Below are positions 1 through 56,100 of a DNA stretch of 56,100 nucleotides, in pieces. The stretch covers positions 1-56,100 of IMG/VR virus record IMGVR_UViG_3300032397_000015. One strand, 5' to 3'. The notes beneath the pieces were generated by a model. That model worked only from the letters and a program-made list of their open reading frames with translations, did no database searches and had not been told where the DNA came from. Source of the stretch: a virus. Made by a program: the position numbers and the translations under genes. The stretch's first letter is position 1. Each line of letters begins with the position of its first letter.

Positions 1-1027
1 CGCCGTTCCTGAATAGCTGGAATTCGAGGTGCTGGTTGTTCGCGCTGCACGACTGCGACAGCGTACAGATCGTCAGGTACACGCCCGCAACGTCGGCGAT
101 CAGCTCATCGGTGTTGAACGTGAAGCCGTTGTTGTCGCCGGCAACCCACCCCGACACGATCTGATAGAACGTGCTGGCCGCTGTCATCGTCGTGACGGCG
201 GAAGCGGACGTGGTCATCTCGCCGTAGGCCGCAGCGCCAGGCTGCGCCGGGGATCCCTGCGGCCCCGTCGCGCCGGGTGGTCCGATGTCCCCGTCCAGGC
301 CGTCGTCACCGTCCAGGCCGGGGATTCCCTGCGGCCCAGCCGGACCTTGGATGCCTTGCGGTCCCGTGAGACCCTGGATGCCTGGTGGGCCAACGTCGCC
401 GTCCTCGCCTTGATCGGCAGAGAGGAACACCGCAGGACCGACAGCCCCCGTATCTCCGGTCAGGCCGCGAGGACCGGGCGGACCTTGGTCGCCGTCCTCA
501 GTGTCACCGACGAGGAACACTGCCGGGCCGACCGGACCCTGCTGGCCAGTGAACCCCTGCACGCCAGGGGGACCCATGTCGCCGTCCTCGCCAGCGTCGC
601 CGACGAGGAACACCGCCTGGCCGGCTGCGCCAGCTTGCCCTGCCGGGCCGGTGCCGCCGCTGGTCAGCAGCTCGCCGTTGGCGTTGTAGACACGCCACCC
701 GTCCTGGTCGACGGTGGCCCAGCCGTTCGCGGGGATCGTGAAGCTGCCGCTGATGCGGTTCGCGTCGGCGGTGCCGTTGACGAACAGCGCGACGCCCGGC
801 ACGGGGATGCCGGTCGTGTTGGCGAGGTGGATCGTCTTGATCAGCGACGTGATCGGCGAGGCCGGACACGTGTAGAACGTCGCGGCGGCGTTGCCGAGCT
901 GGCCTTGCGCGAGCACCTTGTACGTCGGCACGCCGACGGAGACTTCGGCACCTGTGATCGTGTACGTGACGGACGCGCCTGCGCCCGCAACACCTGCGAC
1001 AGTCTCACCGCCGGTCAACGTCAACAT
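1..1027 (-). CDS. Collagen-like virion fibre protein, 3' end outside window
   Basis: Reading the minus strand from an ATG at 1027 gives 342 codons that stay open to the window edge, so the C-terminus is missing. Residues 1-125 form a domain rich in Thr/Val/Gly, probably beta, ending in a [10 protein letters not shown]-like segment typical of phage decoration and fibre heads. Residues 125-265 are Gly-X-Y collagen triplets, interrupted three times by a non-collagen insert AVFL(V/S)(G/A)D..EDGD followed by GPPG (residues 138-155, 169-185, 199-216; period about 30). From 268 onward a C1q/TNF-like beta domain appears to begin. The likely role is a trimeric surface fibre or adhesin. The start is uncertain: an in-frame TAG lies two codons upstream, with further coding-like sequence behind it (1031-1090), and no strong ribosome binding site precedes the ATG. 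It is the last visible gene of the terminase block. Confidence 0.8.
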
Positions 1028-1030
1028 CGA

Positions 1031-1090
1031 CTAGACGTTCCCGAGAACGGTGACGGTGACATCGGGGTGTGTGGTGGTCGCGTCGTGCAT
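1031..1090 (-). other. 19-codon ORF in frame with the collagen-like gene, ended by TAG
   Basis: An ATG at 1090 opens a 19-codon reading frame ending in TAG at 1031-1033. After that stop the same frame continues through one serine codon into the ATG at 1027 of the collagen-like gene. The peptide contains DVTVTVLGNV, which resembles the start of the following beta domain more than random sequence. It may be a leader with translational coupling, an amber-interrupted N-terminus, or a sequencing artefact. I cannot choose between these from sequence alone. Confidence 0.4.
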
Positions 1091-1093
1091 GTG

Positions 1094-1396
1094 TTAGCCC
1101 GCCATGAAGAACAGGTAGCCCTCGTCAAAGCGCACCGATTGTAACACGATAACCTGAGGCTCTAGATCTTCACCGTCTTGACCTGGAACACCGGGAGCGC
1201 CGGTAGCCCCTGTCAAACCCTGGGGTCCGGCGGGGCCGGGCACGCCTGGCAAACCATCTTCGCCTGACTCGCCGTCAACGCCCTGTACGCCTGCAGGGCC
1301 ACCTGGACCGGTCGGCCCAGCCGGTCCAGGGCTGCCGCCACCGCCACTGCCACTGCCGCCGCATAGGTCGGATAGTTTGCCGTCGCGAAAGGCCAT
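1094..1396 (-). CDS. Small collagen-like protein
   Basis: This 100-residue protein starts at an ATG four bases after the stop of the upstream gene. After a short N-terminus and a Ser/Gly linker, residues about 20-78 are Gly-X-Y triplets (for example [13 protein letters not shown] and [13 protein letters not shown]). A short hydrophobic C-terminus, [18 protein letters not shown], follows. Such proteins usually trimerise and decorate virions. Its position directly before a second, longer collagen-like gene suggests the two make parts of the same fibre or of adjacent decorations. No catalytic motif is visible. Confidence 0.75.
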
Positions 1397-1399
1397 GGT

Positions 1400-1786
1400 T
1401 TACACGGGTGATTGTAGCGTAACCCGGCAGATCAGCGCATCGGTTGCGCCTGTCGTGCGAACCACCAGCATCTGCTTAGCTGTGAGCACGAACGACTCGC
1501 ATTCTGTCGTAATGAAGTGGGTTTCGGTTGTGCCGCACATGATCAGCAGCTCGTCACCGATAAGATCGCGCTTGTGGACGGTCCACTCGGATTGGCCGCC
1601 GAGCCTGAGCTCGACCGACCGGACAAACACGGGGGCCGATAGATCTGGATCGATCAGTCCGCCGACCGGTCCAGGTGGATAAGCCTCGAGGCTATCTCGA
1701 CGAACAGCATCGCCGATGGGGGCAGTTCCCGAGAACTGCCCGCCAGCGGTTACTCGCTGCTCGATCGTACGAAACCCAAGACCCAC
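1400..1786 (-). CDS. Hypothetical virion-type protein downstream of terminase
   Basis: 128 residues from a GTG start three bases after the terminase stop; GGGGAAG inside the end of the terminase gene can serve as the ribosome binding site. The sequence is mostly predicted beta (FVRSVELRLGG, SEWTVHKRDLIG, MLVVRTTG), with no signal peptide, membrane segment or known motif. Its position between the large terminase and collagen-like genes suggests a decoration or fibre-associated protein. That is inferred from context only. Confidence 0.6.
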   Translation of the reverse strand: MGLGFRTIEQRVTAGGQFSGTAPIGDAVRRDSLEAYPPGPVGGLIDPDLSAPVFVRSVELRLGGQSEWTVHKRDLIGDELLIMCGTTETHFITTECESFVLTAKQMLVVRTTGATDALICRVTLQSPV

Positions 1787-1789
1787 GGC

Positions 1790-3574
1790 TTAGAACTTCC
1801 CCAGGGTGATGTCCGCCGCCAGTTTCGCATAAACCAGGCTATGGAGGGCGTCATCCGGTTGGTCGATCGGATGGTCGTACATCATCGTTCGGGTCCGATC
1901 GTTATACTCGACGTACTCCGCCAGGATGTCTTTGGCGAACGGCTCGAACTCCTCCCACGCCGGGAACATGAAGTTCCCTTGCTTGATGTCACCGAAGAAC
2001 TGTGACAGGGCGGCGTTCCGGTTCACGATGAATTTGTAGGCGTTGGAATCCCAGCGCTTGCGCTCGCCCAGGTTGGCCGAGTAGGCGAACTGCATGACAC
2101 CGTCTCGTCCGCGACTCTTGAATAGACGGCTGTTCATGCCCCAGCCGTGACCCCAGTCGGCTCCGATGATCTCCACGTTCCAGTGCGCGCAGATGTGCTC
2201 GACGTCGGGCAGGATGAGCTCGGGGTCGACCTCCTTGCCGACGTACCGCTTCATCATGAAGGGCCAGAAGATGGCGTCGTTGATGTACGCACCGAGGGTC
2301 AGGACGGTCCAGGATGCAAACTTCTTGCGCCCCGAGTTGACCTCGCCTTCCTCTCGACCCTCGCCCCAATCGATGCCGGCAAAGATTCGCAGGCCGTTGT
2401 GGGACGGCCCTCTGGAATAGGTGAACTTGGAGCTGTCGTTGCCCTCGTACTTTTTGGATGGCCAGCAATTCTGCTGGATGTCCATGCGAGTGACTGGGGC
2501 TGAGGCGTTGTCGTAGGAGATGCCCAAGATCTCGTTGTTGAACTTGGACTCCGGCCACTTCTCATGGGGAAGGACGATCTCCGTGCGCCAGGCATCCTCC
2601 GACTGCTTCCACGGAACCATCAGCTGTGAGATGTGGTAGCCGATGTAGAACTCGTTGGGCGCGAAGCTGACCCACTGCCCTTGGGCTGGGTTGATCGCCT
2701 TGCCGCACTTGGAGCAGATGAGCCCCTTTTTGCCGATGCTGCGGGCATCTAGGTAGTTCCAGTAGCGACCGGCGTCCCCGCCAGCGCAGTCACAGGGAAC
2801 CATCCACTCGTTCTGGGTCGACCACTGCCAGTACTCCTCGAGCGTGTTGGAGAACGTCAGCGGCGTACCCGTGATCATCTCCTTGCCCGGAACGCCCATA
2901 GCCAGGCGGGACGCCGACAGCGACTGGCTGATGACCTTGATGTTGTCCTTGAGTAGGTCCTGGGCCTCATCGAAGAACACGCGACTGGCCGGGATGCCTC
3001 GAGCTCGAGCAGCCGTGAGGAAGGCGTAGCGCAGGAAGATGTACGAGCCGTTGGCCAGGGTCTTCTCGAAGACCTGATCGGTGACGCCCTTGCCGAAGAG
3101 GTACCGAGAGACGAACGGGGAGTCGGTCAGCGTCGGCCGCAGCTTCTCGTTGGAATACTGCCGCGTTTGCAATGCGGAGGGGGAGACATAGAGCGAGCGC
3201 CAGTGTGGGCGGATGATGGATTCCAAGATCTGCAGGTTGCAGACGGTCGTCGACTTAGCCACCTGGCGCGAACACTTCATCACCAACCGCTCGTCATCAT
3301 CGTTGTAGATGGGGAGCATGAAGGCGTGGTTGTCCAGCCTGAGCGGACGACCCAGGTGGTAGAGCACGGCTTGGGCGATGTCGCTCTTGCGACCCTTGAA
3401 CGTGGGGCGCTCCTTGCCCGGGCGCTCCATCTGCGTGAGCCGCGGCTCCCAGTCGTATTCGCCATTCCACTTGACGTCGTTCGAGAACGACGGCGGGTCG
3501 ATTTCCTTGCCGGTGAAATCGAACGGGTCGGCCTCGAGCTCGGCGTTGGGGTCGAGCTGACCCGGATCTTCCAT
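1790..3574 (-). CDS. terL: Large terminase subunit (GpA-like ATPase-nuclease)
   Basis: DNA-packaging motor and headful/cos nuclease. The N-terminal ATPase shows a Walker A-like CSRQVAKST around residues 101-109, a Walker B RVFFDEAQD around 199-206 and the coupling motif TGTP near 235. A four-cysteine zinc ribbon (CDC ... CSKCG, about 261-291) sits between the ATPase and nuclease domains, as in lambda GpA-type terminases. The RNase H-like nuclease shows acidic motifs GIDWGEG (about 400), GADWGHG (about 471) and QPDDALHS (about 572). The ATG at 3574 overlaps the upstream stop as ATGA; a GTG one codon earlier is possible. The length, 594 residues, is normal for the family. The gene lies about 15 kb from the portal with the RNA polymerase between them, which is unusual. 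Confidence 0.95.
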   Translation of the reverse strand: MEDPGQLDPNAELEADPFDFTGKEIDPPSFSNDVKWNGEYDWEPRLTQMERPGKERPTFKGRKSDIAQAVLYHLGRPLRLDNHAFMLPIYNDDDERLVMKCSRQVAKSTTVCNLQILESIIRPHWRSLYVSPSALQTRQYSNEKLRPTLTDSPFVSRYLFGKGVTDQVFEKTLANGSYIFLRYAFLTAARARGIPASRVFFDEAQDLLKDNIKVISQSLSASRLAMGVPGKEMITGTPLTFSNTLEEYWQWSTQNEWMVPCDCAGGDAGRYWNYLDARSIGKKGLICSKCGKAINPAQGQWVSFAPNEFYIGYHISQLMVPWKQSEDAWRTEIVLPHEKWPESKFNNEILGISYDNASAPVTRMDIQQNCWPSKKYEGNDSSKFTYSRGPSHNGLRIFAGIDWGEGREEGEVNSGRKKFASWTVLTLGAYINDAIFWPFMMKRYVGKEVDPELILPDVEHICAHWNVEIIGADWGHGWGMNSRLFKSRGRDGVMQFAYSANLGERKRWDSNAYKFIVNRNAALSQFFGDIKQGNFMFPAWEEFEPFAKDILAEYVEYNDRTRTMMYDHPIDQPDDALHSLVYAKLAADITLGKF

Positions 3575-4458
3575 CACTCGGCCTCGGGCGGCTTGGGTAG
3601 CTCCGGAGTACCAACCTGCCCCTGGAGGTCGGCCAGTGAGATGTGATTGGACTTGGAGATCTGAACCGTGAACAGCCCGTTGAAGTCGTTCGGGATCGAC
3701 GTCTCCACGACCTTCTTGGGAACGTGGGCGGCCAACGCCACCGCTGCCTTGGAGGCCATCTCGCCCCAGCGAAAGGCGTCTGCGGCGGCCGGAATGGGCT
3801 GCTTCATGGCCAGGTCATACTGTTCAATAGACGTGTTCATCAACCGCCTGAGCACGGCGTCTGGCTCCAGGGCATACTTCATGCCCAGGATGCACTGGAC
3901 TCCCTCGAGGGTCGGATTCTCGAACCCAAGCGCCAGATAGTGACGCTCATCCCGTTCCATCGTGTCGATCAGCGCCTCCCAGCTGCCGGCCGGCATCGGG
4001 CGCGCATCCCAGAAGATGTTGCGGTATGTCTCGATGGCGTCAGGGGTGACGTCCATGTCGAAGTGGGGGGTGAGGCTGTCAGAGATTTCCGTGGGGGTGG
4101 CCTTGGAGAACAGGAACAGGCCAATCCGGATCCTGGCCTGCCGGTTAGCAAAGATCCGCGTCGCTACGTCCAGCTCCGGCGAGACCGCACGGCAACCAAA
4201 CTCCGGCTGAATCTCCCATAGCGAACGGAAGCCCTCGCGTTCCGCCCAATCAAGGACGCCGACAGTCGTCGCGAGCTCGTCATCGTCTGAATCTAGATGA
4301 CGAACGACAGCGTACGGCGCCACCTTCCTGAAGTCGGACCTGGTATCGGTGAGCCATAGCCCGCCAACGGGCGGCAGCCCGTAGCGCTTCAGCGTTTGGT
4401 TGACGTCAACCTTGCGCGAAACCAGGAACCTAAGAAATCGCTCGTAGGGGTAACGCAC
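3574..4458 (-). CDS. Hypothetical protein upstream of terL
   Basis: 294 residues from a GTG start; the stop overlaps the start of terL by one base, so the two are translationally coupled. It looks like a soluble, largely helical protein (DLDVATRIFANRQARIR, PDAIETYRNIFWDARPMP, EALIDTMERDERHYLALG), ending in a Pro-rich tail. Small terminase subunits often occupy this position, but the N-terminal helix-turn-helix expected for one is not clear. The family is unknown to me; a packaging role is inferred from position only. Confidence 0.65.
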   Translation of the reverse strand: MRYPYERFLRFLVSRKVDVNQTLKRYGLPPVGGLWLTDTRSDFRKVAPYAVVRHLDSDDDELATTVGVLDWAEREGFRSLWEIQPEFGCRAVSPELDVATRIFANRQARIRIGLFLFSKATPTEISDSLTPHFDMDVTPDAIETYRNIFWDARPMPAGSWEALIDTMERDERHYLALGFENPTLEGVQCILGMKYALEPDAVLRRLMNTSIEQYDLAMKQPIPAAADAFRWGEMASKAAVALAAHVPKKVVETSIPNDFNGLFTVQISKSNHISLADLQGQVGTPELPKPPEAE

Positions 4459-4464
4459 ACGTCT

Positions 4465-6747
4465 TCATCGAACGAACCCGTAGGGGCTCGCCGCCGGGAG
4501 GAGACGACCGCCGACATGCGACCGGGACGACTGCTTCACGGCAGACGTCTTCTCTTGGGTTTTGCTGAGCATCTGGAGTCGCTCCAGACCCGACAAGATC
4601 TTCTGGATGTGGGCCATCGCCCCGCGCACGTTCTCCTCCGGAATGTCCTCCATGCCCAAGCGCGCCGCCAGGAGCAGCTTGGCCAGCATCTGGCTCACCT
4701 CCTCCAGCATCGGCTTGGCCGACGAGAAGCGGGTGATGTTCTCGTTGTTCACGAACCCGAGCGAGAGCACGGCATCGACCGCCTGCGCATCGTCGATCGA
4801 CGCCGCACACTTCAGCAGGTCGACGATTGGGGACCGAACGGAGTCGATGAACGCCTTGATCTTGGGCGAGGCGGTCTTGATCTCCCTGGCAACCTTGGGG
4901 AAGCGCAGGTGGTGAACCTCGAGGCGGATGTGATCCTTGGCCTTGTTGAGGACCTCGGCCACCTTCTCCGAGCCAAGGCCCCAGTATCCCAGCAGGAACT
5001 CGGCCTCATGGCGTTGCAGGCTGTTGAAGTCGAAGGACACCTTGGCCATCGGCCTGGCGTTGGCGTTCGGGGTGCCGGGGGTGATCGGCATCGGCGTCTC
5101 GGCCTTGGTATCCATTGCAGGGGCCTTGGCAGTCACGGGAGGGGCAAGCGGCTTGATCTCCATCGTGTTGCTGCCGGTCGGCGCGGCATACTTGGCGATC
5201 GGCCCGCCCTTGAAGATGTACCTACCATTGGCCGTCGCGACCTTGATCGGGTTCTTGTCCAACCACTCCGCCGCGATGCGCTTGAAGTCGTCGGGGCCTT
5301 CGGAGACCTGGCAGAGTCGCGGCATTCGGACGAAGAACATCTTCGCCGACACGATGTAGTTCTTGCCTGCACCCATGAGGGGACGAAGCGTCGACTTCTG
5401 CTTGTCGTCGATGGCGACGATGCCGTCGACATTTGGCGAGATGATCAGGTTGGCGATCTTCCCCTGGTAGTCGATCACGCCCAGGCTGCGCAGGTTCTTG
5501 TAGACCGTTACCGAGGTGACCTGGAAGGGGCAGGTCGCCATGACGCGATCTCCGTCTCGGTAGACGAGCGTCCCCATCTTGCCGGTGTCTGGGCGGTCGG
5601 CCTCGAGGTTCACATCGGCGTCGTCATTGAGGGCGATGCCGGCGATGCGGCCCTGCATGGAGGCCAGGGACTTTCCCAGGAAAAGCTTGATGGGCTTGGT
5701 GGCGCCGTCGAAGTCGACGACGTTGGTGATCACCCAGCCCTTGGCAAGCACCCCGTCAGCATCCTTGACGCCGTAGCGTCCGAACTTGTCGACGGTGCGG
5801 ACGATGCGGTCGTCCTGCAACGGATCGAACACCCAAGGGTTCAGGTGCTTGCCCAGGCTGATGTCGCCGGCCGGTCCGTCGACCTCCTTGCCATAGACGG
5901 TCTCGGGCGGGATGACGGTGAAGTGGCCGAACTGGTCGATGCTGTTGAGCGGGTCCTGCTCGTAGTCCCAGAGCTCGGACCTGCGCAGGTTAAGGAAGTT
6001 CCTCAGTCCTTGGCGGTCCGTTGAGATCATGACCGGGTCATAGACTTCGTCGGGAGCCGAGAAGAGCCGGTACTGGTTGGGTCCGTCCTTCTTGACGGTG
6101 AAGACCTCGGACGCGCGCTCCTTGTTGGAGTCGTCCTGTTCGGTCTGCTTGGGCGCCTCTGCGGCGATCTTGTGCAGCAGCCGATCAGTACCGCGGCGAT
6201 GGTAGGCGCTCAACAGAGCCGGCGTGGCGGCAATGGCCGTCTTGAACATGCGCAGATCTTCGGCGCCCAGGGTGCCGCTGATTGCCTTCAGCATGGAATG
6301 AGGCGAGGAGTACGAGTACTTGCCGCCCAGTGGAGGATTGCGGACCTCTGCAAAGCTGTCATCGGCCATGCTCGGCGGGGCGCCAACGGGCGCCAGGCCG
6401 GTGCCCATGCTGGACTGGTAGAACACCTTGGCCAGGTTGTCGTCAGTCAGCGGGTAGACCTTGTTCTCCTTGAAGAACAGATCGATCGGCGCCAGGTTCC
6501 AGGACTTGACGATGGCCGGGATGCCGATCGAATTGCCGCTCTCGTCAGACGCGATGGCGGAACCGATGGCGTACCCCTTCTCGTCGTCGACCTTTTGGAA
6601 GGTCACGACGACGTTGAGGCCCATATCTTTCGGCAGCTTCTCGGCCACCAGGGCGGCGATCTCCTGCTGCCACTCCCGGACGTTGTCCGACAGCTTCTTG
6701 TACTGCACCCGACGAAACTGCGGGTCTTCCGAAAAGAGGTTCTCCAT
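4465..6747 (-). CDS. Large hypothetical protein, likely virion-associated
   Basis: 760 residues; the ATG at 6747 is preceded by AGGAGAAC. I do not recognise the family. The N-terminal 60 residues look like a mixed domain (REWQQEIAALVAEKLPKD). The middle is beta-rich with repeated short strands (GKYSYSSPHSML, RLFSAPDEVYDP, GKSLASMQGRIAGIALN). There is a Pro/Thr-rich linker near residues 555-590, then a helical C-terminal region (AEFLLGYWGLGSEKVAEVLN, EEVSQMLAKLLLAARLGME). It lies between the spike-like gene and the terminase genes in one tight operon, so a structural or injected role is plausible. No enzymatic motif was seen. Confidence 0.6.
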   Translation of the reverse strand: MENLFSEDPQFRRVQYKKLSDNVREWQQEIAALVAEKLPKDMGLNVVVTFQKVDDEKGYAIGSAIASDESGNSIGIPAIVKSWNLAPIDLFFKENKVYPLTDDNLAKVFYQSSMGTGLAPVGAPPSMADDSFAEVRNPPLGGKYSYSSPHSMLKAISGTLGAEDLRMFKTAIAATPALLSAYHRRGTDRLLHKIAAEAPKQTEQDDSNKERASEVFTVKKDGPNQYRLFSAPDEVYDPVMISTDRQGLRNFLNLRRSELWDYEQDPLNSIDQFGHFTVIPPETVYGKEVDGPAGDISLGKHLNPWVFDPLQDDRIVRTVDKFGRYGVKDADGVLAKGWVITNVVDFDGATKPIKLFLGKSLASMQGRIAGIALNDDADVNLEADRPDTGKMGTLVYRDGDRVMATCPFQVTSVTVYKNLRSLGVIDYQGKIANLIISPNVDGIVAIDDKQKSTLRPLMGAGKNYIVSAKMFFVRMPRLCQVSEGPDDFKRIAAEWLDKNPIKVATANGRYIFKGGPIAKYAAPTGSNTMEIKPLAPPVTAKAPAMDTKAETPMPITPGTPNANARPMAKVSFDFNSLQRHEAEFLLGYWGLGSEKVAEVLNKAKDHIRLEVHHLRFPKVAREIKTASPKIKAFIDSVRSPIVDLLKCAASIDDAQAVDAVLSLGFVNNENITRFSSAKPMLEEVSQMLAKLLLAARLGMEDIPEENVRGAMAHIQKILSGLERLQMLSKTQEKTSAVKQSSRSHVGGRLLPAASPYGFVR

Positions 6748-6756
6748 GGCGTTCTC

Positions 6757-7209
6757 CTAGACGAGCGGTATCGGCGGACCCGGTGCGAAGGGCTGCACTT
6801 TAACAGCCCCCAGTGTAAGCCCAGCGATAACCTGAGCCAATCCGTTTGCTTGCTGTTGTGGGGTGGCGTCTGGCGGCTGCGGGCTGTTCACGATCGGCGA
6901 CAGCGGCAGGAACAGGGACACGGCTCCGGCCTGGGCGGGTACCGGCAGCCCCAGCCAGAACGTGTTCAGCGCCGATAGGAATAGCGACGGACCAGCCCCG
7001 GAAAGGTTTGGATTGAACGCAGTCTCCAGACCCGAGGCGAGCGCAGATTGCTTTGCGATCGCCGCCGGAATTCCACCCGCCGCGACGTACGAGACATACG
7101 CCGCTGCCCATGCCTTGGCCGATGCGCTGGTCGTGACCGGTGATGTCTCTGGAATGAACATCGGCAGGAACCCCGCGGTCAGGACGGATGTGACAACGGA
7201 TACTGGCAT
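6757..7209 (-). CDS. Hypothetical protein following the spike gene
   Basis: 150 residues; the ATG at 7209 overlaps the stop of the upstream spike-like gene (TGATG), which sets this start in preference to a TTG one codon earlier. The protein is Ala/Pro/Ser rich with moderately hydrophobic stretches (VVTSVLTAGFLPMFIP, AAAYVSYVAAGGIPAAIAK, GAVSLFLPLSPIV) and a C-terminal proline cluster. It may be a tail-completion or baseplate accessory protein given its neighbour, but no family is recognised. Confidence 0.6.
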   Translation of the reverse strand: MPVSVVTSVLTAGFLPMFIPETSPVTTSASAKAWAAAYVSYVAAGGIPAAIAKQSALASGLETAFNPNLSGAGPSLFLSALNTFWLGLPVPAQAGAVSLFLPLSPIVNSPQPPDATPQQQANGLAQVIAGLTLGAVKVQPFAPGPPIPLV

Positions 7210-8180
7210 CAAAGTTTAGGAGGGGTCTTGGAGAAGAACGCAAAAGTCGAGAGGATCTTATCAGATAGCTCCGCCTTCAGCTGTGCCAGATCGACCGGAG
7301 TCGGTGGCAGCGGAGGCGTAGACGGCCCCCATGCCGTCCCGACCTTCAGTTGCGTGATGATGTCGATCAGCTTGGAGAATGCTTCTACCAGCGCGTTGCC
7401 CAGCACTGCCGGCTCGTTGGCTGAAGACCCACCCCACTGGTACTTCGGCCCCTCGCCGACCCATGACCCGTCGGCAAAGTAAGTCTCCCTGGTCTTGATC
7501 TCTGCGACTTCCTTGCTTGATACGACCTTGACCGACGCGAGCTCCAGCTTGCGCCTGGCTGCCGAGTCCAGGTTTCCGTGAGTGATCTTGAACCTGTCGT
7601 AGGTCGACCCAACCTGGTGCAAGAACGATTCTTCATGGACGGTCTCTGGCTCGGTGCTTCCTGGCTTCTCGCGTCCACGCTTGGCCAGATACCCTTCCGC
7701 GTTTTGGCGAAAGTTAGCCGATCGGAACGACGCCTGGTTGTTGAGCGGGTTGAGCACTAGCCCGACGCCCGGACCGCCCTCCATGACCATGGCGCCCCCG
7801 CGCTTGAGCAGCAGACTCGCACCCCCGGCCGTCTTGTAGACCTTGTCGCCGGCGGTATCGCTGTCGTCTGGCGCACCGACCACTGGCGGCAGATCGGACT
7901 CGTCGTCTACCGACGGCGAGCGAGCGAAGCCAATGATGAAACACTGTGCCCCGTTCGTGGTCATTATGGCCACGCAGGTTGAGCCCGGCCTGGGCCGCGT
8001 GTGTTCGCCACCGCCGCCAGAGTCAGCATCGGGGCTGAGTACGTGGGCGTCGTTAACGACAATCCCGCAGGTCGACGAGAACCTGTAGATCCCCGCCCTC
8101 TTTGGGTTTTCTTCGCCAACAACCCCGAACAGGATCTGCCCGCGTGGCTGCCCCGCACCCTTCCAGAATTGGTTGTTCAC
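7209..8180 (-). CDS. Baseplate spike-like protein with OB-fold N-terminus
   Basis: 323 residues from a GTG start. Residues about 12-110 alternate short beta strands and end with ...CVAIMTTNGAQCFIIGFARSP, the layout seen in gp5/gpV-type spike OB domains just before the trimeric needle. Residues 110-165 are Gly/Ala rich and could make intertwined beta-helical turns (GDKVYKTAGGASLLLKRGGA). A helical C-terminus ends FAFFSKTPPKL. No lysozyme or peptidase active site is visible. It is the first gene of the terminase block, directly divergent from the SSB island. The spike assignment rests on pattern only; a general baseplate protein is the main alternative. Confidence 0.5.
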   Translation of the reverse strand: MNNQFWKGAGQPRGQILFGVVGEENPKRAGIYRFSSTCGIVVNDAHVLSPDADSGGGGEHTRPRPGSTCVAIMTTNGAQCFIIGFARSPSVDDESDLPPVVGAPDDSDTAGDKVYKTAGGASLLLKRGGAMVMEGGPGVGLVLNPLNNQASFRSANFRQNAEGYLAKRGREKPGSTEPETVHEESFLHQVGSTYDRFKITHGNLDSAARRKLELASVKVVSSKEVAEIKTRETYFADGSWVGEGPKYQWGGSSANEPAVLGNALVEAFSKLIDIITQLKVGTAWGPSTPPLPPTPVDLAQLKAELSDKILSTFAFFSKTPPKL

Positions 8181-8204
8181 GGCCTCATCCTACCCAGTTT
8201 CCCC

Positions 8205-8220
8205 GGCATAAGGGTTTTGA
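8205..8220 (+). promoter_or_regulatory. GGCATAAG element, copy 1 (candidate phage promoter)
   Basis: GGCATAAGGGTTTTGA lies 48 bases upstream of the ssb start codon. It is preceded by a C-run (CCCC), as in copy 2. It matches the elements at 16455 and 25490 over a 16-base frame and the one at 51269 over its first nine or ten bases. It is oriented toward the plus-strand island. Confidence 0.65.
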
Positions 8221-8268
8221 ACGCAGACACTAGGTCTAGCGCACCCACCATTTCAGTCAGGAGCCACA

Positions 8269-8670
8269 GTGAACATCCAGTTTTTCTCAGGGAACTTGGG
8301 CAAGGACCCAGAAACCAAGACGGTCGGAGATACGACCGTCACCAAGATCACCGTCGCCTGCGGTGAGCGGTGGAAGGACAAGGACGGCAAGCCACAGGAG
8401 AAGACGGAGTGGATCGAAGTCTCGTTCTGGGGGCCGCAGGGAGAGGCCCTGGCCAAACATCGCAAGAAGGGCGATGGCATCGTGGGATTCGGCAAGACCG
8501 AGACCAGGGCCTATGACGAGAAGGGCGAGAAGAAGTACTACCGCTCGGTGCGTGGTAGTCACTGGGAGTTCCCGCCCGGCCGCAAGGCGCCAGGCGAGAG
8601 CTCTGGCCATCACGACGATAACGATGGCCCGCCCGCGTCGGCCTCTTCCGGCGACGACATTCCGTTCTGA
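8269..8670 (+). CDS. ssb: Single-stranded DNA-binding protein
   Basis: 133 residues. Binds and protects single-stranded DNA during phage replication and recruits partners through its tail. The N-terminal OB fold (about 1-105) shows the family opening MNIQFFSGNLGKDPETK, the WIEVSFWG strand near 43-50 and GDGIVGFGKTETRAY near 67-82. The flexible acidic tail ends in DDIPF, the classic C-terminal interaction tip. The start ATG at 8269 follows CAGGAGCCACAG. It is first in a two-gene plus-strand island embedded in minus-strand structural operons and follows a GGCATAAG element, so it is probably expressed separately from the virion genes. Confidence 0.93.
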   Translation: MNIQFFSGNLGKDPETKTVGDTTVTKITVACGERWKDKDGKPQEKTEWIEVSFWGPQGEALAKHRKKGDGIVGFGKTETRAYDEKGEKKYYRSVRGSHWEFPPGRKAPGESSGHHDDNDGPPASASSGDDIPF

Positions 8671-8681
8671 AAGGAGAGGCT

Positions 8682-9107
8682 ATGTATTACTTCACCCACC
8701 GTCAAAGTAATGGCACCCCCTCCAGCCTCGAATTGGCGCTCGGCGACTTCGTCGTGACGCCAGGCGGGGTGATGGCGTGGCTGCAGCCTCCGCTTGGCAA
8801 GCTGTCCCGTCATTACCCATGGCGGGCGTTCCCGTTCGCCATGTCCGCCATGAGGACGCTGATCGATCTTGAGTCAGATCCGGACCTGCTGTGCAGGCTC
8901 TCGAATCGTCTGAGCCTGAGCGTCGACGAGACGAACATGCTCAGTGAGAAGATGGAGATCGTGACAGAGGATACGAACAGGCTGATCTCATGGTCGTATG
9001 AGATCGCCGATCAGTGCCCCCACAGAGAGATTGCCAACATGCTCAGAAATGTTGGCAGCATGGGGTCAAGGGAGCGCGACGGCTTCGTCGCTTCATTCCT
9101 GGACTGA
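8682..9107 (+). CDS. Hypothetical protein with MYYF N-terminus
   Basis: 141 residues; ATG at 8682 behind a strong AAGGAGAGG. It is cotranscribed with ssb, 11 bases away. It begins MYYFTHRQ, resembling MYFF and MYFY at the start of the two genes at 16550 and 16774. The remainder looks soluble and helical (MSAMRTLIDLESDPDLLCRL, ETNMLSEKMEIVTEDTN, REIANMLRNVGSMG). Function is unknown; its company suggests an early or replication-associated role. Confidence 0.75.
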   Translation: MYYFTHRQSNGTPSSLELALGDFVVTPGGVMAWLQPPLGKLSRHYPWRAFPFAMSAMRTLIDLESDPDLLCRLSNRLSLSVDETNMLSEKMEIVTEDTNRLISWSYEIADQCPHREIANMLRNVGSMGSRERDGFVASFLD

Positions 9108-9127
9108 TCGTCAAGGGGTCGATGGAG

Positions 9128-9150
9128 ATGGCGCAACGCGCCATTTTCTT
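9128..9150 (+). terminator. Rho-independent terminator of the ssb island
   Basis: ATGGCGC, loop AAC, GCGCCAT forms a 7-bp stem at 9128-9144, followed by TTTCTT. It lies 20 bases past the stop of the second island gene and overlaps the stop of the convergent minus gene. It has a T tract only in the plus direction. Confidence 0.7.
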
Positions 9151-10234
9151 AGCCAACCTTGGCGCCGCGGTAACCGCGCTGCGGATTGTTCAAGCTCTTG
9201 ATCGTGTCCGAAAAGTAAGCTGACTTGCTCGGCGGCTTGGCTTTCGCCGTCTCCTTGGCCCTGGCCGATGGATTTGTATTGGGGCGAGTCGTCTTCGGTT
9301 TTGGGGCCGACATGCCCGTGTGCCAAGCCGCGCTGGCGGATGCGCGCAGCAGCCCGGGAGATTGCACCTCCTTGCCCGCAGTGGCAGCGGTCTTCTCGGC
9401 AGCCGCATCTCCGCCGCGCAAGGCGGCCAGCACCTTCTGAGCGATGAGAGTCGCCAGCATGGGGGTTGCTGCCGCCAGGGCATAGGTGCCGTAGGCGGGA
9501 AGCAGTTCTTTCGCGGTCTGCGCAACGCCGGGGCCGAATTTGCGAGCGCCGACCAGCGCGTTCTTCGTCGCCCTGGCCTCCTCTAGCAACTGCGGCACGG
9601 CTGTCGCCCCAACCAGCAGTGGGGCGTGGTCGCGCGCAAAGCCACGAGCATCGGTCTCGTCGTCCTTCGCCGCCGTGATGGCGTTCAACATTAAGCCAGC
9701 TCGCGCTGGCCCGCCGACCAACCTGACGGCCGCCCCGAAGTTCTGCCAGATATTGCGCAGCAGGGTGCTGCCGAGGATCGGCGAGGCGTGGCCGATCTCA
9801 TGCATCATCACCGGGACCGATCCCAGCCTGGTGACAATCTGCTCCTCGGCCAATCCCAGCGGAAGACCAAGTCTGTCTGACAGCTTCTTGGCCTCGGCCG
9901 GGTCCATATTCCTGGCTACCATCGGCATCCCAGGAAAGAACATCGCATTGCCAGGAACCCCGCCGGCCATCATCGGAGTCGTTACGCCTTTGCTAGCCGC
10001 AAAGTCTGTCAAGTCCTGTACTTCTTTGCGTGTAAAGGCTGAGAGCTGCTCCAGTGGAGTTCCTGTCACCTCCGTCACCGGACTCATGGCATTCCACCTG
10101 TCCGAGATCGCCCCTCCAAGGGCGCGCTGCCCCATCTTCCCAGCCTGCAGCGTTGCCAACATCGCCGCCACGGACGGCAGGGAGCTCCTCTGAAAGCTTG
10201 GCGCGGGTGCCGGTTTGTCGCTGTCGTCCGCCAT
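9149..10234 (-). CDS. Virion-type protein with HExxH (zincin-like) motif
   Basis: 361 residues; the ATG overlaps the RNA polymerase stop (ATGA), so it is coupled to that gene. Residues 141-150 read PVMMHEIGHA, a zinc-metallopeptidase HExxH motif. A possible third ligand lies in LLEEARATKNAL near 217-227, a spacing compatible with gluzincins. The sequences before (FFPGMPMVARNMDP) and after (hydrophobic GTYALAAATPMLATLIAQ, about 245-262) suggest membrane contact, and the C-terminus is Lys/Pro/Ser rich and basic. Possible roles include an injected protease, a maturation protease or a metal-binding structural protein. The motif is seen directly; activity is inferred. Confidence 0.65.
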   Translation of the reverse strand: MADDSDKPAPAPSFQRSSLPSVAAMLATLQAGKMGQRALGGAISDRWNAMSPVTEVTGTPLEQLSAFTRKEVQDLTDFAASKGVTTPMMAGGVPGNAMFFPGMPMVARNMDPAEAKKLSDRLGLPLGLAEEQIVTRLGSVPVMMHEIGHASPILGSTLLRNIWQNFGAAVRLVGGPARAGLMLNAITAAKDDETDARGFARDHAPLLVGATAVPQLLEEARATKNALVGARKFGPGVAQTAKELLPAYGTYALAAATPMLATLIAQKVLAALRGGDAAAEKTAATAGKEVQSPGLLRASASAAWHTGMSAPKPKTTRPNTNPSARAKETAKAKPPSKSAYFSDTIKSLNNPQRGYRGAKVG

Positions 10235-13200
10235 CAGTAAACTCCCTCAGTCTTCGACCTGCCTGTTGGATCTTCTCCGAATTCAGCCCCATAGGCAAAG
10301 CCGGGGATGGGCGAGTACCCATGCAAGTCAGACTCGGCGCCACGTGCAGCGCCCTCGACAATGGCGGACTTCAGGCGTCGATAGCCCATCTGGCTCATCC
10401 AGTCGTCGCGCATCATGGGAATCTCCTGGATGCCCTTGAGGAAGGGGCGGTGGAGGATGGGCAGCGGTCCGGTCTCGACCTCCGTGAGTCCCGTACGCTC
10501 CAACAGCTTCTTGACCCGGTCGTTGATCACGGTCCCCTTGGGGACCCCGGGCACGTCCTCCTGGAGCGTCATGCCGTGGGCGTCTTCCAGACTCTTCTTG
10601 CCGAGCTTCTTGGCGTTGTAGTCCTCGACCACAGTCCAGGGCGCCACGTCGCCGGGAAGGAAGTCGCTGCCGCCGGGGTCCAGCACTCGAGTCGTATTTC
10701 CGACCGACCGCACGACTGTTTCGATGGCGCGCCGCTTCAGGTCGACACCCTGGCTGGCATAGGCAGACTGGATCTCGTTGGAGAGGTACTCCTGAGCGGC
10801 GCGCATCCCCTTGAGGCGAGCGAGCTCATCGGGCTGAGCCAGGCCCTTGGAGATGATGTCTCCCTTGGAGATCTGACTACCGACGCGAATCCTGTCCGAG
10901 TCCCACAGGTCGTTGGGGATGTAGTGATTCTTGCCATCGATGCTGACGTCCCTGCCGGTATCGCCTACCGACGACGTGACGCTATCGACCGTGCCATCGT
11001 TTTGCGCGAGGGCGGCCTTGCCCCGCTTGATCTCCGGCATCTTAAGCAGCTTGTCGATCTTGTCGTAGCCAGAGATAACGCCGCGAGTGCCGGAGATGCC
11101 ACCGGAGTGGAAGGTGCGCATCGTCATCTGGGTCAACGGTTCGGACATCGCCTGTCCGGAGGTGGCGCCAACGTTGTCGCCAATCGACGGCGACATCCCA
11201 TGCTCGTTGATCCCGTAGCACTTGGCGCAAACCCCCTTCGGCAGCCTACAGGTGATGGGCGAGCGGACGTCCACGGTCTTGATCTTGCGATCGCGCAACG
11301 TGCTCAGCAGGCCAGATGTCACCTGGCTGCCTGCATGAGCGACGACCTCGCCCTTGTACAGGATGTCCTTGGCGAGGAAGCGGTCCTCGACGTCCGACGA
11401 ATTGATGTCGACGTCGAGCCCCTCATGCGTGCCGCAGTCGTCCTTGGCGATGACCGTCGACACAGCCGAGGCCATGATGTCCTTGTTGAACTCGCCAGGC
11501 TTGCTGGTCTGGAGCTGCTTGTCGACGGCCGTGGCGCGAGCTCCATAGAGCGTGCTCCAGTAATCGGAGAACGGCAGCCCCTCCGAGAAGGAATTCATGA
11601 TCGGGAAGGGGGAGGCGTTGCCACGATGGTCGTCGACCATGAACGGCGTGGACACCGTCTGCTTGAGCTGGGTCATGTTGCCGCGCGCACCTGACCGGAC
11701 CATCAGATTCAGATTATTGGTCTGGGCGTTCAGGCCGGACGTCACAGCGGCGTCGAGCTGCTTGCCGGCGGCACCCATGATCTGTCGCCCCTCCTCGCGC
11801 TGGGCGGGATCTGACAGGTCTAGCTTGTTAAGCGCCTTGGTCGTCTGGTCGAAGATGCCTTGCTTGCCGGGGATCACGGGCGTCAAGTCTTTCATGCTGA
11901 CCGTGAAGCCTGTGCGGTAGGTGTGCTCGTCACCGAGCTCCTTCAGCTTGTCGAGCACCTTGCCGTAGTCGCGCGGCATGGTTTCGGCTAGATCCATGGT
12001 CAGCGCGCGCAGACCCTTCTTATCCAGTTCGACATCCTTGAACTTCTCCTGCATCGAGGCCGGAAGCAGCGCCGTGATCGCACCCCGCTTGGCCGGATCC
12101 TTCGACATCAGGAATAGCCCCAGGGCAGACTCATTCTGCGGCGTCATCATGATCTGCCCGGTGCCGGGGTTGTAGAGATTGTTGGATGGCAGCATCCGCT
12201 TCGCCTCCTCGACCGCATCCGGCAGCACGGGCACATGGACCGTCATGGCGTCGCCGTCGAAGTCGGCGTTGAAGCCCTTGACCACCAACGGCGGAATCTT
12301 GATGGCCTTGCCGTCGGTGATCTGCGGCATGAATGACATGATCGAGAACTTGTGGAGAGAGGGGGCGCGATTCAGGATGATCGGACGCTCCTTCATCTCG
12401 GCGTCGAGCGCGGCCCGTGCGCTGGGAGTGCGGTCCTTGACTTCCTTGGACGCCTCCGTCGGGGATTTACCGGCGGAATTGACCAATCGTCGCGTGATGA
12501 ACGGCTGGAAGATGTTCCAGGACATCTCTTCCGGTAGGCCCACCTCGTCCAACCCGAGCTTTGGCTCGGGAATGATGGTGCCGCGCCCGACCAGGTCTTG
12601 ATTGCGCCGCAGCACGCTCTTGATGAAGAAGCCTTCTTTGGCAGCCTTGTCTCCTTTGATCTGCCGGATGATGCCTTGAGGCACCCGCGACTTGGGGTAT
12701 TTGGCGATGGGATCACCCAGCCCATAGATGGCGGCGACGCCGTCGTACAGATTCTGACGAAGGTCCGACTTCGACGACTCAGGGATGTAGTCCACCCCCT
12801 TCTGCCAAGCCAGCTCGTTGTTGACCAGGCTGACGTCACGGTAGAGCGTGTTCAGTCCTGGATTTGAGATCTGACCGTCGTCGCTTTCCACGATCTGCCG
12901 GAACTGCGGGGGGATGATCGGAATCTTGCTCTGGACGTAGGCGTCCTCGGGGCGCACCCCCGTCTTCTTCAGAGCGTGCAGGTACTTCAGCTTCTTGTTC
13001 GCTTCATCGAGCTTCGCGGCGGTCTTGGACGTCTTGGCCTTGTCCGTCCACGTCTTGATATCGGCATCAACATCGATTCGGCTGAGCATCTTCTGGAAGG
13101 CGGGGCCTCCCGTCAGCCCCTTGTCTGCCCACTCTCCGGTGGCGGGATCGACAAACAGGTCTCCCTTGACCAAGCCCTTGTACTGCGTGTCCGAGATCCC

Positions 13201-16200
13201 CGTCAGCTTCTTGATCGGATTCTCGAAGACAGGGTTGGCGATGGGTTCTGAGAGCTGGATATGACCCCAGCGGTCACCGAGCTTGCCGCCAAAGATCTCC
13301 GGATCCATCAGCCCCCCGACCTCTTCGCGCAGGTCCTTGCCGCGCACGAAGATGGGCTCCTTGATAGCCCCCGAGCTCATGTTCGTGACCTCTTTGTCGG
13401 TCATCGGGTTGATGATCATCCTGGAGCCGTTGCGCTTGGTATTCACGCCTGCGCCGTTCAGGTATGCCTCGAATTTCTTGTACGCGAAGGTAGGCTGGGG
13501 CGGTGGGGCGATCTGTCCGCTCTTGTGGCCAGCCGACAGCCAGTTCCAAAAGTTCTCATTCTGAGAGCCCTTGTATGTCGCCATCTCGCGCAGGTTTGCC
13601 CGACTGCCGTGAGACAGCATCGAGTAGAAGGACAAGAGGTCCAGCGCCTTGGCGCCATCCTCGCCGCCTCTGAGAGGAGCGCGGTTGATGTCGTACTTTC
13701 CGTCGCTGCGGGCGGAAAACTGCGAGGTGGCCTGCTTGGCCAACTTGAGAACGTACTGCGGACCTACCAGCACATCGCCCAGCGGCTCCTTGCTGTGCGC
13801 ATCGAACAAGGTCTCGGTATCGGAAATCTTGTTCTTCGCCAGCTCAGCGGTCATGTCGCGGGCGTAGTCGGCACCCGTGAAGTTGTCGACGACGTACGGC
13901 TTTCCGTTCTTCTCGGCGATCTTGGCCGCTGCGGTCTCGAGGATCTGCGACGGGTTGATGCGCGTGACGATGCCGTGCGGATTTAGGAGGATGTCGACCT
14001 TGTTCGCCGTGCCATCAGCGTTCTGCGTATAGGGCGCTTCCCCGTCGGAAATGATCTTGGTGATGATGCCCTTCGCTCCGTGCCTGTTCGTGAGCTTGTC
14101 GCCAATCTGCGCTGGCTCGTTGGTCTTTACATAGACCTTCACCTTCTTGCCAGCCTTCACGACATCGACGACCGTCCCGTCGGCATCTCCGGTCCATTCC
14201 TCCATGTGGCCACGCCGAGGGTTCGTGCTCGGGGCGATCTTTTTCATCGCCAGGTATTCGGGGTCGTACTTGTTCTCACGCGTCCCCACCCAGAGCGGGT
14301 CGCCCTTCTGTAGAACCTGGCCCTTGCGGACGATGCCGTCGTCGTCCAGCTTGTCCTGCTGCTCCGGCGTCAGCGCTCCGGGCCTCCAGGCCATGAATGC
14401 GTCCTTGGAGAACGCATCGCCTTTGTCGGCAGAGACCGAATGCTCGTGCATGTGCTCGCTGGCAAGCTTCTTGGCCGCCGCCTCGGTGATGACGATGCCG
14501 TCCTCAAAGTTGTAGCCCTTATACGGGACATAGGCCGCCCGCAGGTTGGTGCCGATGGCGAGGGTCCCGTCGCGGGTGAAGTTGGAGTCGGCCAGCACGC
14601 CGCCCTCCTTGACCACATCGCCTGCGACGACGGTTGGGTCAGAGTGCAAAAATGACTTTCCGTTCAGCGGCAGATTGTTGTAGATCGGCTGCTCGACCAC
14701 TCCATCCTTAGTCCGGACGGTAATCCTGTTTGGAGTAACCTTCTCAACCACGCCGTCGGCCAACGACCTGACCGAGAACCCCTCGCCAATCGCATCCTCG
14801 ATGGTCCCCTTGCCGACCTTGACCTGAACCAGCGGCGCTTCGCGGCTAGTCAGCGGGATGGCCTGCTCGATCATCTTCGTAGCCATCTGCGCACGCACGC
14901 CCTGCGCCGACGCCAAGAACGGGATCGTGTTGGAGGCGATGGAGAACGCCTGCTTCGCGGACGAGAGCACTGCATCGACGTCGGACGCCTTCACCGACTG
15001 CATCTCGCCCTTGATCATGACCTTGACCTTGTCGGCGATGGGCTTGCCATTTCGATACTGGTCGGGGAACGCCACCACCATGTCTCGCATGTCAGACGGG
15101 CTGGCCCAGCTCTGAGTTCCGTCCTTCGGGTTGGTCACCCTGGTCTGCAGGTCCTCTTTGTCCTTCGACGTCCCCATCGGCAGGTTGAGCACGATGCCGA
15201 TGTTGCTGGAGTCGGGCGTGTGAATCGGGTCAATGAACCCCATGTGCGACGGATGAAGCGAGTGCTCCTCATCGCGAACTGCTCGCTCCGACTGAACCCC
15301 GCCCTCGCCAAGGATGGTGACCTTGGAGCTCCCGTTGATCATGTTGATCGGGTTGGTCTGGTCCGTCGTGTTGGCCAACGACGACTGGGTGAAGAAGCTG
15401 GTGAAGATGGAGCTCAGTTCGTTAGAGCTGACCAGCTTGGAGATGTCGGTAGGCGGAGACTTGCGATTGTTCAGGCGGTAGAAGATCTTCTTGCGCAGCT
15501 CGGACAGCTTCGGTGCGAGCTCGCCGGATTCCTGGATAAGGCGTTCGCCGATCAGGTCGGCGGGCCCCAAGACCTTCTTGTACTCAAGTGCCTCGCGGTC
15601 ATCGATCCCTCGCTGCCCCCTGGTCAGCTTGAGCAATTCCGATGACCCGTCGAGCAGCGCCTCTGGCCCTACCCTGTCGTAGCCCCTGCCGAGCGTGGCC
15701 TTGGTGACCTCAGGACGAATCTCTCCGTCTGATTCAAAGAACCCGTTGATGGCCTCGGCGGCCGCAGCAGGTGAGTCGTGCTTGGAGCGAGTAAAGTACT
15801 CGCCCGCCTTGAGCACGGCCTGCGTGGACTTCTTCTCGTTCAGCGCCTTGTTGACCTCGAGCACATCCACGCCCCACGCCTTGGACATTGCGGAATCAGA
15901 GACTCCGATCCTGGAAAGGATGGGATAGAGCGGCACCCCCGTACTATCCTTTCCACCCTTCATCAGCTTGAAGACGCCGCTGGCGTCGTCATATTTGATG
16001 TCGAAGGGGCGTCCGGCGATGTTGATCTCGGTCTTCTTCTCGCCGTTTTTCTTCTCGGTGACGTAGATGCCCGGCTTGCGGCGCAGCTGGTTCTGGACCT
16101 GGTAGTGCTTACCGTCGACAATGAAGCTACCCAGGTCGGTGGTCTTGGGCAGCGTGGCGATCTTCAGCTTGTTCGTCGACGACAGTACCTCTCCAGTCTT

Positions 16201-16434
16201 CCGGTCGACCAGGTCCATCGCCACGTAGACTGGGACGCCCCAGGTCCTGTCCTTACGGACTGCCTCGCGCTGCGACTCCCAGTCGGCTGAGTCTTTGTTG
16301 TCGTCTACCCATACGTTTTTGACCACGATCTTCCGGCCAGTGCCGGTGGCCTGGATGTCCAGGGCCTTCGAAAAGGACGAGACCACGTCCTTTTTGATCT
16401 TCTCGAACTGGCTGGCATGGTCAAACGGGTTCAT
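10234..16434 (-). CDS. Fused beta/beta-prime multi-subunit-type RNA polymerase
   Basis: 2066 residues without interruption. The beta half (about 1-965) shows DQTNP (358-362), ILGEGGVQSERA (374-385), GYNFEDGIVITE (640-651), GDKLTNRHGAKGI (778-790) and ILLNPHGIVTRINPSQILET (815-834). The beta-prime half (about 1003-2066) shows GHIQLSEPIANPVF (1057-1070) and the catalytic NADFDGD with Asp1391, 1393 and 1395. It also has a bridge helix around 1623-1660, a zinc site Cys1667/1729/1736/1739 and a trigger loop QMTMRTFHSGG with Arg1773 and His1776. The N-terminal beta-prime zinc ribbon is absent. At 2066 residues it is roughly a quarter shorter than the two Escherichia coli subunits together. No alpha or omega gene is seen. 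The gene starts a minus-strand operon and is coupled to the HExxH gene. It should make RNA with its own promoter choice, probably with the sigma factor at 40954-41832. Confidence 0.97.
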   Translation of the reverse strand: MNPFDHASQFEKIKKDVVSSFSKALDIQATGTGRKIVVKNVWVDDNKDSADWESQREAVRKDRTWGVPVYVAMDLVDRKTGEVLSSTNKLKIATLPKTTDLGSFIVDGKHYQVQNQLRRKPGIYVTEKKNGEKKTEINIAGRPFDIKYDDASGVFKLMKGGKDSTGVPLYPILSRIGVSDSAMSKAWGVDVLEVNKALNEKKSTQAVLKAGEYFTRSKHDSPAAAAEAINGFFESDGEIRPEVTKATLGRGYDRVGPEALLDGSSELLKLTRGQRGIDDREALEYKKVLGPADLIGERLIQESGELAPKLSELRKKIFYRLNNRKSPPTDISKLVSSNELSSIFTSFFTQSSLANTTDQTNPINMINGSSKVTILGEGGVQSERAVRDEEHSLHPSHMGFIDPIHTPDSSNIGIVLNLPMGTSKDKEDLQTRVTNPKDGTQSWASPSDMRDMVVAFPDQYRNGKPIADKVKVMIKGEMQSVKASDVDAVLSSAKQAFSIASNTIPFLASAQGVRAQMATKMIEQAIPLTSREAPLVQVKVGKGTIEDAIGEGFSVRSLADGVVEKVTPNRITVRTKDGVVEQPIYNNLPLNGKSFLHSDPTVVAGDVVKEGGVLADSNFTRDGTLAIGTNLRAAYVPYKGYNFEDGIVITEAAAKKLASEHMHEHSVSADKGDAFSKDAFMAWRPGALTPEQQDKLDDDGIVRKGQVLQKGDPLWVGTRENKYDPEYLAMKKIAPSTNPRRGHMEEWTGDADGTVVDVVKAGKKVKVYVKTNEPAQIGDKLTNRHGAKGIITKIISDGEAPYTQNADGTANKVDILLNPHGIVTRINPSQILETAAAKIAEKNGKPYVVDNFTGADYARDMTAELAKNKISDTETLFDAHSKEPLGDVLVGPQYVLKLAKQATSQFSARSDGKYDINRAPLRGGEDGAKALDLLSFYSMLSHGSRANLREMATYKGSQNENFWNWLSAGHKSGQIAPPPQPTFAYKKFEAYLNGAGVNTKRNGSRMIINPMTDKEVTNMSSGAIKEPIFVRGKDLREEVGGLMDPEIFGGKLGDRWGHIQLSEPIANPVFENPIKKLTGISDTQYKGLVKGDLFVDPATGEWADKGLTGGPAFQKMLSRIDVDADIKTWTDKAKTSKTAAKLDEANKKLKYLHALKKTGVRPEDAYVQSKIPIIPPQFRQIVESDDGQISNPGLNTLYRDVSLVNNELAWQKGVDYIPESSKSDLRQNLYDGVAAIYGLGDPIAKYPKSRVPQGIIRQIKGDKAAKEGFFIKSVLRRNQDLVGRGTIIPEPKLGLDEVGLPEEMSWNIFQPFITRRLVNSAGKSPTEASKEVKDRTPSARAALDAEMKERPIILNRAPSLHKFSIMSFMPQITDGKAIKIPPLVVKGFNADFDGDAMTVHVPVLPDAVEEAKRMLPSNNLYNPGTGQIMMTPQNESALGLFLMSKDPAKRGAITALLPASMQEKFKDVELDKKGLRALTMDLAETMPRDYGKVLDKLKELGDEHTYRTGFTVSMKDLTPVIPGKQGIFDQTTKALNKLDLSDPAQREEGRQIMGAAGKQLDAAVTSGLNAQTNNLNLMVRSGARGNMTQLKQTVSTPFMVDDHRGNASPFPIMNSFSEGLPFSDYWSTLYGARATAVDKQLQTSKPGEFNKDIMASAVSTVIAKDDCGTHEGLDVDINSSDVEDRFLAKDILYKGEVVAHAGSQVTSGLLSTLRDRKIKTVDVRSPITCRLPKGVCAKCYGINEHGMSPSIGDNVGATSGQAMSEPLTQMTMRTFHSGGISGTRGVISGYDKIDKLLKMPEIKRGKAALAQNDGTVDSVTSSVGDTGRDVSIDGKNHYIPNDLWDSDRIRVGSQISKGDIISKGLAQPDELARLKGMRAAQEYLSNEIQSAYASQGVDLKRRAIETVVRSVGNTTRVLDPGGSDFLPGDVAPWTVVEDYNAKKLGKKSLEDAHGMTLQEDVPGVPKGTVINDRVKKLLERTGLTEVETGPLPILHRPFLKGIQEIPMMRDDWMSQMGYRRLKSAIVEGAARGAESDLHGYSPIPGFAYGAEFGEDPTGRSKTEGVY

Positions 16435-16454
16435 TGGGCCACCTAACCCCCGCG

Positions 16455-16470
16455 GGCATAAGGATTTTGA
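16455..16470 (+). promoter_or_regulatory. GGCATAAG element, copy 2 (candidate phage promoter)
   Basis: GGCATAAGGATTTTGA, preceded by ACCCCCGCG, lies 79 bases upstream of the start at 16550. It is in the gap between the divergent RNA polymerase gene and the plus-strand two-gene island and is oriented toward the island. It differs from copy 1 at one base in 16. Confidence 0.65.
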
Positions 16471-16549
16471 GAACAGAGCTTACCCGTAACCGTCGTCGGA
16501 TTGCTCCAACATCTCAACAATACTCAAGCATTCAGAGGAGGGCTACGCC

Positions 16550-16759
16550 ATGTACTTCTTTCCAGCAAGCTCAGGAGGCGCGAACGACGGACGCTCGTCA
16601 TTGGCGGGGGATGCCAAGAATCGTGTACTGATCGCGATCGTCGAGGCAAGCCTGTGGACGGTCGCCAGGGCGGCGGAGATGTGGCTGCTCTCGTCGGTGT
16701 TGATCAACCTGTCCGGCAGGCGTTCGTCGCGTAAATCTTCAAATCGAAACCAAGCATAG
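16550..16759 (+). CDS. Small membrane protein with MYFF N-terminus
   Basis: 69 residues; ATG behind GAGGAGGG. It has a short polar N-terminus beginning MYFFPASSGG, one amphipathic-to-hydrophobic segment (about 24-53, RVLIAIVEASLWTVARAAEM then WLLSSVLINL) and a very basic C-terminus with SGRRSSRKSSNR. The layout suggests a small inner-membrane or membrane-associated protein. It heads a two-gene island and shares its N-terminal aromatic motif with the genes at 8682 and 16774. Confidence 0.65.
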   Translation: MYFFPASSGGANDGRSSLAGDAKNRVLIAIVEASLWTVARAAEMWLLSSVLINLSGRRSSRKSSNRNQA

Positions 16760-16773
16760 GAGGAGACCCAGGC

Positions 16774-17211
16774 ATGTATTTCTATCCAAGAAGGCCACCG
16801 TTGGCAGATGACGGTTCTGGCGGATTCGTCAGCAAGGTTCTAATGGGGCTATCCGCCACCGCGATGGTCCCGGCACACGGATTCATATTCCAGGGTCGAG
16901 GAGCGGTTGCTGCAGCGCCGAGCCCGCTGGGAATGTGGATGAGGGCGTTCCTGGGGGCGTGCGCCTGGGGATTCATGATTGCTGCGGGCAGCCTTGTCTA
17001 CAACCACTTCGTCAAGAAGTGGCAGTCGAGCGGCCTGCCGATGCTCCCTATCGCTGCACTGGTGTCAGGAGCGTCAACGATACAGCAAAGCATGGGGCAG
17101 GCTCCGAGCCAGCAGCAGGCGTCGGCCGGCGGGCTCGGTAGCGGGGCACCTCAATTCACCCGAGCGCGCCAGCCCGGGCAAACATCATTCCTCGAGGAGT
17201 ACGAGGGCTAG
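16774..17211 (+). CDS. Membrane protein with MYFY N-terminus
   Basis: 145 residues; ATG behind AGGAGGAG, 14 bases after the preceding gene. It starts MYFYPRRPPL. Hydrophobic segments lie at about 22-40 (VLMGLSATAMVPAHGFIF) and 52-75 (MWMRAFLGACAWGFMIAAG), with a weaker one near 89-100. The C-terminus is Gln/Ser/Gly rich and ends EEYEG. It is probably an inner-membrane protein of unknown function. Its last three bases overlap the stop of the convergent minus gene, leaving no room for a terminator between them. Confidence 0.75.
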   Translation: MYFYPRRPPLADDGSGGFVSKVLMGLSATAMVPAHGFIFQGRGAVAAAPSPLGMWMRAFLGACAWGFMIAAGSLVYNHFVKKWQSSGLPMLPIAALVSGASTIQQSMGQAPSQQQASAGGLGSGAPQFTRARQPGQTSFLEEYEG

Positions 17212-17672
17212 TTGAGTAGGCTGGCGATCAGCACGCCTGCCAAGATCGATGTCGACACGCCCGCGATCGTCCACGCCACCGGGGAGCCCCATGTGGGCTT
17301 CACCCGTTCCTGTTGGTACTTAAGGTCCAGATCCAACAGCTGTTTCGTCAGGTCAGAGTTTCGCTGTACGAGAATTGATTGGCTGCCCGCATACGTCGAC
17401 ACCTGCCCCTTCAGCTCAGTGAGCTGTAGGTTCATGGTCGCGGTCAGGTCGGCATCAATTTTTAGCTGGATGCGGGAGTGAACGAGCTCCGCGTCCGACC
17501 CGAGGACGAGCTTCCAGTCCTCGATGTCGAGGTATCCGCAGACGTCGCCAGCGGCAGTCTTGTAGACCTTGCACGCCGGCAGTGTCTGCGGCTGGTAGAC
17601 CGGATCAGCGAGCGCTGGGGTCGATGTCACGCCAAGAGCGAATGCTATCGATAGCACGCAGGTCAGCCGCAT
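17208..17672 (-). CDS. Exported coiled-coil protein, outer-spanin-like
   Basis: 154 residues. I take the ATG at 17672, preceded by GGAGAGC, because it opens on a clear signal peptide (MRLTCVLSIAFALGV, cleavage after ALA near 22). The longer upstream reading frame is Arg/Ser-rich shadow sequence. The mature part is coiled-coil-like (VHSRIQLKIDADLTATMNLQ, LTKQLLDLDLKYQQE) and ends in a hydrophobic segment AWTIAGVSTSILAGVLIASL. Signal plus C-terminal anchor resembles the topology of unimolecular spanins, though no convincing lipobox is seen (LPAC near 31-34 is too far downstream). The gene overlaps the preceding TM/coiled-coil gene by 68 bases, as spanin pairs often do. Confidence 0.65.
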   Translation of the reverse strand: MRLTCVLSIAFALGVTSTPALADPVYQPQTLPACKVYKTAAGDVCGYLDIEDWKLVLGSDAELVHSRIQLKIDADLTATMNLQLTELKGQVSTYAGSQSILVQRNSDLTKQLLDLDLKYQQERVKPTWGSPVAWTIAGVSTSILAGVLIASLLN

Positions 17673-18027
17673 ATCTGCTCTCCTCGGCCCTGATGTCGGC
17701 CTGGATGATCCGGACCTTTTCCTCGGACGCCGCAACAACCTTCTGCGACTCCGCGATCGCTGCCGAGTTGGCGGCAATCTTGGTGTCAACGATGTCCTGT
17801 GCGGCCTTGACCTCGACGACGAACTTCTCATGGCGGAGCTTGGCCAGCTCCTGGTTGCGCCGCCAGGAGATCCACGCCCAGACGGCAACACCGGCCAAGG
17901 CGATGCAGGCCAGGATCAGCGTCCCGACCCAGGACTTGCTGTTCCCGGTCTTGGGATCCTTCTGCGCCGTGCCGGCAGCCTGGAGCTTGGCCAGGAGTGC
18001 GGTTGGGTCAAAGCCCGGGAGGTCCAC
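17605..18027 (-). CDS. Membrane-anchored coiled-coil protein, inner-spanin-like
   Basis: 140 residues from a GTG that overlaps the holin stop by one base. A polar N-terminus is followed by one membrane segment (about 33-53, WVGTLILACIALAGVAVWAW). After it comes a long charged helix (ELAKLRHEKFVVEVKAAQDI and onward) predicted as coiled coil. This layout, the position right after a holin and the overlap with an exported partner fit an inner-membrane spanin that fuses inner and outer membranes at lysis. No endolysin is seen nearby. Confidence 0.65.
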   Translation of the reverse strand: MDLPGFDPTALLAKLQAAGTAQKDPKTGNSKSWVGTLILACIALAGVAVWAWISWRRNQELAKLRHEKFVVEVKAAQDIVDTKIAANSAAIAESQKVVAASEEKVRIIQADIRAEESRYAADLRAIDSIRSWRDIDPSAR

Positions 18028-18509
18028 TACGCCTTCGTTTCTTCAGTCCGCAGCTCGAAAAGGTGCGCTTCGATCAGCCCCTCGAGCTTCTCGCGGGCCA
18101 TAGCGGGCAGCTTCTGCTGCTTGGCCATCTCGACCGCCCAGCCAGCAGCCACTTCCATGACCTCGCCACCCGGGAGCTTCTTGCCGTCGGTCAGGTCCTT
18201 GCTCTTCTTGCGCGCCCACTCGCCACCTCGCAGCGCCGCCTTACGAGCGAGCTCGCCCCAGGCCGCGGCGGTCTTCTCACCGACGTCGATGTGCAGCTTC
18301 TGCTGAACCTTGCGCAGGATCCAGGTGGCCAGGGCGCCGATGAGCGCCACGAACACGGGAACCAGGATGTTCATGATCTCCGACGTGGCCGAGGCGATGG
18401 CCGTGTCGGCCAGAGCAACCGACGGGACCAGCAGGATGCAGACAGCGACCGCGCTAGCCCACAGAACGTTCTTTTGCCCAGTCACGTCGCGCTTCTTTGA
18501 CATCAGCAT
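18027..18509 (-). CDS. LL-H-type phage holin candidate
   Basis: 160 residues. I choose the ATG at 18509, five to six bases after GGGAGA; another ATG lies two codons in. A hydrophobic N-terminus (VLWASAVAVCILLVPSVALA) looks like a signal or first membrane segment. A second follows (IMNILVPVFVALIGALATWI). Then comes a basic, amphipathic region with VGEKTAAAWGELARKAALRG and GGEVMEVAAGWAVEMAKQQ, the membrane-then-charged-helix pattern of the LL-H holin family. It would form the inner-membrane lesion that starts lysis. The two spanin-like genes follow directly. Confidence 0.65.
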   Translation of the reverse strand: MLMSKKRDVTGQKNVLWASAVAVCILLVPSVALADTAIASATSEIMNILVPVFVALIGALATWILRKVQQKLHIDVGEKTAAAWGELARKAALRGGEWARKKSKDLTDGKKLPGGEVMEVAAGWAVEMAKQQKLPAMAREKLEGLIEAHLFELRTEETKA

Positions 18510-18804
18510 TGCTGTCTCCCTTGTCGAGTTTCGGTTTCTTGATCCAGTAGTGAACCACAAGAAAGACTTCTTCGGTCGTTGTGACGGTCGCATCTTCACC
18601 GTTGCCGTCGCGGACCGTAGTCTTGCGCGTGTACTCACGGATCTGCTCAATGTAGATACCCTGGGAGGCGTCGTTGGCATTGGTGCGCAGCAGCGCGTAC
18701 TTGCCCATGTCGTCGTCGTCGAACATGTTGTAACGCCCGACGATGAACTCGCCGAGGTTCTTACCGCCTGTGGCGACCTTGACGTCACTGACCTTGGCAG
18801 CCAT
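18454..18804 (-). CDS. Hypothetical 116-residue protein between portal and holin
   Basis: The ATG at 18804 overlaps the portal stop. The protein is soluble and mixed alpha/beta (NLGEFIVGRYNMFDDDDMG, YIEQIREYTRKTTV, EEVFLVVHYWIKKP), with a charged C-terminus that overlaps the holin gene by 56 bases. There is no known motif. Translation coupling to the portal suggests a virion role; the overlap with the holin may couple lysis to late translation. Confidence 0.65.
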   Translation of the reverse strand: MAAKVSDVKVATGGKNLGEFIVGRYNMFDDDDMGKYALLRTNANDASQGIYIEQIREYTRKTTVRDGNGEDATVTTTEEVFLVVHYWIKKPKLDKGDSNADVKEARRDWAKERSVG

Positions 18805-21755
18805 TAGACAGCTCCTCCGCCGCGGCGAGGCGGCGCCATCTGGGGCGCGGGCTTGTTGCGATCTTCAGCCTGCCCCGCGGTTTCGCCAGTCTGCATCTGA
18901 GCCAGTAGTTGCTCGACCAGGCGAGCCATGTTGGGCATCTTCTGGCGAAGGTCATTCAGGACACCCTCGCGCTGGTCGGGTGGCAATTGGGCGATGCGGT
19001 TGGCCCAATTCTTAGCCACCTTGGACGCATCCATCTGCACGACCTGGCCGCCGGCCGAGGTGCCCGTCTCGCCCTCCACGTTGGCCGGCAGCTGCGCCGC
19101 GCCCTGGAGGGCGGCTTGCTGTCCCATCTGCTGATCAGCGGCCTGCTGGTCAGCGGAGGGTGCGTCCTGCGCCATCTGGGGCTGACCCTCCTGCGGCTGC
19201 GCCTGCGGCTGCTGGTCGCCCTGCTGCATCTGGCCCTGGCCCTGCTCGCCTTGGCCAGGCTGACCGCCCGACTGGCCACCGGACGCTTCGTTCATGGCCT
19301 CCTGGGCACGGGCCTGGTACTTGGCCTGGACGATAGACGCCTCGCCCTGCGCCTCGCTCTGGGCCTTCATGGTGACGGCCTGGATGCGGTTACGCTGGTC
19401 GGCTTCCTTTTCGATCATCTTGAGCTCGTCGTCGTAATCGAACCCAAGCTCGGTGAGCATCGTGTGGTCGGAGATCTTGTTGGCAGCATTGAGCTGGATG
19501 ACGATCTGCTTGCGCTGGATATCGTCCGCCATCTTGAACTCGGTGAAGCCGATTTCGATGTCGGGTAGACCCAGGTACAGCCGGATGCGATTCTTCGCCC
19601 AGTTGACGAAACGGAGCAGGAGGCGGCGGTGCATGAGGAAGTGGTTCTCCAGGGTCCGCAGGGAGACCGAGGAGCCGGACCAGGATAGGCCGCCGAACAC
19701 GAACTCCAGCGGCACGCCCATGCCGCCGGTGATCTCCTTGTTCGTGACCTCGATCTCCGGGCCGAGCAGCAAGGCGCGGCCATCGCCGCCCAGGCGCTCG
19801 AAGCCGAGTGGCACGGCCACGACCGAGATGTAGTTCGGGTCGGTGCGCCACTTCCGGATTTCGTTCTGGACGGTGCCTTGCCAGCTCGACAGGTTGACGT
19901 GCTGATAGGGGTCCTGTTGCGCGTTGGCCTGCGGAAAGATGAACTCGAGCGGCATGATCCGCTGGAGCGCAATCGCCTCCTGAGCACGACGCAGGACGTA
20001 CAGATAAAACATGCGGCCCATCGAGTGGATGATGAGCGGCTTGCCCCAGCCCATGTCCGCCTCGGCCAGGGTCGGGCGCTTGAAGTGAAAGAGGTTTTGG
20101 TCGGAGAGGGCGATGTCACGCTTCTGCTTGAGCGCCTGGAGAAAGATCTCCGGAATGTCGACCAGGATGGCCCGCTCGCCGCCCTGGATGGCCTTCTGGA
20201 TCTTGTTAGGAATCTTGTAGCGATACTTCGACCGACCGGTGATCGGGTTGTAGTGGATGTCGATGTTCTTCGGATCCCAGCGAACGAAGTTGATGCCGGA
20301 CCGATCTCTCAGCGGCTTATCAACGATCTTGGCGACGCAGCTGATGCCGCAGTCCTGGCACTTGATGTTGAAGCCGAAGTTCTGGAACTTGTACTCGACC
20401 GCGGGATCTGACAGGCGGTGCAGAGACTTGCATCCAGTGCACTGCAACCAGCGCACGAACGGCAGGTTGATCGAGATGAAGGCGTTGCCGTAGCAATTCC
20501 CGGTCAGGACGCCGTTGTCGATAGTGAAGGTGTGGGTCTCCATCTCGACGCAGCAGAACACCTCGTCGACGAGTCCGGTCTCCCTAACGTCCTTGATGTG
20601 GACATATGAGCCATACCTGGTCGGCTTATAGTTCTCTTCGAAATTGGACCGATGACGGGATAGTAGAAAGTCCTGCGGAAGCAGGTACTGCTTGAACAGC
20701 GAAAGGAAGTGCATCGCCCCTTCGTATTCGTAGACCTTCTCGCCGTACTTGAAAGACGTCGATCTCTCGTATCCGCGAACCTGGCCGGCGATCATGCCAA
20801 TGCGTGGCAACTGATCGGCCACAGCGTCCAGGGTGGCCTTGGCCTTCTGGGTTAGTACCGCACAGCCGTTGACATCAACGGATCCGTCGGCGGCCAGGAA
20901 CCCGCACAGGAATCCGTACCAATAGCTGGCTGAGTTGGCGTTTGGAGGGAGCTCTTTGTAAGCAATCGGCAGCCCGTGAACCATGACGGTGCCGTCGGCA
21001 ACCTTGATAGCCGGCGACCCATGGCCCTCGAAATACTTGAGCATCTCGAGGTCTTTTTCGCCGTAGAAGTACGCCTTCGCCTGCTTGCCATCGTTATAGA
21101 GGCAGCCGTCGCCAAACACGAAACCGTGACGGACGCCTTCGTAGAAGTCTGCGTTCTGCTCGGGACGTGGTGCGACATTGCGCAGGATTCGCTTACCGGA
21201 AAGCTCCGTCGTCGGAACCCTCACTGTCTTGCCGTTGGAGTTGGTCACCACCCATTGATGCTCAGGGGTCGCCAGGACAGTCCGCCCGTCGTTAAACTCA
21301 ACCTCCAAAAGCTTTTGCCTGCCGAATGATTTGAACTCGGCGGGGCGATAGGTGCCGCCATCCGACAGGACATCCACCGTCTGGCCGGCCAGCTCTCGGA
21401 GCTTGAAAACCCCGTTCCTGGTAGTCACCTTGGTGTCGCCGTGGAAGCAGAAGAAATCGAGGCCGATTTCGATCAGGAAGGGCTTGAGGTTGAGGGTGTC
21501 CTCCATCAACTCCTTCCACCCGTCGCGGACGTGCTTCTCCTCGGCGTTGTAGACAAAGTCGGTGACCGGGTACTCGGCCATCTTCGTGACGACCGACCCG
21601 ATCATCGGGTCCTTGTAGAAGAAGTAGGCGCACCACCGGAACAGTTCCTTGACTGTCGGCGGCATGTAGGTCTGCGCAATGTCGAAGAACGGGGACGGGT
21701 ATACCGTTCCCCGCCTCCGATCTGCACCGCCCTGACCTAGCGAGATATCGGACAT
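18804..21755 (-). CDS. Portal protein precursor interrupted by an intein
   Basis: 983 codons encode a portal of about 665 residues plus a 318-residue intein (residues 103-420). Joining the exteins gives IEIGLDFF-CYGNAFISINL, a typical portal 'x-GNAFI' strand, which supports the assignment. The C-terminal extein carries a four-Cys zinc ribbon (CTGC about 437-440, CQDC about 464-467). It also has the portal body (MPLEFIFPQANAQQ, GGMGVPLEFVFGGLSWSG, LGLPDIEIGFTEFK) and a Gln/Gly-rich tail (about 822-910). It forms the dodecameric DNA gate at the capsid vertex. The length after splicing is normal for large myoviruses. The gene heads a tight run with the holin genes. Confidence 0.93.
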   Translation of the reverse strand: MSDISLGQGGADRRRGTVYPSPFFDIAQTYMPPTVKELFRWCAYFFYKDPMIGSVVTKMAEYPVTDFVYNAEEKHVRDGWKELMEDTLNLKPFLIEIGLDFFCFHGDTKVTTRNGVFKLRELAGQTVDVLSDGGTYRPAEFKSFGRQKLLEVEFNDGRTVLATPEHQWVVTNSNGKTVRVPTTELSGKRILRNVAPRPEQNADFYEGVRHGFVFGDGCLYNDGKQAKAYFYGEKDLEMLKYFEGHGSPAIKVADGTVMVHGLPIAYKELPPNANSASYWYGFLCGFLAADGSVDVNGCAVLTQKAKATLDAVADQLPRIGMIAGQVRGYERSTSFKYGEKVYEYEGAMHFLSLFKQYLLPQDFLLSRHRSNFEENYKPTRYGSYVHIKDVRETGLVDEVFCCVEMETHTFTIDNGVLTGNCYGNAFISINLPFVRWLQCTGCKSLHRLSDPAVEYKFQNFGFNIKCQDCGISCVAKIVDKPLRDRSGINFVRWDPKNIDIHYNPITGRSKYRYKIPNKIQKAIQGGERAILVDIPEIFLQALKQKRDIALSDQNLFHFKRPTLAEADMGWGKPLIIHSMGRMFYLYVLRRAQEAIALQRIMPLEFIFPQANAQQDPYQHVNLSSWQGTVQNEIRKWRTDPNYISVVAVPLGFERLGGDGRALLLGPEIEVTNKEITGGMGVPLEFVFGGLSWSGSSVSLRTLENHFLMHRRLLLRFVNWAKNRIRLYLGLPDIEIGFTEFKMADDIQRKQIVIQLNAANKISDHTMLTELGFDYDDELKMIEKEADQRNRIQAVTMKAQSEAQGEASIVQAKYQARAQEAMNEASGGQSGGQPGQGEQGQGQMQQGDQQPQAQPQEGQPQMAQDAPSADQQAADQQMGQQAALQGAAQLPANVEGETGTSAGGQVVQMDASKVAKNWANRIAQLPPDQREGVLNDLRQKMPNMARLVEQLLAQMQTGETAGQAEDRNKPAPQMAPPRRGGGAV
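20496..21449 (-). mobile_element. Intein with LAGLIDADG-type endonuclease in the portal
   Basis: The 318-residue intein begins at Cys103 (CFHGDTKVTTRNG, block A). Block B is LATPEHQWVV with the conserved His. The endonuclease region has two LAGLIDADG-like helices, GFVFGDGCLYNDG (211-223) and GFLCGFLAADGSVD (281-294), both with an acidic residue. The C-terminal splicing blocks are VDEVFCCVEMETHTFTIDNG and VLTGN, ending at Asn420 before the +1 Cys421. All splicing residues are present, so it should excise. It lacks the usual penultimate His (Gly419 stands there), as some active inteins do. Confidence 0.92.
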
Positions 21756-21762
21756 CAGTTAC

Positions 21763-23061
21763 TCAGATGATCCCTTGGCCGCCGGTGACAATGCCATGTC
21801 CTGTGACGACGCGCCCGCCAACGATGGCCACAGCGCCAGCATTGATCAACTTCTGTTTCTCATCCCCCGATAAAGACTTCCATCCGCCATCCCGGAACTT
21901 GCCCCAAGATCCCTTGAGCGTGACATCGCCGGCATCTCCGCCCTTGGCGTTGAGACCGCCCTCCGCCTCGTCTACAACGTCGCCCTCCGCCTTCGTTGGC
22001 TTTTCCTTCGGGGCAGGGGACTCGGCAGCTGGCGCCTCGGCGGGCTTTGCCGCCCTGGCCGCATCCGCTTCCGCCTTGACCGCATCCGCCTTCGGGGCCG
22101 CGGTGTCAACCTTCGGAGCCTTGGGCGGCTTGGGCGCGACGGCTTTGGGTGGTGTAGCCGGCTTGGGCTTAGGAGACAGCGCCGCAATGGCGGCATCGTT
22201 CTTGGCCGTCTGGCTCGCGTGGAAGGCGGCTTGGTGGCCGGGGTCAGGCTTGAAAGCCTTTAGCCTCGCGGCCTCAGCCTGCAGCTTGGATAGCTGGGCG
22301 GGGGCGTCGGCCTGAGCCTTCATGTTCTTGGCGAGCTGAGATCCTCGGAACGCCTCCCCTACCGACCCCTTCGTAGGTTTGAGGCCCTTCAGGCGGTTCG
22401 CCTCAGCCTCCAGGGCGGTCTCCTCAATTGCCTTGAGCTTCTCCCCGCCCTTCGCGACCCGCGCGGCGGCGGCGGTCTCTCGTGCTGTCGCCTTTGCGAT
22501 CGCGGCGGCCTCGGCGGACCCAAGCCGGATGGCTCTGGCGCCACTAAGCCCGGCCTTGATTTCACCACTCAGCAATTCGCCAACGCCGGGGAGGGTGATC
22601 GCCTTCTTCTCCATTGCGGCCTGGCGAGACAGGTCAAAGCCAACCTTCTGGATCTCGTTCTTTAGCCAGGGGTGAAGGCTGGGGTCGATCGAATCAGAGA
22701 TATGATCGTAGGCCGCCTGCATGTCGCCGAGGATGGCCGCGCCTGCGACCTTGTCGAAGATCTGGGCGTACTGCTTGCCGCTGAGCTCGCACTGCTCATT
22801 GAGCTGGCTCATGTAGGCGGCTGCACGCTTCTGCATCCCGCAGTTCATGCCTGACTCGCCTGCCGACTTGAGAATTCCAATGTCCCGATCTAGGCGGGAT
22901 GCGATCTTCTCGAAGGTGGCGCCCTCTAGAAGATTCTGCATAGCCGTCTTCATAATCGACTGCGAGGCGATCGGTCGACGGGCCTCGGCCTGCTCATTGG
23001 CGACCTTCTGGAAGAAGTCCGCGTCGTCGTGCTGGATGAGATAGGCGAAGTGCTTGTTCAT
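21763..23061 (-). CDS. Ala/Lys/Pro-rich virion-type protein upstream of portal
   Basis: 432 residues; I take the ATG at 23061, spaced 8 bases from GGAGA, over an ATG two codons earlier. The N-terminal 150 residues are helical, with several K-(V/I/R)-A segments (FFQKVANEQAE, FEKIASRLD, MQKRAAAYM, FDKVAGAAI). The middle is a long Ala/Lys/Pro-rich, low-complexity arm (about 190-370). The end is Gly/Val rich (AVAIVGGRVVTGHGIVTGG). The position before the portal and the low-complexity arm suggest a scaffold-like or internal head protein; the family is unknown. Confidence 0.65.
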   Translation of the reverse strand: MNKHFAYLIQHDDADFFQKVANEQAEARRPIASQSIMKTAMQNLLEGATFEKIASRLDRDIGILKSAGESGMNCGMQKRAAAYMSQLNEQCELSGKQYAQIFDKVAGAAILGDMQAAYDHISDSIDPSLHPWLKNEIQKVGFDLSRQAAMEKKAITLPGVGELLSGEIKAGLSGARAIRLGSAEAAAIAKATARETAAAARVAKGGEKLKAIEETALEAEANRLKGLKPTKGSVGEAFRGSQLAKNMKAQADAPAQLSKLQAEAARLKAFKPDPGHQAAFHASQTAKNDAAIAALSPKPKPATPPKAVAPKPPKAPKVDTAAPKADAVKAEADAARAAKPAEAPAAESPAPKEKPTKAEGDVVDEAEGGLNAKGGDAGDVTLKGSWGKFRDGGWKSLSGDEKQKLINAGAVAIVGGRVVTGHGIVTGGQGII

Positions 23062-23063
23062 GG

Positions 23064-23252
23064 TCATTCTCCGTCGACCCACTTGGGGCCTCTGCCGCGA
23101 CCCCTAGCAGGGTCAAACCCCGAGGATTCTACCTCAGATACTTCCTTCTCAATCGCATTGCGAACCCGATCTATGACTTCCTGTCGAAACTCGGAGATCA
23201 GGTCTGCCACCTGCCTGGCCGCGTCGACGCGTTCCTGTTCCGGGTCTGTCAT
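23064..23252 (-). CDS. Small acidic/helical protein
   Basis: 62 residues from an ATG at 23252 that overlaps the preceding stop (ATGA). A longer in-frame extension exists but is Gly/Arg-rich shadow. The N-terminal two thirds form one amphipathic helix (VADLISEFRQEVIDRVRNAI) and the C-terminus is basic (ARGRGRGPKW). Its end carries the ribosome binding site of the next gene. Function is unknown. Confidence 0.6.
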   Translation of the reverse strand: MTDPEQERVDAARQVADLISEFRQEVIDRVRNAIEKEVSEVESSGFDPARGRGRGPKWVDGE

Positions 23253-24265
23253 GGCGTCACCGGCGGTGATGTCCCCGCAGATTGGGAGCCTCCTGGAACC
23301 TTCTCGCGAATTGCCTCGCGTTCCAAGAGGTAGCGCTTCACAACTGCCAGCTTGACCAGATGGACGTCCAACGGGTTGGATTCGTCCCATTCCACCTCGG
23401 ATGGGTCAACGTCCTTGACCTTCTCCCACGCCTGCTCAACCTCTGACTTGAAGCCGCCGAGCCAAACCTTTCGATCGATAACGGCCTGCGCTCCCGCGAA
23501 CCATTCATCGGGGGCGTAGACGAACCCGTTCTCCTCGAGGACCGCGGCGATGTACGCCTTGACCTCCCAGGAGAACTCCTCGTCCTCTCTGATGGTTCGC
23601 AAGATCTGCACGCCGAAAGCGGCCTGCATGGGAGTGACCGGCTGGAAGGCGCCGAAAATCGGGATGATGTCGTTCCAGGCCAGCGCCGAATTCTCGAAGG
23701 TGTCCCAGTCCAGCCAGGTAGCATCGGTGACGGCCGTCAGTCGCAGGGCCATGATCTTGTTGCGAGCGACCTCGCCCACGGGACCGAAGTCGCGGCGCAG
23801 GGCCCACCATAGAGTCTCGGGCTCCCACTCCACCCAGTCCTCGCGGTAGCGCATGCAGAGAACGTCGTAGATCTGCTGCGGGTGGGCCCGCTTGTCCATG
23901 AACAGTTTGCCATGGGTCAGACGGGAGGGAAGCGGCGGTTCGGCCGGAGTCTCGGCGGTGGCCGCGGGCTCCTGGTCGGTGCGCTCGAACCCACCCACGT
24001 CAACGCCCGCCGCCGACTGCTCCAGGGCGTCCTGGTCAGAGGAGTCGGCCTCTTCATCCGAAATAGACCCCTGGTCGGGCGCTGGAGCCTGCGGGGCAGT
24101 CGCCTGCCCCTCCAGCGCCTTGAGTGAAGACGGAGAGACGGACTGGACGCCCAGGATAGCGGCGGTGTCGGGCTCAAGATCGGCCGCGCGCTTAACAAGC
24201 GGCCCATCCTGCAGCATTGCTGCGAAGAAGCCCGCCTCCGCCTTATTCGGCGAGTGGCGGCTCAT
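23249..24265 (-). CDS. Hypothetical virion-type protein
   Basis: 338 residues. The N-terminus contains GFFAAMLQDGPLVKRAAD, then an acidic/Pro/Ala-rich linker (about 50-110). A folded helical domain (about 115-320) is rich in Trp and Asp (YREDWVEWEPETLWWALRR, TFENSALAWNDIIPIFGAF, FSWEVKAYIAAVLEENGFVY). No known motif. It lies three bases after the 380-residue gene and is coupled to the 62-residue gene. A head-associated role is inferred from the portal neighbourhood. Confidence 0.65.
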   Translation of the reverse strand: MSRHSPNKAEAGFFAAMLQDGPLVKRAADLEPDTAAILGVQSVSPSSLKALEGQATAPQAPAPDQGSISDEEADSSDQDALEQSAAGVDVGGFERTDQEPAATAETPAEPPLPSRLTHGKLFMDKRAHPQQIYDVLCMRYREDWVEWEPETLWWALRRDFGPVGEVARNKIMALRLTAVTDATWLDWDTFENSALAWNDIIPIFGAFQPVTPMQAAFGVQILRTIREDEEFSWEVKAYIAAVLEENGFVYAPDEWFAGAQAVIDRKVWLGGFKSEVEQAWEKVKDVDPSEVEWDESNPLDVHLVKLAVVKRYLLEREAIREKVPGGSQSAGTSPPVTP

Positions 24266-24268
24266 GGG

Positions 24269-25411
24269 TCATGCCTCGCCTGAGGCGATCTGCTTGATGA
24301 CCTGCTTCTCGGGATCTGGGAGGGAGTCGTAGATCTCCGTTGGGTTCTTCTTGAACTGGTCACAGAACGCCTGCCCGAAGTAGCCGACCAGCTTGCCTGA
24401 GTCGCATACCTTCTTCAGGTCAGCGCCGGTGATGGTGTCCCCGTCGACCTCGTCCGACCAGTCCTCGGCGATCTTGCCCATCGTGCTGGAGTACGGATCC
24501 GAGAGACCCTTATCGTAGTAACGCGTCAGCCCCGTGGCCTGATCGAACACCTGCAGCGCCTCAGCCATGTCGGCCGGCGTGGTCTCGCCCAGCGAGGCCG
24601 CCAGCTTGTTCAGCACGTCGCGAGCGGAGGCGTTGCGCGGCAGCAGTGACTTGCGCTGCTCCAGGTGAGCGCCAACGTGCTGGTTCCAGGAGGTAGACGC
24701 CCACTTCGCAATGCCGTCGTGACGAGACACGTCGACATCCAGCTCCTCGGCGCGATTGCGCACCGACAGCGCGAAGCGATGGCGGTACTCGGGCTGCAGA
24801 TCCATCGCGTACTTGTCGAAGTACGCTGCGGCCGTCTTGACGTGGCCCGCGTCGGGCATCGCGTACTTGCGAATGACCGAGCCGTCGCCGGTCTTGATGA
24901 CCAGGGCGAAGTGTTCGTTGGGCATTTCGATCATCGCGTTGACGCTGCCGACGTCGGCGGTCTTCTCGATGAGCTCGCGCTGGGCCAGCTTGCGCAACAT
25001 CCAACCCTTCTCAGATCCTTCGACGAACGTGTTGGTGGAAACTTCGTCGTCGACGCGTGAGGCGTAGGCGTCAACCTGGCGCGAGCTTGGTACCCCGTAG
25101 GCATCGCACGCCGACTTGATGAACTTGGCGGCGACGAAGCGGGCGGGGAACGCCAGCTTCTCGCAAGCCTGACCGAAGTACTGCGCGGACAGCCAGGCGT
25201 TGCCCGGATCGTTCACGGGGAACTTGCGCAGCACGTGGGCGCGCTTGGTCAGGAGGATGAGCCCGAACTCGGAGTCGGGTAGGCTGGAGTGCTGCTCTGG
25301 CGTGAGCATCGACACCCTGACGTCCCGCATCTCAGCGGGCATGGCGATCTTCGACATGTGCTCATGGGCAGTGTCGTCGTAGAAGTCAAGCACTGAGCTG
25401 GCGGTGGACAT
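24269..25411 (-). CDS. Hypothetical protein, first gene of the portal operon
   Basis: 380 residues. No family recognised. The sequence is a repeated mix of helices and short strands with several Lys-rich junctions (HMSKIAMPAE, LVIKTGDGSVIRKYAMPDAG, KTAAAYFDKYAMDLQPEYR, DVLNKLAASLGETTP). There is no signal or membrane segment. A sigma-70-like promoter lies 27-54 bases upstream on this strand. First position in the operon with the portal suggests a virion or assembly protein made in quantity. Confidence 0.65.
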   Translation of the reverse strand: MSTASSVLDFYDDTAHEHMSKIAMPAEMRDVRVSMLTPEQHSSLPDSEFGLILLTKRAHVLRKFPVNDPGNAWLSAQYFGQACEKLAFPARFVAAKFIKSACDAYGVPSSRQVDAYASRVDDEVSTNTFVEGSEKGWMLRKLAQRELIEKTADVGSVNAMIEMPNEHFALVIKTGDGSVIRKYAMPDAGHVKTAAAYFDKYAMDLQPEYRHRFALSVRNRAEELDVDVSRHDGIAKWASTSWNQHVGAHLEQRKSLLPRNASARDVLNKLAASLGETTPADMAEALQVFDQATGLTRYYDKGLSDPYSSTMGKIAEDWSDEVDGDTITGADLKKVCDSGKLVGYFGQAFCDQFKKNPTEIYDSLPDPEKQVIKQIASGEA

Positions 25412-25437
25412 AGGTGGGGACTCGCTCCTAAGCGAAA

Positions 25438-25465
25438 GGTATCACGCCTGTTTCAGGGGGGTCAA
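25438..25465 (-). promoter_or_regulatory. Sigma-70-like promoter of the portal operon
   Basis: On the minus strand TTGACC (25465-25460), a 16-base spacer and GATACC (25443-25438) form a host-like -35/-10 pair upstream of the start at 25411. The -35 is 5 of 6 to consensus; the -10 is weak (3 of 6). Confidence 0.45.
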
Positions 25466-25489
25466 CGAAGCGACCACTCACCAATCCCA

Positions 25490-25505
25490 GGCATAAGAGC
25501 TTTGA
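25490..25505 (+). promoter_or_regulatory. GGCATAAG element, copy 3 (candidate phage promoter)
   Basis: GGCATAAGAGCTTTGA, preceded by AATCCCA, lies 49 bases upstream of the plus-strand start at 25555. It keeps GGCATAAG and TTTGA at the same spacing as copies 1 and 2. Confidence 0.65.
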
Positions 25506-25554
25506 AAGGAAAGCATACCGTTTTCCTGTGCGCGCGCAAAAAGGGAGAATCGAC

Positions 25555-25854
25555 ATGTCCACCGAGATCAAGGATACCGAGAAGAAGTCCGCGAAGGCCG
25601 AGAAGCGTGAGGCGGGGATGCTTCGCCGCGGGTACGAGTGGCTGGGCGACCAGGCCAACGAGCACCGCGGCATCGCCACCGGCGCTGCCGTCGTGGGCGG
25701 CATCGCGGCGGAGAAGTTCGTGGTGACGCCGGGCATCAAGAAGCTCGTGAGCCTCGTCGCCAAGAAGAAGGCGACCGATGCCACCGGGCAGGCGGCGAAG
25801 AACGCGATCGGCGGGGGCCTCTCCTCCCTCGGCCGCGGTCTCAAGCTGCGCTAG
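25555..25854 (+). CDS. Small Lys/Gly-rich protein
   Basis: 99 residues; I take the ATG at 25555 behind AGGGAGA, not the GTG further up. The N-terminus is highly charged (STEIKDTEKKSAKAEKRE). The centre has a Gly/Ala hydrophobic patch (GIATGAAVVGGIAAEKFV) that could touch a membrane. The C-terminus is basic and Gly-rich (NAIGGGLSSLGRGLKLR). It is alone on its transcript, between a GGCATAAG element and a strong terminator, so it is a monocistronic gene that may be highly expressed. Function is unknown; a DNA-binding or host-directed role is possible. Confidence 0.75.
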   Translation: MSTEIKDTEKKSAKAEKREAGMLRRGYEWLGDQANEHRGIATGAAVVGGIAAEKFVVTPGIKKLVSLVAKKKATDATGQAAKNAIGGGLSSLGRGLKLR

Positions 25855-25872
25855 GCCAGGCAGCGGCCTGGC

Positions 25873-25905
25873 GCCGGAGGGGGTTACTCCCCTCCGGCTG
25901 TTTTT
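25873..25905 (+). terminator. Strong rho-independent terminator
   Basis: GCCGGAGGGG (25873-25882), loop GTTACT, and CCCCTCCGGC (25889-25898) form a perfect 10-bp stem followed by TGTTTTT. It ends the single-gene transcript of the 25555-25854 gene. A second hairpin without a T tract (GCCAGGC/GCCTGGC) precedes it at about 25855-25872. Confidence 0.92.
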
Positions 25906-25910
25906 AGCTA

Positions 25911-26213
25911 TCAGACCAGCGTCGAGAAATCGGCGGTGATTAGAGCCGGCACGGTGATCTCCTTGCGGAGGTTGATGATCGGTATCTCGAGTAGGACGAC
26001 GGCGCCCTGGATCAGCTGAATCGAAAATGCGCCGTCATCATCGGTGAGCGCTTCGATGACCGTGGACGCAATCCCTGCGCCGCCTGCCAGCTGTCCGCCC
26101 TGGTCGCCCTGGGTTGACCTGATCGTCGCAGATATCGGAAGCCCTGCCGCAACAGCAGATCCGTCCAGCATGCAGATGGTCCCGGTGATCGAACAGACAG
26201 CAGGAGCTGGCAT
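25911..26213 (-). CDS. Small beta-domain virion protein
   Basis: 100 residues; the ATG overlaps the preceding stop. Short beta strands with an internal GAFSIQLIQGAVVLLEIP segment resemble a carboxypeptidase-regulatory-like or Ig-type repeat, as also seen in the 205-residue protein at 27023. It is the last gene of the tail/fibre operon, before the convergent terminator. A decoration or baseplate-accessory role is inferred. Confidence 0.6.
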   Translation of the reverse strand: MPAPAVCSITGTICMLDGSAVAAGLPISATIRSTQGDQGGQLAGGAGIASTVIEALTDDDGAFSIQLIQGAVVLLEIPIINLRKEITVPALITADFSTLV

Positions 26214-26518
26214 CAGTTGTCTTCCTTCTTCTTGCGAGAGTCTTCCATTAGCCGCTCAGCCAACCGGAAGGCGAGATGACAGTAGAGCCCCACGACCAGG
26301 GAAAGCGAGCTCGAGACGATCAGGATGACCTCCTCGGGGACCGTCCCAGTGATCTGCCAGACCCCGGTCGCGCAGATCCAGATCAGCAGAATAATGCAGG
26401 CGCAGATGCCCAGGCTGATCGGATTGCTCCGCTTGACCCACGACCGATAGAACCTGAGTAGGATAGGTATCCATGTCAGGATTCCCAATCCCGCTACCAC
26501 CAGATACGCCGACAGCAT
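26213..26518 (-). CDS. Small membrane protein, three hydrophobic segments
   Basis: 101 residues with likely membrane helices at about 4-22 (AYLVVAGLGILTWIPILL), 34-55 (ISLGICACIILLIWICATGV) and 62-85 (VILIVSSSLSLVVGLYCHLA), and a Lys-rich C-terminus (KKKEDN). This topology is common among phage holins and antiholins. It sits in a cluster of three tiny membrane genes after the fibres, away from the lysis genes near 18 kb. Confidence 0.7.
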   Translation of the reverse strand: MLSAYLVVAGLGILTWIPILLRFYRSWVKRSNPISLGICACIILLIWICATGVWQITGTVPEEVILIVSSSLSLVVGLYCHLAFRLAERLMEDSRKKKEDN

Positions 26519-26524
26519 TCGCCC

Positions 26525-26788
26525 CTACTTCGCAGCCCGTGTCTTGGTCGGCGGGTACCAGGAGATCCGCTTCTCGCGGTTCGTCTTGGCAGCCTCCATC
26601 GGGATAACGCCGAAGCGCATGCTGTGCGTCCGCTCTGCTACCCGGCCAATCTCTGGCAACGCCTTCGAGGCAACGTCTTCGGTCTCCTGGGTGCGTCTCC
26701 TGCCACGCCTGGAGGCCATGACCAGCCCGACTACCATGGCGGCCATGAAGACGGACCAGACGACGAACGAGAAGGTGCTGGCGTCCAT
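26525..26788 (-). CDS. Small single-pass membrane protein
   Basis: 87 residues. One N-terminal membrane segment (about 6-24, FSFVVWSVFMAAMVVGLVM) is followed by a strongly basic region (SRRGRRRTQETED) and a soluble tail ending PPTKTRAAK. By the positive-inside rule the C-terminal part should be cytoplasmic. It neighbours two other tiny membrane proteins; function is unknown. Confidence 0.7.
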   Translation of the reverse strand: MDASTFSFVVWSVFMAAMVVGLVMASRRGRRRTQETEDVASKALPEIGRVAERTHSMRFGVIPMEAAKTNREKRISWYPPTKTRAAK

Positions 26789-26790
26789 GA

Positions 26791-27003
26791 CTACTCCCTG
26801 TCGGAAATGACCGGATGAGGACCGGTGCCCCGGCTGTCTCGGTACTCAATAGCCTTGGCGATGATGGTCATGGCCTGCATCAGCGAGGCCAGGAGCTCGC
26901 TCTGCCGGTCCAGGCGGCGCTCCAGGCGGAGCATGAACCACATGGCCACGAACACGGGAAACCCGAATTCGCGCAGCAGCCCTGTGATCTGGTTAAACGC
27001 CAC
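26791..27003 (-). CDS. YvrJ/BhlA-like small membrane protein (holin candidate)
   Basis: 70 residues from a GTG start. One membrane segment near the N-terminus (FGFPVFVAMWFMLRLE) continues into a charged helix (RRLDRQSELLASLMQAMT). That is the arrangement of YvrJ and BhlA/UviB-type bacteriocin or holin-like proteins. It may be a secondary holin or a holin-like regulator; the assignment is by pattern only. Confidence 0.6.
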   Translation of the reverse strand: MAFNQITGLLREFGFPVFVAMWFMLRLERRLDRQSELLASLMQAMTIIAKAIEYRDSRGTGPHPVISDRE

Positions 27004-27022
27004 GTAGCCAGGCTATCACGAC

Positions 27023-27640
27023 CTAGAGGTCCGTGAACAACACTGAGCTCTGGTTAGGAATCGTGACCTTGCGGTCGTATCCCACTGTGTCGATCTCTAG
27101 ACGGAAGATCCCACCGCGAACCAACGGCAGGTCAAAGTCGCCGGTCACGTTCGTGTAGGCGCGGGACACCCGCCCGGACTCCACGGCCCGGCCCGACCCG
27201 CCGTTGTAGACCGGCATCAGGGTGGCCTCGACCAGGACGTTGGGGATGGGCTCGCCCTGCGCCGATACAACGGTTCCCTGTACCGAGCAAAGCGTCATCT
27301 CGCCGGCTGCGGCCATCGGTCCAAAGACCAGGTCGCGATACTCCAACCGCGGCGTGGCGACGTTGGTCAGCTTGGCCACGTAGTCCTTCGACTGCGCGAG
27401 CAGGTCGAAGGACTGGTCGAAGTCGAAGTGGTAGCGCCCCGGCAGGTTGACCGAGTCCGTCTGCGTCATCGCGTTCTCGACGATGGTCGTCTGCCAGATG
27501 CCATCCGACACCTGAAACCACTTCCCGTCGGACAGGCGCTTGATGGCCGCCGTCGGCGACTGGCTGATGACGCCCGCCCCAGACGCGATGATGTCAAGGC
27601 TGAGGCGAGCGACGGAAGCAAGGGGGTAGCGGCTAATCAC
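27023..27640 (-). CDS. Virion protein with regulatory-like beta domain
   Basis: 205 residues from a GTG. The N-terminal half contains DGKWFQVSDGIWQTT and ...NLPGRYHFDFDQSFDLL, a beta layout common in fibre-associated proteins. The C-terminal half (about 110-205) resembles a carboxypeptidase-regulatory-like fold (CSVQGTVVSAQGEPIPNVLV, TNVTGDFDLPLVRGGIFRLE). It follows the large fibre gene and probably attaches to it or to the baseplate. Confidence 0.65.
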   Translation of the reverse strand: MISRYPLASVARLSLDIIASGAGVISQSPTAAIKRLSDGKWFQVSDGIWQTTIVENAMTQTDSVNLPGRYHFDFDQSFDLLAQSKDYVAKLTNVATPRLEYRDLVFGPMAAAGEMTLCSVQGTVVSAQGEPIPNVLVEATLMPVYNGGSGRAVESGRVSRAYTNVTGDFDLPLVRGGIFRLEIDTVGYDRKVTIPNQSSVLFTDL

Positions 27641-27659
27641 TGGTTGGCTCCTGCGTGAA

Positions 27660-30600
27660 TCACGGGTCGGTGAAGGTGAGGAGTACGCCGTGGATTCGGT
27701 TCAAGCCGCTAACGACCAGGTACCTGAGTAGCAGATAGGTCGTGTTTGTTATCAGCGTGTTGACCGTAAGCGTCTGCGACTCAATCGCGCTGCCGGTGCC
27801 GTCTGCGGTGCCGGCGACAACAGGGGAGCCGGCGCCGCCAGTCGTATAGGTTACTTCCGTTACACTCGGGGTCACGGAGTTGACCGACTGCGGGCTATAG
27901 AAGAACTGGGCCGTCTTTAGGTATTTACCCGCCTCCAGTGGAACGTTGGCTACGAGGTGTCCGGCCGCACCGGCGTTGCCGTAACCGCCCTGAGTCGCAT
28001 AGCTCATAGCCGACGACTCGCCGACAAAATCCCAGGCGCCGACGTATACGTACCTGTCTCCGTGCTTGTAGCGACCGGTTCCGCTGACGGTGACGTGCTG
28101 GTTGACCGACGCCGTCAGACCAGCCTGAGCAGTGATCAGGTCGAGCGCATCGACGGTGTCAAGGAACGCCTCAAACCTGTTAGCAGCAACGCCCGTTGCG
28201 CCAAGTGCGCGAGTCGTGCCGTCGGTCAGGATGTTCGCGCCCATCGTGAGCGCGCCTGTCATCGTGTCGCCCGCTACCTTCACGCGGGCATCGCCAGCGG
28301 CGAACACAAGCGGACCCGTCATCGTATCGCCACCGACCTTCACGCGCTCGTTGACGGCGTCAGTGATGGTGTCGGTCGAGACGCCGTCGAACTCCTTGTG
28401 GGTGGCGCTCGACAGCTTGATGCCGTCGTCTGTGATGGTCGAGGCGCGAGTGTTGTCGTCCTCGAACTCGAGCTGACCCAGCCCCTCAGGCTGGCGCAGG
28501 CGGCGACCGACGTTGCTGATCAGAAATGCCAGCGAGCCCGCTGAGCCGCTGACGCGACCCTCGCAGCTCGACATGAACACTGGGGTGGTGCGGGTGCCGG
28601 CGAGCTCGTAGATCACTTTGGTTGAATCGGCGGCGTCGCTGCTGCAACCAATGAGGTGAACATTTTGAGAGTCATCGGAGATGCTCAGCTTGCCCTTGCC
28701 GTCGGCAAATTTGGCCGAGCGGATGACAGCACCGGAGGAACGCAGCAGGCTCAGAGACGCGTCCGCGGCCGTGTTGACGACCTTGGTCAGGTCTAGCCCG
28801 TCGACCATGATCTCCAAGCAGTCGCTGACGGAAATGCTGGCAGTCGATGGGCCGATCAGCTTGACGCCGCGAATCACGGGGCGGTTGAGATCTCCCAGGG
28901 AGACAAGCGGCGAGGTATCCGCGCTGGTGCGGGCGATGGTCAGATTCTCGAACCGCACGCCAGACGCATATAGCCGTGCCGTGCCGGCAACCGGCGCCCC
29001 AGCCGCGCTGTTCTCTACGAGAACCCGAGCGAGCCCGGTCGATGGATGCCATCCCAGGTTGCGCAGGACCACGTGCTCGCCGCTGCTCAGTGCGATGACG
29101 TCGCCGGGGCGGGCCAGGTCCAGGGCGATGTTGGCGGTGTCCGTCAAAACACCGCCCGATGCCGTGACCGCGAACCCGGCCGCAGCTGTTCCACGAACAC
29201 TGGCACCGATTGCGGCGGCCCCCGTGAAGTCGGCAACGATGACTGCCGCCCCCTCTCCGCGAACGGATGCGCCACCGCCCAGGAGCTCCACGAATCCAGT
29301 GACGTGGTGGATGCCTGCCCGCAGGACGACCTCTCCACCGCCCAGGCGAATGGTCTGGGCGATGGCTTCGGCGTAGCTTCCGAACCCCTGGAAGTCGCCG
29401 TTTTGCCCGACGACGATTGGGTAGTTCATCTTCTTGGGACGGGTGTTAAACACCTCGAACCGCTTACCGTGACCATCGATCGTGGCTGATGCCGCCGCCG
29501 GGACCGACCAGGTACCCAGGTACAAGTCCTTGGGGTGGCGCATCGTGGCGCCGGCGGCGCCTAGCGCAAGGGGGGCGAACTTGGCGTCGCTGCCCATCAG
29601 GTAGGTTGCCGCAAATTCGCCAAGCGGCCCCCGTCGCAGGGACAGGTCGTTGAATGAGTCGCTCGTTCCAGATGAGTTGAAGGCTCCGGTTGCCGCCTGC
29701 AACGGCTGTGGCACGCGCCCACTCTTGAGGAGCGGGGTGGCCAAGGTCAGCGAGTAGAAATTGGTCTCGGCCGGCGCCGAGCTGCTGGTCTTGAAGGCGA
29801 CGCAGATCTGTCCCGCCTCTCCAACATCAGCTGCCAGGCCGACGATGCCGTGCGTCGAGAGGCCGGCATCCAAGCGCACTAGCTGCGGCTGGACGTTGAG
29901 AAGCTTGAATCCCAGCTCACGCCCGAACCCCTTCTCATAGGCCAGCAGGTAGTCGGGCCGGGTTCCAGCCGACAGACCGGCGGTGAATACGTAGGTCTCG
30001 TCGTGCGGAGTGACGACCACGGCCGGTGTACGAACGTTAAGAAATGCAGTACCGACGGCTCCGGTGCCGACGGTTCCAGCAAGGCCGACTGGGCCGGTGT
30101 TGCCGGAATCGATGGCGACGTCGGCTGCTGCAAAGACCAGGTCCTGGTTGACCGTGTTGCCAGCCGCATCGATGGTGGCAACAACGAGATCGCCGAACTC
30201 GTTCGTCCCGGTGCCGCGAATATGGGCGACCGTGATCGTGCCATGGCTGTCGACGCCGATGCTGGGCCAGGTGTCGTTGGCTGCAGTGTCGGAGCCGTTG
30301 ACGATGCGGGGCGCGATGTCAGCCAGCCCGAAGCCTGCGCCCGCGGTGACCTTGCGGCGGGTATAGTAGACCTGCTGATGCGGGCCGCCCTCGGTGTGCT
30401 CGAAGACGACGTGCAGGTTCTCGTTGTGGTCCAAGACTGCGCGGGCATGTGAGATCTGTCCCGGCAGCGTCTCGAGCGTAAAGGGGGCGTCGACCAGGGC
30501 TCCGCTCGCCGCATCGAAGCTGACCAGCCGCAGGTTGATGCCATCAACGTACAGCAGCAGGACAGCCGAGTCGGATGCTCGCTGTCCCGGCAAGACGGTT

Positions 30601-31463
30601 GACGTCATGACGCCGCCGGACAGCAACGTCGCTAGCGGGAACCCGCCGCCGGTTGGGCCTCCGAGGATCTTCAGCGCGAAGGCATCGCCCCAGGCAAACC
30701 ACTGTTGGTTCACGCTGCCGCCGCGACGGGCAAAGTAGGCGGGGCGTGTGACCCCAACGCCGCTGTCCAAGATCGACACGCCCGAGCCTCCGATGGCCGC
30801 GCCGATGATCTGCTTGACCTCGGGCGTGACGGCGTCGACCTGCCGCAGGACGATATGATCGTTGCGATCGAAAGAGGTGCTTGGGCGAACCGGGGCCTGG
30901 TCCAGCGACCGACCGGTATTTGACGCTCCGGCCGGCAGCGGGCGACGCTTGCCGGAAGGGTCGACAACTAGTCCACGGTAGGCCGACATCGACGTAACAA
31001 CACCGGCGACATCGCGCTGGTCAGCAATGCCGAGATCGACCTCGCCGCCCACATCGGAATCAGTCTCCAGCGCCGAGGCGACATTGACGCTTTCGGAGTT
31101 GGTCCAGCGACCGTTCGTCTTGTAGGCGACCACGACGCTGGCCGCTGCCAGGCCGGCGTCGGCGGTGACGGAGAATGAGATGCCGCTGTCTGGGTCATCG
31201 TCGGGAATGGCGGCCAGCAGGAACCAGGGCTCGGCTGAGGTCGGGACCGCGATACCCGTGGCGGGCGCCAGGCCGGTCGCAACGATGCCACGCTGCAAAA
31301 TGGTAGCGGGAGCTACCGTAACAACAACGGAGTCATCGGAGGTCTCTCCGCCGCTCAAGTAGCCGTCGCGCCCCATCAGCAGGCTGGTCAGCCCTTGGAA
31401 GGTTGCGCCTGTATAGGGCGAGCGAAAGGATACGGTTTTGGTGGCGGCGACGGTGACGGCCAT
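27660..31463 (-). CDS. Large tail fibre / tailspike protein
   Basis: 1267 residues, ATG at 31463. After an N-terminal attachment domain and a beta-propeller-like middle (GENLHVVFEHTEGG-like strands), residues about 685-1010 look like a pectate-lyase-type right-handed beta-helix. It opens with a GSYAEAIAQTIRLGGGEVVL segment and runs through repeated short strands. Two 'TMTG' fibre repeats follow (VKVGGDTMTGPL, VKVAGDTMTGAL, about 1080-1115), then a C-terminal receptor-binding region. It probably binds, and perhaps cleaves, a surface polysaccharide. No catalytic pair could be assigned. Confidence 0.8.
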   Translation of the reverse strand: MAVTVAATKTVSFRSPYTGATFQGLTSLLMGRDGYLSGGETSDDSVVVTVAPATILQRGIVATGLAPATGIAVPTSAEPWFLLAAIPDDDPDSGISFSVTADAGLAAASVVVAYKTNGRWTNSESVNVASALETDSDVGGEVDLGIADQRDVAGVVTSMSAYRGLVVDPSGKRRPLPAGASNTGRSLDQAPVRPSTSFDRNDHIVLRQVDAVTPEVKQIIGAAIGGSGVSILDSGVGVTRPAYFARRGGSVNQQWFAWGDAFALKILGGPTGGGFPLATLLSGGVMTSTVLPGQRASDSAVLLLYVDGINLRLVSFDAASGALVDAPFTLETLPGQISHARAVLDHNENLHVVFEHTEGGPHQQVYYTRRKVTAGAGFGLADIAPRIVNGSDTAANDTWPSIGVDSHGTITVAHIRGTGTNEFGDLVVATIDAAGNTVNQDLVFAAADVAIDSGNTGPVGLAGTVGTGAVGTAFLNVRTPAVVVTPHDETYVFTAGLSAGTRPDYLLAYEKGFGRELGFKLLNVQPQLVRLDAGLSTHGIVGLAADVGEAGQICVAFKTSSSAPAETNFYSLTLATPLLKSGRVPQPLQAATGAFNSSGTSDSFNDLSLRRGPLGEFAATYLMGSDAKFAPLALGAAGATMRHPKDLYLGTWSVPAAASATIDGHGKRFEVFNTRPKKMNYPIVVGQNGDFQGFGSYAEAIAQTIRLGGGEVVLRAGIHHVTGFVELLGGGASVRGEGAAVIVADFTGAAAIGASVRGTAAAGFAVTASGGVLTDTANIALDLARPGDVIALSSGEHVVLRNLGWHPSTGLARVLVENSAAGAPVAGTARLYASGVRFENLTIARTSADTSPLVSLGDLNRPVIRGVKLIGPSTASISVSDCLEIMVDGLDLTKVVNTAADASLSLLRSSGAVIRSAKFADGKGKLSISDDSQNVHLIGCSSDAADSTKVIYELAGTRTTPVFMSSCEGRVSGSAGSLAFLISNVGRRLRQPEGLGQLEFEDDNTRASTITDDGIKLSSATHKEFDGVSTDTITDAVNERVKVGGDTMTGPLVFAAGDARVKVAGDTMTGALTMGANILTDGTTRALGATGVAANRFEAFLDTVDALDLITAQAGLTASVNQHVTVSGTGRYKHGDRYVYVGAWDFVGESSAMSYATQGGYGNAGAAGHLVANVPLEAGKYLKTAQFFYSPQSVNSVTPSVTEVTYTTGGAGSPVVAGTADGTGSAIESQTLTVNTLITNTTYLLLRYLVVSGLNRIHGVLLTFTDP

Positions 31464-31465
31464 GA

Positions 31466-33058
31466 CTACCTCCGTACCACGACGCGGATCTCACAGCCGC
31501 CTGCGAGCTGGTCAACTCCAGCAGAATCAGTGAACAGCGCCTCGAGTTGCGGCGAACCGGTGAGGCTGTCAGGATTGGCGTTCAAAAGCGCCAGCGTCAC
31601 CTCCATTTCGGTTGACCTGACGTAGAGCGATGGGACGAGGAATGGTGCGTGCTTGCGATCTCCTGCGATCGGCGCGATCCCAGTGATGGCCAGGCTGGTC
31701 ATGAACTCTCGCCGCACGACCGGCCTGTAGACGACCCCTGAACCAATTACACGACACCAGACATCAACCGACGCTGGATTGGCTCCGAGGTTGTGCACGA
31801 AGCTGGTCGATATTCCGGCGAGCCACCCGGAGTCGACTGACCCGCCCTGTGCAAAATTAGTAGGCGCCAGCAGCGCACCGGTCTCAATGAACCGGCCAAT
31901 GTAGACCCGCCCCTCGACCTTGGGTGGGCGGGCTGTCGCCGACGTGCTTCCGGTCGAGACGACCCCGAAGTTTGGGTGCCAGTTGTCGCGAACGTGCCAT
32001 GGGAAGCCGGTGACAGCGGCCGGGAACACGCCCTTGATCGTCAGGTTGGTTTCTTCTGATCCGCCGACCAGGCCCTCGATCACGTATTCGCCCTGGGCGA
32101 GACCTGACTCCACCACCAGGACGTCACCCGGCTTGACCTTGCCGATGTTGAGCGGAGCTCCAGTGAGAAACTTGGCCGATGGCGAGGTGAAGAGGTTGCC
32201 GCTGGAGGAGCCGTCGCTGGCCGCAACTTCGGGTTGCAGTTTGCGCAAGTCCCTTTGCGCCGGGGTTCCGCCCGCTCCCGCAAACTTGAACAGCGCCGTG
32301 GGCGTGTACCCGGCCTGAACTCGCTCGACATAGACCCACGCGTAATGAGTGGGCGTGACGCCGAGGCCGCTGTAGTCCAGCTCGACATCTTCCCTGAGAC
32401 GGAAAGCGTAGCCGTCGATATTGAACAGGGCCGCGGTGCCAGAATTGAACCTGATCTTGTACGCCCCAACCCCGGTGATGAACGGGCTACCGCCGCCGAC
32501 TACCAGACCCGGCTCCCATCCGCGCAGATGATGAGGCGAGGAGGACTGCTCCAGGCTTCGGCCGAAGCCGCTACCGACCAGCGCGAGCGCGTCGGCTACC
32601 CCGCCGTGCGGGTACCCTTCGACCGACGTGCTGACGGCACCGGAGTGAGGAGATCCTGCCCCGGCGCTGCCAAACGCCGGAATCGGAGTAAACCTACCGC
32701 CATCGACCGGGGCTCCTGCCGCGTACAGCTGGGCGTCGGTGTCGTTCAGTCTGGCCACTGGAGAGCCAAAGCTGCCGGTCCACGCCGACTCGGCCATGTC
32801 CAGGAGGCCGGGGGACGACGACAGGTCCAGTGTGCCGTCGGCATTGATAGAGACGTCCAGGCGAGTGGCAAGGCTGCCCAGGGAGCCGCGGAGGGCGGCC
32901 CAGGTTGGGGTGGCGGATGTCCCGATCAGCGAGTTCGACAGATCCTCGCAGAAGTCGTCGATCGACTCCATGTTCTGGTTGACCGGCGCGTTCCAGCTAT
33001 TCACGAACTCGTAGAGCTCGGGCAGGATCAGGTTCAGGAAGTTCGAGCGAGAGGACAT
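31466..33058 (-). CDS. Tail fibre or fibre-connector protein
   Basis: 530 residues, ATG at 33058. The N-terminus (FLNLILPELYEFVNSWNAPV, then NQNMESIDDFCEDLSNSLIG) is typical of the baseplate-attachment end of proximal fibre proteins. The remainder is Gly/Ser/Ala-rich beta structure (ALVGSGFGRSLEQSS, YVIEGLVGGSEETNLTIKG). It lies two bases upstream of the large fibre gene and may link the baseplate to the distal fibre. Confidence 0.7.
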   Translation of the reverse strand: MSSRSNFLNLILPELYEFVNSWNAPVNQNMESIDDFCEDLSNSLIGTSATPTWAALRGSLGSLATRLDVSINADGTLDLSSSPGLLDMAESAWTGSFGSPVARLNDTDAQLYAAGAPVDGGRFTPIPAFGSAGAGSPHSGAVSTSVEGYPHGGVADALALVGSGFGRSLEQSSSPHHLRGWEPGLVVGGGSPFITGVGAYKIRFNSGTAALFNIDGYAFRLREDVELDYSGLGVTPTHYAWVYVERVQAGYTPTALFKFAGAGGTPAQRDLRKLQPEVAASDGSSSGNLFTSPSAKFLTGAPLNIGKVKPGDVLVVESGLAQGEYVIEGLVGGSEETNLTIKGVFPAAVTGFPWHVRDNWHPNFGVVSTGSTSATARPPKVEGRVYIGRFIETGALLAPTNFAQGGSVDSGWLAGISTSFVHNLGANPASVDVWCRVIGSGVVYRPVVRREFMTSLAITGIAPIAGDRKHAPFLVPSLYVRSTEMEVTLALLNANPDSLTGSPQLEALFTDSAGVDQLAGGCEIRVVVRR

Positions 33059-33070
33059 GCAGCTTCTCCG

Positions 33071-33715
33071 TTAGGTCGAGGCGACCGTGATTGTCCAGGT
33101 GATCGTGATGGTCACGTCCTCGGCGTTGTCGAATGACGCGGACTTGAACGTCCGCGTGGACAGCATAACCTCGTCCGGATCTGGCTGGTCGGGCAGGCTG
33201 AGCGGAACCCTGTTCTTCTGCCTCCTGTCTCCGCCTCCGGTCAGAATGCCGTCGCCGATGATGAGCGACGCCTCATTGATCATCTTGGCGGCCAGCTGGT
33301 AGCTGGTCGGATCGACGCCCACGGAATTGAAGCTGCCAACGAAGCGCATTGAGGTGGCGGTCGGCGTCGTGAACACCGAGATGTCCTGGCGCAAGATCTC
33401 ATGATAAAGGTCGGTTCTGGCCGGCCAGGTAGCGTCTGGAAGCTTAGGGTTGAACAGCTCGGTCGGAGGCGTGCCGCCGTCACCTACTGCCATCCGGAAG
33501 ATGGAGCCAGTAAAGCCGGCGCCATTGGGGCCGATGAGCAGGTCTCGGATGGCTTCGAGGCCGACGTTGACGATGAAGTTCTTGCTGTCGTGGATGAGCT
33601 CCGGATCGGAACCCGCCACCTGGCGCTCGACCTTCACGTGACCAATGAATCCCAGGCCCTCACGGATCGGCTTGATTCGTGGCTCCAGGAATCGCAGGAA
33701 GGGCGGCAAACGCAT
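33071..33715 (-). CDS. Tail/baseplate structural protein
   Basis: 214 residues. Predicted all-beta with the segment GLEAIRDLLIGPNGAGF and then IFRMAVGDGGTPPTELFNP, a pattern seen in fibre-proximal proteins that sit on the baseplate edge. The C-terminus contains DVTITITWTITVAST. It is probably the adaptor between the 796-residue wedge-like protein and the fibres. No enzyme motif. Confidence 0.65.
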   Translation of the reverse strand: MRLPPFLRFLEPRIKPIREGLGFIGHVKVERQVAGSDPELIHDSKNFIVNVGLEAIRDLLIGPNGAGFTGSIFRMAVGDGGTPPTELFNPKLPDATWPARTDLYHEILRQDISVFTTPTATSMRFVGSFNSVGVDPTSYQLAAKMINEASLIIGDGILTGGGDRRQKNRVPLSLPDQPDPDEVMLSTRTFKSASFDNAEDVTITITWTITVAST

Positions 33716-33768
33716 GATTGACCTCGGATTCTAGTCGTACGCCTGCCGCACCGTCAATGAAACCCCCA

Positions 33769-36159
33769 CTAGATGGCGAAGGCGTCGGTCACCACAGGCC
33801 CAGCATTGTTTGTCCGTTTCAGAGCACAGGAGCAGATCGCATGATCTTGTACCGCAACCGCCGGCGGCACGCCTACGCCGATCTCGTAAACTGTCAGGTC
33901 TGCCGACGTGATGGCCTGGACTTCGGCCCCGACATTCGACAGGTCCACTAACAACAACGCCTTGACCTCTTCAGCGGTCAGCGACGTGTCGGCGATGTTG
34001 GCGTTCGATTTTGTGTTCAAGATTGACGGGGTCGAATACGCCGTCCCTGACAGGTTGACGTTTTCTCGACGTAGATGAACTGCATCGTTGTCTGGCAAGC
34101 GCTCGCTTGGGATGACCACGTAGTCGACTCCCAGGACGCCTACGATCAGCGCGTCGGGGATATCCAGGGATAAGACCGATGGGCTGATTCGCCGCAGGAC
34201 CTGATGGTAGCCCTGGAAGATGCCCGACTTGATCTGGACGACGTCGAATCGGTCCACGCCCAGGGCGGCAAAGTTGAGGGACGAGTCCTGAAAGTTACCA
34301 GTCAGCTGAGTGCCGCCACCGATCACGGTCCCGGTGGCCTGTTGGACCAGGAAGTTATTGAACTGGTAGGACTGGTTCCACTGGTTGTTGCTAACAGTGG
34401 TGCTCAGGTCGAAGTTGATTTCCGTTGGGGGCAGGTCCTCTGACACCAAGAGACCCTCCGTCTCTTCGGAGGCAAACGAGAAGACGTACTGCGTCCACTG
34501 CGGCTTCATGTTGTCCAGAAAGGTCGTGAGCTCGTTGACGTTCACGACTGCGGTCAACGCCTCGACCAAGATGGACGGCAAGAACAGATGGTTCTCAAGC
34601 AGTGTCAGCGCCCGAGTCTCATCGCTAAGACCAGAACCCAGCGTGGCATTTGACGTCAAGAACTTGCTGATGCCGGCCCGCCCCAGGCGATTAGCCACAA
34701 ACCCAGGCTCATTGTTCCGATCGGTGATCGTAACGCCGGTGGTCAGCGAATCGAATCTAGAGACGGCGTTGCCTACTGCGACCACGGCGGCGAGGCCCGC
34801 CGGGATGGAGTAGGTCAAGATCTGTCCACGGGAGTCGGTGATCCCTATCGAGGTCGAGGTAAGCGAGGTCACGGTTCCGTCTCGCTTGGCAAATGGAAGG
34901 CCGAGAAGGATGTGCATGCCGCGCTGCAGGTTGCCGGGGGTGGACCCGGTCCAGAACGTGTACCAGAGCCCCTGGAGCGCGAGCTTGTAGTTCTCGGAGT
35001 TCTCTCTGAAGAAGTCGATCAGGACACCGAAATTGCGGTACGGCGTTTCGAGGTTCAGCTTGGTAACCTCGGCCCACGCCTGCCGCTGACGGTTAGCCTC
35101 CGGGCCGATCTCCGACTTCAGGAAGGCGGCCCGAACGCCCAAGACACCGCCCGAGACGCGGTAGTCGACGTTTTCGACCAGGATCGATGTCGGAGAGTCG
35201 ATCAGGTCCTGAAGGACGGGGATGGAGGCGATCGACGAACTGACGCGAACGCCGTGCGGGAAGGCGTTGATGGAGTAGCCGACGTCTGTGGCTTGGGCAA
35301 CTGGGAAAAGCTCTGCGATCTGCAGCTCGGTAGGGCTGAGCACGGCATTGATGGAGTACGTTCCAACATTCGGTCCGCTCGTAATCGTCAACGTCCGGTT
35401 GGGCAACAACCCGCTGAAGTCGGCGGCCAGGTCGGTCAAGGTGCCAATTGCCACCGAGGCACGTGACCCTTCCATCTGCACCGTGACCGTTCCGTTATAT
35501 GTGTATGAAACGGCGACGGTGGCGCCGTCTGGTATGGCCGATGCTGCAGTTCTGGCGATGGACCCGCGCACGGAATCGACAACGTAGTCCAGGTTCAGCG
35601 TGTACTCAGAGTGGCTGTACCGAACGGTCAGGATTTCAGTGGGCGGAATGCGTCCTTCGTCCAGGGCCTGGATGCTCCCATCGGACAGGTTAACAACGTA
35701 ATCACGACCAGAAGTCAGCTCGATTGCGCCCAGCATGATCGAGATCGTGCCGGCGATGATCTTGCCGTATCTAAGCTGGTGCACGGCGTTGTCAAAGAAG
35801 CGGATGGTCTCCTCGTGGTAAATCTGCCCCGACAGCGACGTCACCCTGACCGTCTCAAAGAACGCCGTTTCCCGCGAGAGCGCGGCCGAGGCGGTCATCG
35901 CCAGCAAGACCTGGTCGGTCTGCTCGAACAGGTCGCAGAAATCCTCATTCATCTGGAAGCGATTCCAGCGCTCGGTGGAAAACACCGGCACCGTGGCCAT
36001 CTGGGTCGACTGAGACATCTCCAGAATTCGATGCTCCAGGCTGGCAGCTATCTGGATCTGCCCCTTCCAGTACGACTCGAATAGCCTGCGGTCCTCCGTC
36101 GGGAGCAAGTCCCAAACGTCATCCAGGAACCGCCAAAGAAATGAGGACGAGATGCTCAT
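33769..36159 (-). CDS. Large baseplate wedge-like protein
   Basis: 796 residues; the ATG overlaps the preceding stop (ATGA). The N-terminus is helical (FLWRFLDDVWDLLPTEDRRL, FESYWKGQIQIAASLEHRIL). The rest is a series of beta domains (TVAVSYTYNGTVTVQMEG; NNFLVQQATGTVIGGGTQLT). Position right after the J-like and 100-residue genes and before the fibres fits an outer wedge protein (compare T4 gp7/gp8). The identity is inferred from context. Confidence 0.7.
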   Translation of the reverse strand: MSISSSFLWRFLDDVWDLLPTEDRRLFESYWKGQIQIAASLEHRILEMSQSTQMATVPVFSTERWNRFQMNEDFCDLFEQTDQVLLAMTASAALSRETAFFETVRVTSLSGQIYHEETIRFFDNAVHQLRYGKIIAGTISIMLGAIELTSGRDYVVNLSDGSIQALDEGRIPPTEILTVRYSHSEYTLNLDYVVDSVRGSIARTAASAIPDGATVAVSYTYNGTVTVQMEGSRASVAIGTLTDLAADFSGLLPNRTLTITSGPNVGTYSINAVLSPTELQIAELFPVAQATDVGYSINAFPHGVRVSSSIASIPVLQDLIDSPTSILVENVDYRVSGGVLGVRAAFLKSEIGPEANRQRQAWAEVTKLNLETPYRNFGVLIDFFRENSENYKLALQGLWYTFWTGSTPGNLQRGMHILLGLPFAKRDGTVTSLTSTSIGITDSRGQILTYSIPAGLAAVVAVGNAVSRFDSLTTGVTITDRNNEPGFVANRLGRAGISKFLTSNATLGSGLSDETRALTLLENHLFLPSILVEALTAVVNVNELTTFLDNMKPQWTQYVFSFASEETEGLLVSEDLPPTEINFDLSTTVSNNQWNQSYQFNNFLVQQATGTVIGGGTQLTGNFQDSSLNFAALGVDRFDVVQIKSGIFQGYHQVLRRISPSVLSLDIPDALIVGVLGVDYVVIPSERLPDNDAVHLRRENVNLSGTAYSTPSILNTKSNANIADTSLTAEEVKALLLVDLSNVGAEVQAITSADLTVYEIGVGVPPAVAVQDHAICSCALKRTNNAGPVVTDAFAI

Positions 36160-36458
36160 CGTGCGGCCATGTACCAGCGGTTGTACTTGTTGCGATCAAT
36201 CGGGTCCCTGGCGCCGGTGACTGACCCCTGGGCGCCCGCCACGATCTGTGACACGACGTCGCGTTCGTTGCCGATCCGCGACGAGGCCCTGCCGGGAATG
36301 CTTACCAACGCGTACGGCACGGCGCCGGCGCCCATCATGCCGGCCGGGGCCGAATTGGTGTTCATGCTAGAGGAGGTCTCGGTCTCCATGGCACGCTTCA
36401 CCATGGCGTTAACCGCCGACAGCTTCACCAGTTCGTCTACAAAGCTCACGAGGTTCAT
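36156..36458 (-). CDS. Small protein between baseplate J and wedge genes
   Basis: 100 residues; both ends overlap neighbouring genes, so it is translationally coupled. It begins MNLVSFVDELVKLSAVNAMV, an amphipathic helix, followed by a flexible Ser/Asn/Ala/Gly segment. The C-terminus (GARDPIDRNKYNRWYMAAR) is basic and aromatic. Probably a baseplate or assembly accessory factor; no family recognised. Confidence 0.6.
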   Translation of the reverse strand: MNLVSFVDELVKLSAVNAMVKRAMETETSSSMNTNSAPAGMMGAGAVPYALVSIPGRASSRIGNERDVVSQIVAGAQGSVTGARDPIDRNKYNRWYMAAR

Positions 36459-38518
36459 ACGACATTCCTCTGCACGGCGATGTTGCGGGCCAGGAAGCGG
36501 GCGATGCGGGGAGATAGCGGCTTGTCCGTTGGGTCGGGAATCTCATCGTCGGGAATCGACATCGAACCAGTTGAATCCGGCGTCCTGAACTCGACCGTCC
36601 CGTCATGGAGGTGAATCTCCCCGCGCAGCTTGTTCAAGCTGGCCAGGTCCACCCTTGAAGCTCCGTTGTTGTACATGACGTCGATCAGGTCCGAGAGCTC
36701 AAGGTCGTCGCCCTTGTCAATGTTGGTGACGAATCCTTCTACCAGGGCCAGCATCTCATCGGCTGTGATAGCAGTCGTCGAGGTGGCCGATGGAATGTCG
36801 TAAATGATGGCCGATGACGAATCCACAAACACCGGGATGAAGTGGCGGGCGAGCAGCGAGGCGGTAACGCTCTGATTGTCCCGGTCATCCATGAACGCCT
36901 GGATCGGCGGCACTGCGCTGGCATGCTGGTAATTGATCCGGATCGAGAAGCCGGTGTAGGCAGAGGCGAAGTCCAGGTACAGATCCTCGCGCTGCGAGTG
37001 GCGCAGCGTGGGCTCGTTGACCAGCATGCGATAGTTAGATCCGCCGCCGATCCCGAAGCCGCCTGTCCCGAACCCGCCAGATCCGAAGCCGCCGACAGGA
37101 GAAATCAGGGCTCCGGTCGGGTCACCAGAGATGGGGTCCAAGACCTGGATGGACTCGATGAACATGACGGGGACATCGGTAACCGTGTACGGGGCCCGCT
37201 CGGTCGTGCGAGGCGTGGCGACGATGTCAACGGCGACCGGGTTGTACTCATACTTGACCGTCAACAGGTCGTCGACCTGATAGCTGACGGCGGCAGCAGA
37301 CCCAGCCGGGAAGCTGCCGTAGATCTCGATCACGTCGTTGCTGATGTGCTGCTTGACCGTGTACGTACCGGCGACGATGGCGGGGAGGCTGATGGTCAAG
37401 ACCATGTCCTGGCGAACGCCTACGAAGCCGCCAATCTTGGTCAGCTGCTTGCTCGTCGTGACCGTGGCAGCGCTGCTGGCAACGTGAAAGATGGATGATC
37501 CTGCCGGACGGGACAGCAGTCCAGACGAGTCCAGGATGACGTAATCAGACCCCTCGGCGTAGGTGAAGGCGCCGTCGATGGTCCTGACGATGGGCGTCAC
37601 GCTGGTTCGGTCAATCGGGGCGCGACCAAGACCGTAGGCAACATCCTGGACCAGGGTCACGACCGATGCTCCGCCCGGAGAGCGACGGGTCGTGTCGACC
37701 TCAAGACCGAAGATGTCCTTCGACCCCGCAACGAAATTAGGCGTCTTGACGTAGACGTCGGCACTGCCGCCGATGTGCGTGTTGTAGACGATGTCACGCA
37801 TCATCTCGGGGTCGCCGAAGCCCACGGGGAAGATCTCCTCGATGGTCGTAAAGTTCTCCGTCAGCGTGACGACGATGCCGCGGCCGGTGACGAGGGCTCG
37901 CACAGTGACGGCGACCTTGATCCGGTCGATGAGCTCAGTGTTGGTTTCCCTGTCTCTGCCCTGCGCAACGCCGAACAGGTTTGTGACATTGGCGACGCCA
38001 ACCGGCTCCGCTTCCATCGTCGTGATGCCGCCGGGGCCAACGTTAAACCCCGCCCCTTCTTCGAGAGCAACGATAGGGAAGTCCACGAAGTACAGAGAGC
38101 CATCTTGGTTCAGGCTCACTTCGGCGGCGGTCACCCCGATTGACTCCGAGTTGGTGTATCGCAGCCCCGCGGAGCTTCGGAAAACCAGAACCCCCTGCGC
38201 GAAGCTGAAGTCTTGAGGCTCGAAGAATCGCACCCTCATGACGTCTGAACCAATCGACCCAGGGTTGCGTTCGACGAAGACGTTCGACGCCAGTCCGTCA
38301 ACGATGTCTTCTGGAAACGTGTCAGGGTCGGATGACCCAAGGATGGTCAAGATCGACTGACTGGCCTGAACTACCGTGAGCTCATTTGCAATCGGCTGCA
38401 GAATGATCGACAGGGGGTCGATAAAAAGGCTGGTCGTGGGGACGCCCGAACCGACATCGAAGCTCGGGTCGAACTCGAGCAGCTGCTGAATGATGAAATC
38501 TTTGACTGGGAGGGACAT
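36455..38518 (-). CDS. Baseplate J-like protein
   Basis: 687 residues. The block around residues 180-215 (VTNLFGVAQGRDRETNTELI, DRIKVAV) is the signature of Baseplate_J / gp6 proteins, which form the inner wedge ring of contractile tails. The N-terminal part has the helical FDPLSIILQPIANELTVVQ-type opening of the family. A Gly-rich repeat GGFGSGGFGTGGFGIGGG lies near 475-492. ATGA overlap with the gp25 gene. The order gp25, J and wedge matches other myoviruses. Confidence 0.88.
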   Translation of the reverse strand: MSLPVKDFIIQQLLEFDPSFDVGSGVPTTSLFIDPLSIILQPIANELTVVQASQSILTILGSSDPDTFPEDIVDGLASNVFVERNPGSIGSDVMRVRFFEPQDFSFAQGVLVFRSSAGLRYTNSESIGVTAAEVSLNQDGSLYFVDFPIVALEEGAGFNVGPGGITTMEAEPVGVANVTNLFGVAQGRDRETNTELIDRIKVAVTVRALVTGRGIVVTLTENFTTIEEIFPVGFGDPEMMRDIVYNTHIGGSADVYVKTPNFVAGSKDIFGLEVDTTRRSPGGASVVTLVQDVAYGLGRAPIDRTSVTPIVRTIDGAFTYAEGSDYVILDSSGLLSRPAGSSIFHVASSAATVTTSKQLTKIGGFVGVRQDMVLTISLPAIVAGTYTVKQHISNDVIEIYGSFPAGSAAAVSYQVDDLLTVKYEYNPVAVDIVATPRTTERAPYTVTDVPVMFIESIQVLDPISGDPTGALISPVGGFGSGGFGTGGFGIGGGSNYRMLVNEPTLRHSQREDLYLDFASAYTGFSIRINYQHASAVPPIQAFMDDRDNQSVTASLLARHFIPVFVDSSSAIIYDIPSATSTTAITADEMLALVEGFVTNIDKGDDLELSDLIDVMYNNGASRVDLASLNKLRGEIHLHDGTVEFRTPDSTGSMSIPDDEIPDPTDKPLSPRIARFLARNIAVQRNVV

Positions 38519-38943
38519 CAGACCACCACTGCGGCTTGTTGAGATTGCTGCTCTTCGTTCATTACCTGGACGATGATCTCGATCTCCGGCAGGACGGGGT
38601 CGGGGATAATGTCCAGCAGGTGGAGGTTGCGGAGTCGCTCAGGGGCGGAGCGGTTGGTCCTCTCCTGTTCTTCCTTTATCTGCTGTTCGATTCGGGTCGT
38701 CATCAACCGAAGATCGGCGAACAATTCCGATGGGTCCGATGGATCAAAGTTCTGGCCTATGAAGGACCTGAGACCGCCAGCGCGCCCCGGCTCGAAAATC
38801 GACCGGCCACCGTTGCTCAGAAAAAGAAGGACGACGACCTGGACCAGAAGGTCGATGCCCTCAACGTACTCTGGCGGCCTCGAGACTCCCGGCACAAGGC
38901 GTCCCGTGACAGCGTCTTTGGTGAGTATCTTCAGGTCGGGCAT
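38518..38943 (-). CDS. GPW/gp25-family baseplate wedge protein
   Basis: 141 residues. The core segment RSIFEPGRAGGLRSFIGQNF (about 47-66), followed by a helix with LRLMTTRIEQQIKEEQ, matches the gp25/GPW lysozyme-like-fold family that joins baseplate to sheath. The C-terminus is a beta stretch, EIEIIVQVMNEE. It comes just before gpJ, as is usual. It is slightly longer than typical members. Confidence 0.85.
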   Translation of the reverse strand: MPDLKILTKDAVTGRLVPGVSRPPEYVEGIDLLVQVVVLLFLSNGGRSIFEPGRAGGLRSFIGQNFDPSDPSELFADLRLMTTRIEQQIKEEQERTNRSAPERLRNLHLLDIIPDPVLPEIEIIVQVMNEEQQSQQAAVVV

Positions 38944-38967
38944 AACCTGTCGGAAACCTTATCACGG

Positions 38968-40953
38968 TCACTCGCAGAGGGGCACGCCGCCCTTGGGATG
39001 CTTGGAGTATTCCTCGAGCCCGCTGGCTAGCCGGCCGCCGGCCCCGACCGACAGCTTGTCCAGGTTAGCGGAGAACTCGTTGAACCCATCAGAAGCATTG
39101 TCCAGGTTGATTTGGAGCTGCTTGCCGATCTCTTTGAGGTCCGCGACGATGGCCTCTACGGTCTGCGCGTTGCGCTGAATGTCGGAGATCTGATTCTGCA
39201 ACCCATCGACAAGCCTGCTCAGGCCCTGGTCGGAGGAGTCGGCGGCAGCGATGTCCTGGTTCGTGCGCTTAGCCACCAGCCCGTCACGGATGTTGGCGAT
39301 CTGCTGCTTGGTCTGGGCGTCGTCCAGTCCGCTCATGGTTTCCGTCAAGCACTTGATGACGGTGCCCAGATAGGACAGGTCGTCCATGCCGCTGTCCAGG
39401 AACTCGGAGAAGGCGCCAGAGGCCAGCAGGTCAACTCCTCGATCTAGCCCCAGCTGACGCATAGAGTCGACTAGTTGATCAAAGTTCTCGCGGGCGCCTA
39501 TCTGCAGCTTCAGGAATGGCAGGCATGCTGCCTTTTGCCGGCTGGCAACGTCGGACGAATCCGTGATCGACGAAACCTGCCCCAGGGCAGACTGCGCAAC
39601 CAGGGCGTGGAAGGTGGCCATTTTGTTCGGATTGGTGGTCCCGGCGTCGATGTCATCGCGCACGCGCAGCGCGCCCTTGGTGAGCCCAAGGACCTTGGTC
39701 TTCAAGATCGTGGTGTCTTCGATGCCGGCAACCGTAGCCCCATCCTCGCTAGAAATGCTGGTCAGGTCATACAGGAGCTTGTCGAAGTTGGACTGTAAAA
39801 TGGCGGCGTATCCGACGTCGAGCTCGGACCCTTCGATAAAGGACAGGTCCTTGAGCTGGTCCATGAATACGATCATGGACTTCACCCTCGACGACCAGAG
39901 CAACATCTCCCCGGACGCCGCCCTGGTTGATTGACGACGAGTGGCGGAATCCACCCTGAGTCGCAGATCGGTTATGCGCGCCAGGATCTCAGCGATGCCT
40001 CTGGCTCGTTGCTCTTGTACGACGCTGGTGTTGGCGGACGAGCGGAAGCTGTCGAGCACCTGGCCCAGGGCGCTGATCATGTGGTTTATGATGTCGGACT
40101 GCGACACGACGGCGGCCATCTCGGCCTCGATCAGATAGATCAGCGACGGAATCACGATGGTCGACAGCGCGACATTGGCTCGGTCCACGTGAGCTGCATC
40201 TACACTTCCGTAGGTAAGGATGTCAGCGACATCCAAGATCGATGTGCTGCCCTGGACCGGTGCCATCAACGCGCTCACCTGGAGCAGCGCGTCTCTCGCC
40301 CTGTCGAACGCCTGGGAGTCGAATGCGATGGCGTTGCCGACGATCCGCTGGCTGTTCGTTAACTCGATGATGGCCTCATTCAAGAAGAACGACACCTGGT
40401 CCAGGCTAGCCAGTGTCGTGTCCCTGTAGGTGTCCACGTTCTGGGCCAGAACGAGCACCGCGTTGGTCAGCTGGATGATGTGCTTTTTCATGCAATCCAG
40501 GTTGGCGATCTTCAAGTCGGCCATTTTGACAATGGTCTGACACATGTTCTGCGCAGCAACGTATGGCATGTCCGAAGCCAGGCCCATCATCAGATAGGCG
40601 GTGGTGGTTACCTGTTCGCCAAGGTTTCGGATCTGCTGCACGCGCTTGGTGACGCCGGGGAACTCCTTGGTCAGCGACCCCATCGCGCCGGTCAACTCGC
40701 GTTTCACGTACTGAGAGGTCAACCCGACAGCAGCGCCGGCCAGGTTTCCAAACGCATCCCCTTCGGACAGCGTCGAGACTTTGTCGATGAGTGAGTCCAG
40801 GTTTAGGTTAGCGGCAGCGGCCAGCGGATCGGTGAACCCCTGGACTCCGGACAGGATGCCATCCATCAGCGTCGACAGTTCCTTCGCAACGAACTGCGGG
40901 AAGATGGTCGACAGGCAGCCTACTGCATGCGTGAGCTCGGCTTCGGTCGGCAC
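38968..40953 (-). CDS. Large helical tail/baseplate protein
   Basis: 661 residues from a GTG that directly follows the sigma stop (TAGGTG). The whole protein looks helical and probably coiled coil, with long stretches of heptad-like sequence (KHIIQLTNAVLVLAQNVDTY, LDQVSFFLNEAIIELTNSQR, NAQTVEAIVADLKEIGKQLQ). No enzyme motif. Position between the hub and gp25 suggests a baseplate or tail-tip structural protein. No family recognised. Confidence 0.7.
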   Translation of the reverse strand: MPTEAELTHAVGCLSTIFPQFVAKELSTLMDGILSGVQGFTDPLAAAANLNLDSLIDKVSTLSEGDAFGNLAGAAVGLTSQYVKRELTGAMGSLTKEFPGVTKRVQQIRNLGEQVTTTAYLMMGLASDMPYVAAQNMCQTIVKMADLKIANLDCMKKHIIQLTNAVLVLAQNVDTYRDTTLASLDQVSFFLNEAIIELTNSQRIVGNAIAFDSQAFDRARDALLQVSALMAPVQGSTSILDVADILTYGSVDAAHVDRANVALSTIVIPSLIYLIEAEMAAVVSQSDIINHMISALGQVLDSFRSSANTSVVQEQRARGIAEILARITDLRLRVDSATRRQSTRAASGEMLLWSSRVKSMIVFMDQLKDLSFIEGSELDVGYAAILQSNFDKLLYDLTSISSEDGATVAGIEDTTILKTKVLGLTKGALRVRDDIDAGTTNPNKMATFHALVAQSALGQVSSITDSSDVASRQKAACLPFLKLQIGARENFDQLVDSMRQLGLDRGVDLLASGAFSEFLDSGMDDLSYLGTVIKCLTETMSGLDDAQTKQQIANIRDGLVAKRTNQDIAAADSSDQGLSRLVDGLQNQISDIQRNAQTVEAIVADLKEIGKQLQINLDNASDGFNEFSANLDKLSVGAGGRLASGLEEYSKHPKGGVPLCE

Positions 40954-41832
40954 CTAGCGCTCCACGTTGGACTGACGATAGTAGTAGTCGAGCTTCTTTT
41001 CGATCTGCTTCTTGAGTCCGCGGACCTTCTGCGGGGACATGTTCAGGGCCTTGCCCAGCTGCAGCGGATCTTCTATGACGGGCTTGCCGAAGCCGCTGAA
41101 CGTGTGCTCCAGGATGAGCTGCTGGTCCGGATTGAGCGATCCGTGCAGGAAGGCTGCCTGCTGCTCGACCATCGAGTTGCCGGCCAGGGTGCCCTCGTGT
41201 CCGGCGCTCTCAGCCAGGAAGTCGCTGCGCAGCTCACGGCGAAGCGTGCCGACCATCTTCGGCGTGACCGTCTTCTGACGAAGCGCGGACAGGTCGGGCA
41301 TGGAGATCAGGACGTCGTCTGCCAGCTCCGCGTCGGAGGGCGGCCGGCCGTGTATCTCGGAGAGCTCGGCTTCGCGCTGCTTGAGCGTGCCGATCAGCCA
41401 GGAGCGATCTTCCGGGATGCGCCCGATGTTCGAGTACCGCTGCATGTAGCGGTCCATCTGTCGACCCAGGCCGTAGGTGATGTGAGTCGACAGCTGGGCG
41501 CCGCGAGTCGGATCGTAGGTGTCGATCGCCTTGACGTACCGCCGCATGATCTGGCCCTTGATCGCGGCCTTCGGCAAGTTCGAGGATGCGACGTACCTGT
41601 TCGTGGCGGAGTTGATGAGTGGCTGGTGGCTGTTCAAGAGCCAGCTGAAGTCTTCGGGGTTCGGGTTGGCGCGCCAGCGCTGCCAGGACTCCATCTCCTG
41701 TTGCTTGAGGTCGTCACGCGAGATCCCCTCAGCGGCCGCCTGCTTGGTCAGCCACTCCTCGAGCTCGCGCTCTAGATCTTCCTCAACCTGTGAATCCACG
41801 GGCGTTGGCCAATTCCTCTCGGTATGCCTCAA
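40954..41832 (-). CDS. Sigma-70-family RNA polymerase sigma factor
   Basis: 292 residues in the annotated frame. Region 2 is seen at about 62-135, with the -10 recognition helix around AIDTYDPTRGAQLSTHITYG and GLGRQMDRYMQRY. Region 3 follows at about 136-190 (SNIGRIPEDRS ... GRPPSDAELADDV). Region 4 with its helix-turn-helix is at about 232-285 (LNPDQQLILEHTFSGFG, LGKALNMSPQKVRGLKKQI). It would direct RNA polymerase, presumably the phage's fused enzyme, to promoters. The start is a TTG at 41832 inside the hub gene; a GTG at 41799 is an alternative, and neither has a strong ribosome binding site. Placement among baseplate genes is unusual. Confidence 0.85.
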   Translation of the reverse strand: MRHTERNWPTPVDSQVEEDLERELEEWLTKQAAAEGISRDDLKQQEMESWQRWRANPNPEDFSWLLNSHQPLINSATNRYVASSNLPKAAIKGQIMRRYVKAIDTYDPTRGAQLSTHITYGLGRQMDRYMQRYSNIGRIPEDRSWLIGTLKQREAELSEIHGRPPSDAELADDVLISMPDLSALRQKTVTPKMVGTLRRELRSDFLAESAGHEGTLAGNSMVEQQAAFLHGSLNPDQQLILEHTFSGFGKPVIEDPLQLGKALNMSPQKVRGLKKQIEKKLDYYYRQSNVER

Positions 41833-44743
41833 TGATAGACCTGCGCAAATCTACCACTTGCTTCTCGGACAGTGGCTGCGTAAGAGGCTTGCGTTCATTC
41901 TGTTCCAAGCCGTCGCCGGTCGGCGCCTGGTCCTTGGGGGCCATGGTCTTGCACACGGTGGGGCGATGGCGCCCCTTGCTGGTGCGGGCCTCCTCCTCCT
42001 TCTTTTTCTTGGCCAGGTCGGCCACGCGCTTTTGCGCCGCGGCTGCCTGCTCCTTATCCGTCGCTGGGCGAGTTGCCCCTCCTTCGACCGAGAACCAGTC
42101 GGCATTAGTTCCCGGCGGAGGCCTGTCCGCCTCGTTGGCGTTGGGGCCATAGCCAGCAGCTTTCAACGACTCCTGCCATAGACGAAATTCGAAGTCGTAC
42201 ATGAGCGGGCGGCCGTTGTACCTGGGGAAGTCAGACGGTCCCGCCTCGGTCACCAGCAGCGCGTTGCGCGTCTTGACGTCGGTTGCCTCTTTGCCGGTGT
42301 GGATCTTGGTGTCGAAAATAGGGAATGCGCCGGACATCAAGTTTGGCGCCGGCTTGACGGCGTCGGCGTGTACAGGATCTGCACCGGACACTGCGTCGAC
42401 CTCCAGGGTCGTGGAGGTGGCGGTTGGCGCCGTCGTCTTTCCTGTAGCTGTTCCAGAATAGCCGGAGCCGACGGACGCGTCGCCTACGAACCTGTCGAGA
42501 CGAGCTGTTTTATAGTTGATCGTCCTGGACGCTGCCGGGCTTCCGTTAAAGGTGACGGGTACGTCGCCGGTCGCGGCGGCAAGCTCAACTCCATTGTCGA
42601 ACACCTTGTCGGCGAACTCGCGAGGGGATGCGCCGACGAACCTGAATGCCTGGTCAATCGTCGTGAACGTTCGCTTGGTTCGCTCGGAGGCCATGTCGAA
42701 CTCGTGACCGTTGTCGCGAGCTAGCCGGTATCGAGAGTTCATCTCGACCACGGCGTCGTGCAACTGGATCGCGTCGTTGGCGGGGATGATCCGATCGCGT
42801 AACGCGGCAGGGAGGTCTGCTTCCGTGGCCTTATGATCCTTGGTTGTCTTGGCGGTCAAGGCAGCGGCGATGGCCGCGTCCTGGACCTTGATGTCGGCAG
42901 TTTCCTTTTCTGTCGGCGGCTTGAACAGTACTCGCTGAACGACTCCGACGCTCTTTCCGAACCACTCCGCGTAGCGCAGGTCCAGCCCCTCCAGCGTTCG
43001 ATATGCCTCATCGAACCACTCCGGAACCGGCGGCTGGTTGCCACCCTCGAACACCTTGGAGAAGTCGTAGTTGCCCGCAGCGTCTCGAGCCAAGTCGAAA
43101 TCAAGCGGATCGCCAAGCTTAGAGCTCTTGAAGATGGGGCGATTGAGATCGATCTCGTCAGTCAGACGGGGGTGGCTGATCGTGTATGAGGTGATGGCCG
43201 TGCCGCCAGAATCGATCGAGTGCTGAATACCGTCGAGATAGGCGACGATGTTCATGTTGGCGGCTGAGTCGTCGAGGGCGAGGATGGGAAAGCCGGGGAC
43301 GGGGCGAATGTTGTATGGCCCGGCCAGCGACGTCTGCCTCGCTACGTACTTGGACTTGAAATACTCGTAGCTCGCCACGTTCTGCAGATACTTTGGGACT
43401 CCTCCGGTGCGCGCCCCGGTTGGGGTGCGCTTGCCTGGGTCGGTCAGCGTGAGTGTCGAAGGGGCGGGTGCAAGATTGATGAATTCGTAGACGATTCCAC
43501 GGATGCGCTCCTCGTTGGTCGTCCAGTCGTAGTCGGAGAATGTGGGGGTCTGGCCGGCACCATCCGCAAATTTCCCATCGGCAGATCGCTTCTTGATCGA
43601 CTTGCGGTCCGGATCACGGACGAGCGCCTGGAATACCTCGAGCTCGGTCGGGCGGATGAAGCGGACCCCCTGGAGAGCCTGCGCGGACAGCATCGGGATC
43701 TGCGGCTGCATCTGCAGTCGCGTCGTCTCCTGCAGGAAGTTCTCCTGATACGCCATGCTGTCGTACATGTTAGGAAATAGGATGTTGCACGTCGGAGGCG
43801 ACAGCGAATAAACGTGAGGCTTGAAGATGACGCTGCCGATGACATCGTCCTCGGCGGTCTCATATTCGAATAGGTCAACCTTGGCGACGCCGTTGACGTT
43901 GCGCTTTACGGTCTTCTTGTTGCGCTTGATGTTCCCGAACGAGTCCCGCATGAAGATGCGGGTCTTGAGGTACGGGGGCGCAGGCACGGAGACCCACTCA
44001 TGCATGATGGAGCTAAGTAGCTGGTTGACCATCTCGGCCAGATTGGTCTGCCCTCCGGTGCGTCCGGCCAGGCCATCCAGGAAGTCGGACATCATCGCGA
44101 GCTCGAACAGTTTCGAGGTGGCGCCGGCCGGCCCGCGAATAATCCGGTCGGTCAGGCGAAATCGGTTACGGACGTTCGTGTAAAACGGGTTCACGTTGCC
44201 GACATCGTCGATGGCGGAAATCATGGTGTCCATGAATCGCTCTTCCGGCTGGTCTTTGGCCGCGCCCAGGCGCTGGCTCATGTAGCCGTACGACCCCGTC
44301 GAGTTCACCGTCCCGAGCTTGGCGAAACCGCCAGAGTCAGCGGTGACCAGCTGGTCGACGATGTTGCCGCCAGCTGAGGTCAGGTTCAGCCAGAACTGAC
44401 GAGCCTCGACCCAGTAAACCGAGGGATCTGCGCACTGGACGGTAAAGTTTCGACCTCCGCCTTGACGGCTGAAGCCTCTGGAGATGACGACGCCCTCGAA
44501 CAGGAGCTTGTAGTCAGACAGGTCGCCGGCCGGGCTGATGTCCCAGGGATCGGTTGTGAAAATATGGATCCACGTCCCGGGCATGATGTGCTTGATCGTG
44601 TTGGTCGGGACGAGCTCGATCTGAGCCATGGCCGGGGATCCAATGGTCCCGGACACGTTCGTGTGAACGAGCGCGTTCTCGATGAGCTGCCCCTCGAGGT
44701 AGATGCGCAGCTTGACGCTGGTTCCTGATCCGTGGCGGGCCAT
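41783..44743 (-). CDS. Baseplate hub protein (gp27/D-like N-terminus)
   Basis: 986 residues, ATG at 44743. The N-terminal 120 residues (LVHTNVSGTIGSPAMAQIEL, GTWIHIFTTDPW, LLFEGVVISRGFSRQGGGRN, FTVQCADPSVYW) match the hub fold of late-control-D/gp27-type proteins that cap the tail tube. The middle is long and of unclear fold. The C-terminus (about 800-986) is Ala/Lys rich and ends in a charged helix. It overlaps the sigma gene by 50 bases. The length is well above simple hub proteins, so extra domains are fused. Confidence 0.75.
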   Translation of the reverse strand: MARHGSGTSVKLRIYLEGQLIENALVHTNVSGTIGSPAMAQIELVPTNTIKHIMPGTWIHIFTTDPWDISPAGDLSDYKLLFEGVVISRGFSRQGGGRNFTVQCADPSVYWVEARQFWLNLTSAGGNIVDQLVTADSGGFAKLGTVNSTGSYGYMSQRLGAAKDQPEERFMDTMISAIDDVGNVNPFYTNVRNRFRLTDRIIRGPAGATSKLFELAMMSDFLDGLAGRTGGQTNLAEMVNQLLSSIMHEWVSVPAPPYLKTRIFMRDSFGNIKRNKKTVKRNVNGVAKVDLFEYETAEDDVIGSVIFKPHVYSLSPPTCNILFPNMYDSMAYQENFLQETTRLQMQPQIPMLSAQALQGVRFIRPTELEVFQALVRDPDRKSIKKRSADGKFADGAGQTPTFSDYDWTTNEERIRGIVYEFINLAPAPSTLTLTDPGKRTPTGARTGGVPKYLQNVASYEYFKSKYVARQTSLAGPYNIRPVPGFPILALDDSAANMNIVAYLDGIQHSIDSGGTAITSYTISHPRLTDEIDLNRPIFKSSKLGDPLDFDLARDAAGNYDFSKVFEGGNQPPVPEWFDEAYRTLEGLDLRYAEWFGKSVGVVQRVLFKPPTEKETADIKVQDAAIAAALTAKTTKDHKATEADLPAALRDRIIPANDAIQLHDAVVEMNSRYRLARDNGHEFDMASERTKRTFTTIDQAFRFVGASPREFADKVFDNGVELAAATGDVPVTFNGSPAASRTINYKTARLDRFVGDASVGSGYSGTATGKTTAPTATSTTLEVDAVSGADPVHADAVKPAPNLMSGAFPIFDTKIHTGKEATDVKTRNALLVTEAGPSDFPRYNGRPLMYDFEFRLWQESLKAAGYGPNANEADRPPPGTNADWFSVEGGATRPATDKEQAAAAQKRVADLAKKKKEEEARTSKGRHRPTVCKTMAPKDQAPTGDGLEQNERKPLTQPLSEKQVVDLRRSIIEAYREELANARGFTG

Positions 44744-44747
44744 ATGA

Positions 44748-45878
44748 TCAGTCGTATGTAAATGGGATGATGCTGGGCGGCAGTTTTGATCCGGACGAGG
44801 TCAGAGAGTCTGACTGGCCGAACGACATTGACGAGCTGGGTCTCTTGGCATCGGTGGCGCCGGAAGCCGCACCGGGCTGCGCTGACTCCCCGGACGTCAA
44901 GTCCGTCCCGACGACCACTGTCACGTCGGCGGCGGGGTGGAACCTGTTGGCGAAGTATTCCCTCATCAAGAGAAAGGTCTCGATTCCGTCCTGCCCGCCC
45001 GTCTTCGTGACGTCGAGGGCAGCGTTGAGCGATGCGAATACCATGTCCTCGGATTCGGTGCTGCCCGACCTGGCGAACCTGGCGTCGAGGGCAGCGATTG
45101 GATTCAGGCTGGACCGGTTGATGACAAGCAGGGTGAACTGAAACGGCACCGCCTTGTCGGCCAGCGCCGACTGGCTGATAGAGCAGTTCATCATGTACCC
45201 CTCCACCATGACGTCATCGTATTGCAAGATCATCGTTGCGCGTTGCTTGACGGCCTGAGAACCGCGCAGGAAGTTATCGTAGTTGAACTGGAACTCGTTC
45301 TTCCAGTCATGGTTGCTGGCATTGAGGAGCGTACCAGAATAGCTATAGACCTCAGGCTTGCGACCAAAGAAGAAAGCCACCCACTCGCCGAAGGTGTCGA
45401 TGACCTGGACCTTCTCCTCTCGGGTTTCGTTGACCTGCTCAAGGAAGAACTTGGTGTTCGGTGGAATCAGGTTGATCCACGGCACCTGAGATTCCCCCGG
45501 CTTTAGCGCCGCGATCTCCGCTGACTTCCTTCGCCGAATCAACCTGATCGTAGCCGGCTGATCTTTCTTCTCTGATAGCTGCCTGGCCAATGAGTTCTCG
45601 CGCAGATTGGTTTCGAACTTGGCCCTCTTGACAGGGGACGCGTTGGACAGCAAGTGGCGAGACTGACGATACGAGTCGTCATTCTGCCAACCATCAAACA
45701 TGTCAACCTTGATGCTCGGGTCATCGGTCGTGACGTCGACCAGGGAGTTCGACCCCTCCGAGAAGGCGTCAGTGAGGAACAGGTCGTGCTGAACGACCTG
45801 GCCGTTGCCGACCGCTCCGACGCCTTCGAGCTGCGCCTGGGTCTCTTCCTTTGAGGTAGATGGCGGTAGATTTGCCAT
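44748..45878 (-). CDS. Baseplate/tail-tube-initiator-like protein
   Basis: 376 residues. The core (about 120-260) has VPWINLIPPNTKFFLEQVNE, FGEWVAFFFGRKPEVYSYSG and MILQYDDVMVEGYMMNCSIS, a beta-rich layout found in baseplate hub and tail-tube initiator proteins. The C-terminus is Ser/Gly rich. It sits between the Ig-like protein and the hub, four bases from the hub gene. The specific role (T4 gp48/gp54-type) is inferred. Confidence 0.65.
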   Translation of the reverse strand: MANLPPSTSKEETQAQLEGVGAVGNGQVVQHDLFLTDAFSEGSNSLVDVTTDDPSIKVDMFDGWQNDDSYRQSRHLLSNASPVKRAKFETNLRENSLARQLSEKKDQPATIRLIRRRKSAEIAALKPGESQVPWINLIPPNTKFFLEQVNETREEKVQVIDTFGEWVAFFFGRKPEVYSYSGTLLNASNHDWKNEFQFNYDNFLRGSQAVKQRATMILQYDDVMVEGYMMNCSISQSALADKAVPFQFTLLVINRSSLNPIAALDARFARSGSTESEDMVFASLNAALDVTKTGGQDGIETFLLMREYFANRFHPAADVTVVVGTDLTSGESAQPGAASGATDAKRPSSSMSFGQSDSLTSSGSKLPPSIIPFTYD

Positions 45879-46804
45879 TACGCCTTTCCTCCCCCGTTCA
45901 GGCCAGATCTGGACACGGTTGAGTCGAAGCTGCCGGCCCGCAGCTGGATTTGCTCATCAACGGCCAGCGCGATTGAGCGAATTGCCACATGGCCATCCAT
46001 GGTGCGTCGCAGCAGTTTCTGTTTACGGATACCGATAGGGCCGTAGACCGAATCGAATATTTGGATCGTTGGGTCCGGTGCGTCTCCAAACACCAGCTCG
46101 AACTCGGCGCTGTTGTACCGCGGATCCACCAGGTTGCCGTCATCATCGAACGCCGCCAGCGCCGTCAACCTGTATGTCGACCCGCCGCCGACGTACCGCA
46201 GGGTCACATAGTCAGGGTGGTTCACGTTGGACATGACCTCCACGATAGACAACGGCGCCGCGCCTTCGGAGACCAAGTCGATCTTCCAGTTGGGCGGGAA
46301 CAAGAGGTTGCCATCCTGGCGAAGCGGGCGATTGAAGTAAGCGACCAAGACGTTCGGCTGCGGGTTGCGAACCTTGAGTAGCCGAAGACCTGCCCCAACG
46401 TTGAAGTGGTAGACGAGCTCGCTCGCCTCGTCGCTGTCGTCCTTGACGTAGACGAACACCTCTTGCCGGCTGCCCAGCGGGAACTGGACGGGGAGTCGGA
46501 GTTCGACGTCGATGCCGTTGCCATCGTTCAGCGCCGTAAACATGGTGGCGCCGTTCTGCGCAACTCCGCCCAGGACGTAGGTCACGGCACCGACGGAGAT
46601 CCTCAGTGTGGCCTGACCTACCAGCGAGTCGTCGGTCAAGCGGATGAAGATCGGGGTGCTCTGCGCAACGTCGGACTCGTCGTCCACTGGTTCCAGTGGA
46701 GCGATGACAGGTGGGCCTGGAGGCGGAGTGATGCCCGAGCCCCACTGGGAGTCACCCCACTTGCCCTTGCCGATGCCCTGCGTTCCTGATGGAGGGGTGC
46801 TCAT
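45878..46804 (-). CDS. Ig-like virion protein
   Basis: 308 residues; overlaps neighbours at both ends. The N-terminus is Gly/Pro rich (GTQGIGKGKWGDSQWGSG). Two or three beta domains follow, with PIFIRLTDDSLVGQATLRIS, QEVFVYVKDDSDEASELVYH and NVLVAYFNRPLR, the strand pattern of bacterial Ig-like or 'BIG' domains common on phage virions. Role: tail decoration or baseplate periphery. Confidence 0.65.
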   Translation of the reverse strand: MSTPPSGTQGIGKGKWGDSQWGSGITPPPGPPVIAPLEPVDDESDVAQSTPIFIRLTDDSLVGQATLRISVGAVTYVLGGVAQNGATMFTALNDGNGIDVELRLPVQFPLGSRQEVFVYVKDDSDEASELVYHFNVGAGLRLLKVRNPQPNVLVAYFNRPLRQDGNLLFPPNWKIDLVSEGAAPLSIVEVMSNVNHPDYVTLRYVGGGSTYRLTALAAFDDDGNLVDPRYNSAEFELVFGDAPDPTIQIFDSVYGPIGIRKQKLLRRTMDGHVAIRSIALAVDEQIQLRAGSFDSTVSRSGLNGGGKA

Positions 46805-49800
46805 TTTCCGAAGTTAGCCTCTACGTGTTGGGCAGGCGGGGCGGCTGGGGAGGAGGTGCCTCCTGGCGGTGGGGGCATCCCGCCACCAGACGTACCGCCG
46901 CCGCCAGAGACGCCAGGAAGCGACGAGATGCGCTTATCCATCGCTTGAATCATGCTGGCGGTGCGCTGCAGTGACTTGTTGATCGCGGTCATCGCCTGCT
47001 CCTGTTCGCCGAAGCCGATGGCATGGGAGGCGGAGGCCGGGCCATGGCGCTTAGCCTTCAGCTGGTCGGTAGTCTTGATCTGGCCGAGGACGCCATCTGC
47101 GATGCTCTGTCCCTCCGTGGAGAAGTCCTTGTCAATCTTGGCCATCTGCTTGGCCTTGTCCGCCTCCGACAACTTCGGCAGAGGGACGCTGAACCAGCCC
47201 AAGTCCATCGTGCCGGTTCGGATTTCCTGTGCCTGCCTGTCGTGCTTGGCCACGCCGTCCTGGGTGTGGAACCTCTTGGTCACGTCGAAGTCCTTCATGT
47301 TCAGCTTCGCGACGTCTTCGCCGCGATGGTGAATCAGGTACGACTCATAGGCCAGCTGGGCCTCGGTGTTGGCGCCCTTGAAGTTTCCTCTGCGAATCAT
47401 GTCCTCGACGCCACCCTTACCTGACCAATGGTCCTCGCCGCGCATTCCCTTCGCGGTGACGGTGGAGGCGTCTAGCGGACGTCCGTCGCCAAACGCCCTG
47501 GCGATTACGTGGCTGTATACCTTGTCATAGGCCTCCAGGGTGTCGGCTCCTGCGGCGCCCAGGGCCGCCGTGATCTGCAGGGCTTGACCCTTGAGCTTGT
47601 CCATGGGAACGCCTAGGGCGCGCAGCGTAGCGCCCTGTAAGTCATTCTCTCCGATCGCCCCGTTCTCAAGGCCCTTCATCGCCCGCGCCCTCTCCTTTGG
47701 ATCCTTGATGGCGCTGAACAGCGAGCGCGCGTTGGCGTTGAACACGATAGCCGCATCCCTTGCTGCTTCGGCGCCAGGGTCCTTGGCGATGGTCTCGATG
47801 TTCTGGCCCATGGCCATGATCAGACGGTCCTGCGTGGAGAGATGGTCGCCGGTCTTGCTGATGTCAGCGCTCGCCTCTAGCTTGATCCTGCCGGACGCAT
47901 CCGGATCCATCCCAACCTGGTAGGCGATGTGATCGGCGTAAGACAGCTCCTTCTTGGTCAGCGGCAGGCCTCCATAATTCATGGCCGCAGCTTGATACTG
48001 CTTGGCATCCCAACTCAGCCCGCCGGCTTGAATGGTTCCAACTCCAGCTGCGACCGGGGTCATTCCGGACAGGCGAAGCGCCGTCTCGGTCATGGCCGTC
48101 GCGCGTTTGCTGCCACTCGTCCAGCCTAGCGTCATCCCACTTAGGTCCGCTCCTGCCGTCCTGGCAGCGGTATCTGGATCGAAGTCGATGTATCCCATCT
48201 TGGCCTTGATGCCCGCCTCAGTCTTGTCGTAGGCGGCGGCACCCTCCATGGTGCGGCGACGGATCCCTTCTTCGGTGGACTCGAAAATGTTGCCGATTCC
48301 GTTAAAGACATCGCCTATGACGCCCGCGGCGGCACGAGCATTTTCAACAACAAGGCCAACGCCTGCTCCGACGATGGCGCCTGGAATTCCGCCACCAAGC
48401 ACCGCTCCTGAGATGGCGCCCGAGACCGCGCCGCCCAGTCCAAAGCCGGGGCGGTCATCGCCCGGGATGGCAGACATAGTGGCGCCCAGCCTGGTGTCCT
48501 GGCTCCCATCGGCCAGAGCGGCAATCTGCCGACGCTTGGTCTCAGCGCTCGATCCACCGCCGCCGGGGCGGTGCTCCAGGCCGCCGATGTACGCTTCGGC
48601 CTGTGTGCCGGTCATGCCGTACATGTTCATCGCGGCCATACGCTTGGCTTCGTTGCCGGACATTCCCGGCATCAGGTCAGAGATGATGTCGCTCATCCCC
48701 TCGATCTGATTCATGGCCATGGCTCGGATGCCACTAGAGCCGATGCTGCGGCGATACTCGTCGCTGTGAACCTGGAACTTGCCCATGTTGGAGATCATGT
48801 CGCCGCCCTGGGACATGGCGTCGAGGGCCTGTCCGGGCAAGTCCATCATGCCCCCCAACGGCTGACCACCTCGAGCGGCCATCAGCTGCATCATTCCCAT
48901 GGGGCTGGAGGCCGCCGCCAACTGCGTTCCGCCGATCAGCGCCGCGACTCCGGTGCGACCGCCAAGAATCGTCATCTCCTCACCGGAGATGCCGGACGCC
49001 GACGCCTGACCGAGGGCCCCGGAGAACAGCTGCCCGCCCTGCGCCCCGGTGAACCCCATGCCACGGGCCGTGGAGGCTCCCATGCCGTACATCATCGAGC
49101 CCAGGCCGCCATCGCCGCCGACGCCAGTAGCGCGCATAAACCCCTCTTCCAGGGTCAACCCCTTCTGGGTGGCGTTCTTGATGACCTGGGTGGCCTGCGA
49201 GAGAGAGCCGTGCACCATCTCCGCCCCCTCGCGGATGGCGGCGGCATAGTCCATGTACTGCTGCTTTGCCTTACCTGGATCGGTCGAGCTCGGAAGCATC
49301 CCATTTTCGCGAGCCAGGGCCATGATGTCGCCGAACTGGTTCGGGTCCATCTTGATAGACATGGAGGCATCGCGCGCAGCCAGCCCCAGCTCTGCCTGCT
49401 GCGTTCGCGTAAGATTCCGGCCGGAGCCAACGATGTCTCCCATCTCCTTGGCCGTCCCAACCCCTTGCCCGATGTCGGCAAAGTGGGCTTGGATCTTGTC
49501 AGAGACATAGTTCATCGCGACCAGCCCGAGGCCCACGCCGCCGGCCAGCCCGCCGATAGCGGCACCGGCGCCGGCTGCCTCGGCCCCGAACATGCTCGTC
49601 GCGGCAGCGCTACCGGCCCACCCACCGGCTGCTGTGCCGACCCAGGACCCGGCTCTGTCGGCAATGAGACCGCCGCCAATGGAGGCGATCGAGCTCTGCG
49701 CCGCCATGGAGGCCGCCTGGCGAGCCTGGATGGACCGTTCGATGTTGTTCCCGGTAACGGCCATGGCGAACTCGCCAGCCGAGACGCCGGGCGGGGCCAT

Positions 49801-50127
49801 GCGCCCCGCCATCGCCATGCCATCCGGGCCGGCAACCAGGCCCTCCTGGGCTAGCGTAGTCTGCGCCCCCTGCATGCCGTAGTGCGGCGAGTAGGCAATG
49901 GCGGGGTCCGTGTAGGTGCCACCCCGCCCGCCGCCCATCCCGCCCATCGCCCCCATCATCTGGTTCATGCCAGTGGAGACGCCGCCGCCGAAATTGGTCT
50001 GAGCCAGGCCACCGCCGCCGAAGCCACCGCCGCCCAGGGCCATGCCGACCTGGGAACGGATCTCCGACAGGCCAGACATGATCTGGCTGGTGTCGAGGCG
50101 TGCGACGTAGTTGAACTCAGTAGCCAC
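46801..50127 (-). CDS. Tail length tape measure protein
   Basis: 1108 residues from a GTG at 50127 behind GGAGATAGA. It has the usual layout: a short N-terminal domain, a Gly/Met-rich stretch (about 30-75), hydrophobic Gly/Ala segments (SSIASIGGGLIADRAGSWVG, SAAATSMFGAEAAGAGAAIG), long helical central regions and a Gly/Pro-rich C-terminus. It sets tail length and is ejected ahead of the DNA. At about 1.5 angstroms per residue a tail near 165 nm is expected. It follows the two chaperone-like genes, as in other tailed phages. Confidence 0.9.
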   Translation of the reverse strand: MATEFNYVARLDTSQIMSGLSEIRSQVGMALGGGGFGGGGLAQTNFGGGVSTGMNQMMGAMGGMGGGRGGTYTDPAIAYSPHYGMQGAQTTLAQEGLVAGPDGMAMAGRMAPPGVSAGEFAMAVTGNNIERSIQARQAASMAAQSSIASIGGGLIADRAGSWVGTAAGGWAGSAAATSMFGAEAAGAGAAIGGLAGGVGLGLVAMNYVSDKIQAHFADIGQGVGTAKEMGDIVGSGRNLTRTQQAELGLAARDASMSIKMDPNQFGDIMALARENGMLPSSTDPGKAKQQYMDYAAAIREGAEMVHGSLSQATQVIKNATQKGLTLEEGFMRATGVGGDGGLGSMMYGMGASTARGMGFTGAQGGQLFSGALGQASASGISGEEMTILGGRTGVAALIGGTQLAAASSPMGMMQLMAARGGQPLGGMMDLPGQALDAMSQGGDMISNMGKFQVHSDEYRRSIGSSGIRAMAMNQIEGMSDIISDLMPGMSGNEAKRMAAMNMYGMTGTQAEAYIGGLEHRPGGGGSSAETKRRQIAALADGSQDTRLGATMSAIPGDDRPGFGLGGAVSGAISGAVLGGGIPGAIVGAGVGLVVENARAAAGVIGDVFNGIGNIFESTEEGIRRRTMEGAAAYDKTEAGIKAKMGYIDFDPDTAARTAGADLSGMTLGWTSGSKRATAMTETALRLSGMTPVAAGVGTIQAGGLSWDAKQYQAAAMNYGGLPLTKKELSYADHIAYQVGMDPDASGRIKLEASADISKTGDHLSTQDRLIMAMGQNIETIAKDPGAEAARDAAIVFNANARSLFSAIKDPKERARAMKGLENGAIGENDLQGATLRALGVPMDKLKGQALQITAALGAAGADTLEAYDKVYSHVIARAFGDGRPLDASTVTAKGMRGEDHWSGKGGVEDMIRRGNFKGANTEAQLAYESYLIHHRGEDVAKLNMKDFDVTKRFHTQDGVAKHDRQAQEIRTGTMDLGWFSVPLPKLSEADKAKQMAKIDKDFSTEGQSIADGVLGQIKTTDQLKAKRHGPASASHAIGFGEQEQAMTAINKSLQRTASMIQAMDKRISSLPGVSGGGGTSGGGMPPPPGGTSSPAAPPAQHVEANFGK

Positions 50128-50128
50128 T

Positions 50129-50482
50129 CTATCTCCTGCCGACCGGCTTCTTCTGTTTCAGAACGTTCTTCATTCTCCCCCAAGATCCCTTCTCGAGCGA
50201 GTTTCCCACAGGGACGATCGAGTATGCCTTCTCTTTCTCTGCCTCCATGATTTCCATGGCTCTCTCGACCGCGTTTGCTCGCTCCTTGCCGACCTCTGGG
50301 AACATCTCCTCGATTAACTTACGCAGCGCTCCTTGCGCCTTGTCTGGATTCACTGCCGCCGTGCAGACCGCGATGGTCTGGTAGAGGCTGATTCGCTGCT
50401 GTTTCCTCCACGCCGCAATCGCTAGGCTCTCACTGAGGCTGCCGTACTCAACGTCAGTCCCTTGGACCAGGTGGAGGTACAC
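50129..50482 (-). CDS. Tail-assembly-chaperone-like protein, second gene
   Basis: 117 residues from a GTG, helical throughout (SESLAIAAWRKQQRISLYQT, IEEMFPEVGKERANAVERAM) with a basic tail (KNVLKQKKPVGRR). It is two bases from the tape-measure start and in the -1 frame relative to the upstream gene, the position of the frameshift product of tail chaperones. The -1 frame is open upstream of the GTG for about 30 codons, but no canonical slippery heptamer is present, so independent initiation is more likely. Confidence 0.65.
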   Translation of the reverse strand: MYLHLVQGTDVEYGSLSESLAIAAWRKQQRISLYQTIAVCTAAVNPDKAQGALRKLIEEMFPEVGKERANAVERAMEIMEAEKEKAYSIVPVGNSLEKGSWGRMKNVLKQKKPVGRR

Positions 50483-50505
50483 CCGCGCCCATCCCGAGGG
50501 AGAGC

Positions 50506-51186
50506 CTAGGACCCCGAGAAGGAGTCTTCTTTCTTCAGGTGGTCGGTCAGGGCCTGGTTGAACAGCGTGACCTTGCTAGACACGATGTCGACGAAGCCTG
50601 ATCCGCGCTCTTCGAACCACTTCATACGGTCGGTTAGCGATTCGCCGATCGACTGCCCGTCCAGTTTCTGGACCGCCATAGCGGCAATGGCCATCGCATT
50701 CATCTGCCGCAGAAAGAACTCGCTAACCTGCTTCTCTTTGCCATCTTTGGTCTTGGACCAGTCGCCGTTCATGATGAACGTGTCGATCTCCTTGAGGTCC
50801 TTGGCCTGCGACGACCTGACTGTGACGATGTGACTACCCAGGACCTTGAGGTCGCGGACCACATAGCCGCGGAAAATATAATCCTGTACATCGGCATCGG
50901 TGAAGGCGGCGATGCCAAGCTTCTTCTCGATGCCGCCATGCAACTGATCGAACCCGCATTTGGCACAAAAGGCGGCGCTTCGCGGAACCTCTGCGCGACA
51001 GAAGGTGTTGCGGCAGCTCAGGTCTTCCGCGGCCTCTGCCACAGGCGCGGCCTCCACCTCTGCCGCCGGACGTGTCATCCGCTTAACATTCTCGGGAGCC
51101 GCTGAGCCAATTCCGGCTGGCATGCTCGGCTGGCGTGACTTCTGCTTATCCAGCTGCTCTTGGATATCCGGGGGCAAGTTTGACAT
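50506..51186 (-). CDS. Tail-assembly-chaperone-like protein, first gene, with zinc ribbon
   Basis: 226 residues, ATG at 51186 behind AAAGGAT. A disordered N-terminus is followed by a four-Cys zinc ribbon (CRNTFC ... FCAKCG, about 58-77). A soluble alpha/beta domain follows (DADVQDYIFRGYVVRDLKVL, SEFFLRQMNAMAIAAMAVQK, FVDIVSSKVTLFNQALTDHL). Two genes before the tape measure, it is placed where tail assembly chaperones lie. First gene of the tail operon, with a sigma-70-like promoter 37-65 bases upstream. The zinc ribbon is not usual for chaperones, so a separate function is possible. Confidence 0.6.
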   Translation of the reverse strand: MSNLPPDIQEQLDKQKSRQPSMPAGIGSAAPENVKRMTRPAAEVEAAPVAEAAEDLSCRNTFCRAEVPRSAAFCAKCGFDQLHGGIEKKLGIAAFTDADVQDYIFRGYVVRDLKVLGSHIVTVRSSQAKDLKEIDTFIMNGDWSKTKDGKEKQVSEFFLRQMNAMAIAAMAVQKLDGQSIGESLTDRMKWFEERGSGFVDIVSSKVTLFNQALTDHLKKEDSFSGS

Positions 51187-51222
51187 ATCGATCCTTTTGA
51201 TTCACCGGGTTGTAGCCGGTCC

Positions 51223-51251
51223 AGTGTAGGCCGCGACGACGGCCCGGTCAA
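51223..51251 (-). promoter_or_regulatory. Sigma-70-like promoter of the tail operon
   Basis: On the minus strand TTGACC (51251-51246), a 17-base spacer and TACACT (51228-51223) form a well-spaced host-like promoter upstream of the gene starting at 51186. The -35 is 5 of 6 to consensus and the -10 is 4 of 6. Confidence 0.55.
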
Positions 51252-51268
51252 CGCATCCCCGGTCGTCC

Positions 51269-51283
51269 GGCATAAGGAACTCA
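51269..51283 (+). promoter_or_regulatory. GGCATAAG element, copy 4 (candidate phage promoter)
   Basis: GGCATAAGGAACTCA lies only 11 bases before the start codon at 51295 and runs into the ribosome binding site AAGGAGGA. It shares the first ten bases with copy 2 but not the TTTGA block. Because the ribosome binding site directly follows, transcription would have to begin within or just after the element. Confidence 0.6.
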
Positions 51284-51294
51284 AGGAGGATTCC

Positions 51295-52425
51295 ATGTCC
51301 CGGTACACCATTTCTCAGTCCTATCAACCCACCCAAGATGAGCTCAACCGCTGGGCTCGGGAGGCCGAGTGCTTCGCCCACCAGGCCCCGAATCCCAATG
51401 CCCCGTCCAGCAGCAACGCGGCTCGAGGCTGGGGCGTCGCGCGCGACCTCAAGCCGCCGGTCGATGCCGTAGCCTTCGTCACCGGCATGTTCAAGCGCGA
51501 CGTTGGCGGCGTTCCGACCAGCGCCGAACTCCGACCGGAGTTCATGTGGTCGATCTTCAGCATCTGCATGGCCCACTTCCTATGGATGCGAACCCCGCCA
51601 GGGGCCGAATGGCTGATGCGCCTGTTCGGCGTGGAAGAGGTTCCACCGTTCACGGCGGCGTACGTCTATCACTACCTGGACCGCTCCAGGCTGATTGCCG
51701 GTGAACCGACTCGCGTTCTGCTCGATGAGGGTAGCGGTGTCCAGCTGCGCATCTTTCGGACCTGCGAAAGGAAGCTCGATCCGCCCATCACCTCACAGCA
51801 CGACGAGCGCATCGCCGCCATGCAGCAGATCTTGCGCAACCACCGCGACCCCAACTCCAACGAGCTCATCGCCGAAGGTACGCCGGACATGTACCACTGG
51901 GTCAGCGAGCAGCTCCAGGAGTGGTTCCTGGAGACCAAGGCGGACCCGAACTGGCCCAGCCGGAAGCCAGATCGCATCACCGGCCATCAGTGGGCCAAGT
52001 CAGTAGAGCGGCGGCCCGGCGTCCCATTCTACGAAGCGCTCCACTATGTGGAGCTCCACAAGGGCCGATGCTACCGCATGAAGGATTCACAGGGCGGCGT
52101 CCTGTGGTGCGGCGGAAGTGACATCCGGTTCATGTTGAAGCCGGACTATCACCGGGCCAACCAGGACATGTCCGAGCATCAGATCCAGTCCGTCTACAGC
52201 TGCTCGAGCTGCCGAAAGATTCGGCCCTGCACGCCGGTTACTGGCGGCCAACACATGTGCTGCCACTGTCTGGGGACGGTCTCGGAGCGGGAAGATCGCA
52301 AGACGCTCGACTGGTGCACGATGAAGGAGTGTTCGCGCTGTACCGACCACATCGAAAACAACTCAGACCTGATCAACCTCAAGAACAGACTGAACAGGGA
52401 GGCCGCCTTCCCCGTACGGAGATAG
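51295..52425 (+). CDS. Hypothetical protein with C-terminal zinc-binding cysteines
   Basis: 376 residues, ATG behind AAGGAGGA. The N-terminal two thirds are soluble and rich in Trp and His (FMWSIFSICMAHFLWMRTPP, DMYHWVSEQLQEWFLETKAD). The C-terminal 90 residues carry a cysteine cluster: CSSC about 302-305, CCHC about 322-325 and CTMKECSRC about 341-349, likely binding one or two zinc ions. First gene of the right-end plus-strand run and directly behind a GGCATAAG element, so possibly an early gene. No family recognised. Confidence 0.75.
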   Translation: MSRYTISQSYQPTQDELNRWAREAECFAHQAPNPNAPSSSNAARGWGVARDLKPPVDAVAFVTGMFKRDVGGVPTSAELRPEFMWSIFSICMAHFLWMRTPPGAEWLMRLFGVEEVPPFTAAYVYHYLDRSRLIAGEPTRVLLDEGSGVQLRIFRTCERKLDPPITSQHDERIAAMQQILRNHRDPNSNELIAEGTPDMYHWVSEQLQEWFLETKADPNWPSRKPDRITGHQWAKSVERRPGVPFYEALHYVELHKGRCYRMKDSQGGVLWCGGSDIRFMLKPDYHRANQDMSEHQIQSVYSCSSCRKIRPCTPVTGGQHMCCHCLGTVSEREDRKTLDWCTMKECSRCTDHIENNSDLINLKNRLNREAAFPVRR

Positions 52426-52433
52426 GGTGACGC

Positions 52434-54416
52434 ATGCGAGCTCTGGTCGAGAAGGGGAGGATCCAGATCCACTTCGAAGGAGATGATGAAAGCATGATCA
52501 GGCAGCAGGAAGCCCTGCTGTCGATCGGCTCGATCACCTTCTCCGAAGTGGAGCTCGGCCGCGCGTCCTGCGCGCTTAGCGTACAGAATTTCAAAAAGCT
52601 GCGGCTGGCCGGCTGCAAGCTCGGCGACGACGACCACACCCGAGCGGTCGTTGCCAAAATGGCGGCCGGGCGGGGCGTCTATGACGAGGACACGGCCCGG
52701 GCGGCCAAGGCCAAGGCTGGGGTAGTTCTCGTCCAGAACTACAGCTTCAAGCTGCCGCCGTTCGACCACCAGAAGATCGGGTTCCAGTTCCTGCACTCGA
52801 TCAGGGAAGCTGCTTTGTTCGGCGACTGCGGAACCGGCAAGACCTTCATGGTCCTGACCTTCGGCGACAGCCTGCTCAAGGCCGGAGAGCCTTGGGTATT
52901 CCTGGTCGTCTGCCCGGTCAACCTGATCAAGCACGTCTGGATCGAAGACGCGGGCAAATTCTCAGACCTGACCACGCTGTCCCTGCGCGAGAAACCCACC
53001 ACCGTCTCGGCCAAGGACTGGAGAGCCGGAGCCGACAAGAAGGATCCGGGCGCCAAGGCAGCGGCGATGGTGGCGGCCAAGAAGCGTCACGGGGCCAAGC
53101 TGAAGGACCGGTTCGGGCAGGACGTCGACCTCTACGTCATCAACCCAGAGAACATCCGGGACGCCAAGAAGGAGAAGCGAGTCGTCGATCTCTGCAAACG
53201 CAGGCGGGCGGCTGGGATGCAGGTCTGTCTGATCATCGACGAGAGCTCCAAGCTGAAGAACCGAGCATCAGCTACCTACAAGGCGCTGACGCGCATCCGG
53301 GCTTACTGCGAGCGCTGCATCATCATGACAGGGACGCCGTCTCCCAATGGAGTCCTGGACCTTTGGTCGCAGTTCTCGGTGCTCGATGGCGGCAAGACTC
53401 TCCATCCTTCGTTCATCGACTACCGGGCCGAGGTGGCCAGGGAGATCACGCTACGCGGACTCAGCTATGTCGGGCGCGGAGGCAAGAGCATCCCGGTGAC
53501 CAAGTGGGAACAGCGTCCCGGGGCAGCGATGGATGTCTATCGGAAGATCGAGCCCAGGATGATCAGGTTCCGTACCGAGGATTGCATCGACCTGCCGCCA
53601 ACGCGCTTCATCATGCGCGACGTGACCATGAACGCGGAGCAGTCGTCGGTGTATGCGGACATGGAGGACATGTTGTTCGCCGAGCTCGAGGGGCAGCCGA
53701 TTACCGCCAGGGTCGCGGCGACCAAGCTCCTGAAGCTTCGTGAGGTGACGGGCGGCTTCGTCATCGCGGACTCGGGCAAGGAGATGCCACTGGGAGCGGA
53801 CTCGCCCAAGATGGTGGAGTTGGACGAACTGCTGGAGCAGTCCATCGCCGACAAGATCGGCGACGACGGCCCGCCGTCCAAGGCCCTCATCTGGGCGCAG
53901 TACCAGTGGGAATGCAAGACGCTGGTCAAGAGATACGAAAAGCTCTACGGAGCCAAGGGGCTGTTCGGTGGCATAAGCAGTGGAGGGAAGGACGCTGCCA
54001 TCAAGGCGTTCAAGGAGGATCCGGCTTGCCGAATCTTGGTCTGCCACCCTGCCAGCGCCGGCCATGGGCTGACACTGATCGAAGCCAACTACGCCTTCTA
54101 CTACTCGATGTCCTACAACTTCGAGGAGTTCTACCAGAGCTACCGCCGCATGACCCGGCCGGGGCAGAAGCGGCACATGACCTACTACTTCCTGGTAGTG
54201 CCGGACACGATCGACGAAGAACTCGTCGACGCTATCCGCGCCAAGAAGAACCTGTCCGACCTGATCACCGACGGCAAGTTCAGCCGAGATGAGCTAATCG
54301 GAAAACGGGGAGACCGCCCCACAACCATGTCCGTCGACTGGGAGGTGCCGCTTGCATCTGACGCCGATCCGACTCGACGAGCCGCTCCAGGAGAAGATCC
54401 TTCAGACCCTGCTTGA
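52434..54416 (+). CDS. SNF2-type superfamily 2 helicase
   Basis: 660 residues, ATG behind GGAGATAGGG. An ATP-driven DNA translocase or helicase, probably for replication, recombination or displacing bound proteins. Domain 1 shows a Q-motif-like FDHQKIGFQFL (110-120), Walker A GDCGTGKT (130-137), Walker B LIIDESS (266-272) and motif III MTGTPSPNG (298-306). Domain 2 shows HPASAGHGLTLIEANYAFYY and the arginine-finger motif QSYRRMTRPGQ near 565-575. Length and motifs match the short phage members of the SNF2 group. The C-terminus overlaps the next gene by 65 bases. Confidence 0.92.
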   Translation: MRALVEKGRIQIHFEGDDESMIRQQEALLSIGSITFSEVELGRASCALSVQNFKKLRLAGCKLGDDDHTRAVVAKMAAGRGVYDEDTARAAKAKAGVVLVQNYSFKLPPFDHQKIGFQFLHSIREAALFGDCGTGKTFMVLTFGDSLLKAGEPWVFLVVCPVNLIKHVWIEDAGKFSDLTTLSLREKPTTVSAKDWRAGADKKDPGAKAAAMVAAKKRHGAKLKDRFGQDVDLYVINPENIRDAKKEKRVVDLCKRRRAAGMQVCLIIDESSKLKNRASATYKALTRIRAYCERCIIMTGTPSPNGVLDLWSQFSVLDGGKTLHPSFIDYRAEVAREITLRGLSYVGRGGKSIPVTKWEQRPGAAMDVYRKIEPRMIRFRTEDCIDLPPTRFIMRDVTMNAEQSSVYADMEDMLFAELEGQPITARVAATKLLKLREVTGGFVIADSGKEMPLGADSPKMVELDELLEQSIADKIGDDGPPSKALIWAQYQWECKTLVKRYEKLYGAKGLFGGISSGGKDAAIKAFKEDPACRILVCHPASAGHGLTLIEANYAFYYSMSYNFEEFYQSYRRMTRPGQKRHMTYYFLVVPDTIDEELVDAIRAKKNLSDLITDGKFSRDELIGKRGDRPTTMSVDWEVPLASDADPTRRAAPGEDPSDPA

Positions 54417-54684
54417 TGGCTCGGCATCTACCTCGCAACTCTCGCAATACACCAAGCGCAAGCTGAGCCTGGTTCGCCGCGAGCTCATTCACCTGCACCA
54501 CCTCGGCATCATCAAGATCGTCGCCGTCCACGATGTCCACGGAGGGATCCCAGCCAAGTCCTACTTCCGGGACTACGTTTGGGAGATGACCGACCATGGG
54601 CGGCGCCACGACAATCTCAGACGTGGATGCTTCGCCTGCACCATCCGCAGCCTGCGGTTACTACGAGCCGGAGGACTAGCATGA
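54352..54684 (+). CDS. Small winged-helix-like DNA-binding protein
   Basis: 110 residues from a TTG start within the helicase gene, preceded by GGGAGG at the right distance. Residues about 12-60 have the helix-turn-helix and wing of winged-helix proteins (LQEKILQTLLDGSASTSQLS, LVRRELIHLHHLGIIKIVAV). The C-terminus is basic (RSLRLLRAGG). It ends in TGA that overlaps the next ATG. A transcriptional regulator is likely; the target is unknown. Confidence 0.65.
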   Translation: MHLTPIRLDEPLQEKILQTLLDGSASTSQLSQYTKRKLSLVRRELIHLHHLGIIKIVAVHDVHGGIPAKSYFRDYVWEMTDHGRRHDNLRRGCFACTIRSLRLLRAGGLA

Positions 54685-55433
54685 ACACATCGGCCGCGCT
54701 GCGACTGCTGGCGGCGGCGAACGACGATGCGGTCCTGGCCTCCTGGGCGGCGGTGTTCGACGAGCACAAGATGTCGCCTGAGTGCGATGTCTCGCCATAC
54801 GACTGCTGGGAGGTGCTCCAGGGGTTCCTGTCATCAGGCGTCCTGTCGCCGCTCGAGTACAACAGTGTCGACATGAAGCAGGCGTTCTTCGCCGGAGGGA
54901 GACCAACCAACGACTCTATCCAGGTCGTCCTCGACCGATTGAAATACCTACGTTCCAACCGAGAAATCAAAGAGGAGGTTTACGTGTCCAGTACGCCGCA
55001 TCAGTTCGAGGCTTTCACAAACGGGTCTGGGCTGGCCACCAGATCGGACTCAGCCCTCTCTGGTCCTCCTCGACCGAGTGCTGCATTGCCCCAGGCGAGA
55101 GTGGCGCCGGGTGGGATGATCGCCATGCAGCCACAGCAGGCAATGCCGGCTCGCGATTTCAAGGCAATCGCCAGCGCCCCATCGCCGCAGATGCCCTGCC
55201 GCAGTGTCGATGCCAAGCTCTACCGTGGCGTAGACGGCGAGATCAACGTGCAGCTGCTCTGCTGTAACCAGGAGATCTCGCTGATCGCCGACGATGAAGA
55301 CATCATCGACGACGAGATGATCGACGGCGAGGAGTACCAGATGCACGAGTACATGTTCCACGGCGAGTGCAAGTCATGCGGATCGATCTTCCACAACAGC
55401 ATGGCGCGGTCGGTTCCGCGCGCAACCTACTAG
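54681..55433 (+). CDS. Hypothetical protein with C-terminal Cys cluster
   Basis: 250 residues. I take the ATG at 54681 behind GGAGGA, not the longer upstream frame, because it overlaps the previous stop (ATGA). The N-terminal 100 residues are helical (LRLLAAANDDAVLASWAAVF, DSIQVVLDRLKYLRSNREIK). A disordered Ala/Pro/Gln linker follows (about 120-170). The C-terminal domain has CC (about 195-196) and CKSC (about 234-237), which could bind zinc. An acidic loop DDEDIIDDEMIDGEE lies between. Function unknown. Confidence 0.75.
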   Translation: MNTSAALRLLAAANDDAVLASWAAVFDEHKMSPECDVSPYDCWEVLQGFLSSGVLSPLEYNSVDMKQAFFAGGRPTNDSIQVVLDRLKYLRSNREIKEEVYVSSTPHQFEAFTNGSGLATRSDSALSGPPRPSAALPQARVAPGGMIAMQPQQAMPARDFKAIASAPSPQMPCRSVDAKLYRGVDGEINVQLLCCNQEISLIADDEDIIDDEMIDGEEYQMHEYMFHGECKSCGSIFHNSMARSVPRATY

Positions 55434-55440
55434 GGGCGCG

Positions 55441-55659
55441 ATGTTCCGCATGCGTTCGGACGATGAGCTCGTCCGCTATCGGATGCGCCCGCCCTGTCCT
55501 CGCTGTCCGCGCAAGACCTGGCCGACGTGCGGGCTCGATGGACAACTGGTCTTTCGCTGCTTCGTGCACGGCCACTGGGTGCCCGACGTGGTCGAGGATG
55601 ACACGGGGCACCGACTGCCATTCTTCCGCTGGCGCATCTACGACTGGAGATTCCTCTAG
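55441..55659 (+). CDS. Small zinc-ribbon protein
   Basis: 72 residues. Residues about 18-46 (PPCPRCPRKTWPTCGL, then FRCFVHGHW) carry four to six Cys/His ligands in a zinc-ribbon arrangement. The remainder is charged and aromatic. It is eight bases after the preceding gene. Likely a small nucleic-acid-binding or host-interaction protein; no family recognised. Confidence 0.6.
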   Translation: MFRMRSDDELVRYRMRPPCPRCPRKTWPTCGLDGQLVFRCFVHGHWVPDVVEDDTGHRLPFFRWRIYDWRFL

Positions 55660-55676
55660 GTGTATGCTGCGTCGCA

Positions 55677-56100
55677 ATGACCCCCACATCACTAGCCGAC
55701 GCCGATGAACAACGGCGCCGGCTCACGACCGAAGTCCAGGAACTCCAGGCCCAGCTTGGAGACAGACAACGATCAGACAACGCCGGGCGCAGGCTCGGCA
55801 CCCAGGAATATTGGAGCTGGAAGCGGCAGGCCAGAGATCTGCTCACCCAGAAGCTGACCGACCTCCGAGAGGTCAAGGACTGGATCCGCGACAACCGCCA
55901 CGCCCTGCCACCAGGTCCGCTGTCCCCCGACGCCTTCGCATTCGTGGGGCAGCTCGAGTCGCTGTACCTGATTCTGCGCGACCTGCGCAACGAGGACGTG
56001 GACTTCGACCAGGCAGAGATCGACAAGATAGAGGCAGCCAGGATGCTCTTGGCCGCCTCCGGAACCCCTAGACAGAGAGAACTCTATGCCCAAGATCAAG
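55677..56100 (+). CDS. Coiled-coil protein, 3' end outside window
   Basis: Open from an ATG at 55677 for 141 codons to the window edge. Residues 8-35 form a coiled coil (ADEQRRRLTTEVQELQAQLG), followed by YWSWKRQARDLLTQKLTDLR and LREVKDWIRDNRHAL, then a Pro-rich turn and another helix. The ribosome binding site is weak. The ATG at 56086, within this frame region but in another frame (MPKIK), may open the next gene. Function is unknown. Confidence 0.7.
   Translation, partial: MTPTSLADADEQRRRLTTEVQELQAQLGDRQRSDNAGRRLGTQEYWSWKRQARDLLTQKLTDLREVKDWIRDNRHALPPGPLSPDAFAFVGQLESLYLILRDLRNEDVDFDQAEIDKIEAARMLLAASGTPRQRELYAQDQ

What the first reader, a model, noticed from the sequence alone, without database searches (positions are those of the whole stretch)
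10234..16434. Single-chain fused beta/beta-prime RNA polymerase encoded by the phage
One uninterrupted 2066-codon frame carries a full set of bacterial beta motifs followed by beta-prime motifs, including NADFDGD, bridge helix and trigger loop. The enzyme is of the cellular multi-subunit class, not T7-like, yet comes as one chain and is roughly a quarter smaller than the bacterial pair. No alpha, omega or separate subunits are visible. Split subunits are known in phiKZ-type phages and single chains of a different, QDE-1-like type in crAss-like phages; a bacterial-like beta/beta-prime fusion in a phage is much less familiar to me.
Basis: partly seen in the sequence, partly recalled or inferred. 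Interest (0 to 1): 0.92.

Follow-up and report, generated by a model that had tools for sequence, protein, structure and literature searches.

The report
Phage with one-chain bacterial-type RNA polymerase
This virus carries its own copy of the bacterial transcription enzyme with its two giant subunits welded end to end into one protein, a state shared by every member recovered of a large and little-studied phage lineage that probably packs the enzyme and its sigma factor into the virus particle.

Summary
Minus strand 10234-16434 is one intact 2066-codon frame holding all major modules of bacterial beta, then beta', with catalytic residues kept. It is not an assembly artefact: 76-86% identical relatives keep the same frame, and the junction is under strong purifying selection (dN/dS 0.05-0.10). 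The fusion defines a clade. All 83 related loci examined are fused across the junction (62 as one full-length frame, 13 with beta' later split after NADFDGD, 8 cut or incomplete). In 36 sampled members the first beta' zinc ribbon is lost. The clade is separate from bacteria, from Helicobacter-type fusions and from separate-gene phage polymerases. Twenty long genomes have one polymerase locus each, no detectable alpha, and sigma hits in 18. The gene sits in a conserved portal-RNAP-...-terminase block. A cultured member, Salmonella phage Arash, has its fused chain (annotated only "beta") as the protein with most spectra in virion proteomics, with the sigma orthologous to this window's. Best reading: an alpha-free, sigma-dependent, virion-packaged single-chain polymerase. 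Catalysis is very likely; packaging in this phage is inferred. I found no description of this fusion in the papers held. New variant of a known kind.

The parts
10234..16434 (-). Single-chain beta/beta' RNA polymerase, 2066 aa
   Evidence: one frame; Pfam, PDB sequences, relatives with the same frame
13426..16434 (-). beta part (about residues 1-1003)
   Evidence: model residues 480 to about 1005 align with bacterial beta to its C-terminus
10237..13425 (-). beta' part (about residues 1004-2066)
   Evidence: model residues about 1002-2062 align with E. coli beta' residues 16-1370
13315..13431 (-). Linkerless junction beta C-terminus to beta' N-terminus (res 1002-1040)
   Evidence: 57-66 residues between flanking blocks, against 73-204 in concatenated bacterial pairs; dN/dS 0.05-0.10
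13270..13317 (-). Slot of the beta' Zn1 ribbon, here deleted (res 1040-1055)
   Evidence: 15-29 residues against 48 in bacteria; four Zn1 Cys absent in 36/36 clade members
14068..14103 (-). beta catalytic lysine motif GDKLTNRHGAKG (res 778-789)
   Evidence: both Lys kept in all 36 clade members
12250..12270 (-). beta' NADFDGD catalytic triad (res 1389-1395)
   Evidence: three Asp in 36/36
11464..11571 (-). Bridge helix (res 1622-1657), continuous in the model
11041..11172 (-). Trigger loop and helices (res 1755-1798; TMRTFH)
11212..11439 (-). beta' Zn2 cysteines (res 1667, 1729, 1736, 1739)
15298..15357 (-). Rifampicin-pocket region; H526->G, S531->T equivalents
40954..41832 (-). Sigma-70-family factor, 292 aa, in the tail/baseplate block
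   Evidence: phrog_351 3e-11, TIGR02997 4e-11; ortholog of Arash virion sigma gp10, 8.7e-24
18804..21755 (-). Portal protein, interrupted by an intein
9149..10234 (-). 361-aa gene directly after RNAP (stop/start overlap)
7209..8180 (-). Conserved syntenic gene dn323
4465..6747 (-). Conserved syntenic gene dn790
3574..4458 (-). Conserved syntenic gene dn294
1790..3577 (-). Terminase large subunit
   Evidence: phrog_675 1e-52

Best explanation
The gene encodes a complete two-barrel RNA polymerase core as one polypeptide: beta C-terminus joined almost without linker to about residue 16 of beta'. Covalent joining replaces the alpha dimer as the means of bringing beta and beta' together. With a phage-encoded sigma factor (40954-41832) it forms a holoenzyme that is probably packaged in the virion, enters the host with the DNA and transcribes phage genes from phage promoters independently of host RNAP; as the only RNAP locus found in long genomes of the clade, it may also serve later in infection. 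Shown here: fusion, intact catalytic motifs, fold of both halves, conservation and selection, one RNAP and no detectable alpha in long relatives, structural-block location, and orthology of sigma and RNAP to proteins detected in Arash particles. Inferred: activity, alpha-free assembly, sigma-core binding, packaging and injection in this phage, early role, rifampicin resistance.
For: Intact fused frame and motifs; confident models matching beta and beta'; purifying selection, tightest at the junction; 83/83 loci fused; clade support UFBoot 97, with two tested alternatives that break the clade rejected by AU p 0.034 and 0.012; one RNAP locus in each of 20 records, no PF01000 alpha, sigma hits in 18 of 20 by at least one of two profiles; synteny portal-RNAP-dn323-dn790-dn294-TerL, portal also in the deepest member L199; Arash virion MS: gp206 3516, gp216 1210, sigma gp10 467 spectra (PMC10585845), that is 2.3, 2.0 and 2.0 spectra per residue; the window sigma is orthologous to gp10 with conserved tail gene order.
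Against: No biochemistry. Virion evidence is from a 31-33% identical relative whose beta' is split; its proteome also lists ribonucleotide reductase and RNA ligases, so carry-over of abundant cell protein is possible, as its authors note. Spectral counts are compressed. The window is a 56-kb fragment, so missing alpha or a second RNAP in this phage itself is untested. The deepest member L199 is unstable in the beta-only tree (fused-clade support 0.41).
Confidence: 0.7

Rival explanations
1. Active single-chain RNAP made inside the cell for middle or late genes and not functionally packaged; its presence in Arash particles is carry-over.
For: Arash virion proteome contains several enzymes unlikely to be structural (PMC10585845); a second Arash sigma, gp196, is not among the listed virion proteins; only one RNAP locus per genome, so it must serve expression in any case.
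Against: Conserved placement between portal and terminase; RNAP has the most spectra of any virion protein; only one of two sigmas is listed in the virion, and that one is encoded in the tail block.
Confidence: 0.24
2. Assembly or base-calling error joining two genes.
For: None.
Against: Same frame in independent contigs at 76-86% identity, 83/83 loci fused, junction dN/dS 0.05-0.10.
Confidence: 0.005
3. Recent capture of a host fused rpoBC of the Helicobacter or Wolbachia type.
For: Best NCBIfam hit is PRK09603, the fused beta/beta' model.
Against: Helicobacter anseris (2901 aa) groups with bacteria while all phage fusions lie across a supported branch; the phage clade lacks Zn1; no phage-type fusion among the best 80 GTDB loci.
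Confidence: 0.01
4. Catalytically dead structural protein derived from RNAP.
For: Location among head genes and the high number of spectra in Arash particles.
Against: Catalytic Asp triad and both beta Lys invariant in 36/36, trigger-loop His in 35/36; whole-enzyme fold; cognate sigma.
Confidence: 0.03

Closest known systems
Salmonella phage Arash gp206/gp216 and Vibrio phages D69, D148, D181
   Same: Same clade: beta fused to N-terminal beta', Zn1 lost, portal upstream, sigma in the tail block
   Different: beta' C-terminal third is a separate gene (a nested secondary split); Arash gp206 is annotated only as 'beta', the Vibrio chains as hypothetical
mReC Caudovirales (Weinheimer and Aylward 2020, PMC7481178)
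   Same: Phage beta and beta' recognisable by cellular profiles, clade apart from bacteria
   Different: The paper speaks of beta and beta' subunits and mentions fusion only for crAssphage; reported mReC capsids were all PF07068, found in 0 of 16 fused-clade records here but in separate-gene phages. Membership of some of the 97 contigs cannot be checked (supplements not readable)
crAss-like phi14:2 gp66, P23-45 gp96/gp64, YonO, QDE-1
   Same: Two barrels in one chain; some are virion RNAPs
   Different: Highly divergent from cellular subunits (PMC10770324, PMC7281927, PMC7481178); here full beta and beta' architecture at 1e-100 with bacterial profiles and a sigma factor
phiKZ/AR9 vRNAP and nvRNAP
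   Same: Cellular-type, alpha-free phage RNAP; a virion form exists
   Different: beta and beta' split into several chains, two enzymes per phage (PMC7598289)
Helicobacter/Wolbachia rpoBC fusion
   Same: beta-beta' order in one chain
   Different: About 2900 aa, Zn1 kept, groups with bacteria: independent fusion
Carin-5 / GN1 / L245-type phage RNAPs
   Same: Phage beta and beta' of cellular class
   Different: Separate genes, beta' before beta, Zn1 kept; outside the fused clade

Membership tests
Two-barrel (multisubunit-class) RNA polymerase | beta and beta' modules with NADFDGD, two beta lysines, bridge helix, trigger loop | tested here: met
Two-barrel (multisubunit-class) RNA polymerase | RNA synthesis activity | not testable with these tools
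   needs purified protein
Fused-RNAP phage clade (with Arash/D69) | one frame across the beta/beta' junction | tested here: met
   83/83
Fused-RNAP phage clade (with Arash/D69) | Zn1 ribbon absent | tested here: met
   36/36 absent, against 0/17 bacteria and 0/8 separate-gene phages lacking it
Fused-RNAP phage clade (with Arash/D69) | monophyly | tested here: met
   UFBoot 97 with L199, 100 without; two alternatives breaking it rejected by AU; weak in the beta-only tree when L199 is included
mReC Caudovirales | MCP of family PF07068 | tested here: not met
   0 of 16 fused-clade records, including complete Arash and D69; the window is a fragment
mReC Caudovirales | RNAP inside the published mReC clade | not testable with these tools
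   the 97 contigs' sequences are in supplements not held; an AU test cannot decide whether all phage RNAPs are one group (p 0.127)
QDE-1/crAss-type single-chain RNAP | divergent minimal two-barrel chain not recognised by cellular beta/beta' profiles | tested here: not met
   cellular profiles match at 1e-90 to 1e-150
phiKZ/AR9-type RNAP | beta and beta' split into several polypeptides | tested here: not met
   one frame
Helicobacter-type rpoBC fusion | groups with bacterial RNAP | tested here: not met
Virion RNA polymerase (functional class) | present in virions | not testable with these tools
   for Arash shown by others (PMC10585845); for this phage only synteny
Bacterial-type holoenzyme | own sigma factor encoded | tested here: met
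   binding to the core not tested
Bacterial-type holoenzyme | alpha subunit encoded | tested here: not met
   PF01000 in 0 of 20 records, including two records described as whole-phage assemblies

The most novel reading that the evidence does not exclude
A whole bacterial-type transcription holoenzyme simplified to two polypeptides (single-chain core plus sigma) is carried in the particle and injected, so that the phage needs neither host core, alpha, nor host sigma at any stage; the linkerless fusion and loss of the Zn1 ribbon are adaptations to alpha-free assembly and to passage through the tail.
Probability: 0.4. Interest if true: 0.87.

Novelty: new variant of a known kind. Interest (0 to 1): 0.74.

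Why it matters
All cellular RNAPs use an alpha-type platform to assemble beta and beta'. A natural, stable, bacterial-like single-chain core with its own sigma would be a minimal two-protein model of bacterial transcription and lets one test directly what alpha and the Zn1 ribbon are needed for. It also fits a recurring pattern: several known virion-delivered RNAPs (N4, crAss, P23-45) are single chains, as expected if they must be threaded into the cell and refold without partners. Cultured members exist, so the idea can be tested now, and their public annotations hide the fusion.

Tried and rejected
Frameshift or assembly artefact: rejected. Host-derived recent capture: rejected. QDE-1/crAss type: rejected by profile strength. 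L201 looked like a member split exactly at the junction, but the stop is an in-frame TGA aligned with a conserved Trp; read with TGA=W it is fused. L168/L169 first looked like close split relatives but lie outside the fused clade. Simple identity with mReC: not supported by the capsid family and not decidable without supplements. Whether all phage RNAPs share one origin: AU test cannot decide. A first alignment-based scan failed because the alignment held fragments. BFVD top hits are separate-subunit viral RNAPs, and no fused homolog appears in the rows shown. The PDB list for model 480-1490 was filled by beta chains, so the beta' half was modelled and searched separately. tRNA and Rfam scans of the window: nothing. 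Literature searches in the held library found no description of this fusion; subscription papers and preprints are not held.

Full report
WHAT IS THERE. The 10234-16434 frame runs on the minus strand: ATG at 16434, stop overlapping the ATG of the next gene at 10234. It encodes 2066 aa. Pfam domains of beta (Rpb2_3, Rpb2_6) and beta' (Rpb1_1, 1_2, 1_4, 1_5) follow each other without interruption, and sequence matches to solved bacterial beta' reach 1e-109. NCBIfam matches run from 1e-90 to 1e-154, the best being the fused beta/beta' model of Helicobacter type. The record is a 56,100-base IMG/VR viral contig with terminase, portal, baseplate wedge and helicase.

NOT AN ARTEFACT. IMG/VR holds three relatives with the same full-length frame at 86, 86 and 76% identity. 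dN/dS against L002 is 0.09 overall and 0.05 across residues 941-1070; against L004 it is 0.18 and 0.10. The junction is thus at least as constrained as the rest.

ANATOMY. The catalytic Asp triad, both beta lysines, the trigger-loop His and the Zn2 cysteines are kept. The stretch from the last conserved beta block to the first beta' block is 57-66 residues in the clade, against 73-204 (median 91) in bacterial pairs joined end to end; the Zn1-ribbon slot is 15-29 residues against 48. All four Zn1 cysteines are missing in 36 of 36 clade members and present in 17 bacteria and essentially all of 8 separate-gene phages. Rifampicin-contact positions corresponding to H526 and S531 are replaced in 35 of 36, so resistance is predicted, not shown.

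FOLD. AlphaFold2 on residues 480-1490 (54 sequences) gave pLDDT 89.3, pTM 0.79 and matched bacterial beta over about 500 residues up to beta's C-terminus (Z about 33). Residues 960-2066 (53 sequences) gave pLDDT 87.6, pTM 0.82 and matched whole bacterial beta' (TM up to 0.83; Z about 33 over about 930-1000 residues), model residue about 43 (chain residue about 1002) falling on E. coli beta' residue 16. beta therefore ends and beta' begins at the same place, with practically no linker. I could not measure the barrel-barrel geometry because coordinates are not returned.

HOW WIDESPREAD. A profile scan of IMG/VR returned over 400 relatives; the best 80 plus three cultured phages give 83 non-duplicate loci, all open across the junction: 62 full single frames (median about 2100 aa, three of them lengthened, with intein or homing-endonuclease domains found inside), 13 with beta+beta'N in one frame and beta'C separate, 8 cut by contig ends or lacking the C part on the locus. 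Because that query could favour fusions, I also scanned by the bare NADFDGD DNA motif: every intact member of this lineage was again fused; one apparent exception (L201) uses TGA where relatives have Trp. That scan also turned up separate-gene phage RNAPs (beta' about 900 aa followed by beta about 1000 aa) and phiKZ-like fragments.

PHYLOGENY. FastTree on 110 taxa and IQ-TREE LG+F+G4 on 61 taxa (UFBoot) put all bacteria together (100) and all 36 fused-clade sequences together (97; 100 without the deepest member L199); the split-beta' phages, including Arash and D69, form one nested group (100), so their split is secondary. Two alternatives that break the fused clade are rejected by AU tests (p 0.034 and 0.012), but whether all phage RNAPs form one group is not resolved (p 0.127). 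In beta alone the clade with L199 is weak (0.41), in beta' strong (0.99). Helicobacter's fusion falls among bacteria: independent.

GENOME CONTEXT AND MECHANISM. In most of the 83 loci the order is portal, RNAP, dn323, dn790, dn294, TerL, all on one strand; the deepest member L199 also has the portal directly upstream. The RNAP gene is thus part of the head/packaging block. Twenty long records each hold one beta' barrel locus, no bacterial-type alpha, and 18 of 20 show a sigma hit by at least one of two profiles. The window's sigma (40954-41832) is orthologous to Arash gp10 (8.7e-24), not gp196, and sits in the same tail-gene order as gp10. In the published Arash virion proteome gp206 has the most spectra (3516), gp216 1210, sigma gp10 467; gp196 is absent from the passages of the table that I read (PMC10585845). 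Per residue these are 2.3, 2.0 and 2.0, compatible with, though not proving, an equimolar holoenzyme; spectral counts saturate. The most economical mechanism is a packaged sigma-RNAP delivered with DNA. Covalent fusion would replace the alpha platform and guarantee 1:1 barrels after injection; that Arash-type phages later cut beta' after the barrel but never separated beta from beta' agrees with the junction being the part that matters (inference).

COMPARISON. The kind (phage two-barrel RNAP, sometimes single-chain, sometimes virion-borne) is known: crAss gp66, P23-45, YonO, phiKZ/AR9 (PMC10770324, PMC7281927, PMC7598289); fused large subunits are also known in yeast linear plasmids (PMC7281927) and Helicobacter. 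Those single-chain phage enzymes are divergent; this one keeps the whole bacterial architecture. The mReC study (PMC7481178) reports beta and beta' subunits in Caudovirales with PF07068 capsids; that capsid family is absent from 16 fused-clade records but present in separate-gene phages, so I do not file this under mReC, while noting that its filters would also have accepted fused chains and that L046 comes from the same metagenome as two mReC exemplars.

VERDICT. Observation confirmed; interpretation supported and extended. New variant of a known kind.

Noticed in passing
window 18804-21755 (-): The portal gene carries an intein with a LAGLIDADG domain (about residues 103-418); the close relative L002 has an intein-free 658-aa portal.
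   Followed up: partly
L024, L026, L080: Fused RNAPs lengthened to 2506-3259 aa with intein and/or homing-endonuclease domains inside.
   Followed up: partly
L201 (IMGVR_UViG_3300000172_000001): Member with in-frame TGA at conserved Trp positions: TGA probably read as Trp in this phage.
   Followed up: partly
L199 (IMGVR_UViG_3300031722_000008): Deepest fused member, 2329 aa, scoring higher to bacterial RNAP than to the window; may be closest to the ancestral fusion.
   Followed up: partly
L006 (Vibrio phage D181): beta itself is interrupted by a homing endonuclease gene, so the enzyme is in three pieces.
   Followed up: no
L007, L294 (Salmonella phage Arash): Two sigma factors; gp10 is listed in virions and gp196 is not in the passages read. 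Could be an early/late pair.
   Followed up: partly
L182, L189, L193, L228, L234, L245, L168, L169: A different phage RNAP type with separate genes in reversed order (beta' before beta) and Zn1 kept.
   Followed up: partly
phage records OR844998, OR846602, OR849902, AFYI01000006 and similar: Entries labelled phage appear to contain ordinary bacterial rpoB/rpoC, probably contamination or bacterial contigs.
   Followed up: no
PHROGs 25354 and 24349: Listed as unknown function but match this RNAP's beta' and beta parts at 1e-124 and 1e-75.
   Followed up: no
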